A stretch of 64,000 nucleotides of DNA from Gemmatimonadota bacterium (GTDB lineage: Bacteria > Gemmatimonadota > Gemmatimonadetes > Gemmatimonadales > GWC2-71-9), in the NCBI GenBank assembly GCA_025358055.1, contig JANYKV010000114.1, positions 1 through 64,000 of the forward strand, given 5' to 3'. The position numbers were made by a program, and so were the translations under genes. Positions 1 through 64,000 of the stretch are shown piece after piece. Under the pieces are notes generated by a model. The model did not search any database. It saw nothing but the letters and a program-made list of their open reading frames with translations, and had not been told where the DNA came from. How positions within the stretch are numbered: the first letter of the stretch is position 1; every line of letters begins with the position of its first letter.

Positions 1-60
1 GCTACCGGAGGACGATCGGCAATGTGGGCCTCAATTCGCCTCCCGGCCCTGGCGCCAGGG

Positions 61-2664
61 TCACGGCGTCGATCGGGGAGGTGGTCCGATATTCACCCGC
101 AACTCCAGACCCTTGACCACAGCACCCTCTTTGGAGGCAGCCATTGTAAAACGGACTGGTTCGGCTGAGCACTCCGTGTCGGCGAGGTATTTCTCGTCCA
201 GATGGATTTCATATTCCCCCGGCTTCAACCCCATCAAATAGAAATCACCGTCGGTGAAGGTGACGAGATTCTGCTCCCATCCAGTGGACAGATTTCGGAG
301 CGTGAGTGAAATGCCGCCCAGACCCTTCGGGCCTGCGACTTCGCCTCCCCGAATGACCCTACCTTCAAGCGTCCCCCCCGGGGCGATCGGGATGTCGAGC
401 GGCCGGTAGCGATTCGGTCCCGGCTCGATACGCACTCCCGCGAGTTCGGGCACCCAGAGCGGAGAGGGCAGCGTGGTGGAATCGACTACAACGGTAATGG
501 GGTCAAACGGCAGCAAATCCCAGATCCGATATGCCCCTCTGGAATCGGAGATGGCATTTACCATCCCGGCCCGGATGCGGACTCCCGCAATCAGCTCCTC
601 GCCCGGGTCGTAGCGCCCATTTCCGTTCTCATCGAGGAATACCCGACCGGCAACACCGGCTCGCTGAACCGACGGACCGGCGGAGAAGCTGACGGCGTTG
701 CCTTGGTGTTGGTAAAGCACAGAGCCTTGGACGAACTGGCTCGCCGAAGTTCCACCCTCGCCGGCCGTGACGGTGGTGTAGGAACGCACCGAGGGGAAGG
801 CGCTGGTCATGACGAGGCTTAAGGCTGGTGAAGAGCCGCGCCTCCAGGCAACACCCGTCTCCAACCTCAGACCACCGGTGACCGAGCGGGAGACGTAGAC
901 TGCGACGGCATTGGGTCGGAGGTTCCCCTCTGACTCGAACAAGGTTCTCGCTGCGAGGGAGCCGAGGAAGGGACCCAGACGCGGTCGCGGGAGGACAAAG
1001 GTATTCAGGGTCAAGAACGTATGACTGAGCGTGGCCCCGGGAGCGATTACATCGTGCTCGAATCGCACGCTGGGCAGTAGCTGAATCTCATCTCGTTGGA
1101 CCGATACGCCGATTCGAGCACTCGTCTGAGATCCTGTTGCCGACCGGGCTTGGTCGATGCTTGCGTCGAAATAGAGCGAGCTTCCCGATCCCGGTCGGGC
1201 GAACGCCTGCAGGGTCAACTGAGAAGTGCGGCCGGCCGGTGTAAGGATGGGTGCGATGATTCCCTGAGCGTATTGGTCGTACTCCGCGGAGACGCGGAGG
1301 TCAACTGTGGGCTCAAAGCGCACCGCACCGCGAACCACGGCGTTACCCACGCCTTCGAGTTGAAGGGCCCATGCGTTACCAATCCCACCTGAGATGGTGG
1401 CATATGGGTGAAACAGATTGGCGAGTGTGTCGCGACGGAAATGATCGAGGCCCGCCGCGACGGTCCATCGTGAACCGAGACCGTATCTCAAGTCGAGATT
1501 CGTTGTGTGGGAGCAGAGCGTCGTGCGGCATTCTCCAGCCGAGAGCGCGTATTCGAAGTGGTTTTTCGGTAAAAGGTCGCTGATGACGTGATATGTTTGG
1601 TTGAACTGACGCACCTCACCAAACGGACCGTACGCGACAAAATCCACGGGGTTTTCCCCGTACTGCACGGGGACGTCCACCGAGAACCGACCCAACGCGT
1701 CCGCCGAATCGAGGTTGATCAGGCGCCCGCCCCGGTAGGCTTCGATCTGCCATCCGGGCCCGATCAGACCGGCGAACGGCACGTTGCCGAGAAAGGTCGG
1801 GCGAGTGTATGGGGCGTTCGAGATCGAGAAGCCCCGCAGAGACCGGGCCCGGGGGCCCGTGGCGATCGCGTCGCCGAGCCGGAGCTGGGTGAGCCAAGGG
1901 TTTTCTCGCCACACGCCAGTCCAGGAGGCGTCGGTGCGGGTAGCTCCACCCCGTCCGCGATTCGCCGAGGCCACGCCGACCTCGAGAGATCCACCGAGCA
2001 CATCTGCGCCCAATCCACCCGAAAACGTGGTCTGCTTCCAAATATCTCGGCTCGGGGCAAGGACCGAGTAGTCGAGCACGAGGCCGTCGAGGTAGGGACG
2101 ATCGAGGCCAACGGAGATCTCAGGGCCGACGGCACGACGACTCACCAGCGCTCGACGACTCGCCTCTCGGGCGAGCCGCCGGCCCACGGGAAGCGCACTG
2201 GGGTCGAGTATGGACACGGAGAGGTCACGCCAGTTCACATCCACCGAGAAATCGAGCAATTTCGCGAGCAGTCCCACATTGAGGTAGAACTCTCGGCCCC
2301 GGTAAATCATCTGACGGGTAGGCAACAGAACGCTTTTCTTCCCCAGTCTGAGGGTGTCGCTCATCGCGCGGAGCGCGAAGCGCACATTCCCGGGTTGCAA
2401 CTTGGCTTCGAACCAGCCGCCTTCCACGTTGATGACCTGGATCTCAGCTAGCTCGAACAAGTCAGTGAGCGGAAGGAGTGCGTCGTTCCCGATCCGCAGC
2501 GCGGGCAGCGTTCGGGACACCAGGCGCCCCAGACGGACTTCCACCAGCGCATCAGTGATCGAATCGACCGGTGTCTGCGCTCCAACGGGAGCACCGAGAG
2601 CGACGGCGAGGAACCCGATATACCAGAAATGGCGTCGGAAAGCCGAGAAATAACGGGAAAGCAT
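61..2664 (-). CDS. Outer-membrane fimbrial usher-like protein with C-terminal carboxypeptidase-regulatory/SdrD B-like domains
   Basis: 867-aa ORF with signal peptide; N-terminal domain (YRGREFYLNVGLLAKLLDFSVDVNWRDLSVSI), usher-like core (PYTRPTFLGNVPFAGLIGPGWQIEAYRGGRLINLD...), EF-like loop DENGNGRYDPGE; adjacent to chaperone-like and DUF4402-like genes. Confidence 0.75.
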   Translation of the reverse strand: MLSRYFSAFRRHFWYIGFLAVALGAPVGAQTPVDSITDALVEVRLGRLVSRTLPALRIGNDALLPLTDLFELAEIQVINVEGGWFEAKLQPGNVRFALRAMSDTLRLGKKSVLLPTRQMIYRGREFYLNVGLLAKLLDFSVDVNWRDLSVSILDPSALPVGRRLAREASRRALVSRRAVGPEISVGLDRPYLDGLVLDYSVLAPSRDIWKQTTFSGGLGADVLGGSLEVGVASANRGRGGATRTDASWTGVWRENPWLTQLRLGDAIATGPRARSLRGFSISNAPYTRPTFLGNVPFAGLIGPGWQIEAYRGGRLINLDSADALGRFSVDVPVQYGENPVDFVAYGPFGEVRQFNQTYHVISDLLPKNHFEYALSAGECRTTLCSHTTNLDLRYGLGSRWTVAAGLDHFRRDTLANLFHPYATISGGIGNAWALQLEGVGNAVVRGAVRFEPTVDLRVSAEYDQYAQGIIAPILTPAGRTSQLTLQAFARPGSGSSLYFDASIDQARSATGSQTSARIGVSVQRDEIQLLPSVRFEHDVIAPGATLSHTFLTLNTFVLPRPRLGPFLGSLAARTLFESEGNLRPNAVAVYVSRSVTGGLRLETGVAWRRGSSPALSLVMTSAFPSVRSYTTVTAGEGGTSASQFVQGSVLYQHQGNAVSFSAGPSVQRAGVAGRVFLDENGNGRYDPGEELIAGVRIRAGMVNAISDSRGAYRIWDLLPFDPITVVVDSTTLPSPLWVPELAGVRIEPGPNRYRPLDIPIAPGGTLEGRVIRGGEVAGPKGLGGISLTLRNLSTGWEQNLVTFTDGDFYLMGLKPGEYEIHLDEKYLADTECSAEPVRFTMAASKEGAVVKGLELRVNIGPPPRSTP

Positions 2665-2678
2665 CGCGCGTCACCGCT

Positions 2679-3515
2679 CTATCGCTCTGACGGCAAAACG
2701 ACGGCGATGGAATCCCGCACGGGCTTGATTGGCAAGACGGACTCCGCCGGCAGGTCTTCGCGGTCGCTCGTCACCTCGACATGGAGCACATAGCGACCCG
2801 GCGGGAGGCCGGCGATGCCGCAGCGGAACCGTGGGGCAATGTCCAGGTAGACCGCGATAGGGTTCGAGAAGCGGGCGACGATCTGGCCCGCGTCGTTCAC
2901 AAGAGTGCCACGAACCGTCCCGAGGAACGCGGCAGAGCCTTGGCGCACGAATTTGCCCCGAACCTCGAGTGAATCTCCAATCGTCTTCGCGCTGATGTCG
3001 CTCAGCGTCACTCCCGTCTGGAGCCGACCCTTCCGATATTGGAGGGGAAGAATGGTCCGAACCTCGAGGTTCAACCCCACGTTGATTTTCGTGGTGTCGA
3101 TACCTGCAACCGCGACAGCCCCCCCCTTGGCGCTCACCGCAATACGCGACCAGTACTCCCCATCGGCGAGTCCGGCCGGAGGGCGGGCCAGCAGGCGAAT
3201 GATCTGTTTTTCCTGCGGGTAGAGCGTCAGGCGACGAGGAAACGCCTCGATCCATTCCGCCGCTGAGGGCTGAGTCGAATCGCGTGATTCCGGGGTTCGC
3301 AGCTCGAACTCGCCGGTCGAATCGGTTCCGGGATAGCCGAAAAAGGTCGTGATCGTGATCTCGGCCGGCGTGCTGTTGGGATTGTAGAGAGTCATCGAAG
3401 TACTCCGCGTACGATGATCCATGAACACCTGATGCGGAGCGATCATGACTCCCTGCGCGTGGAGCCCGAGCGGGACGCCGATGGTGAGGGAAGCGAGGGC
3501 GGCGAGGCGGGTCAT
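2679..3515 (-). CDS. Periplasmic pilus-assembly chaperone-like protein (fimbrial chaperone family)
   Basis: Start ATG at 3515 overlaps the stop of the upstream pilin gene (TGATG); signal peptide MTRLAALASLTIGVPLGLHAQG; Ig-like strand pattern (IAPHQVFMDHRTRSTSMTLYNPNSTPAEITIT... RRLTLYPQEKQIIRLL); position between pilins and usher. The 456-aa ORF start in the track is too long. Confidence 0.7.
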   Translation of the reverse strand: MTRLAALASLTIGVPLGLHAQGVMIAPHQVFMDHRTRSTSMTLYNPNSTPAEITITTFFGYPGTDSTGEFELRTPESRDSTQPSAAEWIEAFPRRLTLYPQEKQIIRLLARPPAGLADGEYWSRIAVSAKGGAVAVAGIDTTKINVGLNLEVRTILPLQYRKGRLQTGVTLSDISAKTIGDSLEVRGKFVRQGSAAFLGTVRGTLVNDAGQIVARFSNPIAVYLDIAPRFRCGIAGLPPGRYVLHVEVTSDREDLPAESVLPIKPVRDSIAVVLPSER

Positions 3516-3973
3516 CAAAATACGACTACCGTCAGGATGACGGTCGCCGTGTAGCTGCCGATGGTCTGCACTGGGGATGGATTGACCTGTCCACCGAGGA
3601 AAATCCAATACTTGGCGTTCGTGTTGAGAACGAAAGTCGTTGTGACATTGGGATTGAAGATGAGTTGAGGGGAGCCCGATACACCGTCCTGCGCGACTCC
3701 ATCCGTAGTTCGGAAGGTGATCGGCATGGTGGCCCCGGCGGGTCCGTTCAATCTCGTGGGCAACGTAAATGTCAGTCGAATCTTTTTGGTCAGGATTCCC
3801 ACCCCCTCGAACCAACCGCTCCGCACTGGGTCCGTCGGGGCCACGGCCGTCGCCACTCCCTGCATCACGGTTCCGAAATCGAGATCGCGCTTGCCCACCA
3901 GCGTCACTTGCGCTGTAAGTGTGCCGGCCAGTCCAAGGCTCAGCATCGTGAGAAGCAGCAATCGCCGCGGCAT
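3515..3973 (-). CDS. DUF4402-like secreted pilin subunit
   Basis: Signal peptide plus LDFGTVMQGV... and C-terminal beta strand GSYTATVILTVVVF. Confidence 0.65.
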   Translation of the reverse strand: MPRRLLLLTMLSLGLAGTLTAQVTLVGKRDLDFGTVMQGVATAVAPTDPVRSGWFEGVGILTKKIRLTFTLPTRLNGPAGATMPITFRTTDGVAQDGVSGSPQLIFNPNVTTTFVLNTNAKYWIFLGGQVNPSPVQTIGSYTATVILTVVVF

Positions 3974-4065
3974 GCCTCGGGCCTTCGGTTCGGGGAGTTC
4001 GCGCGCCGACGAGGTGAAGATAGCCGACGCCGTCAGCGCGGGAACACACCGAAAGGCTCGCGTTC

Positions 4066-4566
4066 TCAGTAGGTGACTGTGAGCGTCACACTACCGGTGT
4101 AGGTGCCGGCTGGCTGATTTGACGGGGGCGTGACGGTCGCGCCCACGAAAGTGAACATGTTGCCAGTCGCGCTGAATGTACCCGGTGTCACGGCGGCCGA
4201 GGGGATAAACGCGGTGCCACCGACCTGGGAGTTGATCGTGTTCCAATATCCGGTCCAGGTGCCGATGGTCAGCGTGTTCACGCCAGAGGCAAGCGTGGGG
4301 GGAAGGGTGAACGTCATCTTGGCCGGGGCGCTGGCCTGCCCGGTGATGCTGAACGAACCCGCGGCCGCCGCCGTCGCCGCGATCGTGGCGTTGACACCGG
4401 GGAATACGTTACCGAAATCGAGGTTTTGGTTTGCCGTGACGTTGATCGGTGCCTGCACGACGGCCCGCGCAGTGATATTCGCGGTATTGGTCTGGGCCGA
4501 GGCAGTCGAGGCACCTAGGCTCAAGCCCAGAGCCATGACTGCCGATACTGCTGGAACGATACGCAT
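4066..4566 (-). CDS. DUF4402 domain secreted pilin subunit
   Basis: Signal peptide MRIVPAVSAVMALGLSLGASTASAQ; NLDFGNVFPGVNATIAA; C-terminal GTYTGSVTLTVTY; RBS-like AGGGAGAGGG before the ATG at 4566. Confidence 0.75.
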   Translation of the reverse strand: MRIVPAVSAVMALGLSLGASTASAQTNTANITARAVVQAPINVTANQNLDFGNVFPGVNATIAATAAAAGSFSITGQASAPAKMTFTLPPTLASGVNTLTIGTWTGYWNTINSQVGGTAFIPSAAVTPGTFSATGNMFTFVGATVTPPSNQPAGTYTGSVTLTVTY

Positions 4567-4788
4567 TGCCCTCTCCCTGCTGGAGTGTGTGTGGTTGCAC
4601 GGTCTAGCCTCGGGAAGTTGCCGCTTCCCGTCAGTAGGGGGTTGGGCAAAGCGTGTGCCAGGGTGAAACAAGAGGCGGTGTAGTGACGAGTTAATGAACT
4701 CACCTTATTCGTAAGTCATTATTTCATTTGTGCTTAAATGAGACTGACGATGTTCGGAAAGTGTATATCACAGTAAGGATGATGCGGG

Positions 4789-5253
4789 ATGAGTAAGAAG
4801 GTCCGCCTCCCACAGCGCAGCAATTTGCGCTCCTTCTTCGGTCTCCGAGCTCCCCTGTCCGCCGGAGCCGCTGTTCTCCGGCTTCTGGCATTCGTCCTCT
4901 TTTTTTTCCCCGCGCCTCTTGGAGCCCAGTCCGGTAGCCCCACGTCGCTGACCGCGACAGCCCGGGTGGTCGTGACGCAGCCGGCCTGGGAAGTGGTTCG
5001 GGTGGTCGGGGCCGGTTTGCAGGAATTGGCGCTGCGTCGGCTCGAACCTCCCTCGGGGACTACGCGCCCGATGACTCTGGCGGGTACTCGTTTCGCCGTG
5101 ATCCGCCTCCTCGCCTCTCCGGTGCCGACTCCACGGCCTCGGCGGGACGCCAAGGCGGCCTCATCCGCGAATCCTGATCTTGCGACCCTCCGGCCCCCGG
5201 TAGTCAAGCAGCCAAACCTCATCGTCATCGAAGTGAACTATCTGCGCAACTGA
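4789..5253 (+). CDS. Secreted hypothetical protein, divergent from the pilin operon
   Basis: 154-aa ORF with N-terminal hydrophobic signal ending ...PLGAQ; TSLTATARVVVTQPAWEVV resembles the pilin N-termini; C-terminal strand LIVIEVNYLRN. Confidence 0.5.
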   Translation: MSKKVRLPQRSNLRSFFGLRAPLSAGAAVLRLLAFVLFFFPAPLGAQSGSPTSLTATARVVVTQPAWEVVRVVGAGLQELALRRLEPPSGTTRPMTLAGTRFAVIRLLASPVPTPRPRRDAKAASSANPDLATLRPPVVKQPNLIVIEVNYLRN

Positions 5254-5386
5254 AGGATCGGTATCGGTCGGCTCCCAACCGCAGGTTGCAGATTCCCCCC
5301 CTCGTAGTTTCCGTTCCGCGATACGATCGTCACCTTTGCCGAGCGGCCGTAGGTAGCTGGTCGACTTATTCCAACCGGGGGTTCTC

Positions 5387-5866
5387 ATGAATTTCGTCGT
5401 GCAACGTCTCGTCGCTCTTGCGGTGCCTATGCTCGTGATGGGGTCGAGCATGGAAGCGCAGGCGGTACCAAATTTCAGCGGCACGTGGTCGCTGGACGCG
5501 GCCAAGAGTGATTTTGGTCAGATGCCTGCGCCATCCAAGCGGGTGGACATCATCGACCAAAAGGGTGACTTGATCAAAATCAAACGGAGCACGACCGCTC
5601 CCCAGGGTGAGAGTACCACTGATCTGACCTACGGCACCGACGGGAAGGAATACACCAATACCATCCAGGGGAATCCAGCGAAGAGCACTGGAAAATGGGA
5701 TGGGGCGGTGCTCGTCCTTACCACGGTCCTTGCGACCCCCAATGGGGAAGTCACAGTTACCGACCATTACGAGCTTTCGCCCGACGGAAAGATGCTCACG
5801 ATCAACCGCACGTTTGCTTCAGGGATGGGCGATGTGCAGCAAAAAATTGTGATGGCAAAGCAATAA
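5387..5866 (+). CDS. Secreted lipocalin-like protein
   Basis: Signal peptide, then NFSGTWSLDAAKSDFG... repeated beta-strand pattern. Confidence 0.6.
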   Translation: MNFVVQRLVALAVPMLVMGSSMEAQAVPNFSGTWSLDAAKSDFGQMPAPSKRVDIIDQKGDLIKIKRSTTAPQGESTTDLTYGTDGKEYTNTIQGNPAKSTGKWDGAVLVLTTVLATPNGEVTVTDHYELSPDGKMLTINRTFASGMGDVQQKIVMAKQ

Positions 5867-5872
5867 CACGTC

Positions 5873-8470
5873 GTGCACCCTCGTAGAAACCCACAGCTTC
5901 CGCTCGATCCGGCCGCGTACCGCGCGGCTTACCATCCGCGCGGCCGTGTCATTGTCATCGCTCCTACGCGGGCGGCCTGTGAAACCATCGAACTTGCGCT
6001 GGGGGTGCGGGTAGAGACCGTTCTCGAACGCGAGCATGGCGCCGAATTGCTGGAATGGGCCTCCGCTGGGAAGGCCTTTGGGATAGTGGCAGGGACCGGG
6101 ACGGGAAAGACGCTCGGGATTCGCGTCATAGCCGAGGCGATTCTGCAAGAGAGTCTTCGGTACGGCGTGGTGAACCGGGAGCGGGAGGCCACGCCGGAGA
6201 CACCGACCTGGAACGTCGTGATCGTGACGACCGGTATTGCACGCCGGTGGTTTCAGGACGATCTAATCAGCCACCACGACACGCTGGTGGTCGATGAAAT
6301 TCACCAAACGTCCGCGGAGCTCGAACTGTGCCTCGCGTTGGGGAAGCGGGCAGGTTGTCGTTTCATCTGGCTCAGTGCGACTGTGGACCCGGCATTCTAC
6401 GCGACGTATCTCCAGAGCGCGGAAGTCCTCGAGACAAGTGCTTTTGACCCGCGCCTCCGGGCGCGTGTCGAGGTGCTTTCGAAGCAACCGGACGAGTTCC
6501 TGGACGACCGGTACATCCGCCGGGTGGTTCGGGACCGCCGTGGGGTGGCGGTGTTCGTCCCGACTCGGGCCGAGGTCGAGCGTTTGGCAGTGAGCCTGGG
6601 TGAGCGATGGCCCAAACTTCACGCGGCGTTCTACCACGGGGGCGAGCCGATTCGGGTGATCCGGCCTTTTCTTGAAGGGGAGGTCGAGAAGCCGTTTTTG
6701 CTTGCCATGACGGCCGCGGGCCAGTCTGCACTCAATATCCCGGGTCTCGACACCGTCGTTATCTACGATGCGCGTTACGGGAACGTCGTCGATCGGGGCC
6801 GAAACGTATTGCATCGGCTCTACCTCGGCGCCAACGAAATTCTTCAGATGGCGGGTCGGGTGCACGGAAGAGTCGCGCGGGGGGAGGTCACGATTCTGAG
6901 TGACCGCACTCTCGAGTTCGAGCATCTTCGCCCTACCCCACCCGAATTTCAGCTGGCCGGCGACGCGGAACGCGTGGCGTTGACCTGCGCGGCAATTGGG
7001 GTGGATGCGAGTGAGCTGGATTTGCCCGTCCCGCTCGATCGGACGGCGTATCGCCGGGCGGTGGCGGTGCTCGCAGCGCGGGGTCTAATAGAAAACGGCA
7101 GGTTGACGGAGCACGGCAAGGAGGTCGAGGCTTTACCGGTGGAACGCCCGTGGGCGGAGCTCTTGGTGCATGCGGAATCGGCTGTCCTGCCGCTCGTGGC
7201 CGTCACCTCCAACATCGAATCGTTGCACCGGATGACGCGCGAGGAGCGGAGTCTCGATGGAGTGGTGGCCAACGGCAGCGATCATCTGACGACCTACAAC
7301 CTGTACGCGGAGGCGGTGAACCGGTATGGGTTTCTGGGTGAGGTGTATGGCTTGCCTCGACATCTCTTCGAAGAAGGTTTGGCCGAGTGGGCCTCAGAGC
7401 GTGGGGTGTTGATGAAGGTCATCGAGGATGCTGCCCTCGGCGTGGCCTCCGTGTACCGGGCTTTGGACCTGCCGCTTCCGCGACAGTTTGGCTATGCCAC
7501 AAAGGAGCTTCGCGCCCAGTTCTCAGCATTGATCGCCAAGGTCATGCCGTTCGACCTGGTGATCGATGGACATACGGCCGATGGGCAGGAGGCCAGGGTC
7601 TCGAAAACGTCGGTAGCGGGAAGCTGGGGTCCCATCGCCGGCTCCCTACGCTTTTTCGCGGATCGGTTCGGCGTTCCCCGGGCATCGATCGAAGGCACCA
7701 CGCTGAGTTACGATCTGATTCGGACCAATGCGACGTGGAGCCCTCCTACAGTGTTGGTGGGAGGGGCACGGAAACATCAAGGCATCGCGCTGGAAAGTCG
7801 ATTGCACTACTTCGGATTTGAATTGGAGACGAGCGTAACGCCGGTAGACGGTGCGATTCCTCTGGAGCTTCACGAACCAGCGCGGGACGGGTTAGCACTG
7901 GCGCTTCTGTCCGGACAGACAGTGCATCCCAATCAAGGAGTGCTGCGCAAATCGGTGGCCGAGGCGAGCGAGCTATGGCGACGATCGGGAGGATCGCTGC
8001 TGGAGCTTTCTGACGCCGCGATCCGGGCACGCATTCGCTCACAACTCGAAAGAGTGTCGAGTTGGAAGGATTTTCTTCGGGCTCCCGTTTCTCTCGACCT
8101 CGTGGGCTTGGTATCTCCCGAACAACGCTTGGCTCTCGAGACTCTCCCGCGAATGGTTCGGCTGCTGGGGGACGCGATTCCCTTGGAGTATGCCGTGGCG
8201 GCTGGAGTGGGAATCGTACGGCTTCAGCTTCGTGAGGGGCAGGCGCGTCGCCTTACTATGGCGGAGGTCCCGGTGCTCGATCGGCCGGTGCGGTTTGCCG
8301 TGGCGCGAGGAAACGACCCGCCCCTCCTGGCCGACTCGTTGAGTGAACTGCAGGCCCTGCTTCGCGACGCGGCGAGTCGAGGTCACCCCCGCCATCATGA
8401 GCGGCAGAAAGTGCGCGGTAAAGGCGGAATGGGCGGCCGTGACGGCCGCGGCGGGCGCCGGGGGCGTTGA
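5873..8470 (+). CDS. DExH-box helicase (HrpA/HrpB-like) with C-terminal Gly/Arg-rich tail
   Basis: Motif I GTGTGKT, motif II DEIH, motif III SAT, motif VI-like QMAGRVHGRV; tail RGKGGMGGRDGRGGRRGR; GTG start. Confidence 0.75.
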   Translation: MHPRRNPQLPLDPAAYRAAYHPRGRVIVIAPTRAACETIELALGVRVETVLEREHGAELLEWASAGKAFGIVAGTGTGKTLGIRVIAEAILQESLRYGVVNREREATPETPTWNVVIVTTGIARRWFQDDLISHHDTLVVDEIHQTSAELELCLALGKRAGCRFIWLSATVDPAFYATYLQSAEVLETSAFDPRLRARVEVLSKQPDEFLDDRYIRRVVRDRRGVAVFVPTRAEVERLAVSLGERWPKLHAAFYHGGEPIRVIRPFLEGEVEKPFLLAMTAAGQSALNIPGLDTVVIYDARYGNVVDRGRNVLHRLYLGANEILQMAGRVHGRVARGEVTILSDRTLEFEHLRPTPPEFQLAGDAERVALTCAAIGVDASELDLPVPLDRTAYRRAVAVLAARGLIENGRLTEHGKEVEALPVERPWAELLVHAESAVLPLVAVTSNIESLHRMTREERSLDGVVANGSDHLTTYNLYAEAVNRYGFLGEVYGLPRHLFEEGLAEWASERGVLMKVIEDAALGVASVYRALDLPLPRQFGYATKELRAQFSALIAKVMPFDLVIDGHTADGQEARVSKTSVAGSWGPIAGSLRFFADRFGVPRASIEGTTLSYDLIRTNATWSPPTVLVGGARKHQGIALESRLHYFGFELETSVTPVDGAIPLELHEPARDGLALALLSGQTVHPNQGVLRKSVAEASELWRRSGGSLLELSDAAIRARIRSQLERVSSWKDFLRAPVSLDLVGLVSPEQRLALETLPRMVRLLGDAIPLEYAVAAGVGIVRLQLREGQARRLTMAEVPVLDRPVRFAVARGNDPPLLADSLSELQALLRDAASRGHPRHHERQKVRGKGGMGGRDGRGGRRGR

Positions 8471-8584
8471 ACGAGTTACCCGCACTCTTCCACCTTCCGC
8501 AACCCTTTCTCCTGTCGTAGTTTCCTCGATGTTCCCGATTGTATCCAAATTGTCGGCCGCCCGCCTGTGACATCGAGGCTTCCC

Positions 8585-10057
8585 ATGTCCATTCGTTCGC
8601 CGCTCGTGGTGATTTCCGCTTTCATCCTGGCCTGCAATTCCTCACCAAGCACGCCGCCTGCCGCGTCCGGCGTTGACCCTCGGATGGGCCGAGTGCTCGA
8701 CGGTCTGCGCCCGGCGTTTTCCATTAAAGGGGAAACCCCCGTCCGATGGACGCTGGTGGAACGGATGCAATTCCATAAGGTGCCCGGCGTGAGTATCGCG
8801 ATCGTGGACAGTGGACGGATCATCTGGGCCAGAGGATTCGGCGTGAAAGAGGCCGGCGGCACGGACTCGGTGACCACGGAGACGCTTTTTCAGGCAGGGT
8901 CGGTGAGCAAACCCACTTTCGCACTCGGCGTGATGCGCCTCGTGCAGGAAGGGAAGCTCAATCTCGACGACAACGTGAACGACAAGCTTATGTCCTGGAG
9001 AGTGCCAGAGAACAGGTTCACCAAAACGGAAAAGGTGACCCTGCGCCGGATTCTGAGTCACAACGCGGGCCTCACTGTTCACGGCTTTCCGGGCTACGAG
9101 GCGGGGACTCCGATTCCAACCGTGCCTCAGGTCCTGGATGGGGTGAAGCCGATCGTGAATACGGACCCGGTTCGAGTCGACACTTTTCCCGGCGCGATCT
9201 GGCGTTACGCCGGCGGAGGTACGACCATCGCGCAGCTGCTGGTCACGGATTTCACCAAGAAGCCGTTCCCCGCGTTCATGAAGGAGCTGGTGTTGGATCC
9301 GGCGGGGATGGTGCACAGTACCTATGAACAACCACTCCCGGTCGCGATGGCGCCGATGGCCGCGACAGGCCACAAACCAGATGGTTCGATCGTCAAAGGG
9401 AAGTACCATACTTATCCTGAGATGGCCGCCGCCGGGCTCTGGACGACTCCGTCCGACCTGGCGACTCTCGCAATCGAGCTTCAGAAAACCTACGCCGGGG
9501 CGTCGAGAAAAATCATTTCGCAGGCCACTCTCAAGCAAATGTTCACCGTGCAGAAGGCGCCCACTGGCATTGGCTACTTCCTGAGTGGGGAAGGCAAGGA
9601 CCTCGAGTTCCAGCACAGCGGCGGTGACGAAGGGTTCATCACGGAATTCGCGGCTTTCGCGGAACGAGGGCAAGGGGCGTTCATTATGACAAATGGGCTC
9701 AATGGTGGAAACATCATCGCGGAACTCATTCCGGCGATTTCCGAGGAGTATGGCTGGCCCTCTCGACGTCAGAGTGTGAAGACGGTGCTGACGCTCGATC
9801 CCAAGGTGATGATTCAATTCGTTGGACAATATCGATTCAGCGATCCGCCGGGTGTCCTTGCCACGGTGACGGTGGAGGGCGGGAAGCTCTTCGTAGAGGC
9901 GAAAGAAATGGGCGCGAAGCAAGAGATTCTGGCCGAATCGGATTCGACGTTCTTCGGCCGTGACTCCGGATGGCCGTTCGTGTTCCGGAAGCGCACGAAG
10001 GGGAAGGCGATGGAACTGCTCGTGGCGGGGGAGGCGTTAGGCGTGCGGGTGAAGTGA
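8585..10057 (+). CDS. Serine hydrolase, beta-lactamase class C family lipoprotein
   Basis: Lipobox-like FILAC; SxxK motif in GSVSKPTF; YAGGG; C-terminal beta-sandwich-like domain. Confidence 0.8.
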   Translation: MSIRSPLVVISAFILACNSSPSTPPAASGVDPRMGRVLDGLRPAFSIKGETPVRWTLVERMQFHKVPGVSIAIVDSGRIIWARGFGVKEAGGTDSVTTETLFQAGSVSKPTFALGVMRLVQEGKLNLDDNVNDKLMSWRVPENRFTKTEKVTLRRILSHNAGLTVHGFPGYEAGTPIPTVPQVLDGVKPIVNTDPVRVDTFPGAIWRYAGGGTTIAQLLVTDFTKKPFPAFMKELVLDPAGMVHSTYEQPLPVAMAPMAATGHKPDGSIVKGKYHTYPEMAAAGLWTTPSDLATLAIELQKTYAGASRKIISQATLKQMFTVQKAPTGIGYFLSGEGKDLEFQHSGGDEGFITEFAAFAERGQGAFIMTNGLNGGNIIAELIPAISEEYGWPSRRQSVKTVLTLDPKVMIQFVGQYRFSDPPGVLATVTVEGGKLFVEAKEMGAKQEILAESDSTFFGRDSGWPFVFRKRTKGKAMELLVAGEALGVRVK

Positions 10058-10069
10058 GGGGCGAGGCCT

Positions 10070-10111
10070 GGGGAGCGGGATAGGGGAAAGGGGAACAGGG
10101 AAGGGATCGGG
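10070..10111 (+). repeat. G-run tract with predicted G-quadruplex potential, copy 1 of a dispersed G-run repeat
   Basis: GGGGAGCGGGATAGGGGAAAGGGGAACAGGGAAGGGATCGGG: seven G3+ runs with 2-4 nt loops, in the 5' leader of the S9 gene. Confidence 0.6.
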
Positions 10112-10144
10112 AAGAGCAAGTAACCGAAGATTGGAGTGCCGTGT

Positions 10145-12199
10145 ATGAAAAGCCGACGAACCGACCTGTTGGCCATGGTCGTACTCATCACATCGACCGG
10201 CGCCTTGGGCGCGCAGACACCCGTGCCCGGGCCAGGGTTCAAAGAGGTCGTTTCGCTCGAGTCGGCCGGCAACCCTGTCATCTCGCCGGATGGGAGGCAT
10301 GTCGCCTACACGGTTCGGAACGCCGACTGGAAGGAGAATCGATTCCGGACGGAAATCTACCTGGCGCGCGAAGGCGAAGCTCCGGTTCAGCTGACCCGAG
10401 CTGCCAAGGGGAATAGCACATCGCCGAGGTGGTCGCCGGACGGTGAGTGGCTGGCGTTCGTCTCAGATCGGGCAGACAAGCAACAGGTGTACCTGATCCG
10501 GCCACGGGGCGGCGAAGCAATGCAGGTGACCTGGGCGAAGGACGGAGTGGGCGATTTCCGTTGGGCACCGGACGGCAAACGGATCGCCTACACCGCCACG
10601 GAGCCGGAGGACGATTGGGCCACCAAACGAAAGTCGCTCTACGGCGACTTCGCGGTGGAAGGTGCGGAATACCGGCAAAGTCATCTCTGGGTGACGGAGG
10701 TGGACCCCCTGACCTGGTCTCCCGACAGCACGAAGCGGCCGACGCCCACTCGACTCACGGAAGGGAAGGACTTTACCGTGAGCAATTTTGCCTGGTCACC
10801 CGACGGCACTCGCCTTGCGATCGAAGAGCGTCATGACCCGCTGATCACCTCTTCGGTCTCGGCAAACATCAGCTTGTTGAACGTTGCCACCAAGCTGAGG
10901 ACTCCGTTAGTCACCACCGTTGGATTTGACGGGAGTCCGCTCTGGTCGCCCGATGGGCGTTGGATCCTCTACTCCAGTTCGGGTGGAGATACGACGTCGA
11001 ATTTCTATCGCAACGGGGAGATGCTCAAAATTAGCGAAGCGGGAGGCGCGCCGGTGCGGCTCGCGGCGGGGTTCGATGAGCAGATCGGGAACGTGTCCTG
11101 GACTCCGAATGGCATTTACTTCCTCGCTTTCCAAAAGGCCAAGCGGTCGCTCTGGCTCATCCCTCCGGGAGGCACGGAGGCCGTGGCTGTGGAACAACCG
11201 TTCGAATGGTTGGGCGGACTCGATATCACCGCGGATGGACATTTCGCGACGGCACTGGTTCAGAGCAGAACCACGCTCGGCGAGGTATACCGGCTCGACC
11301 TGGAGAAGGCCGGCTCGCCGGTGAAGCTGACCGATTTATCTCGGCAAATTGCCGCGTGGTCCCTCCCGACCAATGAAATGGTGAGTTGGAAGAGCCGGGA
11401 CGGCGCCGTGATCGAAGGTGTCTTGCATAAACCCAAAGATTTTGATCCCCGCAAGAAGTATCCGCTGCTTGTGGTGATCCATGGCGGCCCGACCGGTATC
11501 GATCTTCCGGTCCCGCCGATTCCGGGATATGCGTATCCCATCAGCGAGTGGGTAGCCAAGGGCGCCCTTGTTCTGCGACCCAACTACCGAGGTTCGGCGG
11601 GATACGGTGAGCGATTCCGCGCGTTGAACGTGCGGAACCTTGGAGTCGGTGACATGTGGGATGTGATGTCCGGAGTCGATCATCTGATCAAGCAGGGGAT
11701 CGTCGATACCACACGTATGGGCTCCATGGGTTGGAGCCAGGGTGGATACATATCGGCCTTTCTCACGACGCACACCAACAGGTTCAAAGCGATCTCAGTC
11801 GGCGCCGGGATTTCGGACTGGAAGACGTACTATGTGAGCACCGACATCCATCCATTCACCCGCCAGTACCTCAAAGCCACGCCGTGGGACGATCCGGCGA
11901 TTTACGCGAAGACCAGTCCGATGGCGACCATCAAGCAAGCGCGGACGCCAACGCTCATCCAGCATGGGAGCCTCGATCAGCGGGTGCCGATTTCGGATGC
12001 GTACGAGCTCTATCAGGGTCTCCAAGACCAACTGGTGCCGACGAAGCTCATCGTGTACCAGGGTTTCGGGCACGGGATCAACAAACCCAAGGAGCAACTT
12101 GCGCTGTTTTGGCACAACTGGGAGTGGTTCGGAAAGTACGTGTTTGGAGAAACCGTAGAGATTCCGCTGGAAGAGGGCGTGAAGGCGCTAGGGAAGTGA
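10145..12199 (+). CDS. S9 family (prolyl oligopeptidase/acylaminoacyl peptidase-like) secreted peptidase
   Basis: WD/TolB-like SPDG repeats; GWSQGGY nucleophile; HGSLDQRVP and GFGHGI. Confidence 0.85.
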   Translation: MKSRRTDLLAMVVLITSTGALGAQTPVPGPGFKEVVSLESAGNPVISPDGRHVAYTVRNADWKENRFRTEIYLAREGEAPVQLTRAAKGNSTSPRWSPDGEWLAFVSDRADKQQVYLIRPRGGEAMQVTWAKDGVGDFRWAPDGKRIAYTATEPEDDWATKRKSLYGDFAVEGAEYRQSHLWVTEVDPLTWSPDSTKRPTPTRLTEGKDFTVSNFAWSPDGTRLAIEERHDPLITSSVSANISLLNVATKLRTPLVTTVGFDGSPLWSPDGRWILYSSSGGDTTSNFYRNGEMLKISEAGGAPVRLAAGFDEQIGNVSWTPNGIYFLAFQKAKRSLWLIPPGGTEAVAVEQPFEWLGGLDITADGHFATALVQSRTTLGEVYRLDLEKAGSPVKLTDLSRQIAAWSLPTNEMVSWKSRDGAVIEGVLHKPKDFDPRKKYPLLVVIHGGPTGIDLPVPPIPGYAYPISEWVAKGALVLRPNYRGSAGYGERFRALNVRNLGVGDMWDVMSGVDHLIKQGIVDTTRMGSMGWSQGGYISAFLTTHTNRFKAISVGAGISDWKTYYVSTDIHPFTRQYLKATPWDDPAIYAKTSPMATIKQARTPTLIQHGSLDQRVPISDAYELYQGLQDQLVPTKLIVYQGFGHGINKPKEQLALFWHNWEWFGKYVFGETVEIPLEEGVKALGK

Positions 12200-12240
12200 G
12201 GCGGGGGGGCGAGAGGATGACACACCGTGAAAGGGGCAAA

Positions 12241-14163
12241 ATGAGAGTGAGGCATCTTCCCGGTTCCGTACTTGCTTGGGCGCTTTTGGTTGGCGCGGCC
12301 GGCACTCTGACGGGGCAACTGAGCCCGGAGCAAATACTCAATCGCCGCAGGCTAAGCGACCTGCAGGCCTCGCCGGACGGGGCACGCCTCGCATTCACGG
12401 TATTCGAGGCTCCCTCCGGCACCAATCGTTCTCGCCACATTCACGTCCTTTCCGTTGCCTCCAGAGCGGTACGACAGCTCACGAACTCAGCCAAATCAGA
12501 ATGGGCACCGCGTTGGAGGCGTGATGGCACGCAGCTCGCGTTTCTTTCCGATCGCATCGAACGAGCCCAACTCTGGCTCCTCGCAATGGATGGCGGCGAG
12601 GCGCTGCAGGTGACCAGCGGAAAGAATGGCGTACAGGAGTTCGAGTGGTCGCCGGATGGGGCTCAGATTGCGTTTCTCGCCGCGGCACCTCCAACGGACG
12701 AGGAGGAGAAGCGGGAGTCGGCGAAGGACGATGCCCGGGTCATCGACCACGACGACAAGCCAAGCATGCTGTGGGTTCTGAATGTAGCATCCAAAAAGGT
12801 GCGCCCAATCACTCGGTCGCCCTGGCGCATTAGCGACTTCCATTGGATGCCTTCCGGTGACCGTTTTCTCGTTGTCGCGACGGATCACCCGGAGCGGGAT
12901 CAGTTCACCGATCGCCTCTTTACGGTTGGGGCCAACGACACCACGCTCTCGCTGTTCGCGACGCCGGGCGGCCCGTTCTCGCAGGCGCGGCCCTCGCCGG
13001 ACGGTAAGTGGGTCGCTTACGTGGTTGCGCGGGGGGATGGGCCGATTCCCCACGACCTATTTGTGGAGTCGGCCGACGGGGCTGGATCGAGGCGTAACCT
13101 CACCGCGACGTCGTTCGATCGTCCGGTGGAGAGCTTCGAATGGCGGGCGGACGGCACGCTCATCGTACTATATCAGGACGGATATCGAGGGCGGTTAGGT
13201 GTGGTGACGACGACGGGGTTGGCTCAACCCATCAACTCAACGGAGGCGAACGTCTCCGGTTTCGCGTCACTTCCAAACGGTCAAGTCGGGGTCGTGGCCG
13301 AGCGGGCCGACTCACCGGTCGAGGTGTGGCTCGGGGCATTGAGTGGGTCACTCTCCCCGGTCACGGCCTTCAATGCGCAGGTGAAGGGATTGGCGCTCGT
13401 CGAGCCGGAGTTGATCCGCTACCGAAGCTTCGACGGGACCGTCATCGAGGGTGCTCTGCTCAAGCCAGTGATCTTCTCACGGGGGAACCCCGTTCCTCTC
13501 GTGGTGAATGTGCACGGCGGTCCGACGGGGGCCTGGACCGACGGCATAGATGACCTTGGCCAGCTTCTGGTTGCTCGTGGATTCGCGGTGTTCGAACCCA
13601 ATATTCGGGGCTCGACCGGCTATGGTTGGAAAAATCTCATCTCCAACCGGGGCGATTGGGGCGGAGGTGATTTTCGAGACCTGATGATCGGGGTGGACAC
13701 GCTGGTCGGGCGTGGCGTAGCCGATCCGGATCGGCTGGGGATCATCGGGTGGTCCTATGGCGGATACATGGCATCCTGGGCCATCACCCAAACCACGCGA
13801 TTCAAGGGAGCTATGACCGGCGCTGGGATGAGCGACCTCGCGACGGAATACGGGACCGAGGCCGGACCGGCCTACGACGAGTGGTTCTACGGATTGCCGT
13901 ATGAAAAACCCCAAGGGTTCGCCAAGAGCTCGCCGCTGACATACATCACGAAAGCCAGAACGCCGACGCTGATTCTTCAAGGTGAAGCAGATGTCACCGA
14001 TCCAATTTCCCAGAGCCAGATGCTCTACCGGGCGCTCAAACGCTACAACGTGCCGACTGAGTTCGTCGTGTACCCCCGCGAGGGGCATGGGTTGCAGGAA
14101 GAAAAACATCTATTGGACCGCCTGCGACGCACCGTGGCGTGGATAGAGAAGTACCTGAAATGA
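12241..14163 (+). CDS. S9 family secreted peptidase
   Basis: Signal peptide at MRVRHLPGSVLAWALLVGAAG (the upstream extension in the ORF track overlaps the previous gene); GWSYGGY nucleophile; REGHGL. Confidence 0.85.
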   Translation: MRVRHLPGSVLAWALLVGAAGTLTGQLSPEQILNRRRLSDLQASPDGARLAFTVFEAPSGTNRSRHIHVLSVASRAVRQLTNSAKSEWAPRWRRDGTQLAFLSDRIERAQLWLLAMDGGEALQVTSGKNGVQEFEWSPDGAQIAFLAAAPPTDEEEKRESAKDDARVIDHDDKPSMLWVLNVASKKVRPITRSPWRISDFHWMPSGDRFLVVATDHPERDQFTDRLFTVGANDTTLSLFATPGGPFSQARPSPDGKWVAYVVARGDGPIPHDLFVESADGAGSRRNLTATSFDRPVESFEWRADGTLIVLYQDGYRGRLGVVTTTGLAQPINSTEANVSGFASLPNGQVGVVAERADSPVEVWLGALSGSLSPVTAFNAQVKGLALVEPELIRYRSFDGTVIEGALLKPVIFSRGNPVPLVVNVHGGPTGAWTDGIDDLGQLLVARGFAVFEPNIRGSTGYGWKNLISNRGDWGGGDFRDLMIGVDTLVGRGVADPDRLGIIGWSYGGYMASWAITQTTRFKGAMTGAGMSDLATEYGTEAGPAYDEWFYGLPYEKPQGFAKSSPLTYITKARTPTLILQGEADVTDPISQSQMLYRALKRYNVPTEFVVYPREGHGLQEEKHLLDRLRRTVAWIEKYLK

Positions 14164-14177
14164 GGAGGTGGTCCGTC

Positions 14178-16283
14178 ATGCAAAGCTCGTGCGCCGTTCG
14201 TTTCGCGATTCAGGCCCTGGTGCTCCTGCCCGCCGCCGCACCTCTGGTGGCGCAACACAAGACCTTTGCATTGGAGCAGGTGTTCAGTGCTCCGTTTCCG
14301 GATGAATTGACGGCCGCAAGAACTGGCGGCTTCATCGCATGGGGCTACGATGCCTCGGGCCGTCGGAATGTTTGGGTCGCGGGGCCTCCGGACTATCGGG
14401 GACGTCAGTTGACCTCCTACTCGGAAGACGATGGTCAGGAGATCACCGATATTCAGTTCTCCGCAGATGGGAAGTCGATTGTTTACGTCCGAGGCGGAGG
14501 TGCCAACCGACAGGGGGAGCATCCAAACCCCACGAGCAACCCTGGTGGCGTAGAGCAAGCAGTCTGGGTGGTGCCGGTTGCCGGCGGCCCTCCTCGAAAG
14601 ATTTCAGAGGGAAGCGGGCCCGCGATATCGCCCACCGGGGGTCTGGTCGCCTTCGTCAAAGGCGGACAAATCTGGACCGCGGCCCTCTCGGGAGGAGATG
14701 GTGCTCCAACCCAGCTCCTCCACGCGAGAGGGGGAGCGAGCTCCCTCGAATGGTCACCCGATGGGTCGCGACTGGCCTTCGTGAGCGGGCGCGCCCGCCA
14801 TTCGTTCATCGGCGTCCACGAAATGGCGTCGAAGGCGCTCCATTGGATCGATCCGAGCGTGGATCAAGATGGGAGTCCGGTGTGGTCGCCTGACGGGAAA
14901 GAGATTGTGTTTCTCCGCACTCCAACTTCCACTGAGGAAATGATCTTCATCCCGGCGCGGGAGGGGGAACCCTGGTCGATTCGCGTGGCCGATGTATCGA
15001 CGGGAAAGGGCCGAGAAGTGTGGCATGCGGAACGGGGGAACGGGAGCGTGTTCCACGCGGTGGTCGGTCCCCAGCTCATGTGGGGACGAGGTGGGCGGAT
15101 CGTGTTTCCGTGGGAGCGGGATGGATGGAACCACCTGTACTCGGTGAGTGCGAGCGGGGGGCAGGCGACGCTGCTCACCCCGGGTGACTTCGAGGTCGAG
15201 TACGTCTCGCTTGCCGGAGACGGCGGATCGGTGCTTTTCAACTCGAATCAGGGAGACATCAATCGACGGCACCTGTGGCGGGTGCCCGTGAGTGGCGGCC
15301 CTCCCCAGGCCCTCACCCAGGGTTCGTCACTCGAGTGGCAACCCGTCAACCTGAGCGACAATTCCTCGATCGCGTTCCTTCACTCGGACGCAACTCATCC
15401 CGCACGGCCCGCGGTCCTCTCGCCCGGTGGCGCGGCACGCGAGGTCGCTCCGGACGCGGTTCCCGCCGACTTTCCGTCCGGCGCGCTGGTGGAGCCGCAA
15501 GCGGTGGTTTTCTCCGCCGCGGACGGGATGCAGATCCACGGTCAGTTGTTCCTGCCACCGGATCTCAAGCCGGGCGAGCGACGACCCGCGTTGGTGTTCT
15601 TCCACGGCGGATCCCGGCGCCAGATGCTGCTCGGCTTTCACTACAATTATTACTATCACAACACCTACGCGATGAATCAATATCTCGCGAGCCGGGGCTA
15701 CGTGGTGCTGGCGGTCAACTATCGCAGCGGGATCGGGTACGGGATGGAGTTTCGAGAAGCGCTACGGTATGGCGCTGGCGGTGCGAGTGAATTCAACGAC
15801 GTTTTGGGCGCGGGGGTATATCTGCGGGGGCGCAGCGAGGTAGATGGCAAGCGGATTGGGCTCTGGGGTGGTTCGTATGGTGGCTACCTCACGGCGATGG
15901 GACTCTCGCGGGCCTCGGACCTGTTCGCGGCCGGCGTGGATATCCATGGAGTCCACAATTGGAATGAGGGGATCAGGAACTTCGTGCCCTCCTACGAGCC
16001 GCTTCGCTATCCGGAGCAAGCCCGGCTCGCCTTCGAGTCGTCCCCGCTCGCCGCGGTGAAAACGTGGCGATCACCGGTCCTCCTCATCCACGGGGACGAT
16101 GATCGGAACGTGAATTTTCAGGAGACGCTGACGCTGGTCTCGGCGCTTCGACGGCAAGGTGTGGAGTTCGAGCAGCTGGTTTTTCCCGATGACGTTCACG
16201 ACTTCCTGCTCCATGGCAACTGGATGCGCGCGTACGGTGCTTTGGCGGATTTCTTTGCCCGCAAATTGGGCGGGAAACTTTGA
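14178..16283 (+). CDS. S9 family secreted peptidase
   Basis: GAGGAGG RBS before the ATG at 14178; GGSYGGY nucleophile; HGDDDRNV; DDVHDF. Confidence 0.85.
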   Translation: MQSSCAVRFAIQALVLLPAAAPLVAQHKTFALEQVFSAPFPDELTAARTGGFIAWGYDASGRRNVWVAGPPDYRGRQLTSYSEDDGQEITDIQFSADGKSIVYVRGGGANRQGEHPNPTSNPGGVEQAVWVVPVAGGPPRKISEGSGPAISPTGGLVAFVKGGQIWTAALSGGDGAPTQLLHARGGASSLEWSPDGSRLAFVSGRARHSFIGVHEMASKALHWIDPSVDQDGSPVWSPDGKEIVFLRTPTSTEEMIFIPAREGEPWSIRVADVSTGKGREVWHAERGNGSVFHAVVGPQLMWGRGGRIVFPWERDGWNHLYSVSASGGQATLLTPGDFEVEYVSLAGDGGSVLFNSNQGDINRRHLWRVPVSGGPPQALTQGSSLEWQPVNLSDNSSIAFLHSDATHPARPAVLSPGGAAREVAPDAVPADFPSGALVEPQAVVFSAADGMQIHGQLFLPPDLKPGERRPALVFFHGGSRRQMLLGFHYNYYYHNTYAMNQYLASRGYVVLAVNYRSGIGYGMEFREALRYGAGGASEFNDVLGAGVYLRGRSEVDGKRIGLWGGSYGGYLTAMGLSRASDLFAAGVDIHGVHNWNEGIRNFVPSYEPLRYPEQARLAFESSPLAAVKTWRSPVLLIHGDDDRNVNFQETLTLVSALRRQGVEFEQLVFPDDVHDFLLHGNWMRAYGALADFFARKLGGKL

Positions 16284-17086
16284 TCGCAACCACGGTGACG
16301 TCCGGGGTTCTCAACGAAATTGCGGTCGACACGTTCGGCTCGCCCAGTGGCCCCACCATCATTTTCGTGCACGGCGGGGGTATCGCCGGGTGGTCTTGGC
16401 GGCCGCAGGCGCAGGCGTTCCTGGACTATCATTGCCTGGTCCCGGATCTTCCCGGCCACGGCAAGAGCCTAGCGGCCGGGGTGTGTACCGTCGAGCGAGG
16501 CGCGGGTGTCGTAGCGGAGCTGATCCGGACCCGCGCCAACGATGGCAAAGCGCATGTTGTCGGACTGTCCCTCGGCGGGCAGATAACGATCCAGTTGCTC
16601 GCGACCGCGCCGGAGGTCGTCGATTCCGCCGTGGTCAGTGGAACAAACGTTCATCCGCTGAGTTGGGCGAGGGTGTTCATGCCGCTCGTACGGGTGTCGG
16701 TACCCTTGCTCAGAATCCGGTGGTTCGCCCGCTTGCAGGCGAAGGCGTTCTCGGTGCCAGACGACTGCATGGAGGACTATCTGCGCGACTCTTTTGCCAC
16801 GGACGCGGGGTTGCTTCAGGGGATGGTGGAGAGTTCGCTCTCGTATCGTATGCCGAGGGGGTTACCAGCCGACAAGCGAGTGCTTGTCTTGGCCGGTAGC
16901 CGCGAGGTCAAAGCGATGTTCCGCTCCGCGCGGGATTTGACTCAGGCCATGCCTCTTGCCGTGGCGCGAGTGGCGCCGAAGGCGCGACACACCTGGAATT
17001 TCGAGTTTCCCGACCTCTTCAATCGCTCGGTGCGTTCGTGGATTCGTGGCTCGGCGTTGCCCGCAGAGCTTCAACCGCTTCCGTGA
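16280..17086 (+). CDS. Alpha/beta hydrolase
   Basis: HGGGIAGWSW oxyanion region, GLSLGG nucleophile elbow; TTG start in a TTGA overlap with the upstream stop. Confidence 0.8.
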   Translation: MIATTVTSGVLNEIAVDTFGSPSGPTIIFVHGGGIAGWSWRPQAQAFLDYHCLVPDLPGHGKSLAAGVCTVERGAGVVAELIRTRANDGKAHVVGLSLGGQITIQLLATAPEVVDSAVVSGTNVHPLSWARVFMPLVRVSVPLLRIRWFARLQAKAFSVPDDCMEDYLRDSFATDAGLLQGMVESSLSYRMPRGLPADKRVLVLAGSREVKAMFRSARDLTQAMPLAVARVAPKARHTWNFEFPDLFNRSVRSWIRGSALPAELQPLP

Positions 17087-17102
17087 CCTATATCGCGGCC
17101 TC

Positions 17103-18152
17103 ATGTCATCGCTTTTGATTTATGGAGCGAACGGGTACACCGGACAACTGATCGCTCGACAGGCGGTCCGGCATGGCCTTCAACCAGTATTGGCCGGGCG
17201 CAACGCATCCAGCGTTCGGTCCATCGCCGACGAACTCGGTGTCGACGCGCGGAGCTTCGGCCTCGATGATTCGAAGGCCATTGAAGCGGTTTTGCGGGAC
17301 GTTGCGGTGGTCCTTCACTGTGCCGGCCCCTTCTCGCGCACCTCACGGCCGATGGTCGAAGCCTGTCTCGCCAGCCGGGTTCATTACCTGGACATCACCG
17401 GGGAGATTGAGGTCTTCGAGGCTGTCGCTTTGAGAGACGCCGAGGCCCGGAGTCGGGGAGTGATGTTGTTGCCGGGTGTTGGATTCGACGTGGTTCCCTC
17501 GGACTGCCTGGCATCTCATCTGAAACGGCGACTCCCCACGGCCACCCACCTGGCCTTGGGTTTTTCGGGCGGGGCCGGGCTCTCTCGAGGGACCGCGACC
17601 ACCGCTCTCAGTGGCATTGGGCTCGGGGGAGCAGTTCGCCGCGGTGGGACGATCGTCGCGGTCCCAGCTGCCTGGCGCACCCGGTCCATTGATTTTGGTA
17701 CCGGGCCGCGCTCTGCCACCACGATTCCTTGGGGCGATGTGGCCACTGCATTTTACTCGACCAGGATCCCCAATATCGAAGTCTACATGGCGATGCCGAT
17801 AATGCTCCGCATTGCTCTAAGGGTCTCCGCCATATTTAGCGGATTGTTACGGACCGGGCCAGTGAAAAGGCTCGTGCAACGCCGCATCGATCGGGGTTCC
17901 CCCGGCCCGAGCGACGCAGCACGAGGTCGAACCCGGAGTCGCCTCTGGGGCGAGGTCCGAGACGGGGAAGCGCGATGCGCTGTGAGTCGGCTCCTCACAC
18001 CTGAGGGGTATACTTTGACTGCGCTGACGGCAGTAGCAGTGGCGGAGCGGGTGCTTCAGGGCGATGCCCCCGCCGGGTTCCAGACTCCCGCGACCGCCTA
18101 CGGACCGGATTTCATCTTGGGCATCGACGGCGTCGTACGGGAGGATGATTGA
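17103..18152 (+). CDS. Saccharopine dehydrogenase NADP-binding domain / trans-acting enoyl reductase-like protein
   Basis: LLIYGANGYTGQLIARQA Rossmann motif; start ATG at 17103. Confidence 0.75.
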   Translation: MSSLLIYGANGYTGQLIARQAVRHGLQPVLAGRNASSVRSIADELGVDARSFGLDDSKAIEAVLRDVAVVLHCAGPFSRTSRPMVEACLASRVHYLDITGEIEVFEAVALRDAEARSRGVMLLPGVGFDVVPSDCLASHLKRRLPTATHLALGFSGGAGLSRGTATTALSGIGLGGAVRRGGTIVAVPAAWRTRSIDFGTGPRSATTIPWGDVATAFYSTRIPNIEVYMAMPIMLRIALRVSAIFSGLLRTGPVKRLVQRRIDRGSPGPSDAARGRTRSRLWGEVRDGEARCAVSRLLTPEGYTLTALTAVAVAERVLQGDAPAGFQTPATAYGPDFILGIDGVVREDD

Positions 18153-19384
18153 CCAACACGGTTTCTCTAGAGACCCCGCGCCACGCGATTTACCTCGCCG
18201 TCCTAGTGGCCGCGCTGGGCTACTTCGTCGACATCTACGACCTTCTCCTGTTCAGTATCGTGCGGGTGAAGAGTCTGGTGGCCATCGGGGTCGCCCAATC
18301 GGATCTGCTCTCGAGCGGCGTGTACATCCTCAACATGCAAATGGTGGGGATGCTCATTGGGGGAATCATCTGGGGAGTACTGGGCGATCGAATTGGGCGA
18401 CGGTCGGTGCTCTTCGGCTCGATCTTTTTGTATTCCGTGGCCAACATCGCGAATGCTTTCGTCCACACCGTAGACACCTACGCGTTGCTTCGGTTCGTGG
18501 CCGGAGTTGGCCTCGCCGGGGAGTTAGGCGCAGGCATCACCCTAGTCAGCGAGGTGATGCCGGCTCATACCAGAGGCTACGGCACTTCGTTGGTCGCGGT
18601 GGTCGGACTCTGTGGCGCGGTCGTCGCGGCGTTCGTGGGCGACTATTTCGACTGGCGGAATGCGTATATCGTGGGTGGGCTGCTGGGGCTGACACTCCTC
18701 ATGCTGCGCATCGGTGTGCATGAGTCGGGGCTGTTCGTCGGAGTGAAGCGCCGGGCCGTGTCGCGAGGGAACTTCCTCTCGTTCTTTCTCAACTGGCGCC
18801 GGTTCACGAAGTATTTGGCGGTGGTGTTCGTGGGGCTTCCGCTCTGGTACATCGTGGGTATCCTGTTGAGTTTTGCACCTGAGCTCGGGAAAGCGCTTGG
18901 CATGACGACCCTACCGAGCGCAGGCAACGCGGTCAAATGGGGGTATTTGGGAGGAGCAATCGGCAACCTCTTGAGCGGTTTGCTGAGCCAATACTTGCGG
19001 AGCCGAAAGAAGGCGATCGCGATCTTCCTCGTCACTTCGATGGCGGGAATCGCAGGGTACTATCTGCTGGGCGGGCGCTCCCCTGCCACTTTCTACGCCG
19101 CCTGTTTCTGGACGATGCTGGCGAGCGGCTACTGGGCCCTGTTCGTGACCGTAGCCTCCGAGCAGTTTGGAACCAACGTTCGCGCGACCGCCACCACCAC
19201 CGCGCCCAATTTCGTCCGCGGTGCCACGCCCCTCATGACACTCGGCTTTCGGGCCGGAATCGCCAGCCTCGGAGTGCTCGGCAGCGCCATTGCGGTCGGC
19301 GCGGTCGTATTCCTCATCGCATTCCTCTGTTTGGCCCACCTGGACGAAACCTACGGCAAGGATTTGAACTTCGTGGAGGACTAG
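18149..19384 (+). CDS. MFS transporter
   Basis: About 12 hydrophobic segments; GDRIGRRSVLFGS between TM2 and TM3; TTGA start/stop overlap. Confidence 0.8.
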   Translation: MTNTVSLETPRHAIYLAVLVAALGYFVDIYDLLLFSIVRVKSLVAIGVAQSDLLSSGVYILNMQMVGMLIGGIIWGVLGDRIGRRSVLFGSIFLYSVANIANAFVHTVDTYALLRFVAGVGLAGELGAGITLVSEVMPAHTRGYGTSLVAVVGLCGAVVAAFVGDYFDWRNAYIVGGLLGLTLLMLRIGVHESGLFVGVKRRAVSRGNFLSFFLNWRRFTKYLAVVFVGLPLWYIVGILLSFAPELGKALGMTTLPSAGNAVKWGYLGGAIGNLLSGLLSQYLRSRKKAIAIFLVTSMAGIAGYYLLGGRSPATFYAACFWTMLASGYWALFVTVASEQFGTNVRATATTTAPNFVRGATPLMTLGFRAGIASLGVLGSAIAVGAVVFLIAFLCLAHLDETYGKDLNFVED

Positions 19385-19395
19385 CCACACTCGGG

Positions 19396-22083
19396 TCACT
19401 CCGACCGGAGGGCGACCACGGGATCGACCCGCGTCGCGCGCCAGGCCGGCAGGCAGCAGGCCGCCAGCGCGACGAGGCAGAGCAGCATGACGACGGTGAT
19501 GAACGTCAGCGGATCGCGCGCGCCGACCCCGTAGAGCAGGGTCGTCAGCAGTCGTGAAAGCACCAACGCGCCTCCGGTTCCAATGATGGCCCCTCCCAAC
19601 GTGAGGGCGAGGCCCTGGCGAACAACCAGCCCGAGGATATTGGCCCGCGATGCGCCGAGGGCGGTTCGAATCCCGATCTCCCGCGTGTGCTCCGTCACAC
19701 TGCCGGCAATCACGCCGTAAATGCCGGCTGCGGCGAGGACCAAGGCGACAACTCCGAACAACTCAAACAGGACCAGCGCGAAGCGCCGCTGGGCTGTTGA
19801 AGCCGCAATGATACGGTCCATGGACGCCACGCGAGTGACGGGCTGGTCCTTGTCCACGCTCCAAATGGCCCTTCGGACGGACGCGCTGACGGAATTTGGG
19901 TCGAGGCTCGTCCGAACGGTTAGCACCATTCCGTTGTTTTCGAATGGTTGCCCCTCCGGCAGGTAAATCTGGTTGGATTGGGGGGCGTCCAGGCCGGTGT
20001 GGTGAACGTCGCCGACGACTCCGACGATCGTGCGCCAAGGTACCTCCGGTCCGATCCCTCCAATGCTGACTCGACGGCCGATCGGATTTTCACCGGCCCA
20101 GGTCCGCTCGGCAAACGTGCGGTTGATCAAAACGACCGGCGGCCCACCGCCGGTCACATCTTGTTCGGTGAACCCACGGCCGCGAAAGATCGGAATCCGC
20201 ATCGTTGCCAAGTAGTCTGCGCTGACCGAGTACCGGTCCGCTCCAGGATCATTCTCCGGGTTCGATGAGGCTACGCCCTCGCGGTGGACACCATATCCAT
20301 CGAAATCTCCGCCGAGCGGGAGCTGCGAGGTTACCGCCGCGGAGGTGACACCGGGTATGACGCGGACCGCATCCAGGACTCGATGATAGAAGGCTCCCAC
20401 CGCGGAATCCGCTCGATAACGAGGCCCGGCGGTCTCGATCTGCATTGTCAAAAGATTCCGGGGCTCGAAGCCGGGATCGACCGCGAGCAAACGTCCCAGG
20501 CTTTCGAGAAGCAGTCCAGCGCCCACGAGGAGCATCAAGGCGAGCGCCACCTCGCCGACCACCAGTGATCCTCGAGCGATTCGCCTTCCACGCGCGGACG
20601 AGGATTTGGTAGCAGCCGACAACCTTCCGCGCAAATTGTTTCTCGAGGCTATCAAGGCTGGTGCCAGACCCGCGATGATGCCCACTGTCAGGGAGACCCC
20701 GGTGGCGAAGCCGAGGACTTCACCATCCAGTCGGATGGCGCTCAGGCGGGGAAAGTTTTGGGGGCTTAGGCTGGGAAGCAGCTTGGTTCCGATATAGGCC
20801 AGGGCAAGGCCCGCCAACCCACCGATGGCACCGAGAAGGCCACTTTCAGTGATGATCTGACGGGCGACCCGATTCCGACCCGCACCAAGCGCCGAGCGCA
20901 CGGCGAACTCGGACTCGCGCTGGACGGCGCGACCAAGTTGAAGGCTCGTGACGTTCGCGCCGGCGATTCCGAGGACGAGGAGTACTGCTCCGAGCACTGC
21001 GAGAAGCGCGGGCCTCACCGCTCGGGTAAGATCTTCTTGCAGCGACGCCACAACCATCCCCGGGGCAGAGTAGTCTCTCGGGTATTGACGCACGAGGTTG
21101 AGCGAGATCTGATTCAACTCGCGAGAGGCTGCCTCCTGGCTTACGCCGTCCTTGAGGCGAGCGACCGCGCGCAGGTGTCGGCAGGTTCGGCAAGCGTAAG
21201 GCAGGGTGGCGTTGTAGCCGAGCGGTCCCCAGATCTGCGCCTCCGGCGCGAGGACACTCTCGAAATTCGCCGGCATGACTCCAACCACCGTGTAGCTGAC
21301 TCCCCCGAGGTCGATCGGCTTCCCGATGATTCCCCGGTCGTTTCCAAATCGCCGTTGCCAAAGACCATGACTCAAAATGACCACGTGGTTGGTTCCCTGC
21401 GCGTCCTCGGAGGGCAGGAAGTCGCGTCCCAGCTCGGGCCGGACCCCAAGGACGCCGAAGAACCGTGACGAGACTCGCTGGGCTCCGAGCCGCTCGGGTT
21501 CGGCCAGGCCGGTGAGCGTCGTGGTCCAGTAACTCATTACGGCGATGCCGTCGAGCGTTTTCGTGTCGCGCACCAGGTCGCTAAACGTCGCGAAGGACGT
21601 GTTGTCGGAAGTCCCATCTTTCTCGCGCTCCCAGATCATGACGAGCTGCTCCGGATGGGGGAACGGGAGCGGTTGGAATAACACCGGGTTCACCACACTG
21701 AAGATCGCCGTGGTCGCGCCGATGCCCAGAGCGAGGATCAGGATTGCAAGCAGCGAAAACCCGGGCGTTCTCGCGAGGGTTCGGACTGCGTATCGAAGGT
21801 CCTGTTGGAGGATTCGCACGGGGGAGTCTCCTGGGCGCGAGGGCTGGATCGCTGGTTTGCGAGGCGGAACTGATCGAGATCGGAAGGCTGGAATCGCGGC
21901 AAGGGCCTGGCGCCAAAACCATCGGCGCGCCGCCCGAGGGCCATCGCGCGACCCGCGCTCATGAAACGCTTGTTCGAGATCGCCGAGAAAGAACTCCCGC
22001 TCCAGGCGTGGAACGAGAAGGTTTAGCAATCGCAAGGCAACCTTTGGCGGCCGGGAGCACGGAGCTGGTTCGGTACCGGTCAT
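19396..22083 (-). CDS. MacB/FtsX-type ABC permease of the ADOP family
   Basis: DLRYAVRTLARTPGFSLLAILILALGIGATTAIFSVVNPVLF; duplicated FtsX domains; TGATG overlap with the PadR gene. Confidence 0.85.
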   Translation of the reverse strand: MTGTEPAPCSRPPKVALRLLNLLVPRLEREFFLGDLEQAFHERGSRDGPRAARRWFWRQALAAIPAFRSRSVPPRKPAIQPSRPGDSPVRILQQDLRYAVRTLARTPGFSLLAILILALGIGATTAIFSVVNPVLFQPLPFPHPEQLVMIWEREKDGTSDNTSFATFSDLVRDTKTLDGIAVMSYWTTTLTGLAEPERLGAQRVSSRFFGVLGVRPELGRDFLPSEDAQGTNHVVILSHGLWQRRFGNDRGIIGKPIDLGGVSYTVVGVMPANFESVLAPEAQIWGPLGYNATLPYACRTCRHLRAVARLKDGVSQEAASRELNQISLNLVRQYPRDYSAPGMVVASLQEDLTRAVRPALLAVLGAVLLVLGIAGANVTSLQLGRAVQRESEFAVRSALGAGRNRVARQIITESGLLGAIGGLAGLALAYIGTKLLPSLSPQNFPRLSAIRLDGEVLGFATGVSLTVGIIAGLAPALIASRNNLRGRLSAATKSSSARGRRIARGSLVVGEVALALMLLVGAGLLLESLGRLLAVDPGFEPRNLLTMQIETAGPRYRADSAVGAFYHRVLDAVRVIPGVTSAAVTSQLPLGGDFDGYGVHREGVASSNPENDPGADRYSVSADYLATMRIPIFRGRGFTEQDVTGGGPPVVLINRTFAERTWAGENPIGRRVSIGGIGPEVPWRTIVGVVGDVHHTGLDAPQSNQIYLPEGQPFENNGMVLTVRTSLDPNSVSASVRRAIWSVDKDQPVTRVASMDRIIAASTAQRRFALVLFELFGVVALVLAAAGIYGVIAGSVTEHTREIGIRTALGASRANILGLVVRQGLALTLGGAIIGTGGALVLSRLLTTLLYGVGARDPLTFITVVMLLCLVALAACCLPAWRATRVDPVVALRSE

Positions 22084-22406
22084 CGCACCTCCCACACCGC
22101 ATCGAGTCCCCGGGTCATCTTCCGCAGCGCCGCGAAGGAATGCTGCAATGCGCTTCGGCCCAGCGGCAGGATGACGAAGTACTTCTTTCGGCGGCCACCT
22201 CGTTCCGTGGTGGGCTCACCGATGCGCGCTAAGACGCAGCCTTTGGCCTCGAGGCGAGTCAAGGTGGTGTATACGGTGCCGAGGCTGACTCGCCGCCCCG
22301 CACGACGCTCTATTTCGCGGTGGACGGTGACTCCGTAGGCGTCGTCACCCAGCCGCAGGACGGCCAGGAGGACGAGCTGTTCGAACTCACCGAGGTAGGC
22401 TTTCAT
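22080..22406 (-). CDS. PadR family transcriptional regulator
   Basis: AYGVTVHREIERRAGRRVSLGTVYTTLTRLEAKGCV winged-helix signature. Confidence 0.9.
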   Translation of the reverse strand: MKAYLGEFEQLVLLAVLRLGDDAYGVTVHREIERRAGRRVSLGTVYTTLTRLEAKGCVLARIGEPTTERGGRRKKYFVILPLGRSALQHSFAALRKMTRGLDAVWEVR

Positions 22407-22492
22407 CCTGCGTCCCCTATTTCTTCATAATAGTCAAAGATATAGACTCCGCTAGCGAAAGAAACGTTGCAAGCCGCGGGCGTTCCCTGGTC

Positions 22493-23533
22493 CTACGGGC
22501 GGGGCCCGGGCGCCGGCCGCCCACCGGGTTTCCATTCGGGCCTGGGGCCGTCGGCCAGCATTCTGACGGCCCGGGTTGCCGCGTCGATGACCTTAGCCAT
22601 GTGGTCGAAATCGATATGGGCGACATCGTCCGAAGGCTGATGATAGTCGGCGTGGAGGTTGAAGGAAGAGAGGGTGTGGGCGACAATGCCGCGATAGGCG
22701 AACACGATATTGTCGCTTCGTTCGAAGAAATGCTCGGCGGGGCGCCGGTCAGGGCCGATCGGCACTCCGGCGGCCGTCAGCATATCACCCATGGTCGATC
22801 TCTCGAATCCGGTCAACCAGGCTCTTCCAAAACCTCCAGCAAGGGAGTCGGGGCGGCCGATCATCTCGATTTCCAAGTTGGCCACAAAATGATCGAGCGG
22901 GCGCGGTGGGTGCTGAATGAACCAGCGGGTGCCGAGCAGCCCCACCTCCTCGCCCGTGTTGGCCGCGAAGATGATGGTGCGTTTCGGGGCGGGGCCCCGA
23001 GCCATGAGTCGAGCGATCTCGAGCACTGCCACCGTCCCGGAGGCGTCATCGTCCGCTCCGTTGTAGATCGAATCTCCTTTCACTGCTGGACCGATGCCGA
23101 CATGATCGTAGTGCGCGTCCACCAGGATGATTTCGTCCTTGAGGGCGGGGTCGGAGCCAAGCAGAAGGCCCAGCACGTTCACGGCGGGCCGTGGAACCGG
23201 CGCCGGAAGGGAGTCCGCCGTCGGCGAGCCGTCGAGCAGGGTGAGCTGCTCTTGGCCTGCGGGGCTGCGGATGGCCACTACCGGAACTCGCTGGAAGTAT
23301 CCGCCGTCCCCCGCGGGGGTCAGTCCAATCAGTTGCATCTGGTGCTCGATGATCGCGGCCGCCTTCGCCCCACCGGAAGAGCCGGTCATCCGTCCCTGGA
23401 GCGAATCATCCGCGAGGGCCGAGAGTAGTGCCCGCACGGCACCGGGGGTTTCGTGCTCCCCTTGGGCACAAGCTGCGGTGGCCGCGACACTGAGAGTGAG
23501 GAGCCCGTACCATCTGCTTTGGGACCGTGGCAT
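22493..23533 (-). CDS. M28 family secreted metallopeptidase
   Basis: DAHYDHVG, GADDDASG, TGEEVGLLGT, NLHADYHQPSDD zinc-site motifs; signal peptide from M at 23533. Confidence 0.85.
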   Translation of the reverse strand: MPRSQSRWYGLLTLSVAATAACAQGEHETPGAVRALLSALADDSLQGRMTGSSGGAKAAAIIEHQMQLIGLTPAGDGGYFQRVPVVAIRSPAGQEQLTLLDGSPTADSLPAPVPRPAVNVLGLLLGSDPALKDEIILVDAHYDHVGIGPAVKGDSIYNGADDDASGTVAVLEIARLMARGPAPKRTIIFAANTGEEVGLLGTRWFIQHPPRPLDHFVANLEIEMIGRPDSLAGGFGRAWLTGFERSTMGDMLTAAGVPIGPDRRPAEHFFERSDNIVFAYRGIVAHTLSSFNLHADYHQPSDDVAHIDFDHMAKVIDAATRAVRMLADGPRPEWKPGGRPAPGPRP

Positions 23534-23646
23534 GAGAAACTCATTTCGAGTGATCAGAGAATGCATGAAACACTACGCCCGAGGAAAACTCGGTTGCATG
23601 GAAAGACCGGAAATCCGGAGCGAAGCATGCGCGAGTGCGTCCGTGC

Positions 23647-25293
23647 CTATTTCACCAGGGCCGTGAATGGCGCCACATAGGCCTGCAGGAGTACCAGTAT
23701 GCCCACCATCGACGCCAAGGCAAGGCTGTGAAAAAAGACGTAGCGAAGAATTTCCCATTCGTGACCATACCACTCCGTTACTGTGCTTGCGACCACTATA
23801 CTTTGTGCATCGATCATTTTGCCCATCACGCCACCTGAGCTATTCGCGGCCGCCATGAGGGTCGGATTGAGACCGAGTTGCTCGGCGGAAATGCGCTGCA
23901 GGCTGCCAAAAAGGACGTTCGACGAAGTGTCGGATCCGGTCAAGGCGACACCGAGCCAGCCGAGCATCGTGCCAAAGAACGGATAAAGCACTCCGGTGTG
24001 CGCGAATGCGAGCCCGAGGATCGCATCGAGCCCGGAGTATCGCGTCGTGTACCCGAGGGCCAACATCAACGCGATGGTGAGGAGCGAATAGCGGACGAGG
24101 TGAAGGCTCTTGCCGTAGATCCGGATCAGCTCTCGCGGGCGAAGTCCCAATACAAAACCCGATAACACGGCCGCCAGGAAAATCGCGGTTCCGGTGGCAC
24201 TCAACCAATTGAGCGTGAAGACGGCCGGCTCCGGTTGGATGGTGGCGACCACCGGTGGAACGCGCGCGACGAGATTGTGGAGTGAGGGGACGTTCATCTT
24301 GATCACCGACCAGCCGTTCAAGATGTCCTTGACCTGGGGAAGTCCCCACAGGAAGACCAACGCACAGAGGATCATCCATGGAAGCCACGCTCGGAGCGCT
24401 TCTCCTCGAGTAAGGGTCTTTCGGTCGAGCACCCCAGCGGAGACCGCGATCTTCACGGTGGACCGCGGCTGCCAGACCCGAAGAAAGCCGGCAAGTGTGA
24501 GCATCGAAATTGACGCGGCGCCGATGTCGACGAGCCAAGGACCGTGGTAGTTCGAGATCAGCCACTGAGGCACGGCAAACGACACTCCGGCGACGAGAAC
24601 AGCCGGCCAGACCTCTATCATTCCTCGAAACCCTGCGAAGGCGGCGATCAGCCAAATTGGGACGATGAGGGAGAAGAACGGCAGCTGGCGGCCGACCATT
24701 CCACTCAACTGCATGAGATCGAGCCCGGTCACGCCCTGCAGCGCGATGATCGGGGTTCCCAAGGCTCCAAAGGCGACCGGAGCAGTATTGGCGATCAAGG
24801 AGAGTCCGGATGCCTGGAGGGGCGAGAACCCCAGGGCAATCAAGAGCGCTCCGGTTACCGCCACTGGGGTGCCAAATCCGGCCGCCCCTTCAATGAACGC
24901 GCCGAGGCAGAAGGCAATGAATAGAAGTTGAATGCGTGGATCGGGTGAAATCGTGGCGACACTCCGCCGAAGAGTGTCGAACGAACCACGTTCGTTGGTC
25001 AGCTGATAGAGAAAAATGACATTGAGGATGATCCAACCGATCGGGAAGAGCCCGAAAGCGATTCCAAGGCCCGCGCTTGCCAACGCCAGCGGAGCCGGCA
25101 TCCCGAGGACGACGACTGCGATGACCAGGGCGGAGACGAGGGCGATCGCGGCGGCAATGTGGGCCTTCAGCCGAAACCAAGCGATCGAGCCGAGCAGAGC
25201 CAAGATGGGGATTGCCGCCACGATGGTCGAGAGCGGGGCATTGTGAAGTGGATCGTAGTTTTGCCCCCATGGGGCGGCCGCGGCGGGGTTCAC
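23647..25293 (-). CDS. lctP: L-lactate permease (LctP family)
   Basis: Multi-TM; CLGAFIEGAAGFGTPVAVTGALLIALGFSPLQASGL; GTG start in a GTGA overlap with the upstream stop. Confidence 0.85.
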   Translation of the reverse strand: MNPAAAAPWGQNYDPLHNAPLSTIVAAIPILALLGSIAWFRLKAHIAAAIALVSALVIAVVVLGMPAPLALASAGLGIAFGLFPIGWIILNVIFLYQLTNERGSFDTLRRSVATISPDPRIQLLFIAFCLGAFIEGAAGFGTPVAVTGALLIALGFSPLQASGLSLIANTAPVAFGALGTPIIALQGVTGLDLMQLSGMVGRQLPFFSLIVPIWLIAAFAGFRGMIEVWPAVLVAGVSFAVPQWLISNYHGPWLVDIGAASISMLTLAGFLRVWQPRSTVKIAVSAGVLDRKTLTRGEALRAWLPWMILCALVFLWGLPQVKDILNGWSVIKMNVPSLHNLVARVPPVVATIQPEPAVFTLNWLSATGTAIFLAAVLSGFVLGLRPRELIRIYGKSLHLVRYSLLTIALMLALGYTTRYSGLDAILGLAFAHTGVLYPFFGTMLGWLGVALTGSDTSSNVLFGSLQRISAEQLGLNPTLMAAANSSGGVMGKMIDAQSIVVASTVTEWYGHEWEILRYVFFHSLALASMVGILVLLQAYVAPFTALVK

Positions 25294-26360
25294 GCAATCA
25301 AGTCGGGTGTGATGTTGGCCAATGAGGGAGCCCCGCAGAGTGCCATCGCTGTGTCGAGTTCTTCGCGGAGCAGGTCGAGAACTCGCGTGGCGCCATTCTC
25401 CCCGTCTATGGCGAGGCCCCACAACACCGGCCGGCCCACTAGCACGGCCTTGGCGCCGAGGGCGATGGCTTTGACGATATCGGTGCCTCGGCGAATCCCT
25501 CCGTCCACCAGAACATCCAGTTTCGCGTCAACGGCAGCTACCACGTCGGGCAGTGCCTCCAATCCTGTGATCGAGGTGTCCAGCTGGCGGCCGCCGTGGT
25601 TGGATACGACGATTGCTCGGGCGCCGTGGCTCACTGCGAGCTTTGCGTCGTCGCCGCGTACAATGCCCTTCACTACCACGGGCATCGAGGTGGATTGAGA
25701 CAGCTGCTCGAGATCCCTCCAAGTGAGGCTCGGATCGAAGTTGCCCATCACATAGGAGGCAAGGGCCGAGTCATCCCGGATGGCAGGAAAGTGCTCGATC
25801 CCGGCGTTGGACAGGTTGGCGATCGGGATGTCGGTGGGGAGGTGGAATCCGTTGCGTATATCCCGCTCCCGACGAGCCTGGGCGGGGACGTCGACTGTGA
25901 GAACCAGCGCCTCGAAACCTGCGGCCTCCGCGCGACGTACCAGCTCGGAGGTGATCCCACGATCCTTGTGGATGTAGAGCTGAAACCATATCGGATCGGT
26001 TGTGGCGGCTCGCACGTCTTCCATCGGCACCGTGGATAGTGTGCTGACGATCATCGTCGCGCGGGAACGGGCGGCGGCTCGGACGGTGGCCAACTCCCCG
26101 TCCGGATGCGCCAAGCGTTGGAACGCCATCGGAGCGACGAAGATCGGGCTCTCCCGGTTTCGGCCTAGAATGGTACATGACAGGTCACGCTGGCTGACAT
26201 CTACGAGCACGCGATAGCGGAGGGTGGGGGCGCTCCAGGAGAGGCGGTTCTCGCGGACCGTAATTTCATCGGCGGCGCCCCCCGCGAAGTAGTCCGCCGT
26301 CATCCTGGGCAGCCGTTCGCGCGCAAGCGCTTCGAGTTCGATCAGGTTGAGGAACGTCAT
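25290..26360 (-). CDS. lldD: FMN-dependent alpha-hydroxy-acid (L-lactate) dehydrogenase/oxidase
   Basis: VVSNHGGRQLD, VDGGIRRGTDIVKAIALGAKAVLVGRP; next to the lactate permease. Confidence 0.85.
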   Translation of the reverse strand: MTFLNLIELEALARERLPRMTADYFAGGAADEITVRENRLSWSAPTLRYRVLVDVSQRDLSCTILGRNRESPIFVAPMAFQRLAHPDGELATVRAAARSRATMIVSTLSTVPMEDVRAATTDPIWFQLYIHKDRGITSELVRRAEAAGFEALVLTVDVPAQARRERDIRNGFHLPTDIPIANLSNAGIEHFPAIRDDSALASYVMGNFDPSLTWRDLEQLSQSTSMPVVVKGIVRGDDAKLAVSHGARAIVVSNHGGRQLDTSITGLEALPDVVAAVDAKLDVLVDGGIRRGTDIVKAIALGAKAVLVGRPVLWGLAIDGENGATRVLDLLREELDTAMALCGAPSLANITPDLIA

Positions 26361-26466
26361 GGGGGTTCCTGCGCGACGGAGGGAGTGCTAGTCTCCGGCA
26401 GAGAGTAACGTTCCCATCATGTGGTGTCTAGGTCCGCGCGTCACTTCCTTTTCTCGGGATTCCACC

Positions 26467-27357
26467 ATGCTGAATCTTCGCAGGCTCGTCAAAGTGTATC
26501 CCGGCCCGGTGACGGCGCTTCAGGGAGTCTCACTCGATATTCCGGGAGGAATGTTCGGCCTGCTCGGACCAAATGGCGCCGGCAAGAGTACCCTGATGAA
26601 AATCGTGGCCGGGGTCCTCGAGCCCACCTCGGGCGAGGTGCTCTTGGATGGGGAGAACGTGACCGCCCACCCGGAAAAGCTCTGGGCCACGCTCGGATAT
26701 CTGCCGCAGGATTTCGGGTTCTACCCCCATCTCACGGGTGAGGCGATGCTCACCTATCTGCTCGAGCTCAAGGGCGTTGAATCGCCGCAGGGCACGAAGC
26801 ACCTAGCCACTGAGCTACTGGAGCGGGTGAATCTTCTCAGCGCTGCCAAGCGCAAGGTGAAAGACTATTCCGGAGGCATGCGACAACGGCTCGGGATCGC
26901 TCAGGCTATTGCCGGGGACCCGAAGCTGATGATCGTGGATGAGCCGACGGCGGGGTTGGATCCCGAAGAGCGGCACCGCTTCTATCGTATTCTGGCCGAG
27001 CTGGCGGAGAACCGCACGGTCATCCTCTCCACCCACATCGTCGAAGACGTGGCCGTGCTCTGTCCTCGCTTCGCAGTGATCCGTCAGGGGCAATTGGTCA
27101 GCATCACCACGCCCGCCGATGCCCGCGGAGGCCTCGCGGGTACGATCTTCGAGGGAGCGGTGAGTGGGCCGGAGCTGGACGACCTGCGCCGCACCCGCCG
27201 GGTGACGCAGGCGTATCTCGTCGAAGGAAGGAACCGGGTTCGGGTCTATCAGCCCGACCGCATCGCTCCACCGGGCCTCGCGCCGGCCGAGGCGACCCTG
27301 GAGGACGCGTACCTCGTAACGATGCAACAAGGTGACGCGACCGGACGGGTTGCATGA
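26467..27357 (+). CDS. ABC transporter ATP-binding protein
   Basis: GPNGAGKST Walker A, YSGGMRQRLGIAQ signature, LMIVDEPTAGLD Walker B. Confidence 0.9.
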   Translation: MLNLRRLVKVYPGPVTALQGVSLDIPGGMFGLLGPNGAGKSTLMKIVAGVLEPTSGEVLLDGENVTAHPEKLWATLGYLPQDFGFYPHLTGEAMLTYLLELKGVESPQGTKHLATELLERVNLLSAAKRKVKDYSGGMRQRLGIAQAIAGDPKLMIVDEPTAGLDPEERHRFYRILAELAENRTVILSTHIVEDVAVLCPRFAVIRQGQLVSITTPADARGGLAGTIFEGAVSGPELDDLRRTRRVTQAYLVEGRNRVRVYQPDRIAPPGLAPAEATLEDAYLVTMQQGDATGRVA

Positions 27358-30300
27358 GCATTCGCCGTCTCATGCTGGTGGCTCGTCAGGAACTGTCGTA
27401 CACGTGCCGGCGGCCCAGCTTCTGGATCATGCTGGCGTTGATCGGCCTTATCGTCTGGGGCTTGAGCAGCGGCAATGTCCGGATTGGCCTGACGTCCGGC
27501 GACAGCTCGGTGGGAGGCAAGAAGGCCTTTCTCACGTCGGAATTCGCGTTGGCGCAGCTGATGGTAGTCTTGTCCTTCCTCGGCTTCACGTTCTTCGCGG
27601 CGGTTATGGCCGGGCTCTCCGTCCCGCGCGACCTCGAATGGAAGACCGGAGAGATCCTTCACGCCACACCCCTGACATCGGGCGAATACATCTGGGGCAA
27701 ATTCACCGGTGTGTTCCTGGCCTTCCTTGCCGCGCTCGTCCTCACGGTGGGTTTGGTGATCTTGATCTTTCAGGTCATGCCCAACTCGAACATGCTGGAG
27801 ACTCGAGGACCGTTCCATCTCCACAACTATGTAGTCCCGGCCGTGACCATATCCCTCCCGATCATCATGTTCACTTGTGGAACCTCGTTTGGGGTGGGCG
27901 CCTGGACCCGAAAGCCGATTCTCGTCTTCGTGCTGCCGATCATGCTGCTCCTGGTTTGTGGGTTTTTCTTCTGGAGTTGGACACCCGCTTGGCTCGACCC
28001 CCGCATCGATCGGATCCTCATGCTCGTCGACCCCTCGGGGTTTCGGTGGCTAAACCAAACGTGGCTGAAGGTTGATCGAGGGGTCGACTTCTACAACACC
28101 CAGCGGGTCGTGTGGGATTCGGGGTTTGTCTGGAGCCGATTCGGCGTGGCTGTGATTGGGATCGTCTCGACGGTGCTCGCCGCCGGCCACTTTGGCCGGA
28201 CCCTCAAATCCTCCGGGAAGGTCACCGTCGCGCGGCGCGCAGCGGAGCCCCCGGCACCGGGAATGGAGGCTCAGGCCGCTCCGGGCTTGGCCGCATTGCG
28301 AATGCGCGCGGCGGCGCCGAATTTTTGGCGTGGCTTTCGGCTGGTTGCCGGTGCCGAGCTCAAAGAGCTTCGCAGTTCCCCGGGGCTCTACTTATTTATT
28401 CCCCTCATTCTTCAACAGACCTTGGGGAATGCACTGCTGGCCCTGGGCGCGTTCGACACGCCGCTGCTGGTTACCTCGGGAACCCTTGCCGTCCGGTCGA
28501 TGTCGTCTCTCATCACGCTGCTCGCTTTGCTCATCGTGTTCTATGCCGTGGAGAGTTTAGAACGCGAACGAGCGACAGGGTTCTCCGCCATTCACGACGC
28601 GTTACCCGTTCACACCGGCTCGATCCTGGCGGGAAAGGCCGTGGCGCTTGCCGTCGTGGCCGTCACCGCATTGCTGGCCACGTTCGTCGGTTGCGCAATC
28701 GCGATGGCAATTCAAGGCCGAGTGGGGCTTGAACTCAAGCCCTTTCTCCTGGTTTGGGTCGTGCTCTTGCTCCCGGGGTTCGTGTTATGGACCTGCTTTG
28801 TGTTTGCAATCTATGCGATCGTCAAGAACCGTTACACCACCTATTCGGTTGCGCTCGTCACTTTGGCATTCACCTCGTACCTCCTATTCTCAGGGAAAAT
28901 GAATTGGGTCGGAAACTGGCCGCTTTGGGGTGCGCTCCGGTGGAGCGACATCAGCGTTTTCGAGATCGACCGAACGGCGCTCATCCTCAATCGTCTCTTC
29001 TGGCTCTCTCTCGCCCTCGTCTTCCTCCGCATGGCGATTCGATGGTTTCCGCGCCGAGCCCTCGACACGATCTCAACCATCCATGCGCTCCAGCCGGCTC
29101 GACTGTGGCGGTCCGCTCGCGGATTGCTCCCGTGGCTCGTGGCGCCGCTCTTTTTGGGCGGCGCGCTTTGGCGCCAGATCGACCGCGGACCCGACGGCGC
29201 CCGGACGAAGAAGATCGCGAAGGACTATTGGCGAAAGAATCTGGCCACCTGGACCGATGCTCCGGCGCCTGCGCTCGCCGACGTTGATATGGCGCTCGAT
29301 CTCAACCCGCGGGACCGGGCATGGAGCGTGAAAGGCACCTACATCATCGTGAACAAGGAAACAGTGGTTCTGTCCAAAGTGCCGATCACCGTCGGTTTCT
29401 GGAACGACATGCGGTGGACCATCAACGGACAGCCATCCGTTCCGGATACCCTATCGCATTTGTACGTGTTTACTCTCGCCAAACCGCTCGCTCCCGGGGA
29501 CAGTGTCCGGCTCGGGTTCACCTACAACGGAGTACAACCGGGAGCCACCAAGAATGGCGGCGGGGCGGGCGAATTCATCCTCCCCTCCGGCGTCGTGATG
29601 ACCAGTTTCGGGCCCCGGTGGTTTCCCTTCATAGGGTATCTCGAAGAGATCGGGGTCGACGACGAGAATCGAGCCGAACCGAAGCAGTACCCGGATGACT
29701 TCTACAAAGGGATCACTCCCCCGGCCTTCGGGAGCGCGCTTCCGATGACGGTCCACATGGCCATTACCGCCCCGGCGGATTTTACGGCGAATTCGGTAGG
29801 TGAGCGGATCTCCGAGGAAGTCAACGGCGCTACCAAGACGACGGTATGGCACACCGATCACCCGGTCATGGCCTTCAATGTCATTGCGGGACGGTATGTC
29901 GTGAAGAAAGGTGAGGGAACCGCGCTCTACTACAACGCGGCGCACACCTACAACGTGGCCGAAATGAGCTCGGCCTTGGATGCGGCGCGGAAGTACTACG
30001 GGGAGTGGTTTGCGCCTTTCCCGTGGCGGGAGCTCAAAATCAGCGAGTTTCCAGGCATCTCGACCTACGCCCAGGGCTTCCCGACCAACATCACGTTCTC
30101 CGAGTCAATCGGTTTCTTGACCAAGAGCGAGCCCAAGACCAATTTGGCCTTTCTGGTGGTGGCCCACGAGAGTGCCCATCAGTGGTGGGGAAATATGCTA
30201 CAGCCCGGACGCGGACCAAGCGGAAACCTGTTGAGCGAAGGAATGGCTCATTTTTCGACAGCCCTCCTGATGGCCCAGGTGAAAGGGCAACTCCAGGGCA

Positions 30301-30929
30301 TGGAGTTCCGCAAGCGGATCGAGTCGCGCTACGCGGAATCACGACATAGTGACGCGGAACGGTCTCTCCTCAAGACCGACGGTTCTCATGACGGCGATGG
30401 AACCCTCTTGTACGACAAAGGCGGCTGGACGTTCTGGATGCTGTGGAACTTGATGGGGAGCGAGCAAAACTTTGCCGGCCTGCGGACGTTCATCGCTTCC
30501 CACCTCAACAATCCCGATCATGCGGTCTTGGCCGATTTCGTCGAGCACATGCGCCAATATGCGCCGGACACGGCCGCCTACGACGCGTACGCCAAGCAAT
30601 GGTTCGCTTCGGTGGTCGTGCCGGAGTATCGGCTGTCCGAGGTTCGGTCGGTGCCGATCGGGTCGGAATGGGAGACGACGGCTCGTCTGGAGAACATCGG
30701 AACCGGCCGGATGCCAGTCGAGGTGGCGGTGACCCAGGGGGAGCGCTCGCTGAACCCGGCCGAGCCCGTGAAGGTTACGTATCGCGCGTCGGGAGTGACG
30801 GTAGTGATCGGATCGAAAGAGATCAAGGAGGTGCGGATCCGTTCGCCCTTCAAGCCAGCGCGCGTGGTTGTGGACCCCGACGTGAAGGTTCTCCAACTTC
30901 GACGGACTCTGGCGGAAAACAAGCTCTAG
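27354..30929 (+). CDS. ABC permease fused to an M1-family aminopeptidase domain
   Basis: N-terminal multi-TM ABC-2-like halves; C-terminal VVAHESAHQWWGNML (HExxH) and LLSEGMAHFS third zinc ligand; ATGA overlap with ATPase gene. Confidence 0.88.
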   Translation: MSIRRLMLVARQELSYTCRRPSFWIMLALIGLIVWGLSSGNVRIGLTSGDSSVGGKKAFLTSEFALAQLMVVLSFLGFTFFAAVMAGLSVPRDLEWKTGEILHATPLTSGEYIWGKFTGVFLAFLAALVLTVGLVILIFQVMPNSNMLETRGPFHLHNYVVPAVTISLPIIMFTCGTSFGVGAWTRKPILVFVLPIMLLLVCGFFFWSWTPAWLDPRIDRILMLVDPSGFRWLNQTWLKVDRGVDFYNTQRVVWDSGFVWSRFGVAVIGIVSTVLAAGHFGRTLKSSGKVTVARRAAEPPAPGMEAQAAPGLAALRMRAAAPNFWRGFRLVAGAELKELRSSPGLYLFIPLILQQTLGNALLALGAFDTPLLVTSGTLAVRSMSSLITLLALLIVFYAVESLERERATGFSAIHDALPVHTGSILAGKAVALAVVAVTALLATFVGCAIAMAIQGRVGLELKPFLLVWVVLLLPGFVLWTCFVFAIYAIVKNRYTTYSVALVTLAFTSYLLFSGKMNWVGNWPLWGALRWSDISVFEIDRTALILNRLFWLSLALVFLRMAIRWFPRRALDTISTIHALQPARLWRSARGLLPWLVAPLFLGGALWRQIDRGPDGARTKKIAKDYWRKNLATWTDAPAPALADVDMALDLNPRDRAWSVKGTYIIVNKETVVLSKVPITVGFWNDMRWTINGQPSVPDTLSHLYVFTLAKPLAPGDSVRLGFTYNGVQPGATKNGGGAGEFILPSGVVMTSFGPRWFPFIGYLEEIGVDDENRAEPKQYPDDFYKGITPPAFGSALPMTVHMAITAPADFTANSVGERISEEVNGATKTTVWHTDHPVMAFNVIAGRYVVKKGEGTALYYNAAHTYNVAEMSSALDAARKYYGEWFAPFPWRELKISEFPGISTYAQGFPTNITFSESIGFLTKSEPKTNLAFLVVAHESAHQWWGNMLQPGRGPSGNLLSEGMAHFSTALLMAQVKGQLQGMEFRKRIESRYAESRHSDAERSLLKTDGSHDGDGTLLYDKGGWTFWMLWNLMGSEQNFAGLRTFIASHLNNPDHAVLADFVEHMRQYAPDTAAYDAYAKQWFASVVVPEYRLSEVRSVPIGSEWETTARLENIGTGRMPVEVAVTQGERSLNPAEPVKVTYRASGVTVVIGSKEIKEVRIRSPFKPARVVVDPDVKVLQLRRTLAENKL

Positions 30930-30955
30930 GGCCCCACGAGGATCGAGTTCTGGCC

Positions 30956-32113
30956 TCAGGGTCCGATCGCGGCGAGAACCAGCTTCATGAACTCGTTCTG
31001 ATGCGCTGGATCGAGCCACCGCACAACCGCCACCAGGTCATGATCTGGGTCAATCCAAATCGTGTTGCCGCCGGCGCCGAGAGCAAAGAAGTTGGTCTCG
31101 GGCACATCCGGGAATTGTTGGCGCCCCGGATTGAGCCACCACATGAAGCCGTACACCGGCTTGATAGGCGTGGGTGTCGTTGCCATCGCAATCCAACGTT
31201 CGGAGAGGAGTTGCCCGCTGGACCATCGTCCCCGCCGGAGCATCAGATAGCCATATCGGGCGTGGTCGCGCGTGCTGGCCCAGAAGCCAGCTCCCCAATG
31301 GCCGCCGCCGCTCACGGATTGCACCTGCTTGCCCCCGATATCGATGTAGGCGTTGTCGTACCCATGCCAAACCCACGTTTCGGAGGCTCCAATCCGATCC
31401 ATGATCTCTCGTTTGATGACCTGGGGGAGTGGCTCTTGCAAGAGCTCCAGCAGCGCCAATGAAGTGCGATTCACCCGGACGTCGTTGTATTCCCAGAAAG
31501 TTCCGGGAGCCTGTAGGGCTCTCGCGTACCCTGCCCGTCGGTCGGCGACGTCGGGCTTGCCCCATAGAGTGCCTTCCCATTCGTTGGTCTGATTGAACAT
31601 CATGCGCCAGGTAATCGCGGCGTTGTGTTCGCCGTCGAACCCTCCGTCATGAACACTCGCGCTGACCTTCTCGTCGACACTATCAATCAGCCCGCGGTCG
31701 AATGCGAGGCCGGCAACGCCTGAGAGGTAGCTTTTCGCGACGCTGAACGTCATGTCGACGCGTTTGGTATCGCCCCACTCGGCGACGATGTATCCATGGC
31801 GTAGGATGATCCCGTTGACGTGGCCCCGGTCTTTGTAGGGGCCTTGAATCGCGGGGTAGGGCTCTTTCGCCGTTTGCTTCGTCAGCTGCTCTTTCATGCT
31901 CATCAGCCAATCGATCTCATGCGCCTGGGAGAACGCGATGGCGTGGGCCAGCTTCAGCGAGTCCATCCCGACAGTCGACGGAGTTCGCTTTTCCCAATCG
32001 GTGCCGGCGGGTGGGTAGTAGGTAGACTGGGCGGACACGCCGAGCGTGAGGAGTAAGGAGAAGGACGTGAGGAGTAAAGCAGGCAGTTGTCGATGCTGTC
32101 GCGCGGTGGTCAT
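30956..32113 (-). CDS. Secreted serine hydrolase, beta-lactamase-like
   Basis: Signal peptide; SVAKSYLSG SxxK motif; YNDVRVN. Confidence 0.8.
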   Translation of the reverse strand: MTTARQHRQLPALLLTSFSLLLTLGVSAQSTYYPPAGTDWEKRTPSTVGMDSLKLAHAIAFSQAHEIDWLMSMKEQLTKQTAKEPYPAIQGPYKDRGHVNGIILRHGYIVAEWGDTKRVDMTFSVAKSYLSGVAGLAFDRGLIDSVDEKVSASVHDGGFDGEHNAAITWRMMFNQTNEWEGTLWGKPDVADRRAGYARALQAPGTFWEYNDVRVNRTSLALLELLQEPLPQVIKREIMDRIGASETWVWHGYDNAYIDIGGKQVQSVSGGGHWGAGFWASTRDHARYGYLMLRRGRWSSGQLLSERWIAMATTPTPIKPVYGFMWWLNPGRQQFPDVPETNFFALGAGGNTIWIDPDHDLVAVVRWLDPAHQNEFMKLVLAAIGP

Positions 32114-32168
32114 TTGAAGCTCCGTCGTAGTCCCAGGTGCGTTCCGCTTCCTTCGGCCTCTCCGTATT

Positions 32169-32196
32169 CCCGATTCCCTTTTCCCTGTCCCTCCCC
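32169..32196 (-). repeat. G-run tract (minus strand), copy 2 of the dispersed G-run repeat
   Basis: Minus strand GGGGAGGGACAGGGAAAAGGGAATCGGG: five G3+ runs, upstream of the 32113 start; similar to 10070-10111. Confidence 0.55.
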
Positions 32197-32200
32197 GACC

Positions 32201-32704
32201 TCACTCCTCCAACGCCGGCTCGAATTCTCCTTGGTGCCGAGGAGTGATGTGCTGGCTCCCATTGAGGATCCGGGCGCAGGTGTTGTAACGCAGTAAGGAT
32301 TCATCGTTGCCGGGTGGACGAATTGCTTCCGCCCGCTCATACCACTCCATCGCCTCACGGAACCAGTCGTAAGCAATGCCGGATGAGCCGGGGGTTCCGG
32401 CGTGGAGCTGCGCTTTTGCCCGGCGCTCACAAATGATCCCTGCATAGTAGAGCCGCTGGTATTCGTCCCGAAGTTGGGGCAGGACTTCTCGAGCTCGAGC
32501 CACCCCAACGGCCAGGCCCTCGGTGAACTGATCGGTGCGCGCGAGCAGCAGGAGAACCAATGCGGACTGACTGGTGGGGTCGATCTGGAGAACATCGAGG
32601 CAGATGCTCTCGGCCGCGCCGGGTTCGTTCAGTAGCCGGTAAAGCTCCGCCTTGGCAAGCGCACCGGCGACGCCGGAGGGGGATATGGGTTTCAGGGCAA
32701 ACAT
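32201..32704 (-). CDS. TPR-like hypothetical protein
   Basis: Helical repeat pattern (AKAELYRLLNEPGAAESICLDVLQIDPTSQSALVLLLLARTDQF); directly downstream of sdhB. Confidence 0.6.
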   Translation of the reverse strand: MFALKPISPSGVAGALAKAELYRLLNEPGAAESICLDVLQIDPTSQSALVLLLLARTDQFTEGLAVGVARAREVLPQLRDEYQRLYYAGIICERRAKAQLHAGTPGSSGIAYDWFREAMEWYERAEAIRPPGNDESLLRYNTCARILNGSQHITPRHQGEFEPALEE

Positions 32705-32733
32705 GCGAACCTCGTCGGATGTGCTGGGGGGGG

Positions 32734-33489
32734 CTAGGGCCCCGCCACTTTCTTCGTCATCAGCCCAATCAGCTTCACAAGCGGGTCGAACGCGTCGTCC
32801 ATCACGCGTTCCTTGAGCGGAATGATGGCATTATCGGTGATCCGAATGCTTTCCGGACAGACGTTGGTGCAGCATTTGGTGATGTTGCAGTACCCAATGC
32901 CGTGGGCCTTTCGAAGCTCGGACAGCCGGTCTTCCGTGTCGAGCGGGTGCATTTCGAGCGCCGCCGTGTAGACCAAATATCGCGGGCCGACGAACTCTTC
33001 GTGGAGCTGGTGGTCGCGGAGGACGTGGCAGACGTCCTGGCACAGGAAACACTCGATGCATTTGCGATACTCCTGCACCCGATCGACGTCTTCCTGTTGC
33101 ATCCGCCAGGTGCCGTCGGGCGCATCGGGCGGACGCGGCTTGAATTTCTTGATCTGTTTTTTCACCCGAAAATTCCAGCTCACGTCGGTGACGAGGTCGC
33201 GAACCGGGGGGAAGGCGCGCATGGGTTCGACGGTGACGGGTTCGCCCAAATCGAGTTCATTGAGTCGGGTCATGCACATGAGCCGCGGCTGACCGTTGAT
33301 TTCGGCCGAGCACGACCCGCACTTGCCGGCTTTGCAGTTCCAGCGCACGGCCAGATCGTTCGCTTGCGTCGCTTGGATTTGGTGGATGGCGTCCAACACG
33401 ACCATCCCCTCGGAGATCTCCGTCGAGTAATCGACCAACTTGCCGCCGCTGGAATTCCCGCGCCAAACCTGGAACCTTGCCTGCGTCAT
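32734..33489 (-). CDS. sdhB: Succinate dehydrogenase/fumarate reductase iron-sulfur subunit
   Basis: WNCKAGKCGSCSAEINGQPRLMC [2Fe-2S]; CIECFLCQDVC and CNITKCCTNVCPE clusters. Confidence 0.92.
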   Translation of the reverse strand: MTQARFQVWRGNSSGGKLVDYSTEISEGMVVLDAIHQIQATQANDLAVRWNCKAGKCGSCSAEINGQPRLMCMTRLNELDLGEPVTVEPMRAFPPVRDLVTDVSWNFRVKKQIKKFKPRPPDAPDGTWRMQQEDVDRVQEYRKCIECFLCQDVCHVLRDHQLHEEFVGPRYLVYTAALEMHPLDTEDRLSELRKAHGIGYCNITKCCTNVCPESIRITDNAIIPLKERVMDDAFDPLVKLIGLMTKKVAGP

Positions 33490-33522
33490 CCGGTCGGGTC
33501 TCCGTTCGGTCGAGGTCGGTGC

Positions 33523-35334
33523 CTACTTGAGTTCATCGACAATCGCTTTCAGATCCGGCCGCAGCTCGGGAATGGGCTCCTTGCGGAGCCGCATTCCGCC
33601 GTCGAGCCCCTTCTCGACCACACAGTTGAAGGTCTGATACGCGGGGTCCTTGGCGGGGAAGTCGTCGCGGAAGTGGCCACCGCGGCTCTCCTTCCGGGCG
33701 AGGGCACTTCGCACAATCGCTTCGGAGACCGTGAGGAGGGCCTTGAGGTCGAGGGCGGTGTGCCATCCAGGGTTGTACTCTCGGTTTCCGACGACAGTGG
33801 TTTTCGCGGCTCGTTGCCACAGCGCGCCCAGTCCCTCGGCGGCCCGCTCCATTTCCTTCTCCACCCGCACGATCCCAACGAGGTCTTGCATCATGTCCTG
33901 CAATTCGTGCTGAACCTGGTACGCGCTTTCTCCACCCGAGCGGTCGAATGGCGCCAGCGCCTCGCGCCCCGCGGCTTCCACTTCTTCCGAGTTGATCCGG
34001 CCGGGCTGATGGTCCTTCGCGAAACGCGCCGCATACTCACCCGCCCGCCGGCCGAACACCAAGAGGTCCGAAAGCGAGTTGCCGCCCAATCGGTTCGCGC
34101 CATGGAGGCCGGCCGCGACCTCACCGGCGGCAAACAGACCGGAGACCGTGGACATTTGGGTATCGCCGTCCACCCGGACCCCGCCCATCACGTAGTGGGT
34201 CGTCGGTCCGATCTCCATCGGAGTCGTGGTGATATCGATATCCGCCAGCTGCTTGAATTGATGGTACATACTCGGCAGCTTCTTTTTGATGTGCTCCGCC
34301 GCCTTGGGCAGTTTCTCCTTGATTTGTGCGATGTCGAGAAACACGCCTCCGTGCGGACTGCCCCGGCCTTCGCGCACCTCCCGCATGATGCACCGCGCCA
34401 CGTGATCCCGCGTCAACAATTCGGGAGGGCGTCGGGCGTTTTTGTCGCCCTGGGTGTAGCGCCAGCCTTCTTCGGGCGTATCGGCGGTCTGGGCTCGGTA
34501 GTTCTCGGGGATGTCCTGGAACATGAACCGCTCGCCCTTACTGTTCAGCAGGACGCCCCCCTCGCCGCGCACTCCCTCGGTGACGAGGATGCCGCGAACG
34601 CTCGGCGGCCAGACCATTCCGGTCGGATGGAATTGCACGAATTCCATGTCCTGGAGTGCGGCGCCGGCGTGGTAGGCCAGCGACTGACCGTCGCCCGTGT
34701 ATTCCCAACTGTTGCTCGTGATCCGAAAGGCGCGCCCGATGCCGCCCGTGGCCAGAACGATAGCCCGAGCGCGGAAAAGCCGAAACCGCCCGCGCTCGCG
34801 ATCGTAGGCAAAGGCCCCCGCGATCCGGTCACCGTCCTTGAGCAGGGTGGTGACCGTGACCTCCATGTGCACCTCGATGCCCTGATGAATCCCGTGATCC
34901 TGGAGCGTGCGGATCATCTCGAGCCCGGTGCGGTCGCCGACATGCGCCAAACGAGGATACTTGTGACCGCCGAAGTTACGTTGGAGAATTCGACCGTCCG
35001 GGGTTCGATCGAACATCGCCCCCCACGCCTCGAGCTCGCGGACGCGATCGGGAGCTTCTTTGGCGTGGAGTTCGGCCATCCGCCAGTTGTTGAGGTACTG
35101 TCCGCCTCTCAGCGTGTCAGTAAAATGGACTTTCCAATTGTCCCGGTCGTCCACGTTGGCCAACGCCGCCGCCACTCCGCCCTCCGCCATGACAGTATGC
35201 GCCTTCCCGAGCAGCGACTTGCAGACAAGGCCGACGGTGGTGCCCTGCGCGGCCGCTTCGATCGCCGCTCGTAGTCCGGCGCCTCCGGCCCCGATCACCA
35301 GAACGTCGTATTCGTGAGTCTGGTAGTCGCCCAT
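33523..35334 (-). CDS. sdhA: Succinate dehydrogenase/fumarate reductase flavoprotein subunit
   Basis: VLVIGAGGAGLRAAIEAA; MAEGGVAAAL; GLHGANRLGGNSLSDLLVFGRRAG; start ATG 35334 in TGATG overlap. Confidence 0.93.
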   Translation of the reverse strand: MGDYQTHEYDVLVIGAGGAGLRAAIEAAAQGTTVGLVCKSLLGKAHTVMAEGGVAAALANVDDRDNWKVHFTDTLRGGQYLNNWRMAELHAKEAPDRVRELEAWGAMFDRTPDGRILQRNFGGHKYPRLAHVGDRTGLEMIRTLQDHGIHQGIEVHMEVTVTTLLKDGDRIAGAFAYDRERGRFRLFRARAIVLATGGIGRAFRITSNSWEYTGDGQSLAYHAGAALQDMEFVQFHPTGMVWPPSVRGILVTEGVRGEGGVLLNSKGERFMFQDIPENYRAQTADTPEEGWRYTQGDKNARRPPELLTRDHVARCIMREVREGRGSPHGGVFLDIAQIKEKLPKAAEHIKKKLPSMYHQFKQLADIDITTTPMEIGPTTHYVMGGVRVDGDTQMSTVSGLFAAGEVAAGLHGANRLGGNSLSDLLVFGRRAGEYAARFAKDHQPGRINSEEVEAAGREALAPFDRSGGESAYQVQHELQDMMQDLVGIVRVEKEMERAAEGLGALWQRAAKTTVVGNREYNPGWHTALDLKALLTVSEAIVRSALARKESRGGHFRDDFPAKDPAYQTFNCVVEKGLDGGMRLRKEPIPELRPDLKAIVDELK

Positions 35335-36137
35335 CAGAGAATTCTCCAGTCGTGCACGATGCCCATGGAGCAGAGACGCACGTAGACATCGGTGAGCGCG
35401 ACCATGAATAGGCTGACCCAGGCCCAGCGGTGGTGGGCGCTGTTGAGGCAGGTGGAGCATCGATACGGGGCACTGAAGACCGGTGTCTTCGAGAATTGAT
35501 CCCGGAATCCGCCGAGGATATGTCGCATGGAATGACAGCCGAAAGTGTATCCGGTGAGACACACGACGTTCGTGGCCAGCACCAACGTGCCGATCCCGAT
35601 GCCAAAGGTCTTCGCTCCGGTGGCTGGATCCGTCCACCAGAGGGCCTCCCATACATCGTAGCTCAGGAAGAACAGGAATATCACGGCAAAGACCATGAAA
35701 TACCGATGGATATTCTGCAGCACGAGCGGAAAATACCGTTCGCCGAGGTAGCTCTTGCGCGGCTCACCGACGGTACAGCCCGGTGGGTCGGCCCAGAAAG
35801 CCTTGTAGTAGGAGCCGCGGTAGTAATAGCAGGTGAACCGAAACAGGGCGGGGAACGGCAGGATGATCAGTGCGGGGCTGAACGGCAACCACCCCGGCCA
35901 CCAGCCTGGTTTGGGCCCGAACCATGCCGCGGGCGAGTCGCCGAAGATCTCCGGGGAATAGAAAGGCGAGAGGTACGGCCCGAAGGTGTAGTGGGCGTTC
36001 TGAAACGCCGCCCAGGTGGCATAGACCAGGAACGATGTCAGGATTACGAACACGATCAAGGGTTGCACCCACCAGGCGTCTCGACGTAGGGTTTCGCCGA
36101 AGCGGCGGCGGGTGAGCGGCACGATCGCTTGAGCCAT
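35334..36137 (-). CDS. Succinate dehydrogenase membrane subunit, mycobacterial Sdh1C-like
   Basis: Multi-TM; FTCYYYRGSYYKAFWADPPGC; GCHSMRHILGG; CSTCLNSAHHRWAW; first gene of sdh operon. Confidence 0.75.
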   Translation of the reverse strand: MAQAIVPLTRRRFGETLRRDAWWVQPLIVFVILTSFLVYATWAAFQNAHYTFGPYLSPFYSPEIFGDSPAAWFGPKPGWWPGWLPFSPALIILPFPALFRFTCYYYRGSYYKAFWADPPGCTVGEPRKSYLGERYFPLVLQNIHRYFMVFAVIFLFFLSYDVWEALWWTDPATGAKTFGIGIGTLVLATNVVCLTGYTFGCHSMRHILGGFRDQFSKTPVFSAPYRCSTCLNSAHHRWAWVSLFMVALTDVYVRLCSMGIVHDWRIL

Positions 36138-36282
36138 CAGTAATGCTCCGTACGTTGCTGTCGAGACCGATATGTGGACCTGGCGGATCCGCCGACCGCG
36201 ATGATCAGCCTTCGGATAATGACGGTTCAGCAACCAATGTCAATCCCGTTCCGATCCCTCAGCGTCGGGCTCCGGCCGGTTT

Positions 36283-36475
36283 GTCCTTTGCGTCCTTTGC
36301 GCCATCGCGGTAGATAGGAACAGCCATTGACCGCAAAGATGCGAAGAGCGCGAGGTCTGCTGGTATACTCTTATTCCCTCGCGTCCCTTGCGTCTTCCCG
36401 GTAGAGAAAGAGAACAGCCATTGAGCCGCACGGGCGCGAAGAGCGCGAAGAACCTCCTTTGCGTTATTGTGGTAG
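36283..36475. repeat. Degenerate hairpin-forming repeats upstream of the GxxExxY gene
   Basis: Recurrent TTTGCGTCCTTTGCGCC...GGTAGA...CAGCCATTGA(N)CCGCAAAGATGCGAAGAGCGCGA; about two and a half units; 5' arm pairs with 3' arm (CTTTGCGTCCTTTGCG vs CGCAAAGATGCGAAG). Confidence 0.75.
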
Positions 36476-36501
36476 CAAACCAACGGCTTTAGACCACGAG
36501 A

Positions 36502-36918
36502 ATGGGAAGGGCCATTCTGGTGGTACGCGTGAGAAGCAACGAAGACCTTGAGCGGATTGCCACCATATTGATAGACGCCGTGTATGTCGTGCATAGGGCG
36601 CTGGGACCAGGGCTTATGGAATCGGCCTATCAGGTGTGCTTGTCTCATGAGCTGCGCAAACGTGGGTTGACTATCCGTTGTGAGGTTTCGCTGCCCGTGC
36701 CGTACGATGGGATCGAGATCGACGCCGGGTATCGGGTCGACTTGCCATTGGAGGAAGAAATCATCGTCGAGAACAAAGCGGTACGTACGATCGCGCCGAT
36801 CCACGAGGCCCAACTCTTGACCTACCTCAAGCTGTCTGGCTTGAGGCTCGGTTTTCTGCTAAACTGGAATGCGCCGCTGATCAAGGACGGCATCAAGCGA
36901 ATGGTTCACCGACTGTAG
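36502..36918 (+). CDS. GxxExxY protein (PD-(D/E)XK nuclease-like superfamily)
   Basis: GPGLMESAY signature; D in YRVDL, ExK in IIVENKA, Q in HEAQLLTYLKL; exact start uncertain. Confidence 0.82.
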   Translation: MGRAILVVRVRSNEDLERIATILIDAVYVVHRALGPGLMESAYQVCLSHELRKRGLTIRCEVSLPVPYDGIEIDAGYRVDLPLEEEIIVENKAVRTIAPIHEAQLLTYLKLSGLRLGFLLNWNAPLIKDGIKRMVHRL

Positions 36919-36932
36919 AACGAGGATAGGTC

Positions 36933-37185
36933 TGCGGTAGAAAAAGGATGCAGCAATTGAACCGCAAGGACGCGAAGGGCGCGAAGGGTTCCAGTGAACT
37001 GGTCAACAACAACTTGACCGCGAAGGTGTGAAGGGCGCAACGAGGCAAGTGAGATTTTCCGTTGCTGTTCTTTGCGTCCTTTGCGCCTTGGTGGTAGAAA
37101 GGCAGCAAGCGCGCAGAGGGGTAGCGCCTGAAGAATGGTCAACCATATGCCACCGCAACGACGCGAAAGACGCGAGAGTTGCCGT
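36933..37185. repeat. Degenerate repeats downstream of the GxxExxY gene, same family as the upstream block
   Basis: GCGGTAGAAAAAGGATGCAGCAATTGAACCGCAAGGACGCGAAGGGCGCGAAGG; CTTTGCGTCCTTTGCGCCTTGGTGGTAGAAAGGCAGC; CACCGCAACGACGCGAAAGACGCGAGAG. Confidence 0.75.
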
Positions 37186-37204
37186 GCATCGCCGAAGGGT
37201 CGTG

Positions 37205-38344
37205 ATGAAAGACGAGCTTCGTGAAGCGGTTCGAGCCCTCTGCCGCAAGTATCCCGATGAGTATTGGCGTGGTCTCGATGAGCGGCGGGCGTATCCCGAG
37301 GCCTTCGTTGCCGAGTTGACGCGGAGCGGCTATCTAGGCTGCCTGATCCCCGAGGAGTATGGCGGCGCGGGGCTCGGTCTCAGGGATGCCTCGGTGGTCC
37401 TCGAGGAGATCAATCGTTCCGGAGGGAGCGCCGCGGCGTGTCACGCTCAGATGTACACGATGGGGACGTTGTTGCGGCACGGTTCGGAGGAACAGAAGCG
37501 GCGCTATCTGCCCGGGATTGCCCGGGGCGAGCTCCGCCTCCAGGCCTTCGCGGTGACGGAGCCGGATGCCGGATCCGACACCACCCAAATCAGCACGACC
37601 GCCGTGCGCCAAGGCGACCGCTACGTGGTGAACGGGAAGAAGATTTTCATCTCGCGGGTTCAGCATTCGGATCTCATGATTCTCCTCGCCCGGACGACCC
37701 CGATCGAACAAGTGAAGAAACGGACTGATGGCCTCAGCGTGTTTCTCGTGGACATCAGGGAGGCCGGCGAGCGCATGCGCGTCCAACCGGTGGCGACTAT
37801 GATCAACCACGAGACCAACGAGCTGTTCTTCGATGGTCTGGAGGTGCCGGTGGAGAACCGCATCGGCGAGGAAGGGAAGGGCTTCGGCTACATTCTCGGC
37901 GGGATGAACGTGGAGCGGATCCTGCTCGCGTCCGAATCTATCGGCGACGCTCTCTATTTCGTCGACCGGGCGACGGAGTACTCGCGACAGCGCATCGTGT
38001 TCGGCCGTCCCATCGGGCAGAATCAAGGGGTGCAATTCCCCATCGCGCGGGCCTACGTGGCTACTCAGGGGGCCATGGCACTTCGGGACAACGCCGCGAG
38101 CCTCTACGATGCCGGCCAGCTCCCCGGCGCCGAAGCAAACATGTGCAAGTATCTCGCTTCCGAGGCGGCATGGGAGGCCGCCAACGCGGCGATGAACACG
38201 TTCGGTGGATATGGCTTGGCCGTCGAGTTCGGCATCGAAAGGAAGTTCCGGGAGTCTCGACTGTACCTCGTCGCACCGATTGCCAACAATCTGATTCTCT
38301 GTTACGTCGGCGAACATGTCCTCCACCTGCCGCGCTCGTATTGA
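37205..38344 (+). CDS. Acyl-CoA dehydrogenase
   Basis: AVTEPDAGSDTTQISTTAV; FGGYGL...RKFRESR; start ATG 37205, ORF-track extension runs into repeats. Confidence 0.88.
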   Translation: MKDELREAVRALCRKYPDEYWRGLDERRAYPEAFVAELTRSGYLGCLIPEEYGGAGLGLRDASVVLEEINRSGGSAAACHAQMYTMGTLLRHGSEEQKRRYLPGIARGELRLQAFAVTEPDAGSDTTQISTTAVRQGDRYVVNGKKIFISRVQHSDLMILLARTTPIEQVKKRTDGLSVFLVDIREAGERMRVQPVATMINHETNELFFDGLEVPVENRIGEEGKGFGYILGGMNVERILLASESIGDALYFVDRATEYSRQRIVFGRPIGQNQGVQFPIARAYVATQGAMALRDNAASLYDAGQLPGAEANMCKYLASEAAWEAANAAMNTFGGYGLAVEFGIERKFRESRLYLVAPIANNLILCYVGEHVLHLPRSY

Positions 38345-38346
38345 CC

Positions 38347-39240
38347 ATGACTGCAACGGTGCTCCTCCGTCGTTCGATCCTCTTCTTCCCGGCCGATCAT
38401 CCGGAACGATTCGCAAAGGCGATCGCGACCGGCGCCGACGCGGTTTGCGCAGATCTCGAGGATGGGGTCCCGCTCCAATCGAAAGAGGTGGGACGACAAC
38501 AGGCGTTCGAGCGGATCCTCAAGGAGGCACGGCGGGGAGCGGAGGTGATCCTGCGTATCAACGACCCGAAAGGCGAGCTGGGCCGTCGCGATCTGCAGAC
38601 TCTCTGCGAGGGTGACGTATCACCCGATACGGTCATGATTCCCAAGGTCACTTCCGCGGCGGAAGTGGTCTGGGTGGCAGGGTTGCTGGAGCACCGTCAT
38701 CCGGATGTGCGGCTCTTGCCGATGGTCGAGACCGTTCGGGCCTTGGCCAATGTGGAAGAGATTGCGGCGGCTTCTCCCCGGATCAGCGCGCTCCAGTTCG
38801 GCGGAGTGGATCTTTCGATCGAGCTCGGATGCGCGGTCGAGTGGGACGCGTTGCTCGTCGCCCGGTCGCGCATCGTCCACGCTGCCGCTCTGGCCGGGAT
38901 CGGGTCGATCGACGTTCCTTTTCTCGATGTTTCCGATGCCGCCGGGCTCGCGCGCGAGGCCGCCGCGGTCCGACGCCTCGGCTTCACCGGCAAGGCCGCG
39001 ATTCATCCCGTGCACATCCCCGCCATTCACGGCGCGTTTTCCCCGACCGCCGCCGAAGTTGAGCGCGCCACCACTATCATGCAGGCGTTCGAACGAAGCC
39101 AAGGTGGAGCCGTGCTGGGAGAGGGGAAGATGATCGATCGTCCCGTGATGGAAGCGGCACGACGGACCCTGGCCCGCGCGGACCTGATCCGATCCAAATT
39201 GCAATCACGAGTGAGCACGGGCGCCGAGGGTGCGTCGTGA
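38347..39240 (+). CDS. HpcH/HpaI (CitE-like) aldolase/lyase, candidate citramalyl-CoA lyase
   Basis: RRSILFFPADHPERFAKA, CADLEDGV, QFGGVDLSIELG, GKAAIHPVHI. Confidence 0.85.
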   Translation: MTATVLLRRSILFFPADHPERFAKAIATGADAVCADLEDGVPLQSKEVGRQQAFERILKEARRGAEVILRINDPKGELGRRDLQTLCEGDVSPDTVMIPKVTSAAEVVWVAGLLEHRHPDVRLLPMVETVRALANVEEIAAASPRISALQFGGVDLSIELGCAVEWDALLVARSRIVHAAALAGIGSIDVPFLDVSDAAGLAREAAAVRRLGFTGKAAIHPVHIPAIHGAFSPTAAEVERATTIMQAFERSQGGAVLGEGKMIDRPVMEAARRTLARADLIRSKLQSRVSTGAEGAS

Positions 39241-40079
39241 CCGCCGACCTTCAAGCTTGGGTCGGAAGGGAGATCGTGGTACGCGATGAGCTCTGCCTGG
39301 CACCCGCGTTCGGCCTCGCCGCCCTGCTCGACCGAGCCGCCGATGGGGTGAAGCGCGGCTCGGCCCTCCCCTGCGGGTGGCACTGGATCTATTTCGCGCC
39401 TCGCGCCGCCCATTCGGACCTCGATGTCGACGGCCATACGCGCCGGGGTGGCTTTCTTCCCCCAGTATCATTGCCGCGCCGAATGTGGGTCGGTGGAGCG
39501 ATTCATTTCCGCCAACCGCTCGTGTTGGGGGACACGGTCGAGCGGCGGTCCACCATCGCGTCGGTCCAGGAAAAGGCGGGGCGGAGCGGTCGGCTTGTGT
39601 TCGTCGCCGTCCGACACTTGATCAGTGCCGGCACACCGATCGCGATCGACGAAGTACAGGAATTGGTCTTTCGCGATCCAGCCAGGCCGGGTGAGGCACG
39701 GCCCGGCGGGTCCCCGCCGCCGGGAGATTGTCATTGGCGAGAGAGCTTTCGAACCGACGCTGTAGCTCTCTTCCGCTTCTCGGCCTTGACGTTCAACAGT
39801 CACCGGATTCACTACGACCATCCGTACGCCACCCAGGTCGAGGGATATCCTGGGTTAGTGGTTCATGCCCCCCTCACGGCGCTCTTGTTACTCGATGCGG
39901 CTTGCCGCCACCAACCCATCGGTCGAGTGGCGACCTACACGTATCGTGCTGAAGGACCGCTCTTTTGCGAGGAAGCGATTGGCCTCCACGGCCGGATCGA
40001 GCGGGGTTCCATGGTTCTCTGGGCCACTGCGCCTGACGGAAGGACCGCCATGAAGGCGAAGGTCGAATGGGCGACCTGA
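39237..40079 (+). CDS. HTD2/FAS1-like dehydratase, MaoC-fold (itaconyl-/mesaconyl-CoA hydratase-like)
   Basis: SALPCGWHWIYFAP, RRMWVGGAIHFRQPLVLGD, FNSHRIHYDHPYA, GLVVHAPLTALLLLD; GTGA overlap with upstream gene. Confidence 0.8.
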   Translation: MTADLQAWVGREIVVRDELCLAPAFGLAALLDRAADGVKRGSALPCGWHWIYFAPRAAHSDLDVDGHTRRGGFLPPVSLPRRMWVGGAIHFRQPLVLGDTVERRSTIASVQEKAGRSGRLVFVAVRHLISAGTPIAIDEVQELVFRDPARPGEARPGGSPPPGDCHWRESFRTDAVALFRFSALTFNSHRIHYDHPYATQVEGYPGLVVHAPLTALLLLDAACRHQPIGRVATYTYRAEGPLFCEEAIGLHGRIERGSMVLWATAPDGRTAMKAKVEWAT

Positions 40080-41269
40080 ACGCCGCCGCCGTGCTGCCCC
40101 TGAGCGGCATTACCGTCGTGGCCCTCGAGCAGGCGGTCGCGGCGCCGTTCGCCAGCCGCCAGCTGGCCGACCTCGGCGCCCGCGTCGTCAAGGTCGAGCG
40201 GCCAGGGGTCGGTGATTTCGCCCGACATTACGACACGAGTGTCAAAGGCCTGGCGAGCTATTTTGTGTGGCTCAACCGAGGCAAAGAGTCTCTCTGCCTC
40301 GATCTGAAGGACGCGGCCGCCGCCGATATTCTGGATCGGCTGCTGACGGGAGCCGATGTCTTCATCCACAACCTCGCGCCGGGGGCAGTCGATCGGTTGC
40401 AGCTCGGGAAGGCGGTCGTGCGCGATCGGTACCCCCGCCTCATCACGTGTGCCATCTCCGGCTACGGCACCAGCGGGCCCTACCGGGAGCGGCGCGCTTA
40501 CGACTTGCTCATCCAGGCCGATGCGGGACTCATGTCGCTCACCGGGACGGAGGACTCCCCGTCGCGCGCGGGCATCTCGGTGGCGGACATCGCGGCTGGG
40601 ATGTACGCCTTTTCCGGCATCCTCACCGCGCTGATCGCCCGAGGGCAAACCGGCGACGGTCAATGGATGGAGGTGTCGTTGCTGGAGTCGTTGGGTGAAT
40701 GGATGAGCTATGCCGCGTACTTCACCAAGTACGGTGGCACGGCCCCCCGGCGAACCGGATCAAGTCATCCAACCATTGCGCCCTATGGCCCGTTTGCTTC
40801 GTCCGAGGGCGAGCGGATCTACCTCAGCGTTCAAAATCAGAGAGAGTGGGTCCGCTTCTGCACGGTGGTGCTCGAACAAACGGAGTTGATTTCTCATCCG
40901 CGCTTCGACACCAACGCCAAACGGGTGGAGAACCGGGCCGAGCTTCAGGAGTTGGTGGAGAGCGCGATCGCCCGCCACAGCATGGCCGAGTTGGTGCGAC
41001 GGCTGGACGCGGCGCCGCTGGGGTGGGCGAACTTGAATTCGGTGCATGGCTTCAATGCGCATCCCCAGCTGGCGGCTCGCCGCCGGTGGCGGGAGGTGTC
41101 CTCACCGGTGGGACCTCTTTCCCTGCTGATCCCTCCCGTCACCATGGAAGGCCTCACTCCCGTGATGGGCGAGATTCCCTCCCTCGGCCAACACACGGAC
41201 GTGGTCCTCAGCCGCCTCGGCTTCGATCGCGACCGGATTGATGAGCTGCGGCGCCGCGGGGCGGTCTGA
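40067..41269 (+). CDS. CaiB/BaiF (class III) CoA transferase
   Basis: PLSGITVVALEQAVAAPFASRQLADLGARVVKVERPGVGDFAR; LNRGKESLCLDLK; overlaps upstream gene. Confidence 0.9.
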   Translation: MGDLNAAAVLPLSGITVVALEQAVAAPFASRQLADLGARVVKVERPGVGDFARHYDTSVKGLASYFVWLNRGKESLCLDLKDAAAADILDRLLTGADVFIHNLAPGAVDRLQLGKAVVRDRYPRLITCAISGYGTSGPYRERRAYDLLIQADAGLMSLTGTEDSPSRAGISVADIAAGMYAFSGILTALIARGQTGDGQWMEVSLLESLGEWMSYAAYFTKYGGTAPRRTGSSHPTIAPYGPFASSEGERIYLSVQNQREWVRFCTVVLEQTELISHPRFDTNAKRVENRAELQELVESAIARHSMAELVRRLDAAPLGWANLNSVHGFNAHPQLAARRRWREVSSPVGPLSLLIPPVTMEGLTPVMGEIPSLGQHTDVVLSRLGFDRDRIDELRRRGAV

Positions 41270-41343
41270 TTGCCCCTTTCACCTTTACACGGCCCGCTTC
41301 GCGCCGTAACATCCTCGCATTCATCACCATCCAAGGATCCCCT

Positions 41344-43413
41344 ATGAGTTCTCACTCGGCCCGGCTTAGTGCTGCCACGTTGGTCCTCGCTTCCGTCGCG
41401 TTCGGACCCACCCTATTCGCGCAAGGAATGGCCGGCGATTCGCTGCTGAGCGTCCGGCACTACATGGACCTCGAGGCGGTGTCGGAGGCGAAAATCGCGC
41501 CGGACGGGCGGATGATTCTGTACTCCCGTGGTTTCGTCAACAAGATGGAAGATCGCTGGGAAAGCGCAATCTGGGCGATGAACTCCGATGGGACGAGGAA
41601 TCGTTTCTTGGTGAAGGGCGGGAATCCAACCTGGTCGCCGGATGGAACCCGCATCGCCTATATCGCTGAGGCGACCGAGCCCAAGGGTCCCCAAATTTTC
41701 GTGCGATGGATGGACGCCGAAGGGGCGACGACCCAAGTCACACGATTGACGACCGGACCATCGGACCTCCATTGGTCGCCGGACGGGAGGTGGATCGGCT
41801 TCACCAACTTCGTTCCCAAGAAGACGGAATGGGCGATCGACATGCCGGCCGCACCCGAAGGCGCCAAATGGGTGCCCACGCCTCGGATTGTCGACCGGCT
41901 GCACTACCGCCAAGACCGAGCAGGGTACAACGAACCGGGTTTCCGTCACCTGTTCGTGGTGCCCTCGGATGGCGGCACTCCGCGCGAAGTCACCACGGGG
42001 GATTGGGGCCTTGGCGCCCGCTTCGATGGCCTCGATACACCGGTCACGTGGGACTGGTCGCCCGATGGCAAAACCGCCGTTGTCGAAGGATATGACGACC
42101 CGAAGGCCGATCTGACGTATCGGGATTCGAACATCTATGCGATCGATATCGCTACGGGTCAGAAGCGGCGCCTGACTTCCACGCGGGGCACGTGGTCGCG
42201 GCCGGTGCTCTCTCCGGACGGCCAAAGGGTGGTGTACGTGGGGTATCCATTCACCAAACAGACCTATAAAGTGGCGGACCTCTACAGCGTGCGCATCGAT
42301 GGCACCGGCGTCGCCGAGCTTTCCGGCCCGCTCGACCGAGAGCCGCGGGAATTGGCCTGGGCACCGGACGGCTCCGGTGTCTATTTCACCGCGGAGGACA
42401 GAGGGGCCATCAACGTGCATTTCGCGCCCCTAGCCGGAGGCGGTGTTCGGGCGATCACGACCGGTCCGCAGGTGATTTCGTTGGGTTCAATCTCCAGTGC
42501 CGGCACGATGGCTGTCACGAAGTCCACTTGGAATCAGCCGAGTGATGTGTTCCGGCTGGATCCGGGGAAACCCGCCACGTTCGCCCAACTCACTCGCGTG
42601 AACGACGATCTGCTCGGCGGGAAGCGGCTTGCCACCGCGGAGGAGGTTTGGTACACCTCCAGCGGCGGGGCGAAGGTGCAGGGGTGGATCGTAAAACCGC
42701 CGTCATTCCAGGCGTCTAAGAAATATCCTCTCCTGCTTGAAATCCACGGTGGTCCCCACGGGATGTACTCGGTGGGATTCGACTATTTCTGGCAAGCGAT
42801 CGCGGCCGAAGGTTACGTCGTGCTCTACACCAATCCACGGGGAAGCACCGGGTACGGTACCGCCTTCGGCAACGCCATCGATCAGGCCTATCCCAGCGTG
42901 GACTACGATGATCTGATGGCGGGCGTGGATACGGTGCTGGGCCGAGGGTACGTCGACAGCCGACGGTTGTACGTTGCGGGGTGCAGTGGTGGCGGCGTGC
43001 TCTCGAGTTGGGTGATCGGCCACACGACGCGCTTTGCCGGGGCCGCCGTTCGGTGTCCCGTGACAAATTGGATGAGCTTCTCGGGCCAGTCCGACGTTCC
43101 GCTGTTCACCAACAATTTCTTCGGGGCGCCATTCTGGGAGAAGCCGGAACAGTGGCTCAAGCAGTCCTCGCTGATGTACGTCGGCAATGTCACGACTCCG
43201 ACGGTGCTGATGACAGGTGTGTTGGACATGCGGACACCGATGCCGCAGACCGAGGAGTACTACGCCGCGCTCAAAATGCGGGGAGTACCATCCGCCTTGA
43301 TCCGCTTCGAGGGTGAATTCCATGGCACCGAGTCTCGGCCTTCGAATTTCATGCGGACGGTTTTGTATATGACGAGTTGGTTCAAACGATACTCGGGCTC
43401 GCCGACACCCTGA
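41344..43413 (+). CDS. S9 family secreted peptidase (paralog A)
   Basis: GCSGGGVLSSW nucleophile; EIHGGPHGMYSVGF; GVLDMRTPMPQ; FHGTESRP. Confidence 0.87.
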   Translation: MSSHSARLSAATLVLASVAFGPTLFAQGMAGDSLLSVRHYMDLEAVSEAKIAPDGRMILYSRGFVNKMEDRWESAIWAMNSDGTRNRFLVKGGNPTWSPDGTRIAYIAEATEPKGPQIFVRWMDAEGATTQVTRLTTGPSDLHWSPDGRWIGFTNFVPKKTEWAIDMPAAPEGAKWVPTPRIVDRLHYRQDRAGYNEPGFRHLFVVPSDGGTPREVTTGDWGLGARFDGLDTPVTWDWSPDGKTAVVEGYDDPKADLTYRDSNIYAIDIATGQKRRLTSTRGTWSRPVLSPDGQRVVYVGYPFTKQTYKVADLYSVRIDGTGVAELSGPLDREPRELAWAPDGSGVYFTAEDRGAINVHFAPLAGGGVRAITTGPQVISLGSISSAGTMAVTKSTWNQPSDVFRLDPGKPATFAQLTRVNDDLLGGKRLATAEEVWYTSSGGAKVQGWIVKPPSFQASKKYPLLLEIHGGPHGMYSVGFDYFWQAIAAEGYVVLYTNPRGSTGYGTAFGNAIDQAYPSVDYDDLMAGVDTVLGRGYVDSRRLYVAGCSGGGVLSSWVIGHTTRFAGAAVRCPVTNWMSFSGQSDVPLFTNNFFGAPFWEKPEQWLKQSSLMYVGNVTTPTVLMTGVLDMRTPMPQTEEYYAALKMRGVPSALIRFEGEFHGTESRPSNFMRTVLYMTSWFKRYSGSPTP

Positions 43414-43429
43414 CCACGGGAGCGCCTTG

Positions 43430-45006
43430 ATGAGTCACCGATTGCACCTGGGGCTTCTATGGGTGTGGGTGATCGGCGCGTGCGCTCCGACACCCGATGG
43501 AGCCAGGACCGTGGTGAAGTCTCCGAGCTTCAAAATCACCACGGAGAAGAGCTTCGACGCATCCGGCGTGAAAGCATACGCCGGCTCAGCTCCCGACATA
43601 TATGCCCACATCGACGCGCACCAGGCGGAGCATGTGGCCAACATCCAGCGGTGGCTCCGCCAGCCCTCTATCAGTACGGAAAAGAAGGGCATTCCCGAGA
43701 TGGCGGGCCTCGTGCGTGATGATCTCAAAGCGCTCGGTTTTCAGGAGGCGGCGCTCGTTCCAACGTCGGGACACCCGGGCGTTTGGGGATACTACGACGC
43801 CGGGGCTGCCAAGACCTTGCTCATCTATATGATGTACGATGTCCAGCCCGTCGAGCCGGCGGATTGGCGCTCCCCGCCCTTCGAGGCCGCCGTGGTGGAT
43901 CATGAGTTGGGCAAGGCGATCATCGGCCGTGGCGCCACGAACCAAAAGGGGCCGGAGCGCGCGTTCCTCAATGCCTTGGCCTCGATCATCGCGGTGCGGA
44001 AAAAGCTTCCCGTAAACCTCATGGTGGCCATGGAAGGTGAGGAAGAGCTCGGGTCACCGCACTATCCCGAAATGGTCGACAAGTTCGAAGCGCGGATGAA
44101 GACCGCGAGCGGTGTGTTCTTTCCGTTCCTCAGCCAGAATCCGGATGGCTCGACATCGATGTTCTTGGGCGTCAAAGGGATTCTTTACTTCGAGTTGGAG
44201 GCCAAGGGTGGCGCCTGGGGCGGACCGTCAAAGGCCGAAATCCACAGCTCCTACAAGACGTTGGTGGACGCCCCGGCCTGGCGTCTTACCCAGGCTCTGG
44301 CGAGCCTCACCTCGGCGGATGGGAATTCGATTCAGGTGCCGGGATACTCGGATCCGATTCGCGCTCCGAACGAGGAGGAGCAGAGCCTGGTGAATGGCAT
44401 GATGAAACAATGGCCCGAGGAGGAGACGCAAACCCGCGAACGTATGGGGGTGGCGCGTTGGGTGGATAGCCTCAGCGGGCAGGCGTCGTTACTTCGTCAC
44501 CTCTTCACCACCACGCTCAACATTGACGGAATCTGGAGCGGATATACGCAGCCGGGTGGTAGGAAGACTATTCTGCCCCACCAGTCGACCGCAAAGCTCG
44601 ATTCGCGCCTGGTGCCGGACCAAACCCCTGATAGCGGGCTTGCGCTCATCAAGGCCCACCTCGCCGCCAAAGGATTCGGGGACATCGAGGTGCGCAAACT
44701 CTCCGGCTATCCCCCGGCGCAAACCACCGTCGAAGCGCCGTTCGTCCAAGCCGCGATTGGCGTGTTCAATAATACGGACACACCCCAAGCGTGGCGCCGC
44801 GCTTGGCCGGGAGTGCGCCGTACTATGTGTTCACGCAACGTCTCAAGCTGCCAATGGTGGCTGCGGGCATCGGGCATGGTTCCGGGGCCCACGCACCCAA
44901 TGAGTACATGGTCATCGCGCCGAAGCCGGGCTCGAAGATCGCGGGGCTCGCCGACATCGAGAAGTTCTATGTCGATCTCCTTTACGCGCTGAGCGAATCG
45001 AAGTAG
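43430..45006 (+). pseudogene. M20 family peptidase-like lipoprotein, apparent frameshift near 44790
   Basis: Frame of the 521-aa ORF gives M20 sequence to about ...GVFNNTDTPQAW, then nonsense; the conserved C-terminus (RLAGSAPYYVFTQRLKLPMVAAGIGHGSGAHAPNEYMVIAP) continues in the -1-equivalent frame (ORF 44791..45006). Confidence 0.7.
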
Positions 45007-45038
45007 GGTATCTTTCCCGCGACTCCCACCGATGGAGT

Positions 45039-46133
45039 GTGGCAGTGCAGGGTGCAAGACGATTCAAATGGCCGGCCGTTCTCGAGCAGAACATTCTGGT
45101 GCGGCTCGTCGTATACTATCTGGCGCTTGGATTGATTGCCGGGCTGACGTGGTGGCTCGCGCCTCCAGGCCTGCGGGAAAAACTCTCCAGCACCATGGCG
45201 GAGTTGACGAGTTCGAACCTCGCCGACACCTTCGACGCCGTGACAGGGCGCAAGCCCAAGTTCGACTCGGTGGCGCTCGCTTCCCATTCGCCGCCACTCA
45301 CGACCGCCGTCACGGTCGTGAGTGCGTTTTTGCTCGTCCTGCCGGTGGCCTGGGTCTACATGTTCACCCGGCACAAGAAGGGATACCGCCAATCGCTGGT
45401 CCAGAGCTTGATCCTGCTTCCGATCACGGTGGCGACGGTCGTCGTGCTGGTCAAAAACAGTCTGCCCTTGGCGTTCAGCTTGGCGGGCATCGTAGCCGCG
45501 GTGCGGTTCCGCAACACACTGGAGGACAGCAAAGACGCGGTCTTCTTTTTCGCCGTGACCGGCCTGGGGCTTGCGAGCGCCGTGCACATCGACGTTGCCG
45601 TGGTCTGGTCAGTCGTGTTCAATACGGTGGCGCTTACCCTCTGGTACACGAACTTTGGGCGGACTCCGCCTCGGTTGGAAGAGCAGCGCGCGGAGCGCCA
45701 TCTACAAGAGGCGATGTCCATTGCCAATCGGACCAGCCAGTTCGTGGCACGGATCGATAGGGAGGTGCTCGATGACATGGCGCCCGAGCAGCTCGACGCG
45801 CTGGCGGTTCGGGTTCGGCGGAAGCGAGAGCGCTCTACGGAGGAAATGTCGGGCTCCAAGCCTACCAAATTCGACACTCGATTTCTGATCCACTGCAGTG
45901 ATGCCGCCGCCGGCCGACCCATCATCGAATCGGTGATGAGTCGCAACGTCAAGCGTTGGGAGTTCGAACGGCTCGAGCCCCAGGATGATGGGACGGCCAT
46001 CGTGGTGTATCGAATCCGCTACCGCAAGAACGTTCCGCCCCATATCGTCACGCAGGCGTTGGAGCAGGAAGGCGTTCCCTTCGTGGCGGGCGTCGAGGTC
46101 AACCCGATCGGAGCCGACGATGGCGAACCATGA
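45039..46133 (+). CDS. DUF4956 domain membrane protein
   Basis: TM segments followed by FSLAGIVAAVRFRNTLEDSKDAVFFFAVTGLGLASAVH. Confidence 0.8.
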   Translation: MAVQGARRFKWPAVLEQNILVRLVVYYLALGLIAGLTWWLAPPGLREKLSSTMAELTSSNLADTFDAVTGRKPKFDSVALASHSPPLTTAVTVVSAFLLVLPVAWVYMFTRHKKGYRQSLVQSLILLPITVATVVVLVKNSLPLAFSLAGIVAAVRFRNTLEDSKDAVFFFAVTGLGLASAVHIDVAVVWSVVFNTVALTLWYTNFGRTPPRLEEQRAERHLQEAMSIANRTSQFVARIDREVLDDMAPEQLDALAVRVRRKRERSTEEMSGSKPTKFDTRFLIHCSDAAAGRPIIESVMSRNVKRWEFERLEPQDDGTAIVVYRIRYRKNVPPHIVTQALEQEGVPFVAGVEVNPIGADDGEP

Positions 46134-47202
46134 TGCGCCGAGGGCGCACGCACTGTTCGGTACCCTGCTGTTCGCCGCCGGATGCATCCTTGGGGTTGCG
46201 GCGGTGTCGGCCCAGGAGGCCGCCGTCAAGAAAGGTCCCGATCCACTCTTCGCATCGGATACGACGCTCACGTTGAGCCTGACCGCCAATTTTCGCACGC
46301 TGGCCAAGGATCGGGATACCGTGTCTCGGAAATCCTATTCGGCGGTTCTCGCCTATATCGGACCCGACAGTCGTCCGGTGACACTGAACGTGCATCTGGA
46401 GACTCGGGGTCATTACCGATTGAAACGGTCGACCTGCGAGTTCCCCCCGCTTCGTGTGTCGTTCGACAAAACGGAGGTTGCCGGCACTCTATTCGAGCAT
46501 CAGAAGTCTCTGAAGTTGGTGACGCATTGTGACAATTCTTCGTCCAAGGCCGAGCAACTCATTCTGAAAGAGTTCTTGCTGTATCGGGTGTACCATCAGC
46601 TCACGGACCTCGCCTTCTTGGCTCGACTCGTCAAAATGACTTACCAGGATTCCGTCGAGGCGAACGGCAAGCTAGTAAAATTTGGATTCTTCGTGGAAGA
46701 TGATGGGCGTCTCGCCAAACGAAATGGCATGAAGTTGGCAAAGGTGAAGCTGACGCGGTTCGACGACCCGGATATGGACCACAACGAGGGGAACCTGCTC
46801 GGAATGTTTCAGTATTTCATCGGCAACACCGACTGGTCTCTTCCGTTCCTGCACAACATCCGGATTCTCGCGAACGAGACGGGGACAAATTACCCGGTCG
46901 CGTACGATTTCGACTGGTCCGGCGCGGTCGATGCTTCATATGCTCGGCCGGACGCCCGGCTGCCGATTCGGACCGTCCGAGAGCGATTGTACCGGGGGCC
47001 CTGTCTCAAGGAGCAAGACCTCACGGCAACCCTCGCATCCTTCAAAGCGAAAAAGGGCGTCATCTATCAGCTCTATGAGGGGCGACCGGACATCACCGCG
47101 GACACGAAGAAGTCGACTCTGGAATACTTCGATGAGTTTTATCATCAAATCGATGACCCCAAACATGCGCAGGAGGCCTTCCGGGTCGTCTGTCCCCGGT
47201 AA
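46120..47202 (+). CDS. Secreted CotH-kinase-like protein
   Basis: Signal peptide; VTLNVHLETRGHYRLKRSTCEFPPLRVSF; LKEFLLYRVYHQLTDLAFLARLVKM; YFIGNTDWS; overlaps the DUF4956 gene end. Confidence 0.6.
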   Translation: MANHDAPRAHALFGTLLFAAGCILGVAAVSAQEAAVKKGPDPLFASDTTLTLSLTANFRTLAKDRDTVSRKSYSAVLAYIGPDSRPVTLNVHLETRGHYRLKRSTCEFPPLRVSFDKTEVAGTLFEHQKSLKLVTHCDNSSSKAEQLILKEFLLYRVYHQLTDLAFLARLVKMTYQDSVEANGKLVKFGFFVEDDGRLAKRNGMKLAKVKLTRFDDPDMDHNEGNLLGMFQYFIGNTDWSLPFLHNIRILANETGTNYPVAYDFDWSGAVDASYARPDARLPIRTVRERLYRGPCLKEQDLTATLASFKAKKGVIYQLYEGRPDITADTKKSTLEYFDEFYHQIDDPKHAQEAFRVVCPR

Positions 47203-47275
47203 GATCATCGCCTCGTCGACATGACTTCAGTCCCGCTCCCGTTGGTCGGTCCGGAAAGACCCGCCAGGAGATGAT

Positions 47276-49324
47276 GTGAACCCGTGCTCCAATTCGATTT
47301 CCGCCGTATGCGCCGCTATCCTCCTCGTGGCGCATCGCGCTCCGCTCCAAGCGCAAGAGACTCCTTCCGACACGCTGCTCACCATCGAGCACTATCTCGA
47401 TTACGAAACGGTTTCCGAGCCAAGGCTGTCGCCCGATGGAACGCGTATCCTCTTCAGCCGAAACTGGATCAATCGCAAGGCCGATCGGTGGGAGTCCGAT
47501 CTCTGGCTGATGAATGCGGACGGCGCGCACGCCCGATTCCTGATCAAGGGGCACGGCGCGGTCTGGTCCTCCGACGGAACCCGAATTGCGTATCTCGCGG
47601 AGACCGAGAAGGATGGCCCCCAAGTTTTCGTGCGCTGGATGGACGCCGAAGGAGCGACCACCCAAGTCACGCGCGTCACCCAAGACCCCGGAGAGGTGAA
47701 GTGGTCGCCGGATGGTAAGCATCTGGGCTTCAGCATGTTCGTTCCGAGAGACAGTACCTGGACCATCAGCATGCCCCTACCGCCGGAAGGGGCGCAGTGG
47801 ACGCCGACCCCGAGGATTCTCGAACGGCTGCATAACCGCCAGGATGGTCGCGGGTTCAATGCGACCGGCTCCACCCACCTCTTCGTCGTGTCCGCAGACG
47901 GCGGCACTCCGCGCCAGATCACCAGCGGGGATTGGCAAGTCGGCGCCCGATTCGACGGCCAATCCCTTGGGTTAGGCTGGGATTGGATGGCGGACGGCAA
48001 AACCGTCGTTGTGGATGGTCTCATGGTGTCGAACCCCGACCTGAACTATGAGGAGTCAAGGATCTACGCGGTCGACGTGGCGACGGGCGGGATTCGCGCG
48101 CTTTTGTCCTTGCCGGGTAGATGGACCCGTCCCACCGTGTCGCCCGACGGGAAATGGATTGCCTACCTCGGCGTTCCAAAGTTTGAGGGCGCCTATCACG
48201 CCACCGATCTCTGGGTGATGCGGCCGGATGGAAGCGCGGTCACCAAGCTCACGACAACCCTCGACCGCGATGCTGATGAACCGGTATGGTCGCCTGACGC
48301 GAGCGGCGTATACTTCACGGCCGAAGACCAAGGGTCACGCAACGTCCTCTTCGTGTCACTCGGCGGAACGGTTCGGGCTCTCACCACGGGCACCCATGTG
48401 CTCAACCTCGGCTCGGTGGCCCGGAACAAAACCGCGGCCGTCGTCCGCGCCAGCTATACGAAGCCGACCGATCTCGTGCTGGTCAACCTCAGGAAGCCGT
48501 CCCAACTCACGCAGCTCACGCATGTCAATGATGATCTCCTCGCCCACAAGCGGCTCGCGGAGATTGAAGAGCTGTGGTTCCGCTCGGGGGACGTCAAGGT
48601 TCAAGGTTGGATCGTGAAGCCTCCCACGTTCGTGCCGACGCAACGCTATCCGCTCATTCTGGAGATCCACGGTGGTCCGAGCTCGATGTATAGTGTGGCG
48701 TTCGACTATATGTGGCAAAACTTCGCGGCCAACGGGTACGTGGTGCTCTACCTCAATCCACGCGGGAGCACCGGGTATGGATCAGCCTTCGGCAACGCCA
48801 TCTACCGCAAGTTTCCCGGGGTGGACTACGACGATCTGATGGCGGGGGTGGATAGCGTCATCGGGCGCGGGTACGTGGACCCGAAACGGATGTACGTGTC
48901 GGGATGTAGCGGTGGTGGCGCCCTGTCCAGCTGGGTCATTGGCCATACCGATCGCTTTGCGGCGGCCGCGGTCCGCTGTCCGGTGACCAACTGGCTCAGT
49001 TTTGCGGGAACGTCCGACATTCCGCTCTTTGGCCATAGTTGGTTTGCTAAACCGTTTTGGGAAGACCCTGAACCGTGGCTCAAGAATTCGTCGCTGATGT
49101 ACGTCGGAAACGTCAAGACGCCCACATTGCTGATGACCGGTGTGCTGGATCTGCGGACGCCGATGGAGCAAACCGACGAATACTTCGCCGCGCTCAAGCT
49201 CCGCGGGGTACCAGCAGCGGTGATCCGGTTCGAAGGGGAACCGCATGGGACGGATTCGAGGCCCACGAATTTCATGCGGACCCAGTTGTACATGATGAGT
49301 TGGTTTCAGCGGTATACGAAGTGA
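47276..49324 (+). CDS. S9 family secreted peptidase (paralog B)
   Basis: GCSGGGALSSWVIGHTDRF; EIHGGPSSMYSVAFDY; GVLDLRTPMEQTDEYFAALK; GTG start with AGGAG. Confidence 0.87.
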   Translation: MNPCSNSISAVCAAILLVAHRAPLQAQETPSDTLLTIEHYLDYETVSEPRLSPDGTRILFSRNWINRKADRWESDLWLMNADGAHARFLIKGHGAVWSSDGTRIAYLAETEKDGPQVFVRWMDAEGATTQVTRVTQDPGEVKWSPDGKHLGFSMFVPRDSTWTISMPLPPEGAQWTPTPRILERLHNRQDGRGFNATGSTHLFVVSADGGTPRQITSGDWQVGARFDGQSLGLGWDWMADGKTVVVDGLMVSNPDLNYEESRIYAVDVATGGIRALLSLPGRWTRPTVSPDGKWIAYLGVPKFEGAYHATDLWVMRPDGSAVTKLTTTLDRDADEPVWSPDASGVYFTAEDQGSRNVLFVSLGGTVRALTTGTHVLNLGSVARNKTAAVVRASYTKPTDLVLVNLRKPSQLTQLTHVNDDLLAHKRLAEIEELWFRSGDVKVQGWIVKPPTFVPTQRYPLILEIHGGPSSMYSVAFDYMWQNFAANGYVVLYLNPRGSTGYGSAFGNAIYRKFPGVDYDDLMAGVDSVIGRGYVDPKRMYVSGCSGGGALSSWVIGHTDRFAAAAVRCPVTNWLSFAGTSDIPLFGHSWFAKPFWEDPEPWLKNSSLMYVGNVKTPTLLMTGVLDLRTPMEQTDEYFAALKLRGVPAAVIRFEGEPHGTDSRPTNFMRTQLYMMSWFQRYTK

Positions 49325-49332
49325 GGACTCAC

Positions 49333-49362
49333 GGTGCAGGGACGCTCGGTGCACGGACGCTG
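49333..49362 (+). repeat. Short tandem direct repeat
   Basis: GGTGCAGGGACGCTC / GGTGCACGGACGCTG, 15-bp unit with two mismatches. Confidence 0.6.
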
Positions 49363-49468
49363 GGTTAGGGCCATTCCCGTCTGGCGTTCTCGTGCTGGCG
49401 AACACCTCCACTTATCGCTAGACGGCCAGCCCGACGATGAATCCGCCTGGTATTCGCATGCTTCATTC

Positions 49469-49500
49469 CTCTGCGTCCTGTGCGTCTTCGCGTCCCGCCT
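49469..49500. repeat. Isolated half-unit of the GCGTCC-TTTGCG repeat family seen around the GxxExxY gene
   Basis: CTCTGCGTCCTGTGCGTCTTCGCGTCCCGCCT, compare CTCGCGTCCCTTGCGTCTTCCCGG at about 36378. Confidence 0.5.
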
Positions 49501-49503
49501 CGC

Positions 49504-51258
49504 CTACAGCGGCCACTTCACTCGCGCAAACAGACTGCTCGCGTGATATAGGCTCCCCGCGCTGAAAGCGGCCACCGACACGGCCGACGCCACGTTCGCG
49601 AACGAATATCCGATCGCAAGCTCCCCCGCGGCAATCGGCCGATACGACACGGAGGCGTTTATTCGCTGAGTACCACTCGACGATGGACTGTCGAACGTGA
49701 CTCGCTGCTGACCCAGGGCACCCTCCGCGGTGAACGCCCATCCGAGATCGCGGCCCACACCGTAGCGCGCAACCGCTTCCACGAGGTCATACCGCTTGGG
49801 TGCGAAGTATCCATCGTGCAGCGAGTGATCGTACCGAAACGTCCTGCCGGCCACCCCAATGGATGTTTGCCTTCCCAGCTGAAGCCGGAGCGCCCCATTT
49901 CCCGAATGTCTCGAGTTGACCTCGGTGCCACCCTCAATGCTCGTGATGCCAACCCCCCCTGACAGCGTGAGCCGAAGCGGGAGTGCGAGGTCGGCGTCCA
50001 GATCATATGCCGTGTTGTGGATGCCGCGGGCGATTAGGGTCGCGGTCTCATCGAAAGGGCCGGTGGCGACACCAGCGCCGACCCGGAGCCTCGTGGTCAC
50101 TGGTCCGCTCAACCGTGCTGTGCCGACAAACGTGGTGGTGGACGTGTTTGAGGCACCGCCGCTCGACCTCGTGTTGGTTCCCCCACCCTCTAGGCGAAGG
50201 AACCACGAAGGGAACGGGACGTAGGTAAGACCGAACCGCGCGCCGGTCGAATTGGCGTGGAGTGCGTCGAGATCGGCCGTTCGATAGTGTGCGCTCACGA
50301 GTAATCGTGCCCGCCGAAAGGCGGCCACGCGGAGCGTCGCGCCAATCGAAGTCGCGCGATTGTGGTCACTGTCCCAGGTTGTGGTGCCGCTGGGTTCGAA
50401 CGTAGTGGCCAGTTCGGCTCTGACCCACCGCATCTGCTCCAACGCGTCGGCATGACCGGGTTTGGCGCGAAGCGCACGTTGCAGCGCCTCGGCCGCCTCT
50501 TCGGGTCGGCCGGTCCAGCGGAGCACCTGCGCCAGTCCGACCCAGACCTCGGGATCTTCCGGCGCTCGGACAATCATTTTTCGCCAGACCATCTCACTCT
50601 GGCTGAAATCTCCCCGCCATGCGGCGACGAGCGCGACGCCTTTCTCCGCGTCCGGCCAATCCCGGGTGCGCGCGAGCCGAGAGAATTCGCCTTCCGCGTC
50701 ACCCAATCGGTTGGCCCAGGCGAGAGTTCGGGCCCGGGCGAGCAGAGCCTCGCGATCGTTAGGGTACCGGCTGATCCAGCCGGCATACCGACTGAGTGCC
50801 GCATCGAATTCGCCGGCCCATGCAAGCACTTGTGCTGCGCCGAGCGCCGCGTCGCGGTACGTGGAGTCGCGCGAGAGGATGCTATCGTAGATGGCGACGG
50901 CCTCTCGACTACGATTGGCCCACGCCAGCGTCTTCCCCAATGCGATGCGGCCTTCCTCGTCTTTGGGTTCCAAGAACACGTAGTGTCGGAAGAGGGCGAT
51001 TCCGCGGTCGAGCTCTCCATCCCACGCGAACGCGGTGGCGAGTCGATACACCGCGCGAGATGATGCGTTGGAGTCCTGAGCGACGACGCGGCGGTAGGCT
51101 TCCTTCGCCGTGCGGTAGTCCGCTGCGTTCCAGGCCGCGTCTCCTTGGGCCAGGAATCCGCGAATTGAAGCGGCCTCGGTCGGTCTTTGGGCCGAAACCG
51201 TGCCTCCAGTCGCCGCGACCAGCGCCATCAGCAGCGACCCGTAGTGCCTAAGCTGCAC
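49504..51258 (-). CDS. TPR protein with C-terminal outer-membrane beta-barrel (YaiO/PgaA-like)
   Basis: Tandem TPR (NAADYRTAKEAYRRVVAQDSN..., GRPEEAAEALQRALRAKPGHADAL) followed by about 300 aa of alternating amphipathic strands; GTG start at 51258 gives a signal peptide; start uncertain. Confidence 0.7.
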   Translation of the reverse strand: MQLRHYGSLLMALVAATGGTVSAQRPTEAASIRGFLAQGDAAWNAADYRTAKEAYRRVVAQDSNASSRAVYRLATAFAWDGELDRGIALFRHYVFLEPKDEEGRIALGKTLAWANRSREAVAIYDSILSRDSTYRDAALGAAQVLAWAGEFDAALSRYAGWISRYPNDREALLARARTLAWANRLGDAEGEFSRLARTRDWPDAEKGVALVAAWRGDFSQSEMVWRKMIVRAPEDPEVWVGLAQVLRWTGRPEEAAEALQRALRAKPGHADALEQMRWVRAELATTFEPSGTTTWDSDHNRATSIGATLRVAAFRRARLLVSAHYRTADLDALHANSTGARFGLTYVPFPSWFLRLEGGGTNTRSSGGASNTSTTTFVGTARLSGPVTTRLRVGAGVATGPFDETATLIARGIHNTAYDLDADLALPLRLTLSGGVGITSIEGGTEVNSRHSGNGALRLQLGRQTSIGVAGRTFRYDHSLHDGYFAPKRYDLVEAVARYGVGRDLGWAFTAEGALGQQRVTFDSPSSSGTQRINASVSYRPIAAGELAIGYSFANVASAVSVAAFSAGSLYHASSLFARVKWPL

Positions 51259-51291
51259 CAGGTTAAGGAGATGGGTAGGTATATTCCACCG

Positions 51292-54012
51292 ATGATCCGG
51301 TCTCATAGAGCGCCTCTCTACGCACATCTCTTGCCACCTCTCCTGGGGGCATGCCTGGTCATCTCAATGCCACTGGTGGGCCAGAGTCCCCCAAAAACGG
51401 CCTGTGCGCCGCTTTCGCCAACATTGAATGAGAGCCTGGACCGAGCCTGGGAGGCATACCGCGCCAATAATATGACCGAAGCGCAAGCCGCGTTCCAGCA
51501 GGTACTCTCCGCTTGCCCGAAGGTGGTCAGCGCCGCAAACGGCCTAGGATATGTGGCGCTTCGCCACGGTGATCTTCCCTCATCGGAACGCTACTTCGAG
51601 CGCGCTCTGAGCCTCCGTCCCAACGACTATGATGCGATCACCGGCCTCGGAATGGCGTCCTATCGTGCCGGTGATCAAGTCCGCAGCCGAATGACTTTCG
51701 AACGGGCCCTGAAGTTATTCCCGCAGGACTCCGTGACGAAATGGTACTTGGCCCGTCTTCCGGCCTCGCTCGACACCACTCGGTTGGCGCCGGTAAGCCG
51801 CCCGGTGACAACCCAGGTCGCTGCCCGCGTGGCGCAACGCGCGTTCGAGGTTCCCAATGGCCGTGGTGGGTGGCAACCCATGTGGCTCAAGGGGCTCAAC
51901 ATCGGCGCGGCGCTTCCGGGCAAGCATCCCTCGGAATTTCCGCCCGACGACGGGACCTATGAACATTGGTTAGCACTCACGGCCGAAATGGGCGTGAACA
52001 CGCTTCGGGTTTACACCGTTCACCCACCGCACTTCTATCGGGCGCTCGCTCAATGGAACGCCACCCACCCGACCCAAACGCTCTGGCTCATCCACGGCGT
52101 TTGGACGGAACTTCCGCCGGGGCCCCAGGAAGAGCAGTACGACGACCCGTCATGGCTCGCTGAATTCCACGGGGAGATGCACAATGTTGTCAACCTGCTC
52201 CATGGCCACGCGGTCATTCCGGCCCGGCCGGGCCATGCATTCGGGGTGTATCGGGCTGACGTCTCGCGTTGGGTCGTCGCCTATATCATCGGACGTGAGT
52301 GGGAGCCGCATTCGATTGTCGGGTATCAGGCCAATCGACCCGATCGCACGAAGTACGAAGGCAAGTATCTCACCGTGGCGCGAGGGAACGCGGCCGAAGC
52401 TTGGCTCGCCGAGCAGTGTGACTACCTGATTGACTACGAAATGCGGGGGTACAACGCGCAGCACCCCATTGCTTACACGAACTGGCCGACCCTGGATCCA
52501 CTGCATCACCCGACGGAAAGCACTCTCGCCGAGGAGGCGCAGCTTCGCCGCGCGCGGGGAGAGGAGACGCCGGAAGCGGCTCGGGAGTTCGATAACGATG
52601 CCATCGGGCTGGATGCGACGCGCATGGTGCCGACGCCGGCGTTTAAGGCCGGCACCTTCGCGTCGTACCACGCCTATCCGTACTACCCGGATTTCATGGG
52701 GCTCGACCCCGACTACGCGCGGGCGAGTGGGCCGGAGGGTCAAAGCAATTACTTCGGCTATCTGCGCGATCTCGTCCGGTACCACGGCGACATGCCGGTC
52801 GTCATCGCCGAGTATGGGGTTCCATCCTCGCGGGGCATCGCGCACTTCCAACCCCAGGGCTGGAATCACGGGGGGCACTCGGAGGTAGAGCAGGGCGCGG
52901 TCGACGCGCGGCTCACGCGCGAGATCCACGCCGCTGGTGCGGCTGGCGGACTCCTTTTCGCCCTGATGGACGAGTGGTTCAAGAAAAACTGGATCGTGAT
53001 CGACTTCGAGCAGCCGCTGGAGCGGAACCGGCTCTGGCTCAATCCGCTGGACGCGGAACAGAATTATGGGGTCATCGCCATGCGGGCCGGTCCCCGTGAT
53101 TCGGCGCTGGTCATCGACGGCCGGGGTGAGGATTGGGGCACTCGGGGCACCTGGTACCGGGGATCGTTGTCGGCCACGCTCCCGCCGCCGCTTCAGATCA
53201 AGGAATTTCGGGTCGCGAACGACGAGGCCTACGTCTACCTCCGACTTGACGTGGGGGCGATCGATTGGACGAAAGCCCGATACCTCATCGGCATCGACAC
53301 CTACCGGGCCGACCTCGGCGATTTCGTGTTGCCGCGGACTGGGGCAACCTCACCGGTCGGGCTCGAATTCGTGCTCGATCTTACCGGCCCGGTGGGGAGC
53401 CATCTTCTGGTGGATCACCCCTACACCCTGTACCACCCGGCGCCCATCGCCGGCAGCAATCCGCCGACCCAAATGCTCGTTTACCATCGCCCGTTTCGTA
53501 CCGTGGCCAATCGCGACGGCGTCTGGGACACGCTGTGGGTCGAGACCAATCGGCGGAGGATTGGACGCGACGGTACCGTGTTTCCCGCGACCGTGTACGA
53601 TCGCAATCTCCTGCGTTTTGCCCGGCAAGGAGAGAATAGTTTGGCCGATTGGTACGCCGATTCGGCCACGGGAATCATCGAAGTACGGCTTCCCTGGGGC
53701 ATGTTGCATGTGCTCGATCCTTCCAGTCGCTCGGTTCTCTATGGCAGCCAGGCTACGACCCACGATCCGGAAGGAACGGCCACGGAAGGATTCCGCTTCG
53801 TGGTTCAGAGCTACGATCCGGGGAACCCGACTCAGCCAGCCGATTGGCTTCCGAAACAACCGGGCGGGGTTGGGTTCGGTCCGGTCCCCGTGTGGGCCTG
53901 GCCGGTCTGGGAGGAGCCGCGTTGGCACCAGGAAGTGAAGCCGGTGTTCCGCGCGATGCAGGAAACATTTCGGGCGATCAAGGGTCCCGCACGAATCGTG
54001 AATGAACGCTGA
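51292..54012 (+). CDS. Secreted TPR plus glycosidase-like TIM-barrel protein with C-terminal CBM9-like beta-sandwich
   Basis: Signal peptide; TPR (SERYFERALSLRPNDYDAITGLGMASYRAG); LKGLNIGAALPG...NTLRVYTVHPPHFYRAL; IIGREWEP; VVIAEYGVPSS; C-terminal ALVIDGRGEDWGTRGTW. Confidence 0.7.
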   Translation: MIRSHRAPLYAHLLPPLLGACLVISMPLVGQSPPKTACAPLSPTLNESLDRAWEAYRANNMTEAQAAFQQVLSACPKVVSAANGLGYVALRHGDLPSSERYFERALSLRPNDYDAITGLGMASYRAGDQVRSRMTFERALKLFPQDSVTKWYLARLPASLDTTRLAPVSRPVTTQVAARVAQRAFEVPNGRGGWQPMWLKGLNIGAALPGKHPSEFPPDDGTYEHWLALTAEMGVNTLRVYTVHPPHFYRALAQWNATHPTQTLWLIHGVWTELPPGPQEEQYDDPSWLAEFHGEMHNVVNLLHGHAVIPARPGHAFGVYRADVSRWVVAYIIGREWEPHSIVGYQANRPDRTKYEGKYLTVARGNAAEAWLAEQCDYLIDYEMRGYNAQHPIAYTNWPTLDPLHHPTESTLAEEAQLRRARGEETPEAAREFDNDAIGLDATRMVPTPAFKAGTFASYHAYPYYPDFMGLDPDYARASGPEGQSNYFGYLRDLVRYHGDMPVVIAEYGVPSSRGIAHFQPQGWNHGGHSEVEQGAVDARLTREIHAAGAAGGLLFALMDEWFKKNWIVIDFEQPLERNRLWLNPLDAEQNYGVIAMRAGPRDSALVIDGRGEDWGTRGTWYRGSLSATLPPPLQIKEFRVANDEAYVYLRLDVGAIDWTKARYLIGIDTYRADLGDFVLPRTGATSPVGLEFVLDLTGPVGSHLLVDHPYTLYHPAPIAGSNPPTQMLVYHRPFRTVANRDGVWDTLWVETNRRRIGRDGTVFPATVYDRNLLRFARQGENSLADWYADSATGIIEVRLPWGMLHVLDPSSRSVLYGSQATTHDPEGTATEGFRFVVQSYDPGNPTQPADWLPKQPGGVGFGPVPVWAWPVWEEPRWHQEVKPVFRAMQETFRAIKGPARIVNER

Positions 54013-55201
54013 ACTATCCTCGGGGCACTGGGTGGCCCTCGTGTCGAGGTTGGGGGCCATCTCGCACGCCCGGCGCGGCCTGGGCCGAGACCCGGGTGCC
54101 GAGGCACAAATCCGCCGGGAGGTGCAAGCACTCCGAAGCTTCGCCGCGACCTATCGCTTTCCCGATATCTACGCGCTCGCCAGTCGAATCGAGCAGGCCA
54201 ATACCGAGCAATTTCCCCCCCGGGTGGAGGAGTTGGTGCAAATCCTCCGGCAGTTGGTCGGGGGTGTGGACGCCACCAAGACCGCGATCCTCATCGTGGA
54301 GGACAATCCAACCGAACGTGGGCTGTTGGCGGATGCTTTGGCGACTCCGGATCGTGAGATCCTCGTCACCTCGACCGGTGGTGAAGCGCGGAAGGTGCTC
54401 GAGACTCGTCCGGTCGCGCTCGTTGTCCTCAATCTCTCCTTGCCCGACATGGACGGCCGAAACCTCCTCATCCTCATGCGAAATTGGCCCGCCACAACCG
54501 GAACTCCGGTGTTGGTGATGGCGGACTCCACAGGATCCGCAACTCGCGCCGAATGTTTGACCCTTGGCGCGGACGCATTTCTTCCGAAGCCCGTGGATCT
54601 CGATATCGTTCGATCGCTGGTCACCGCCCAGTTGAGGCTCGCGACACCAACGCCGGCGAAATCGCCATCCAGCGCACCCGCGGTCGACCCCTCCCCGGCT
54701 GAACGGGCCATCACTCCGGAACCGATGACCCTACCGGAGATCGTTGCCGAGGAGCTGGCCCTTCCTGAGATCCAGCTTGCCGAGACCCAACCAGGGATGC
54801 CTGCCGCCGCCGCAATGTCAGCGGGGCTCCAGTCGAAGACCATCTTGCTGGTGGAGAATGACCAGCTCACGGCCGAAATCCTGATCCACCGCCTTGCCCG
54901 CGAGGGGTACGAGGTGATCCATCACACGACTGGATCGGCCGTGCTCGAGCGGGCCGCGGAGGAGATCCCCGCGATGGCGATTCTGGAGGTCAAAGTGCCG
55001 GGCATGGACGGATTTGAGCTGCTGACGAGGCTCCGGAGGATCCCGGCGTACGAGTCAATTCCCATTATGCTCCTGACGGGGATGGGTGGGGAGCGGGATG
55101 TTCTCCGTGGTTTTGAAAAGGGTGCGGACGACTACATGGTGAAGCCGTTCTCGCCCCGCGAGCTCATCGCGCGGGTGAACCGGCTTCTCAAGCGACGGTA
55201 G
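54002..55201 (+). CDS. Protein with two receiver (REC) domains, both with substituted phospho-acceptor sites
   Basis: REC1 ILIVEDNPTER...LVVLNLSLPDMDG...FLPKPVD; REC2 ILLVENDQLTAE...MAILEVKVPGMDG...YMVKPFSPRELIARV. Confidence 0.85.
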   Translation: MNAELSSGHWVALVSRLGAISHARRGLGRDPGAEAQIRREVQALRSFAATYRFPDIYALASRIEQANTEQFPPRVEELVQILRQLVGGVDATKTAILIVEDNPTERGLLADALATPDREILVTSTGGEARKVLETRPVALVVLNLSLPDMDGRNLLILMRNWPATTGTPVLVMADSTGSATRAECLTLGADAFLPKPVDLDIVRSLVTAQLRLATPTPAKSPSSAPAVDPSPAERAITPEPMTLPEIVAEELALPEIQLAETQPGMPAAAAMSAGLQSKTILLVENDQLTAEILIHRLAREGYEVIHHTTGSAVLERAAEEIPAMAILEVKVPGMDGFELLTRLRRIPAYESIPIMLLTGMGGERDVLRGFEKGADDYMVKPFSPRELIARVNRLLKRR

Positions 55202-55202
55202 G

Positions 55203-56282
55203 GTGCAAAGCCTTCGTGACTTCATCTCTTCTCTCGGTCGCGCCATCGGGCCGACCATTGTCTCGTTAGCGTGGATCATCGTTCTTCTGATCAGCGTCCT
55301 GATCATGCTTGGCGTCACGGTCCTGATCCTCCGGCGGCGCAACAACGTCAAGCAACGCCGCTGGACGAGGCTGGAGCAAGGATGGGAACCCGCAATTCTG
55401 CAAGTCCTGGTGGGGGCGGAGGATTCGGAATCGCTCTGGCGGAAAGTGGAACCCCGAGACCGCCTGTACTTCGTCAGTTTTCTGCTGCGGTACGCCCAGC
55501 GTCTCGCCGGTGACGAGCGCTCGAAGCTCGACGACCTGGCGGCCCCATTTCTCAAACAGATCGCCGCGCGACTCAAGAGCCGGAACGTCGAGCGGCGGGC
55601 CCGCGCGGTCAAGACCCTCACCATCCTCGGCCTCAGAACCCACGCGCGCGTGGTGGTCGAGGCGCTCGATGATCCTTCACCGTTCGTCGCTATGGTGGCC
55701 GCTCGCTCGCTGGCCAACCGGGAGCACCCCGAATTTGCGATGGAGGTGCTGAAACGCCTCCATCGCTTTGAGCACTGGCGGCCGAGTTACCTCGCCTCGA
55801 TGCTCGCGAGCATCGGCCTCGCGGCCGCCCCCGCGTTTCGGCAAACCCTCGCGGACCCTTTGGTCAGTTCCCGCTCTCGCTCCGTGGCGGCGGACGCCCT
55901 GCTCGCCCTGCATGATTTCACAGCGGTCGCCCCAGCCGCTGACGCTCTGACCACGACGAGAGACCGAAACCTCCTCGTAAGCCTCCTCCGTTTTCTCGCT
56001 GAACTGGGTGGGCCCGAGCAGCTGCACGCGATTCGGCCGCATGCCACCTCCTCGGACCCCGTCGTTCGTTCTCGCGCCATCGCGGCCTTGGGCCGGATCG
56101 GAGACCCCGCCGATCGACCGGTATTGCTCGCGGCCTTCCAAGACCCGTCCCCCTGGGTAGCGATTCGCGCCGCGGAGGCCTTGTGGGAGGCGGGAGATAC
56201 GGCGCTCCTCAAAGAGGTGGCTGACTCCGATCACCCGAGAGCGACGCTCGCTCGCCAGGCCCTGGCCGGAGACATCACGTGA
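55203..56282 (+). CDS. Membrane-anchored HEAT-repeat protein
   Basis: One N-terminal TM (IVSLAWIIVLLISVLIMLGVTVLIL); HEAT repeats (VRSRAIAALGRIGDPADRPVLLAAFQDPSPWVAIRAAEALWEAGD). Confidence 0.8.
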   Translation: MQSLRDFISSLGRAIGPTIVSLAWIIVLLISVLIMLGVTVLILRRRNNVKQRRWTRLEQGWEPAILQVLVGAEDSESLWRKVEPRDRLYFVSFLLRYAQRLAGDERSKLDDLAAPFLKQIAARLKSRNVERRARAVKTLTILGLRTHARVVVEALDDPSPFVAMVAARSLANREHPEFAMEVLKRLHRFEHWRPSYLASMLASIGLAAAPAFRQTLADPLVSSRSRSVAADALLALHDFTAVAPAADALTTTRDRNLLVSLLRFLAELGGPEQLHAIRPHATSSDPVVRSRAIAALGRIGDPADRPVLLAAFQDPSPWVAIRAAEALWEAGDTALLKEVADSDHPRATLARQALAGDIT

Positions 56283-57697
56283 TCTGGGCGTTTGTCCGAC
56301 TGCTCCTCGGTTTCTTCAATGGCCTCGTCCTGGCCTATTTTGTCGCGCTCAACGGAGTGTACCTCATCACGAGTCTCCGGGCCTATCTCTCGCTCCGCCG
56401 CTACAGCAGCCGGCTCAAGGCGCTCGATATCCAGCCGTACCTCAAGGCCGAAGGCGCCCCGCCCATGACGCTGCTCGCGCCGGCTTATAACGAGGAGCCC
56501 ACGTGTGTGCAGTCGACGAAATCACTGCTCACCCTGAACTACGCCGACTATGAGATTTTGGTGATCAACGATGGGTCGAAGGACAAGACGCTGGAACGGA
56601 TGAAAGAAGCTTTTGATCTGGCGCCCGCCGCCCGGCTGGCCGTGGGCGATCTCGCCACTAAGAAGGTTCGCGAAGTCTACCAAAGCCGCGTCCATCACAA
56701 TTTGTGGGTGATCGATAAGGAAAACGGAGGGAAGGCGGACACACTGAATGCCGGGATCAACTACGCACGAACACCATTCTTCTGCGCCATGGACGCGGAC
56801 AGCCTCCTCGAGCCCGAGGCGCTGATCCGGGTAGTCCGGCCGTTCCTCGAAGATGAAACGACCATTGCGGTTGGCGGGATCATCCGGATCGTCAACGACT
56901 GTCGCGTGGAATCCGGGCAAGTGACGGATGTCCGAATGCCTCGCAATCTGCTGGCGAGTCTGCAAGTGTTGGAGTACCTTCGCGCCTTCCTCAGTGGCCG
57001 GATGGGATGGGACGCGCTGGATGCCACACTGGTCATCTCGGGCGCCTTTGGCGTCTTTCGCCGCGATCTGGTGATTCAGGTGGGCGGCTATGCCACGGAC
57101 ACGGTCGGCGAAGATATGGAGCTTGTCGTCCGCATGCACCGCCACTGCCGGGAGAATGCCATACCGTACCGGATCGCATTCGTCCCCGACCCGGTTGCCT
57201 GGACCGAGTGTCCGGAGTCCGTGAAAGTGCTGTCCCGCCAACGGGACCGCTGGCAGCGCGGTCTCATCGAAACCCTGCTCCGGCATCGCAAGATGCTGTT
57301 GAATCCGCGCTATGGTCGGGTCGGGATGGTGGCGTTTCCGTATTTCTTCTTTCTCGAGATGTGCGGTCCGATCATCGAGTTTCTGGGCTACATCTCTTTT
57401 GCGGTGGCCGTCATACTCGGAGTCGCGTCCAAGCAGTACATTATCGCCTTCCTCCTGGTTGCGTTCGTATTCGGGACGGTGTTGTCCGTTTCCGCGGTGG
57501 CTCTCGAAGAGCTAGGCTTTCGGCGCTATCTTCGCTTGGGCGACCTGTTCCGCCTGTTGGGCCTGAGCGTGGTTGAGAACTTCGGTTACCGGCAACTCTC
57601 AACCTTTTGGCGGATGAAGGGCACCGTGTCCGCCATGCGGGGCCAGAAGGGATGGGGTCGCATGGAGCGACGCGGTTTCGCAGTGCCCAAGACCTGA
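56279..57697 (+). CDS. Processive family 2 glycosyltransferase (IcaA/PgaC/BcsA-like)
   Basis: LAPAYNEE, VINDGSKD, DADS, GED, QRDRWQRG motifs with N- and C-terminal TM segments; GTGA overlap with the HEAT gene. Confidence 0.87.
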   Translation: MIWAFVRLLLGFFNGLVLAYFVALNGVYLITSLRAYLSLRRYSSRLKALDIQPYLKAEGAPPMTLLAPAYNEEPTCVQSTKSLLTLNYADYEILVINDGSKDKTLERMKEAFDLAPAARLAVGDLATKKVREVYQSRVHHNLWVIDKENGGKADTLNAGINYARTPFFCAMDADSLLEPEALIRVVRPFLEDETTIAVGGIIRIVNDCRVESGQVTDVRMPRNLLASLQVLEYLRAFLSGRMGWDALDATLVISGAFGVFRRDLVIQVGGYATDTVGEDMELVVRMHRHCRENAIPYRIAFVPDPVAWTECPESVKVLSRQRDRWQRGLIETLLRHRKMLLNPRYGRVGMVAFPYFFFLEMCGPIIEFLGYISFAVAVILGVASKQYIIAFLLVAFVFGTVLSVSAVALEELGFRRYLRLGDLFRLLGLSVVENFGYRQLSTFWRMKGTVSAMRGQKGWGRMERRGFAVPKT

Positions 57698-57737
57698 ATT
57701 GCAGCAGGACGATCGTTTCACCTTTGGAGGTCCTTCC

Positions 57738-59828
57738 ATGTTCTCAAATCTGCGCAGGCTGCTCCGTATCTCCGCCGCAACACTTGTCCTCCCTGGTGCC
57801 CTCGTGGCGCAGGAGGTACCGTCCGACTCCCTCCTCACGGTGGGCCACTATCTGGACCTCGAATCGGTGGGTGAGCCCAAGCTCTCCCCCGATGGGGCCC
57901 GAGTGGTATATACCAGGCGCTGGGCCAATAAAATGGATGACACGTGGGAGACCGCCCTGTGGATCACCAACGCGGATGGAACCCGGAATCACTTCCTTAC
58001 CAAGGGCTCCAATGCCGTGTGGTCGCCGGACGGATCCCGAATTGCGTACATCGCTCCTGGGGACCCCAAAGGCACCCAGATCTTTGTCCGCTGGATGGAT
58101 TCGGAAGGGGCGACCTCCCAGGTCACTCGACTCACCGATGCCCCAAGTGATCTCAAATGGTCGCCGGACGGCAAGTGGCTCGGATTCAGCGGGTTCGTCG
58201 CAAAGCCCTCGGTCTGGAAAATCGACCTTCCCTCCGCGCCCGAAGGCGCCAAGTGGACCAAGGCCCCTCGCTATGTGGATCGACTCCACTATCGGCAGGA
58301 TCGTCGCGGGTACACGGACCCTGGATTCGTCCACCTATTCACCATTCCCGCGGACGGCGGAACTCCGCGCGACGTGACGCCCGGGGACTGGAGTGTCGGA
58401 GGACGCTTTTATGGATTGGCCGGTGCGGTCGGCTGGGCTTGGACACCGGATGGACGATCTATCGTGGTCGACGGCCTGAAGGAAGCGGATGCCGATCTGC
58501 GCTACCGCGAATCGAATCTCTACGTCATTGACCTCGCCACCGGGGCCGAGCGCCGCCTCACGGGAACCAAGGGGTTTTGGGGCAGTCCCTCCGTCTCCCC
58601 CGATGGCCAGGTGGTAGCCTTCTCGGGCTTCGCATGGACGACCGATACGTATCACGCGTCCGACCTGTACACCATCCGACTGGATGGCACCGGGATGAAA
58701 AGCCTGTCGGCAGGGTTCGATCGAAGCCCGGGCGAACTATCTTGGGCCCCCGACGGCAGTGGCGTGTACTTCACGAGCGAAGATCGGGGAGCGATGAACC
58801 TCAACTTCGCTTCCGTCGGCGGCGGAGTTCGGGGCATCACGACGGGAGTTCACATGTTGGCGGGAGTTTCCCTCGGGGCTACTGGAATCGGGACTGCCGT
58901 CCGCACCACGTTTACGCAGCCGACGAACATCGTGCGGTTTGCGCTGCCCCGCCGCGCCGGGGAAACCGTGTCGACGTTTACTTCGTTGACCCATGTCAAT
59001 GACGATGTTCTCGCCGGCAAACGGGTGGCCGATGCGGAGGAAATCTGGTATCGCTCGACCGGCGGGGCGCGGGTTCAAGGATGGATTGTGAAACCACCGT
59101 CCTTCGACCCAGCCAAGAAGTATCCCCTGATTCTCGAAATTCATGGCGGTCCCCATGGGATGTACAATGTGGGGTTCAGCTATATGTGGCAAAACTTCGC
59201 GGCGAACGGCTACGTGGTGCTCTATACGAATCCCCGAGGGAGCACCGGGTACGGATCCGTCTTCGGCAACGCTATCAATCGCGCCTATCCAAGCGTGGAT
59301 TACGATGACTTGATGGCCGGTGTGGATTCGGTCATTGGGCGGGGATACATCGATAGCAAGAACATGTTCGTGTCCGGCTGCAGCGGCGGTGGGGTCCTTT
59401 CGAGCTGGGTCATCGGCCATACCAATCGTTTCGCGGCCGCGGCGGTGCGGTGTCCGGTGATTGATTGGTTGAGTTTCTCCGGCGAAACCGACATTCCGTT
59501 TTTCCTGAAGGGGTTTTTCGAGAAGCCATTTTGGGAAGACCCACAGCCGTGGCTTAAGCAGTCGTCACTGATGTACGTTGGGAACGTCACCACGCCGACG
59601 CTGCTCATGACCGGGGTGCTCGATCAACGAACCCCTATGCCGCAGACGGAGGAATACTTCGCGGCCCTCAAGATGCGCGGCGTGCCCACCGCGATCCTGC
59701 GGTTTGAGGAAGAATGGCATGGCACGTCCTCCAAGCCGTCCAACTTTATGCGCACTCAACTGTACATGATGAGTTGGTTCAAGAAGTATGGCGGGATGGC
59801 TCGGCCCGCCGCGGGGTCCGAACCGTAG
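57738..59828 (+). CDS. S9 family secreted peptidase (paralog C)
   Basis: GCSGGGVLSSWVIGHTNRF; EIHGGPHGMYNVGFSY; GVLDQRTPMPQTEEYFAALK; start taken at MFSNLRRLLRIS. Confidence 0.87.
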   Translation: MFSNLRRLLRISAATLVLPGALVAQEVPSDSLLTVGHYLDLESVGEPKLSPDGARVVYTRRWANKMDDTWETALWITNADGTRNHFLTKGSNAVWSPDGSRIAYIAPGDPKGTQIFVRWMDSEGATSQVTRLTDAPSDLKWSPDGKWLGFSGFVAKPSVWKIDLPSAPEGAKWTKAPRYVDRLHYRQDRRGYTDPGFVHLFTIPADGGTPRDVTPGDWSVGGRFYGLAGAVGWAWTPDGRSIVVDGLKEADADLRYRESNLYVIDLATGAERRLTGTKGFWGSPSVSPDGQVVAFSGFAWTTDTYHASDLYTIRLDGTGMKSLSAGFDRSPGELSWAPDGSGVYFTSEDRGAMNLNFASVGGGVRGITTGVHMLAGVSLGATGIGTAVRTTFTQPTNIVRFALPRRAGETVSTFTSLTHVNDDVLAGKRVADAEEIWYRSTGGARVQGWIVKPPSFDPAKKYPLILEIHGGPHGMYNVGFSYMWQNFAANGYVVLYTNPRGSTGYGSVFGNAINRAYPSVDYDDLMAGVDSVIGRGYIDSKNMFVSGCSGGGVLSSWVIGHTNRFAAAAVRCPVIDWLSFSGETDIPFFLKGFFEKPFWEDPQPWLKQSSLMYVGNVTTPTLLMTGVLDQRTPMPQTEEYFAALKMRGVPTAILRFEEEWHGTSSKPSNFMRTQLYMMSWFKKYGGMARPAAGSEP

Positions 59829-59837
59829 GCTACAGTC

Positions 59838-59874
59838 GGAGGGGCACGGCAGGCCGTGCCCCTCCTGCTGTTTT
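59838..59874 (+). terminator. Rho-independent terminator between convergent genes
   Basis: Perfect 12-bp stem GGAGGGGCACGG-CAGG-CCGTGCCCCTCC followed by TGCTGTTTT. Confidence 0.85.
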
Positions 59875-59876
59875 CG

Positions 59877-61037
59877 CTAGGGAAACCTCACGATCGCGTT
59901 CTCGAGTGGGATTTCACGTACTCGAGTACTCCTTGGACCGCTCTTCTCCTTCCACCCGGTTTTCGTAAGTTCATCTTCAATATCGCCCGCGGGGAGTTGC
60001 TCGAGAAGCTCGAACCGCTCGTACTCGAAGGGGGTCCCCTCCGATCCGAGAGGTGAACTCCGGTTGCCTACGTGAAAGTGGAGGTGAGGTGCCGTGGAGT
60101 TGCCCGAATTGCCGAGCAGTCCGATCGCCTGTCCGCGCTTCACCCGATCGCCCCGCTTCACCTTCAATGACCCGGGCTGAAGATGCGCAAACAACCCAAA
60201 GGATCCGTTGCCGAGGTCAAGGATGACGTGGTTTCCGGCCACCGTCTCCAGGGTGATTGGAACCGCCATGGTGGGTGACATGGGGACATTCTCGATGATG
60301 CCATCCTTCGTTTCTGTTATTACGCCGTCGGCGACTGCGACGACCGGAGTTCCGTAGTCGTACCAATTCGCATTGATCGTGGAATCACCGTGGAAGGGCA
60401 GTCCGTCCGGCCCGAGCTTCACCCAGTCGGTGGCGAATCGCTGCGCAATCCGTGCTGACCCTTCGAGTGGGATCACGGTCCGACGGTGCCCCGAAACGTT
60501 GCTTGGCCCGCCGCCGGCTACCCAAGGACCCCCACTGATCGGGGCCCGAAGCAATGGCACTGGGGTTGAGCTGATATTGACGGTAAAGCCGTCGAGGGTA
60601 TCTCGCCGCGCACTCTGCACACTATCTGCCGGGGTCACAATGAACCGATGTTGGAGCGAATGGGGGAGCGGTTGGCCATCGGGCACGGTGACGAACAGGT
60701 ACAAGAGACTCTGCCGTCCGGTGGGGATTCGATCGTCCCCGCTGGCCAAGGGGGCGCCAGCCGGTCGGAGTGCGTGTTTCAGCGAGTCGCCGCTCAGGAC
60801 AAGCAATGGAGTCGCGCGGCCCTGGTCCGCGAAGATTTCCACCCGGTCCAGCGCGCGGTCCTTCGATCCGATGTTGGTGATCCGGAGCTCATAGATGAAA
60901 TGGTGCGCCCCGAGCGCGGTTACCGGCGCGGGCGCGATAGGGGCATGGATATCGAACGCAACGAGGTTGAGCTGTCCCGAGGCCTTTCGAAGAACCAGTA
61001 CCAGAAGGCAGAACAGAACCGAGGTCGCGCGAACCAT
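59877..61037 (-). CDS. M23 family (LytM/duplicated hybrid motif) peptidase
   Basis: GDRVKRGQAIGLLGNSGNSTAPHLHFHVG; start at MVRATSVLFCLLVLVLRKASG gives a signal peptide. Confidence 0.85.
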   Translation of the reverse strand: MVRATSVLFCLLVLVLRKASGQLNLVAFDIHAPIAPAPVTALGAHHFIYELRITNIGSKDRALDRVEIFADQGRATPLLVLSGDSLKHALRPAGAPLASGDDRIPTGRQSLLYLFVTVPDGQPLPHSLQHRFIVTPADSVQSARRDTLDGFTVNISSTPVPLLRAPISGGPWVAGGGPSNVSGHRRTVIPLEGSARIAQRFATDWVKLGPDGLPFHGDSTINANWYDYGTPVVAVADGVITETKDGIIENVPMSPTMAVPITLETVAGNHVILDLGNGSFGLFAHLQPGSLKVKRGDRVKRGQAIGLLGNSGNSTAPHLHFHVGNRSSPLGSEGTPFEYERFELLEQLPAGDIEDELTKTGWKEKSGPRSTRVREIPLENAIVRFP

Positions 61038-61152
61038 GGTTGCTCCCGTTTGTAGGTGACCCGAAGAGGTCGGGCTCGACGACCAGACCCCTCTCTGGAA
61101 CGACTGATACGCCCGAAAAGTTCCAGCCGGAGAGCACGAAACGGCGGATTCC

Positions 61153-62400
61153 CTAGGACTCCTCGAGACGATCCAAGTGCCGAAGGTCCGGCCAAGTGGC
61201 CCCCACCGCCGCAACCACCAAGATCGTGGCAATCCCTCCCGCGACTACGGAGACCACTGGTCCGAACAGCGCCGCCACCGCGCCGGATTCGAAGCCTCCG
61301 AGTTCGTTCGAAGTGCCAATGAACAGGCTGTTCACGGCCGACACTCGTCCGCGCATGTGTTCCGGCGTCCGCAACTGCGCGAGCGTGGTCCGTATCACTA
61401 CGCTGATGCTGTCGAAGCCCCCGAGGAGGAACAGCATCAGGAAGGAGAGCGCAAACCAGTGGCTCACCCCAAAGACCACCGTGGAGAGTCCGAATCCCGT
61501 CACGGCCAGAATCAGGGTTCTCCCCGCTTTTCGAAATGGAGGTCGATGAGCCAGGACCAATGCCATCGAGACGGCACCGATCGAGTCCGCGGCCAAGAGC
61601 CAGCCGAGTCCACTTGGGCCGACGTGGAGAATGTCTTTCGCATAGATCGGCAAAAGCGCGGTCGCTCCGCCGAAGAGAACGGCGAAGAGGTCCAATGTCA
61701 GCGCGGCGAGGAGAATCTTGGTCTTCCAGACGAAACGGATTCCTTCGAACGCGTCGTGGATTCGGCGCGAGAGACCCTCGGTGTTCTGGTCCGGGGCCAG
61801 ATGGAGTGTTCGTCCCTCACGAACGTGCACCGCGAGGAGCAGGAAGAAGAAGGTCAGGATCGCGAACACGTTGAGGGCATACACGAGCGACGGGCGGCGG
61901 CTAAGTGCGATGAGGGCTCCTCCAACGGCTGGTCCGAGAACAGCGGCCAACTGCCATCCACCTGAATTCCAAGTTGCGGCGTTCGGAAATTTTTCCCGAG
62001 AGAGCGTTTGCGGGAGCACCGATCCTTTGGCCGGGTTATAAAACGCCCGCGCACACCCATTCAGAAAGAGAAATCCATAGAAATAGAGTATTGGCGCGTG
62101 ACGCCACGAAACGACCGAGAGTCCGAACGCGGCGGTGGCCAGTACGCCCAAAGCCGCCAGCAAGACCCGCTTGCGTTCAAAGCGGTCCACCACATGCCCG
62201 GCCGGCAAAGTCAATACGATGATGGGGATGACCTGCACGAGGCCGACGAGCCCTAGGGCAAGAGCTTTCCCGGTGCGCTCATAAAGCTCCCAGCCGATGG
62301 CGACGTTCTGCATCGTCTGGCCCACCGTCGCAATGATGTTGCCGACGAGGTAACGCCGGAACCCCGGTTCGCGGAGCGCGAGGTACGGATCATGAGACAC
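61153..62400 (-). CDS. MFS transporter
   Basis: FRRYLVGNIIATVGQTMQNVAIGWELYERTGKALALGLVGLVQVIPIIVLTLPAGHVVDRFERKRVL. Confidence 0.85.
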   Translation of the reverse strand: MSHDPYLALREPGFRRYLVGNIIATVGQTMQNVAIGWELYERTGKALALGLVGLVQVIPIIVLTLPAGHVVDRFERKRVLLAALGVLATAAFGLSVVSWRHAPILYFYGFLFLNGCARAFYNPAKGSVLPQTLSREKFPNAATWNSGGWQLAAVLGPAVGGALIALSRRPSLVYALNVFAILTFFFLLLAVHVREGRTLHLAPDQNTEGLSRRIHDAFEGIRFVWKTKILLAALTLDLFAVLFGGATALLPIYAKDILHVGPSGLGWLLAADSIGAVSMALVLAHRPPFRKAGRTLILAVTGFGLSTVVFGVSHWFALSFLMLFLLGGFDSISVVIRTTLAQLRTPEHMRGRVSAVNSLFIGTSNELGGFESGAVAALFGPVVSVVAGGIATILVVAAVGATWPDLRHLDRLEES

Positions 62401-62415
62401 GCGGAAGAATAACCC

Positions 62416-64000
62416 CTACGGCATTTCCCTCCCATAAAGTGCCCGATAAAATTCTTGGTTCCGGAGAATGCGACGCACATAGTCTCGCGTTTCGACAAAC
62501 GGAATCAGCTCCACGAACAACTCCGAGTCCCCAACGGCCCCTCGCTTGGTCAGCCAGCGATCCACGCGACTGTCGCCCGCATTGTAGGCCGCGAGGAACT
62601 GCACGGGGTCCGGGTATCGATGGACCGCATCCATCAAGTGTGCGAGGCCAAAATGGACGTTGATCTCCGGTTGGTACAACAGCACCGGGTCCCACTCAGC
62701 GATTCCCACGGATTTTGCCATCTGCGCCCCGAGCGAGGGAAGAACCTGCATCCACCCCCGAGCATCCGCCCGGCTCTTCGCATGGGCGTCGAATGCCGAT
62801 TCCTGTCGAATCAGGCCCGCGAGCAGGGCTGGGTCGAGACCCACCGCCCGTGCCTGTTCCTCTAGTCGCACCCTTTCCGGCCAGGGGTACAAGAGGCGGT
62901 ACAGGCGCTCGTCGCGTGGCCCTCCTCGGTCGAGGGCGAGTTGAGCGAGAGACTGTGCTCGACCGGGGTATCCGTGTTGCGAAAGCGCCTCTGCGGTCAC
63001 CCGGAGCGCATTCACAGATCGATCACCTTCGCCGATTAGGTATTCGAGCTCGAGCCGGGACTCCGCGCCCAAGCCTAGCCGATCCAAGATCCCAATCCGT
63101 GCGAACACTGGCTCGAAAATTCCGGGCGGGGGCGGCTCGGTCGAGTCTATCGCCGGAGGCGGAGACCACACCGAAACCCCAAGGCGCTCCGCCGCCAGGT
63201 AGGCATAGTACGATTGCGGTGAGCGACGAATGACCTCCAGCCATCGTTCGCGAGCCACGGCAGTATCATGGTCCGCCACCTGGGCCCGGCCACTCCAGTA
63301 CAGGGCCGCCAATGCCTCTTCGCTTCCCGCGTGATGCTGCCAGAGGCCATCGAACTCCGCCGCGGCCTTCCGGTATCCCTGCTGGAGGTACAGCAGTAGG
63401 GCCGCCTGGAAACGGGCCCGGCCCGCGAATGCGCTGGTAGGGTAGGTACCGAAGACCTTGAGGAATCGGGCGCGAGACTCGGGCAAGCTGCCCCGATCCG
63501 CGAGAAGATCCGCCGTCAGAAACAGGGCGGAGGAGGCTGCCGCCGTATCCCGAGAAAACTCTTTTGCGATACCTCTCAGTTCGTCCCTCGCCGAGTCGGG
63601 CTGTCCGCTGGCCAGAATGGCGCGGGCATGTTGATATCGGGCACCAGGGCGCAGCGTCGGCTCAGTGACGCGGTCGAAGGCGGCGCGCGCTTCCGACCAC
63701 ATCGCACTGCGAAATCGAACCGTCCCCAAGGCAAAGAAATCCGTATTGGTGAGGAGGCCCGCAGTCTCTGCCGCGACGAACCCCGCTTCCGCTCGGTCTA
63801 GCCATCCGATGGCCGCCGCCTTTCGGGCCACGGCGAGTTCCTCCTCTGGCGTGAGCCCGGAGAAAGTACTCTCGAGGAGGGCGACCGCGTTGCGCGCCTC
63901 ATCCGCGTTGAGATGAGGAAGCAGGCCGATGGTCTCGTGGCGAAGGAGGTCCATACGCACTGAATCTCCGACGGCCGCTTTGAGTCGAACCCGAATGCTC
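62416..64000 (-). CDS. Lytic transglycosylase (Slt70-like), probably running off the window edge
   Basis: LIRQESAFDAHAKSRADARGWMQVLPSLGAQMA and AAYNAGDSRVDRWL; frame remains open from 63960 to 64000. Confidence 0.85.
   Translation of the reverse strand, partial: SIRVRLKAAVGDSVRMDLLRHETIGLLPHLNADEARNAVALLESTFSGLTPEEELAVARKAAAIGWLDRAEAGFVAAETAGLLTNTDFFALGTVRFRSAMWSEARAAFDRVTEPTLRPGARYQHARAILASGQPDSARDELRGIAKEFSRDTAAASSALFLTADLLADRGSLPESRARFLKVFGTYPTSAFAGRARFQAALLLYLQQGYRKAAAEFDGLWQHHAGSEEALAALYWSGRAQVADHDTAVARERWLEVIRRSPQSYYAYLAAERLGVSVWSPPPAIDSTEPPPPGIFEPVFARIGILDRLGLGAESRLELEYLIGEGDRSVNALRVTAEALSQHGYPGRAQSLAQLALDRGGPRDERLYRLLYPWPERVRLEEQARAVGLDPALLAGLIRQESAFDAHAKSRADARGWMQVLPSLGAQMAKSVGIAEWDPVLLYQPEINVHFGLAHLMDAVHRYPDPVQFLAAYNAGDSRVDRWLTKRGAVGDSELFVELIPFVETRDYVRRILRNQEFYRALYGREMP

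Follow-up and report, generated by a model that had tools for sequence, protein, structure and literature searches.

Five genes at positions 49504-57697 of the window, as we term the whole 64,000-nt stretch of DNA that was analysed, most likely build, trim and export a slimy surface sugar polymer. The genes, together with putative catalytic residues of the glycosidase (TGH residue numbering refers to the modelled 731-aa region), are as follows:

OMP, 49504..51327, minus strand: TPR-scaffolded 16-stranded outer-membrane export porin with a BcsC/PelB/PgaA-like fold, as predicted with AlphaFold and Foldseek
TGH, 51292..54012, plus strand: exported protein with TPRs, a predicted (beta/alpha)8 clan GH-A-type glycosidase and a C-terminal beta domain (Pfam, model, Foldseek)
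TGH E161-W-E163, 52297..52305, plus strand: end of strand beta4; E161 is the putative acid/base
TGH E332, 52810..52812, plus strand: strand beta7; putative nucleophile
REC, 54002..55201, plus strand: degenerate Hpt-REC-REC protein without an output domain (Pfam Response_reg, twice)
HEAT, 55203..56282, plus strand: one N-terminal TM helix, then HEAT repeats (HEAT_2); putative synthase adaptor
GT2, 56279..57697, plus strand: processive membrane glycosyltransferase, a candidate polysaccharide synthase (Pfam GT2, motifs)

The coordinates, strands and junctions are those claimed in an earlier note on this DNA: on the plus strand, TGH and REC overlap by 11 nt, REC and HEAT are separated by a 1-nt gap, and HEAT and GT2 overlap by 4 nt. 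The domain calls of that note (TPR, double REC, HEAT, GT2) are likewise borne out by Pfam, which matches TPRs in OMP and TGH, two Response_reg domains in REC, HEAT_2 in HEAT and GT2 families in GT2. Read as their longest ORFs, the divergent genes of OMP and TGH share 51187-51327, and at least one of the two true starts must therefore be internal; the longest TGH ORF begins at 51187, and the start with a signal peptide likely lies at 51271 or 51292. For OMP, the start given is provisional, being that of the longest ORF.

Neighbouring genes were also considered as system parts. A DUF4956 gene and its secreted neighbour (45039-47202, upstream) are unsupported in this role, as no relatives occur near other loci, and the flanking S9 peptidases were rejected because paralogues of theirs also occur at other places in the window. 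In Planococcus, a DUF4956-CotH arrangement adjoins TGH-HEAT-GT2; the window's DUF4956 neighbour is not a CotH protein by Pfam or BLASTP.

Conservation, fusions and distribution

The five genes are a conserved system, and co-occurrence places their arrangement far beyond chance. The neighbourhood search that the earlier note had proposed finds the families together well beyond the source genome: HEAT lies directly upstream of GT2 in 79 of 82 related GT2 loci, with the 4-nt overlap in 60/83, a REC gene lies upstream of GT2 in 53 of 59 distinct loci, and a porin is found within 2.5 kb of TGH in 38/39. In a scan of the phylum (298 genomes), GT2 was present in 34 of 35 TGH-positive genomes vs 50 of 263 others (Fisher p 1.7e-20); the sole TGH-positive genome without GT2 at threshold (G170) may be an incomplete draft. 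TGH and GT2 lie within 10 kb of each other in 17 of the 34 genomes having both, and genomes with an unlinked TGH carry REC-HEAT-GT2 elsewhere. In Geothrix, the genes stand in the canonical order TGH-OMP-REC-HEAT-GT2. REC-HEAT-GT2 often stands alone, with no TGH or porin nearby, as in a second copy in the source genome, and TGH and porin are thus not obligate neighbours. On the GT2 tree, 11 adjacency changes were counted with short loci set aside (15 before).

Natural fusions join several of the parts, namely HEAT with GT2 (locus L082), TGH with the porin (L066 and L067, the barrel of the latter matching BCSC_C) and TGH with a polysaccharide deacetylase (L086). Relatives were found in Acidobacteriota, Deinococcota, Bacillota, Proteobacteria, Bacteroidota and haloarchaea, and a separate plasmid collection held a GT2 relative in 14 records and three TGH matches (Deinococcus, Paenibacillus, Planococcus), all directly upstream of HEAT-GT2. 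No porin occurs among the examined monoderm and archaeal examples with HEAT-GT2 (Paenibacillus, Planococcus, haloarchaea), and the porin of Mesorhizobium and Legionella is of the YaiO type, that of the Mesorhizobium relative matching the YaiO barrel domain PF19413.

Predicted architecture of the five proteins

Structure prediction, a check also suggested in the earlier note, agrees with its reading of the two exported proteins. The OMP model (AlphaFold, pLDDT 93.4) consists of 15 TPR helices followed by 16 strands, or seven TPRs and a 16-stranded barrel, and thus predicts the pairing of TPR domain and outer-membrane pore that is characteristic of synthase-dependent exopolysaccharide (EPS) systems. 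Foldseek matches include BcsC (9b8a/6tzk), PelB (9h80, TMt 0.68) and PgaA (4y25, TMt 0.76). Like BcsC and PelB, its top matches among export systems, OMP has a TPR superhelix continuous with the barrel, but it carries only seven TPRs and is ~12% identical to them. It scores 20 bits against the NCBIfam BcsC family (cut-off 858) and 53 against PgaA (cut-off 367), and has no PF19413 match at E 1e-3.

The TIM region of TGH (model pLDDT 89.7) has no Pfam family, and searching the PDB with a TGH sequence profile yielded no usable match to any chain. The TPR and TIM-barrel description in the earlier note was sound as far as it went; the model shows an additional C-terminal beta-rich domain. The best Foldseek matches are GH157 complexes with laminaribiose or laminaritriose (~12% identity, TM-score < 0.5), and GH17 laminarinase and the fungal GH72 glucanosyltransferase Gel4 match too; since GH5 mannosidase, GH2 glucuronidases and GH2 beta-galactosidases come close behind at such low identity, the fold names a clan and not a substrate. 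E161-W-E163 and E332, the latter on a strand of residues 328-333, are invariant in 26 TGH relatives; Deinococcus and one Paenibacillus paralogue, the latter with D163, retain E161 as well. A modelled (beta/alpha)8 barrel with invariant putative catalytic glutamates at beta4 (E161/E163) and beta7 (E332) places TGH in clan GH-A. Glutamates after beta4 and on beta7 are shared with GH157 (LaGH157, 9g5g), to which TGH is about 12% identical; TPRs and a C-terminal domain of its own set TGH apart. With its signal, predicted fold and invariant glutamates, TGH has the architecture of a periplasmic polysaccharide-modifying enzyme.

For GT2, the earlier note's assignment as a processive synthase holds: the motifs D98, D172/D174, E278-D279 and Q321-R-x-R-W325, the full set expected of a processive synthase, are invariant in 31 relatives, and together with Pfam they point to the inner-membrane processive synthase of synthase-dependent EPS systems. 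The nearest characterised family is PgaC/IcaA (NCBIfam, 141 bits vs a cut-off of 422); against E. coli proteins, GT2 scores 99.8 bits with PgaC (26% identity), 48.9 with BcsA and 44.3 with YaiP (24% identity over part of the length), and against the NCBIfam CelA family 47.7 bits (cut-off 699). HEAT has an Arg/Lys-rich stretch, predicted to be cytoplasmic, after its N-terminal TM helix.

REC has the two receivers that the earlier note described and, at its N-terminus, a further domain, Hpt-like but degenerate, in which the His is replaced by Q. By alignment, both receivers of the window copy lack the phospho-Asp, having N and E instead, so that the label of pseudo-receiver suits this protein; as a system-defining feature it was rejected, since most REC relatives keep the Asp and degenerate receivers are found in this copy and a few others. 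The phospho-accepting His and Asp of an Hpt-REC phosphorelay protein, kept as H and D in several relatives, are absent here, and with these relay residues lost the window REC is probably a scaffold, either fixed in state or independent of phosphorylation. The regulator slot itself varies, holding a single REC, Hpt-REC-REC or REC with GGDEF, and in a minority of cases REC is missing. Because GGDEF occupies the slot in L080 and L082, some lineages may still use c-di-GMP, and strict c-di-GMP independence of the system is not claimed.

Relation to known systems and proposed mechanism

Synthase-dependent EPS systems are defined by a synthase, a regulatory subunit, periplasmic enzymes and a TPR-porin (PMC7112194). 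The locus shares with Bcs, Pga, Alg and Pel (PMC7112194) a processive inner-membrane GT2, a periplasmic glycosidase and a TPR scaffold fused to a 16-stranded outer-membrane porin, all in one locus, but its glycosidase has no Pfam family, its porin is divergently transcribed, and BcsB is missing. Neither PilZ nor PgaD, nor any other known c-di-GMP receptor or co-polymerase, is found by Pfam and NCBIfam among the five proteins; HEAT and REC are present instead, and REC-HEAT may functionally replace the c-di-GMP/PilZ or PgaD-type co-polymerase. The E. coli yaiO-yaiX-yaiP-yaiS cluster also has a YaiO-type porin beside a GT2, along with a putative deacetylase, but no HEAT, REC or TGH gene; identity with YaiO was rejected on the missing PF19413 match and the partial YaiP similarity, and identity with Bcs cellulose systems on the CelA and BcsC scores and the lack of a BcsB match. 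Nor, as the earlier note had surmised, does the locus match a characterised EPS system: the Pga and Bcs family scores fall below their cut-offs, and a search of the open full-text literature turned up no account of the HEAT-GT2-porin combination.

We consider it probable that the locus is a synthase-dependent exopolysaccharide secretion system with a HEAT adaptor, REC control, TGH trimming and OMP exit. Its export class, which the earlier note had proposed as a Pga/Bcs/Alg-like system built from different parts, is well supported by architecture, motifs, model folds, linkage and co-occurrence, fusions and phyletic pattern; physical contacts, the direction of control and the identity of the polymer we infer as follows. 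GT2 would polymerise a nucleotide sugar and pass the chain through the inner membrane. HEAT, anchored by its single membrane helix, would bind the synthase from the cytoplasm and be indispensable to it as an adaptor or co-polymerase, and the output-less REC would signal via HEAT to GT2, switching or tuning synthesis in the role of PilZ/c-di-GMP or PgaD. On the periplasmic side, TGH would dock via its own TPRs onto the TPR scaffold of the porin and trim or remodel the chain, which would then exit via the 16-stranded OMP barrel.

The polymer might instead be read from the glycosidase, as a beta-glucan (e.g. beta-1,3-linked) with TGH as an endo-beta-1,3-glucanase or transglycosylase. The GH157, laminarinase and Gel4 matches favour this reading, which we find doubtful, given the low identity and TM-scores, the nearly equal GH5 and GH2 matches, and a GT2 closer to PgaC than to the cellulose synthase tested. 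That same closeness to PgaC suggests a divergent Pga system, in which GT2 would make poly-beta-1,6-GlcNAc (PNAG) and TGH and OMP would stand in for PgaB and PgaA, respectively. The PgaA-like porin fold fits, the L086 fusion of glycosidase and deacetylase recalls PgaB, and in Halosolutus glmS and a nucleotidyltransferase follow GT2. However, the PgaC and PgaA scores lie far under the curated cut-offs, TGH and PgaB are unrelated in sequence, a deacetylase domain occurs in only one of 26 TGH relatives scanned, PgaD is absent, and the E. coli pgaABCD operon has no HEAT or REC; Pga identity was rejected, and a divergent PNAG system seems unlikely.

Two further readings dissociate the parts. Variable or sometimes missing REC, and degenerate receivers in the window, would suit a REC-HEAT signalling unit that merely shares an operon with the synthase, but the 4-nt HEAT-GT2 coupling, the natural fusion and the persistence of the pair in archaea and monoderms make this improbable. 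Least credible is a GT2 producing a glycolipid or short surface-glycosylation glycan, with HEAT, REC, TGH and OMP serving other functions: non-processive GT2s exist, and REC-HEAT-GT2 also occurs away from porin and TGH, but the processive motifs, up to the final QRxRW, do not vary, OMP is a predicted BcsC/PelB/PgaA-type TPR porin, and the parts are linked to one another by fusions and co-occurrence.

Beyond the secretion system itself, we tentatively suggest, with slightly less than even confidence, that REC-HEAT-GT2 is an ancient cross-domain synthase (bacteria and haloarchaea), set post-translationally by two-component phosphorelays via the HEAT adaptor rather than by c-di-GMP, and joined repeatedly by a new GH-A glycosidase family and, among diderms, by a TPR porin. 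A 2020 survey recognised five synthase-dependent exopolysaccharides (PMC7112194), and the locus points to another widely spread system beyond these, present in phyla with a little-studied matrix (Gemmatimonadota, Holophagaceae), in Deinococcus and in Bacillota, and represented in haloarchaea by its inner-membrane core. TGH would found a glycosidase family of its own, equipped with TPRs for docking, and, if HEAT is the co-polymerase, two-component signals could act directly on polysaccharide synthesis. The natural HEAT-GT2 and TGH-porin fusions make the order of assembly testable, and cultured members exist in Geothrix, Deinococcus radiophilus and Mesorhizobium ciceri.

Gene layout and surroundings

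Re-reading of the ORFs from the sequence reproduced the coordinates and junctions of five genes that the earlier note had read as an exopolysaccharide (EPS) synthesis and export locus. Pfam assigned TPRs to the minus-strand gene and to the N-terminal part of the plus-strand gene beside it; the next three genes gave, in order, a pair of receivers, HEAT repeats and hits to GT2 families:

49504-51327, minus strand: OMP, TPR plus outer-membrane porin
51187-54012, plus strand: TGH, TPR plus predicted glycosidase
54002-55201, plus strand: REC, receiver-domain gene
55203-56282, plus strand: HEAT, one-TM HEAT-repeat protein
56279-57697, plus strand: GT2, putative processive polysaccharide synthase

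The longest forms of the divergent OMP and TGH genes share 51187-51327, so at least one start in this pair must be internal. Three close paralogues of S9 (Dpp5-like) peptidases surround the locus (41344-43413, 47276-49324 and 57699-59828), with weaker paralogues at 10136-16283; the EPS genes possibly interrupted a tandem expansion. The C-terminal portion of an M20 peptidase ORF (43427-44992) appears non-coding, possibly reflecting a frameshift near 44750. At 45039-47202, a DUF4956 membrane protein precedes a secreted protein without a Pfam match; among the loci compared, such a pair was found elsewhere only in Planococcus (L202), where DUF4956-CotH lies upstream of its own TGH-HEAT-GT2.

Linkage and distribution

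Judging by its relatives, the window is a contig from a Gemmatimonadota draft genome. TGH occurs in nine of 41 genomes (the window's own, which is one of the nine, and near relatives), and a scan of 84,980 species, at one genome per species, yielded 63 loci in Gemmatimonadota, Acidobacteriota (Geothrix isolates among them), one Lysobacter isolate, and one MAG each of Spirochaetes, Nitrospirae and Cloacimonadota. In Geothrix and its kin the order is TGH-OMP-REC-HEAT-GT2. Among 20 genomes searched, mostly picked because GT2 did not adjoin TGH, 16 carried GT2, several on contigs other than that of TGH, and HEAT and REC nearly always stood in front. In a sample of 298 genomes of the window's phylum, TGH was present in 35 and a GT2 orthologue (at least 250 bits) in 84, with both in 34 of the 35 TGH genomes and the two genes at most 10 kb apart on one contig in 17. 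Although the Fisher test (p 1.7e-20) ignores relatedness, the GT2 tree shows at least 11 changes in the adjacency state, and the association thus recurs. With all loci taken together, HEAT lies directly upstream of GT2 in 79/82, the exceptions being a HEAT-GT2 fusion, a HEAT gene on the opposite strand, and one Cloacimonadota locus; a 4-nt HEAT/GT2 overlap recurs in 60/83, REC is upstream in 53 of 59 GT2 loci, and TGH and porin lie within 2.5 kb in 38/39. The window's genome holds a second REC-HEAT-GT2 copy (G000:C145:132533-133906; L121, L190), with no TGH or porin nearby. In family members without TGH (L122-L134), the chromosomal surroundings of this triad are conserved, which suggests that this was its ancestral site.

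Beyond the window's phylum, GT2 was found in 13 of 185 sampled Gammaproteobacteria, mostly with HEAT directly upstream. Plasmid records held REC-YaiO-HEAT-GT2 (Mesorhizobium), REC-TPR-HEAT-GT2 (Erythrobacter and Devosia), YaiO-HEAT-GT2 (Legionella), HEAT-GT2 (Bacteroides) and, in haloarchaea, REC-HEAT-GT2 with no porin. A separate protein search of the same collection with TGH gave three matches (Deinococcus, Paenibacillus and Planococcus). Each lies immediately upstream of HEAT-GT2, and at the two from Bacillota no porin was found. Such a distribution would be expected if GT2-HEAT were a core at the cytoplasmic membrane, with TGH working outside it and the porin needed only where there is an outer membrane.

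Protein models and conserved residues

The invariant residues of GT2 in an alignment of relatives (D98, D172/D174, E278-D279 and Q321-R-x-R-W325) correspond to the processive GT2 set. Its closest NCBIfam model is PgaC/IcaA (141 bits, cut-off 422), and its E. coli matches are PgaC (99.8 bits), BcsA (48.9) and YaiP (44.3). On a Halosolutus plasmid (L191, 5938-10544), a sugar-phosphate nucleotidyltransferase and glmS follow GT2, a hint that the archaeal polymer may be of GlcNAc type.

Beyond its TPRs, TGH matched no Pfam family, and a sequence-profile search of the PDB with this region gave no usable match. The model (pLDDT 89.7, pTM 0.92) combines a (beta/alpha)8 barrel with a beta-rich C-terminal domain; the top Foldseek matches were GH157 structures in complex with laminaribiose and laminaritriose, followed by GH5, GH2, GH17 and GH72. 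By predicted fold TGH is a clan GH-A member, and these matches leave the choice of substrate wide. Three glutamates are invariant in 26 relatives: E161 and E163, which follow beta4, and E332, which lies on beta7 (numbering of the modelled 731-aa region). Since one Paenibacillus paralogue keeps E161 but has Asp at 163, E161 is the better acid/base candidate. A second Paenibacillus copy (L203 10595-13696) lacks E161 and the Planococcus protein (L202 1733-3802) both putative catalytic glutamates; these TGHs, beside HEAT-GT2, are probably non-catalytic. In Candidatus Tenebribacter (Cloacimonadota; L086 1131-4334), a TGH barrel and a polysaccharide deacetylase domain form one protein, the same pairing as in PgaB.

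The OMP model (38-row alignment, pLDDT 93.4) comprises 15 TPR helices, then 16 strands, and its polysaccharide-export matches in Foldseek were BcsC (9b8a, 9b8h, 6tzk), PelB (9h80, TMt 0.68) and PgaA (4y25, TMt 0.76). Glycosidase and porin are one polypeptide at L066 and L067, the barrel of the latter clearing the BCSC_C cut-off. PgaB binds to the TPR scaffold of PgaA, which modulates PgaB activity (PMC9384988), a precedent for the docking of TGH on OMP that we propose.

Regulation and relation to known systems

The N-terminus of the window's REC is Hpt-like and degenerate (His to Gln), and its two receivers carry Asn and Glu at the phosphosite. Relatives such as those at L037, L043, L062 and L088 retain the His and mostly the Asp, the Holophagaceae protein has one intact receiver, and L080 and L082 carry GGDEF in this slot, L080 also MarR. 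Judging by these relatives, the slot is a signalling input, usually phosphorylatable and sometimes tied to c-di-GMP, which is apparently frozen in the window's copy. HEAT repeats are scaffolds for protein binding. Since they bind proteins and the scanned REC proteins show no obvious output domain other than those GGDEF and MarR domains, the simplest reading would be that REC acts on HEAT and HEAT on GT2.

PMC7112194 names five polymers made by synthase-dependent EPS systems and sets out four defining features: the synthase itself, its c-di-GMP regulatory subunit, enzymes in the periplasm and a porin with TPRs. The locus has three of these four features (synthase, TPR-porin and, by architecture, a periplasmic enzyme), whereas their c-di-GMP regulatory subunit was not found in it. 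The open literature searched, with subscription journals outside its scope, held no description of HEAT together with such a synthase. The tests made place the locus outside the Pga, Bcs and Pel families. The EPS synthesis and export inference is nonetheless upheld, for a system broader than was visible from the window, and the genes and models support the proposal that the locus works like Pga, Bcs and Pel.
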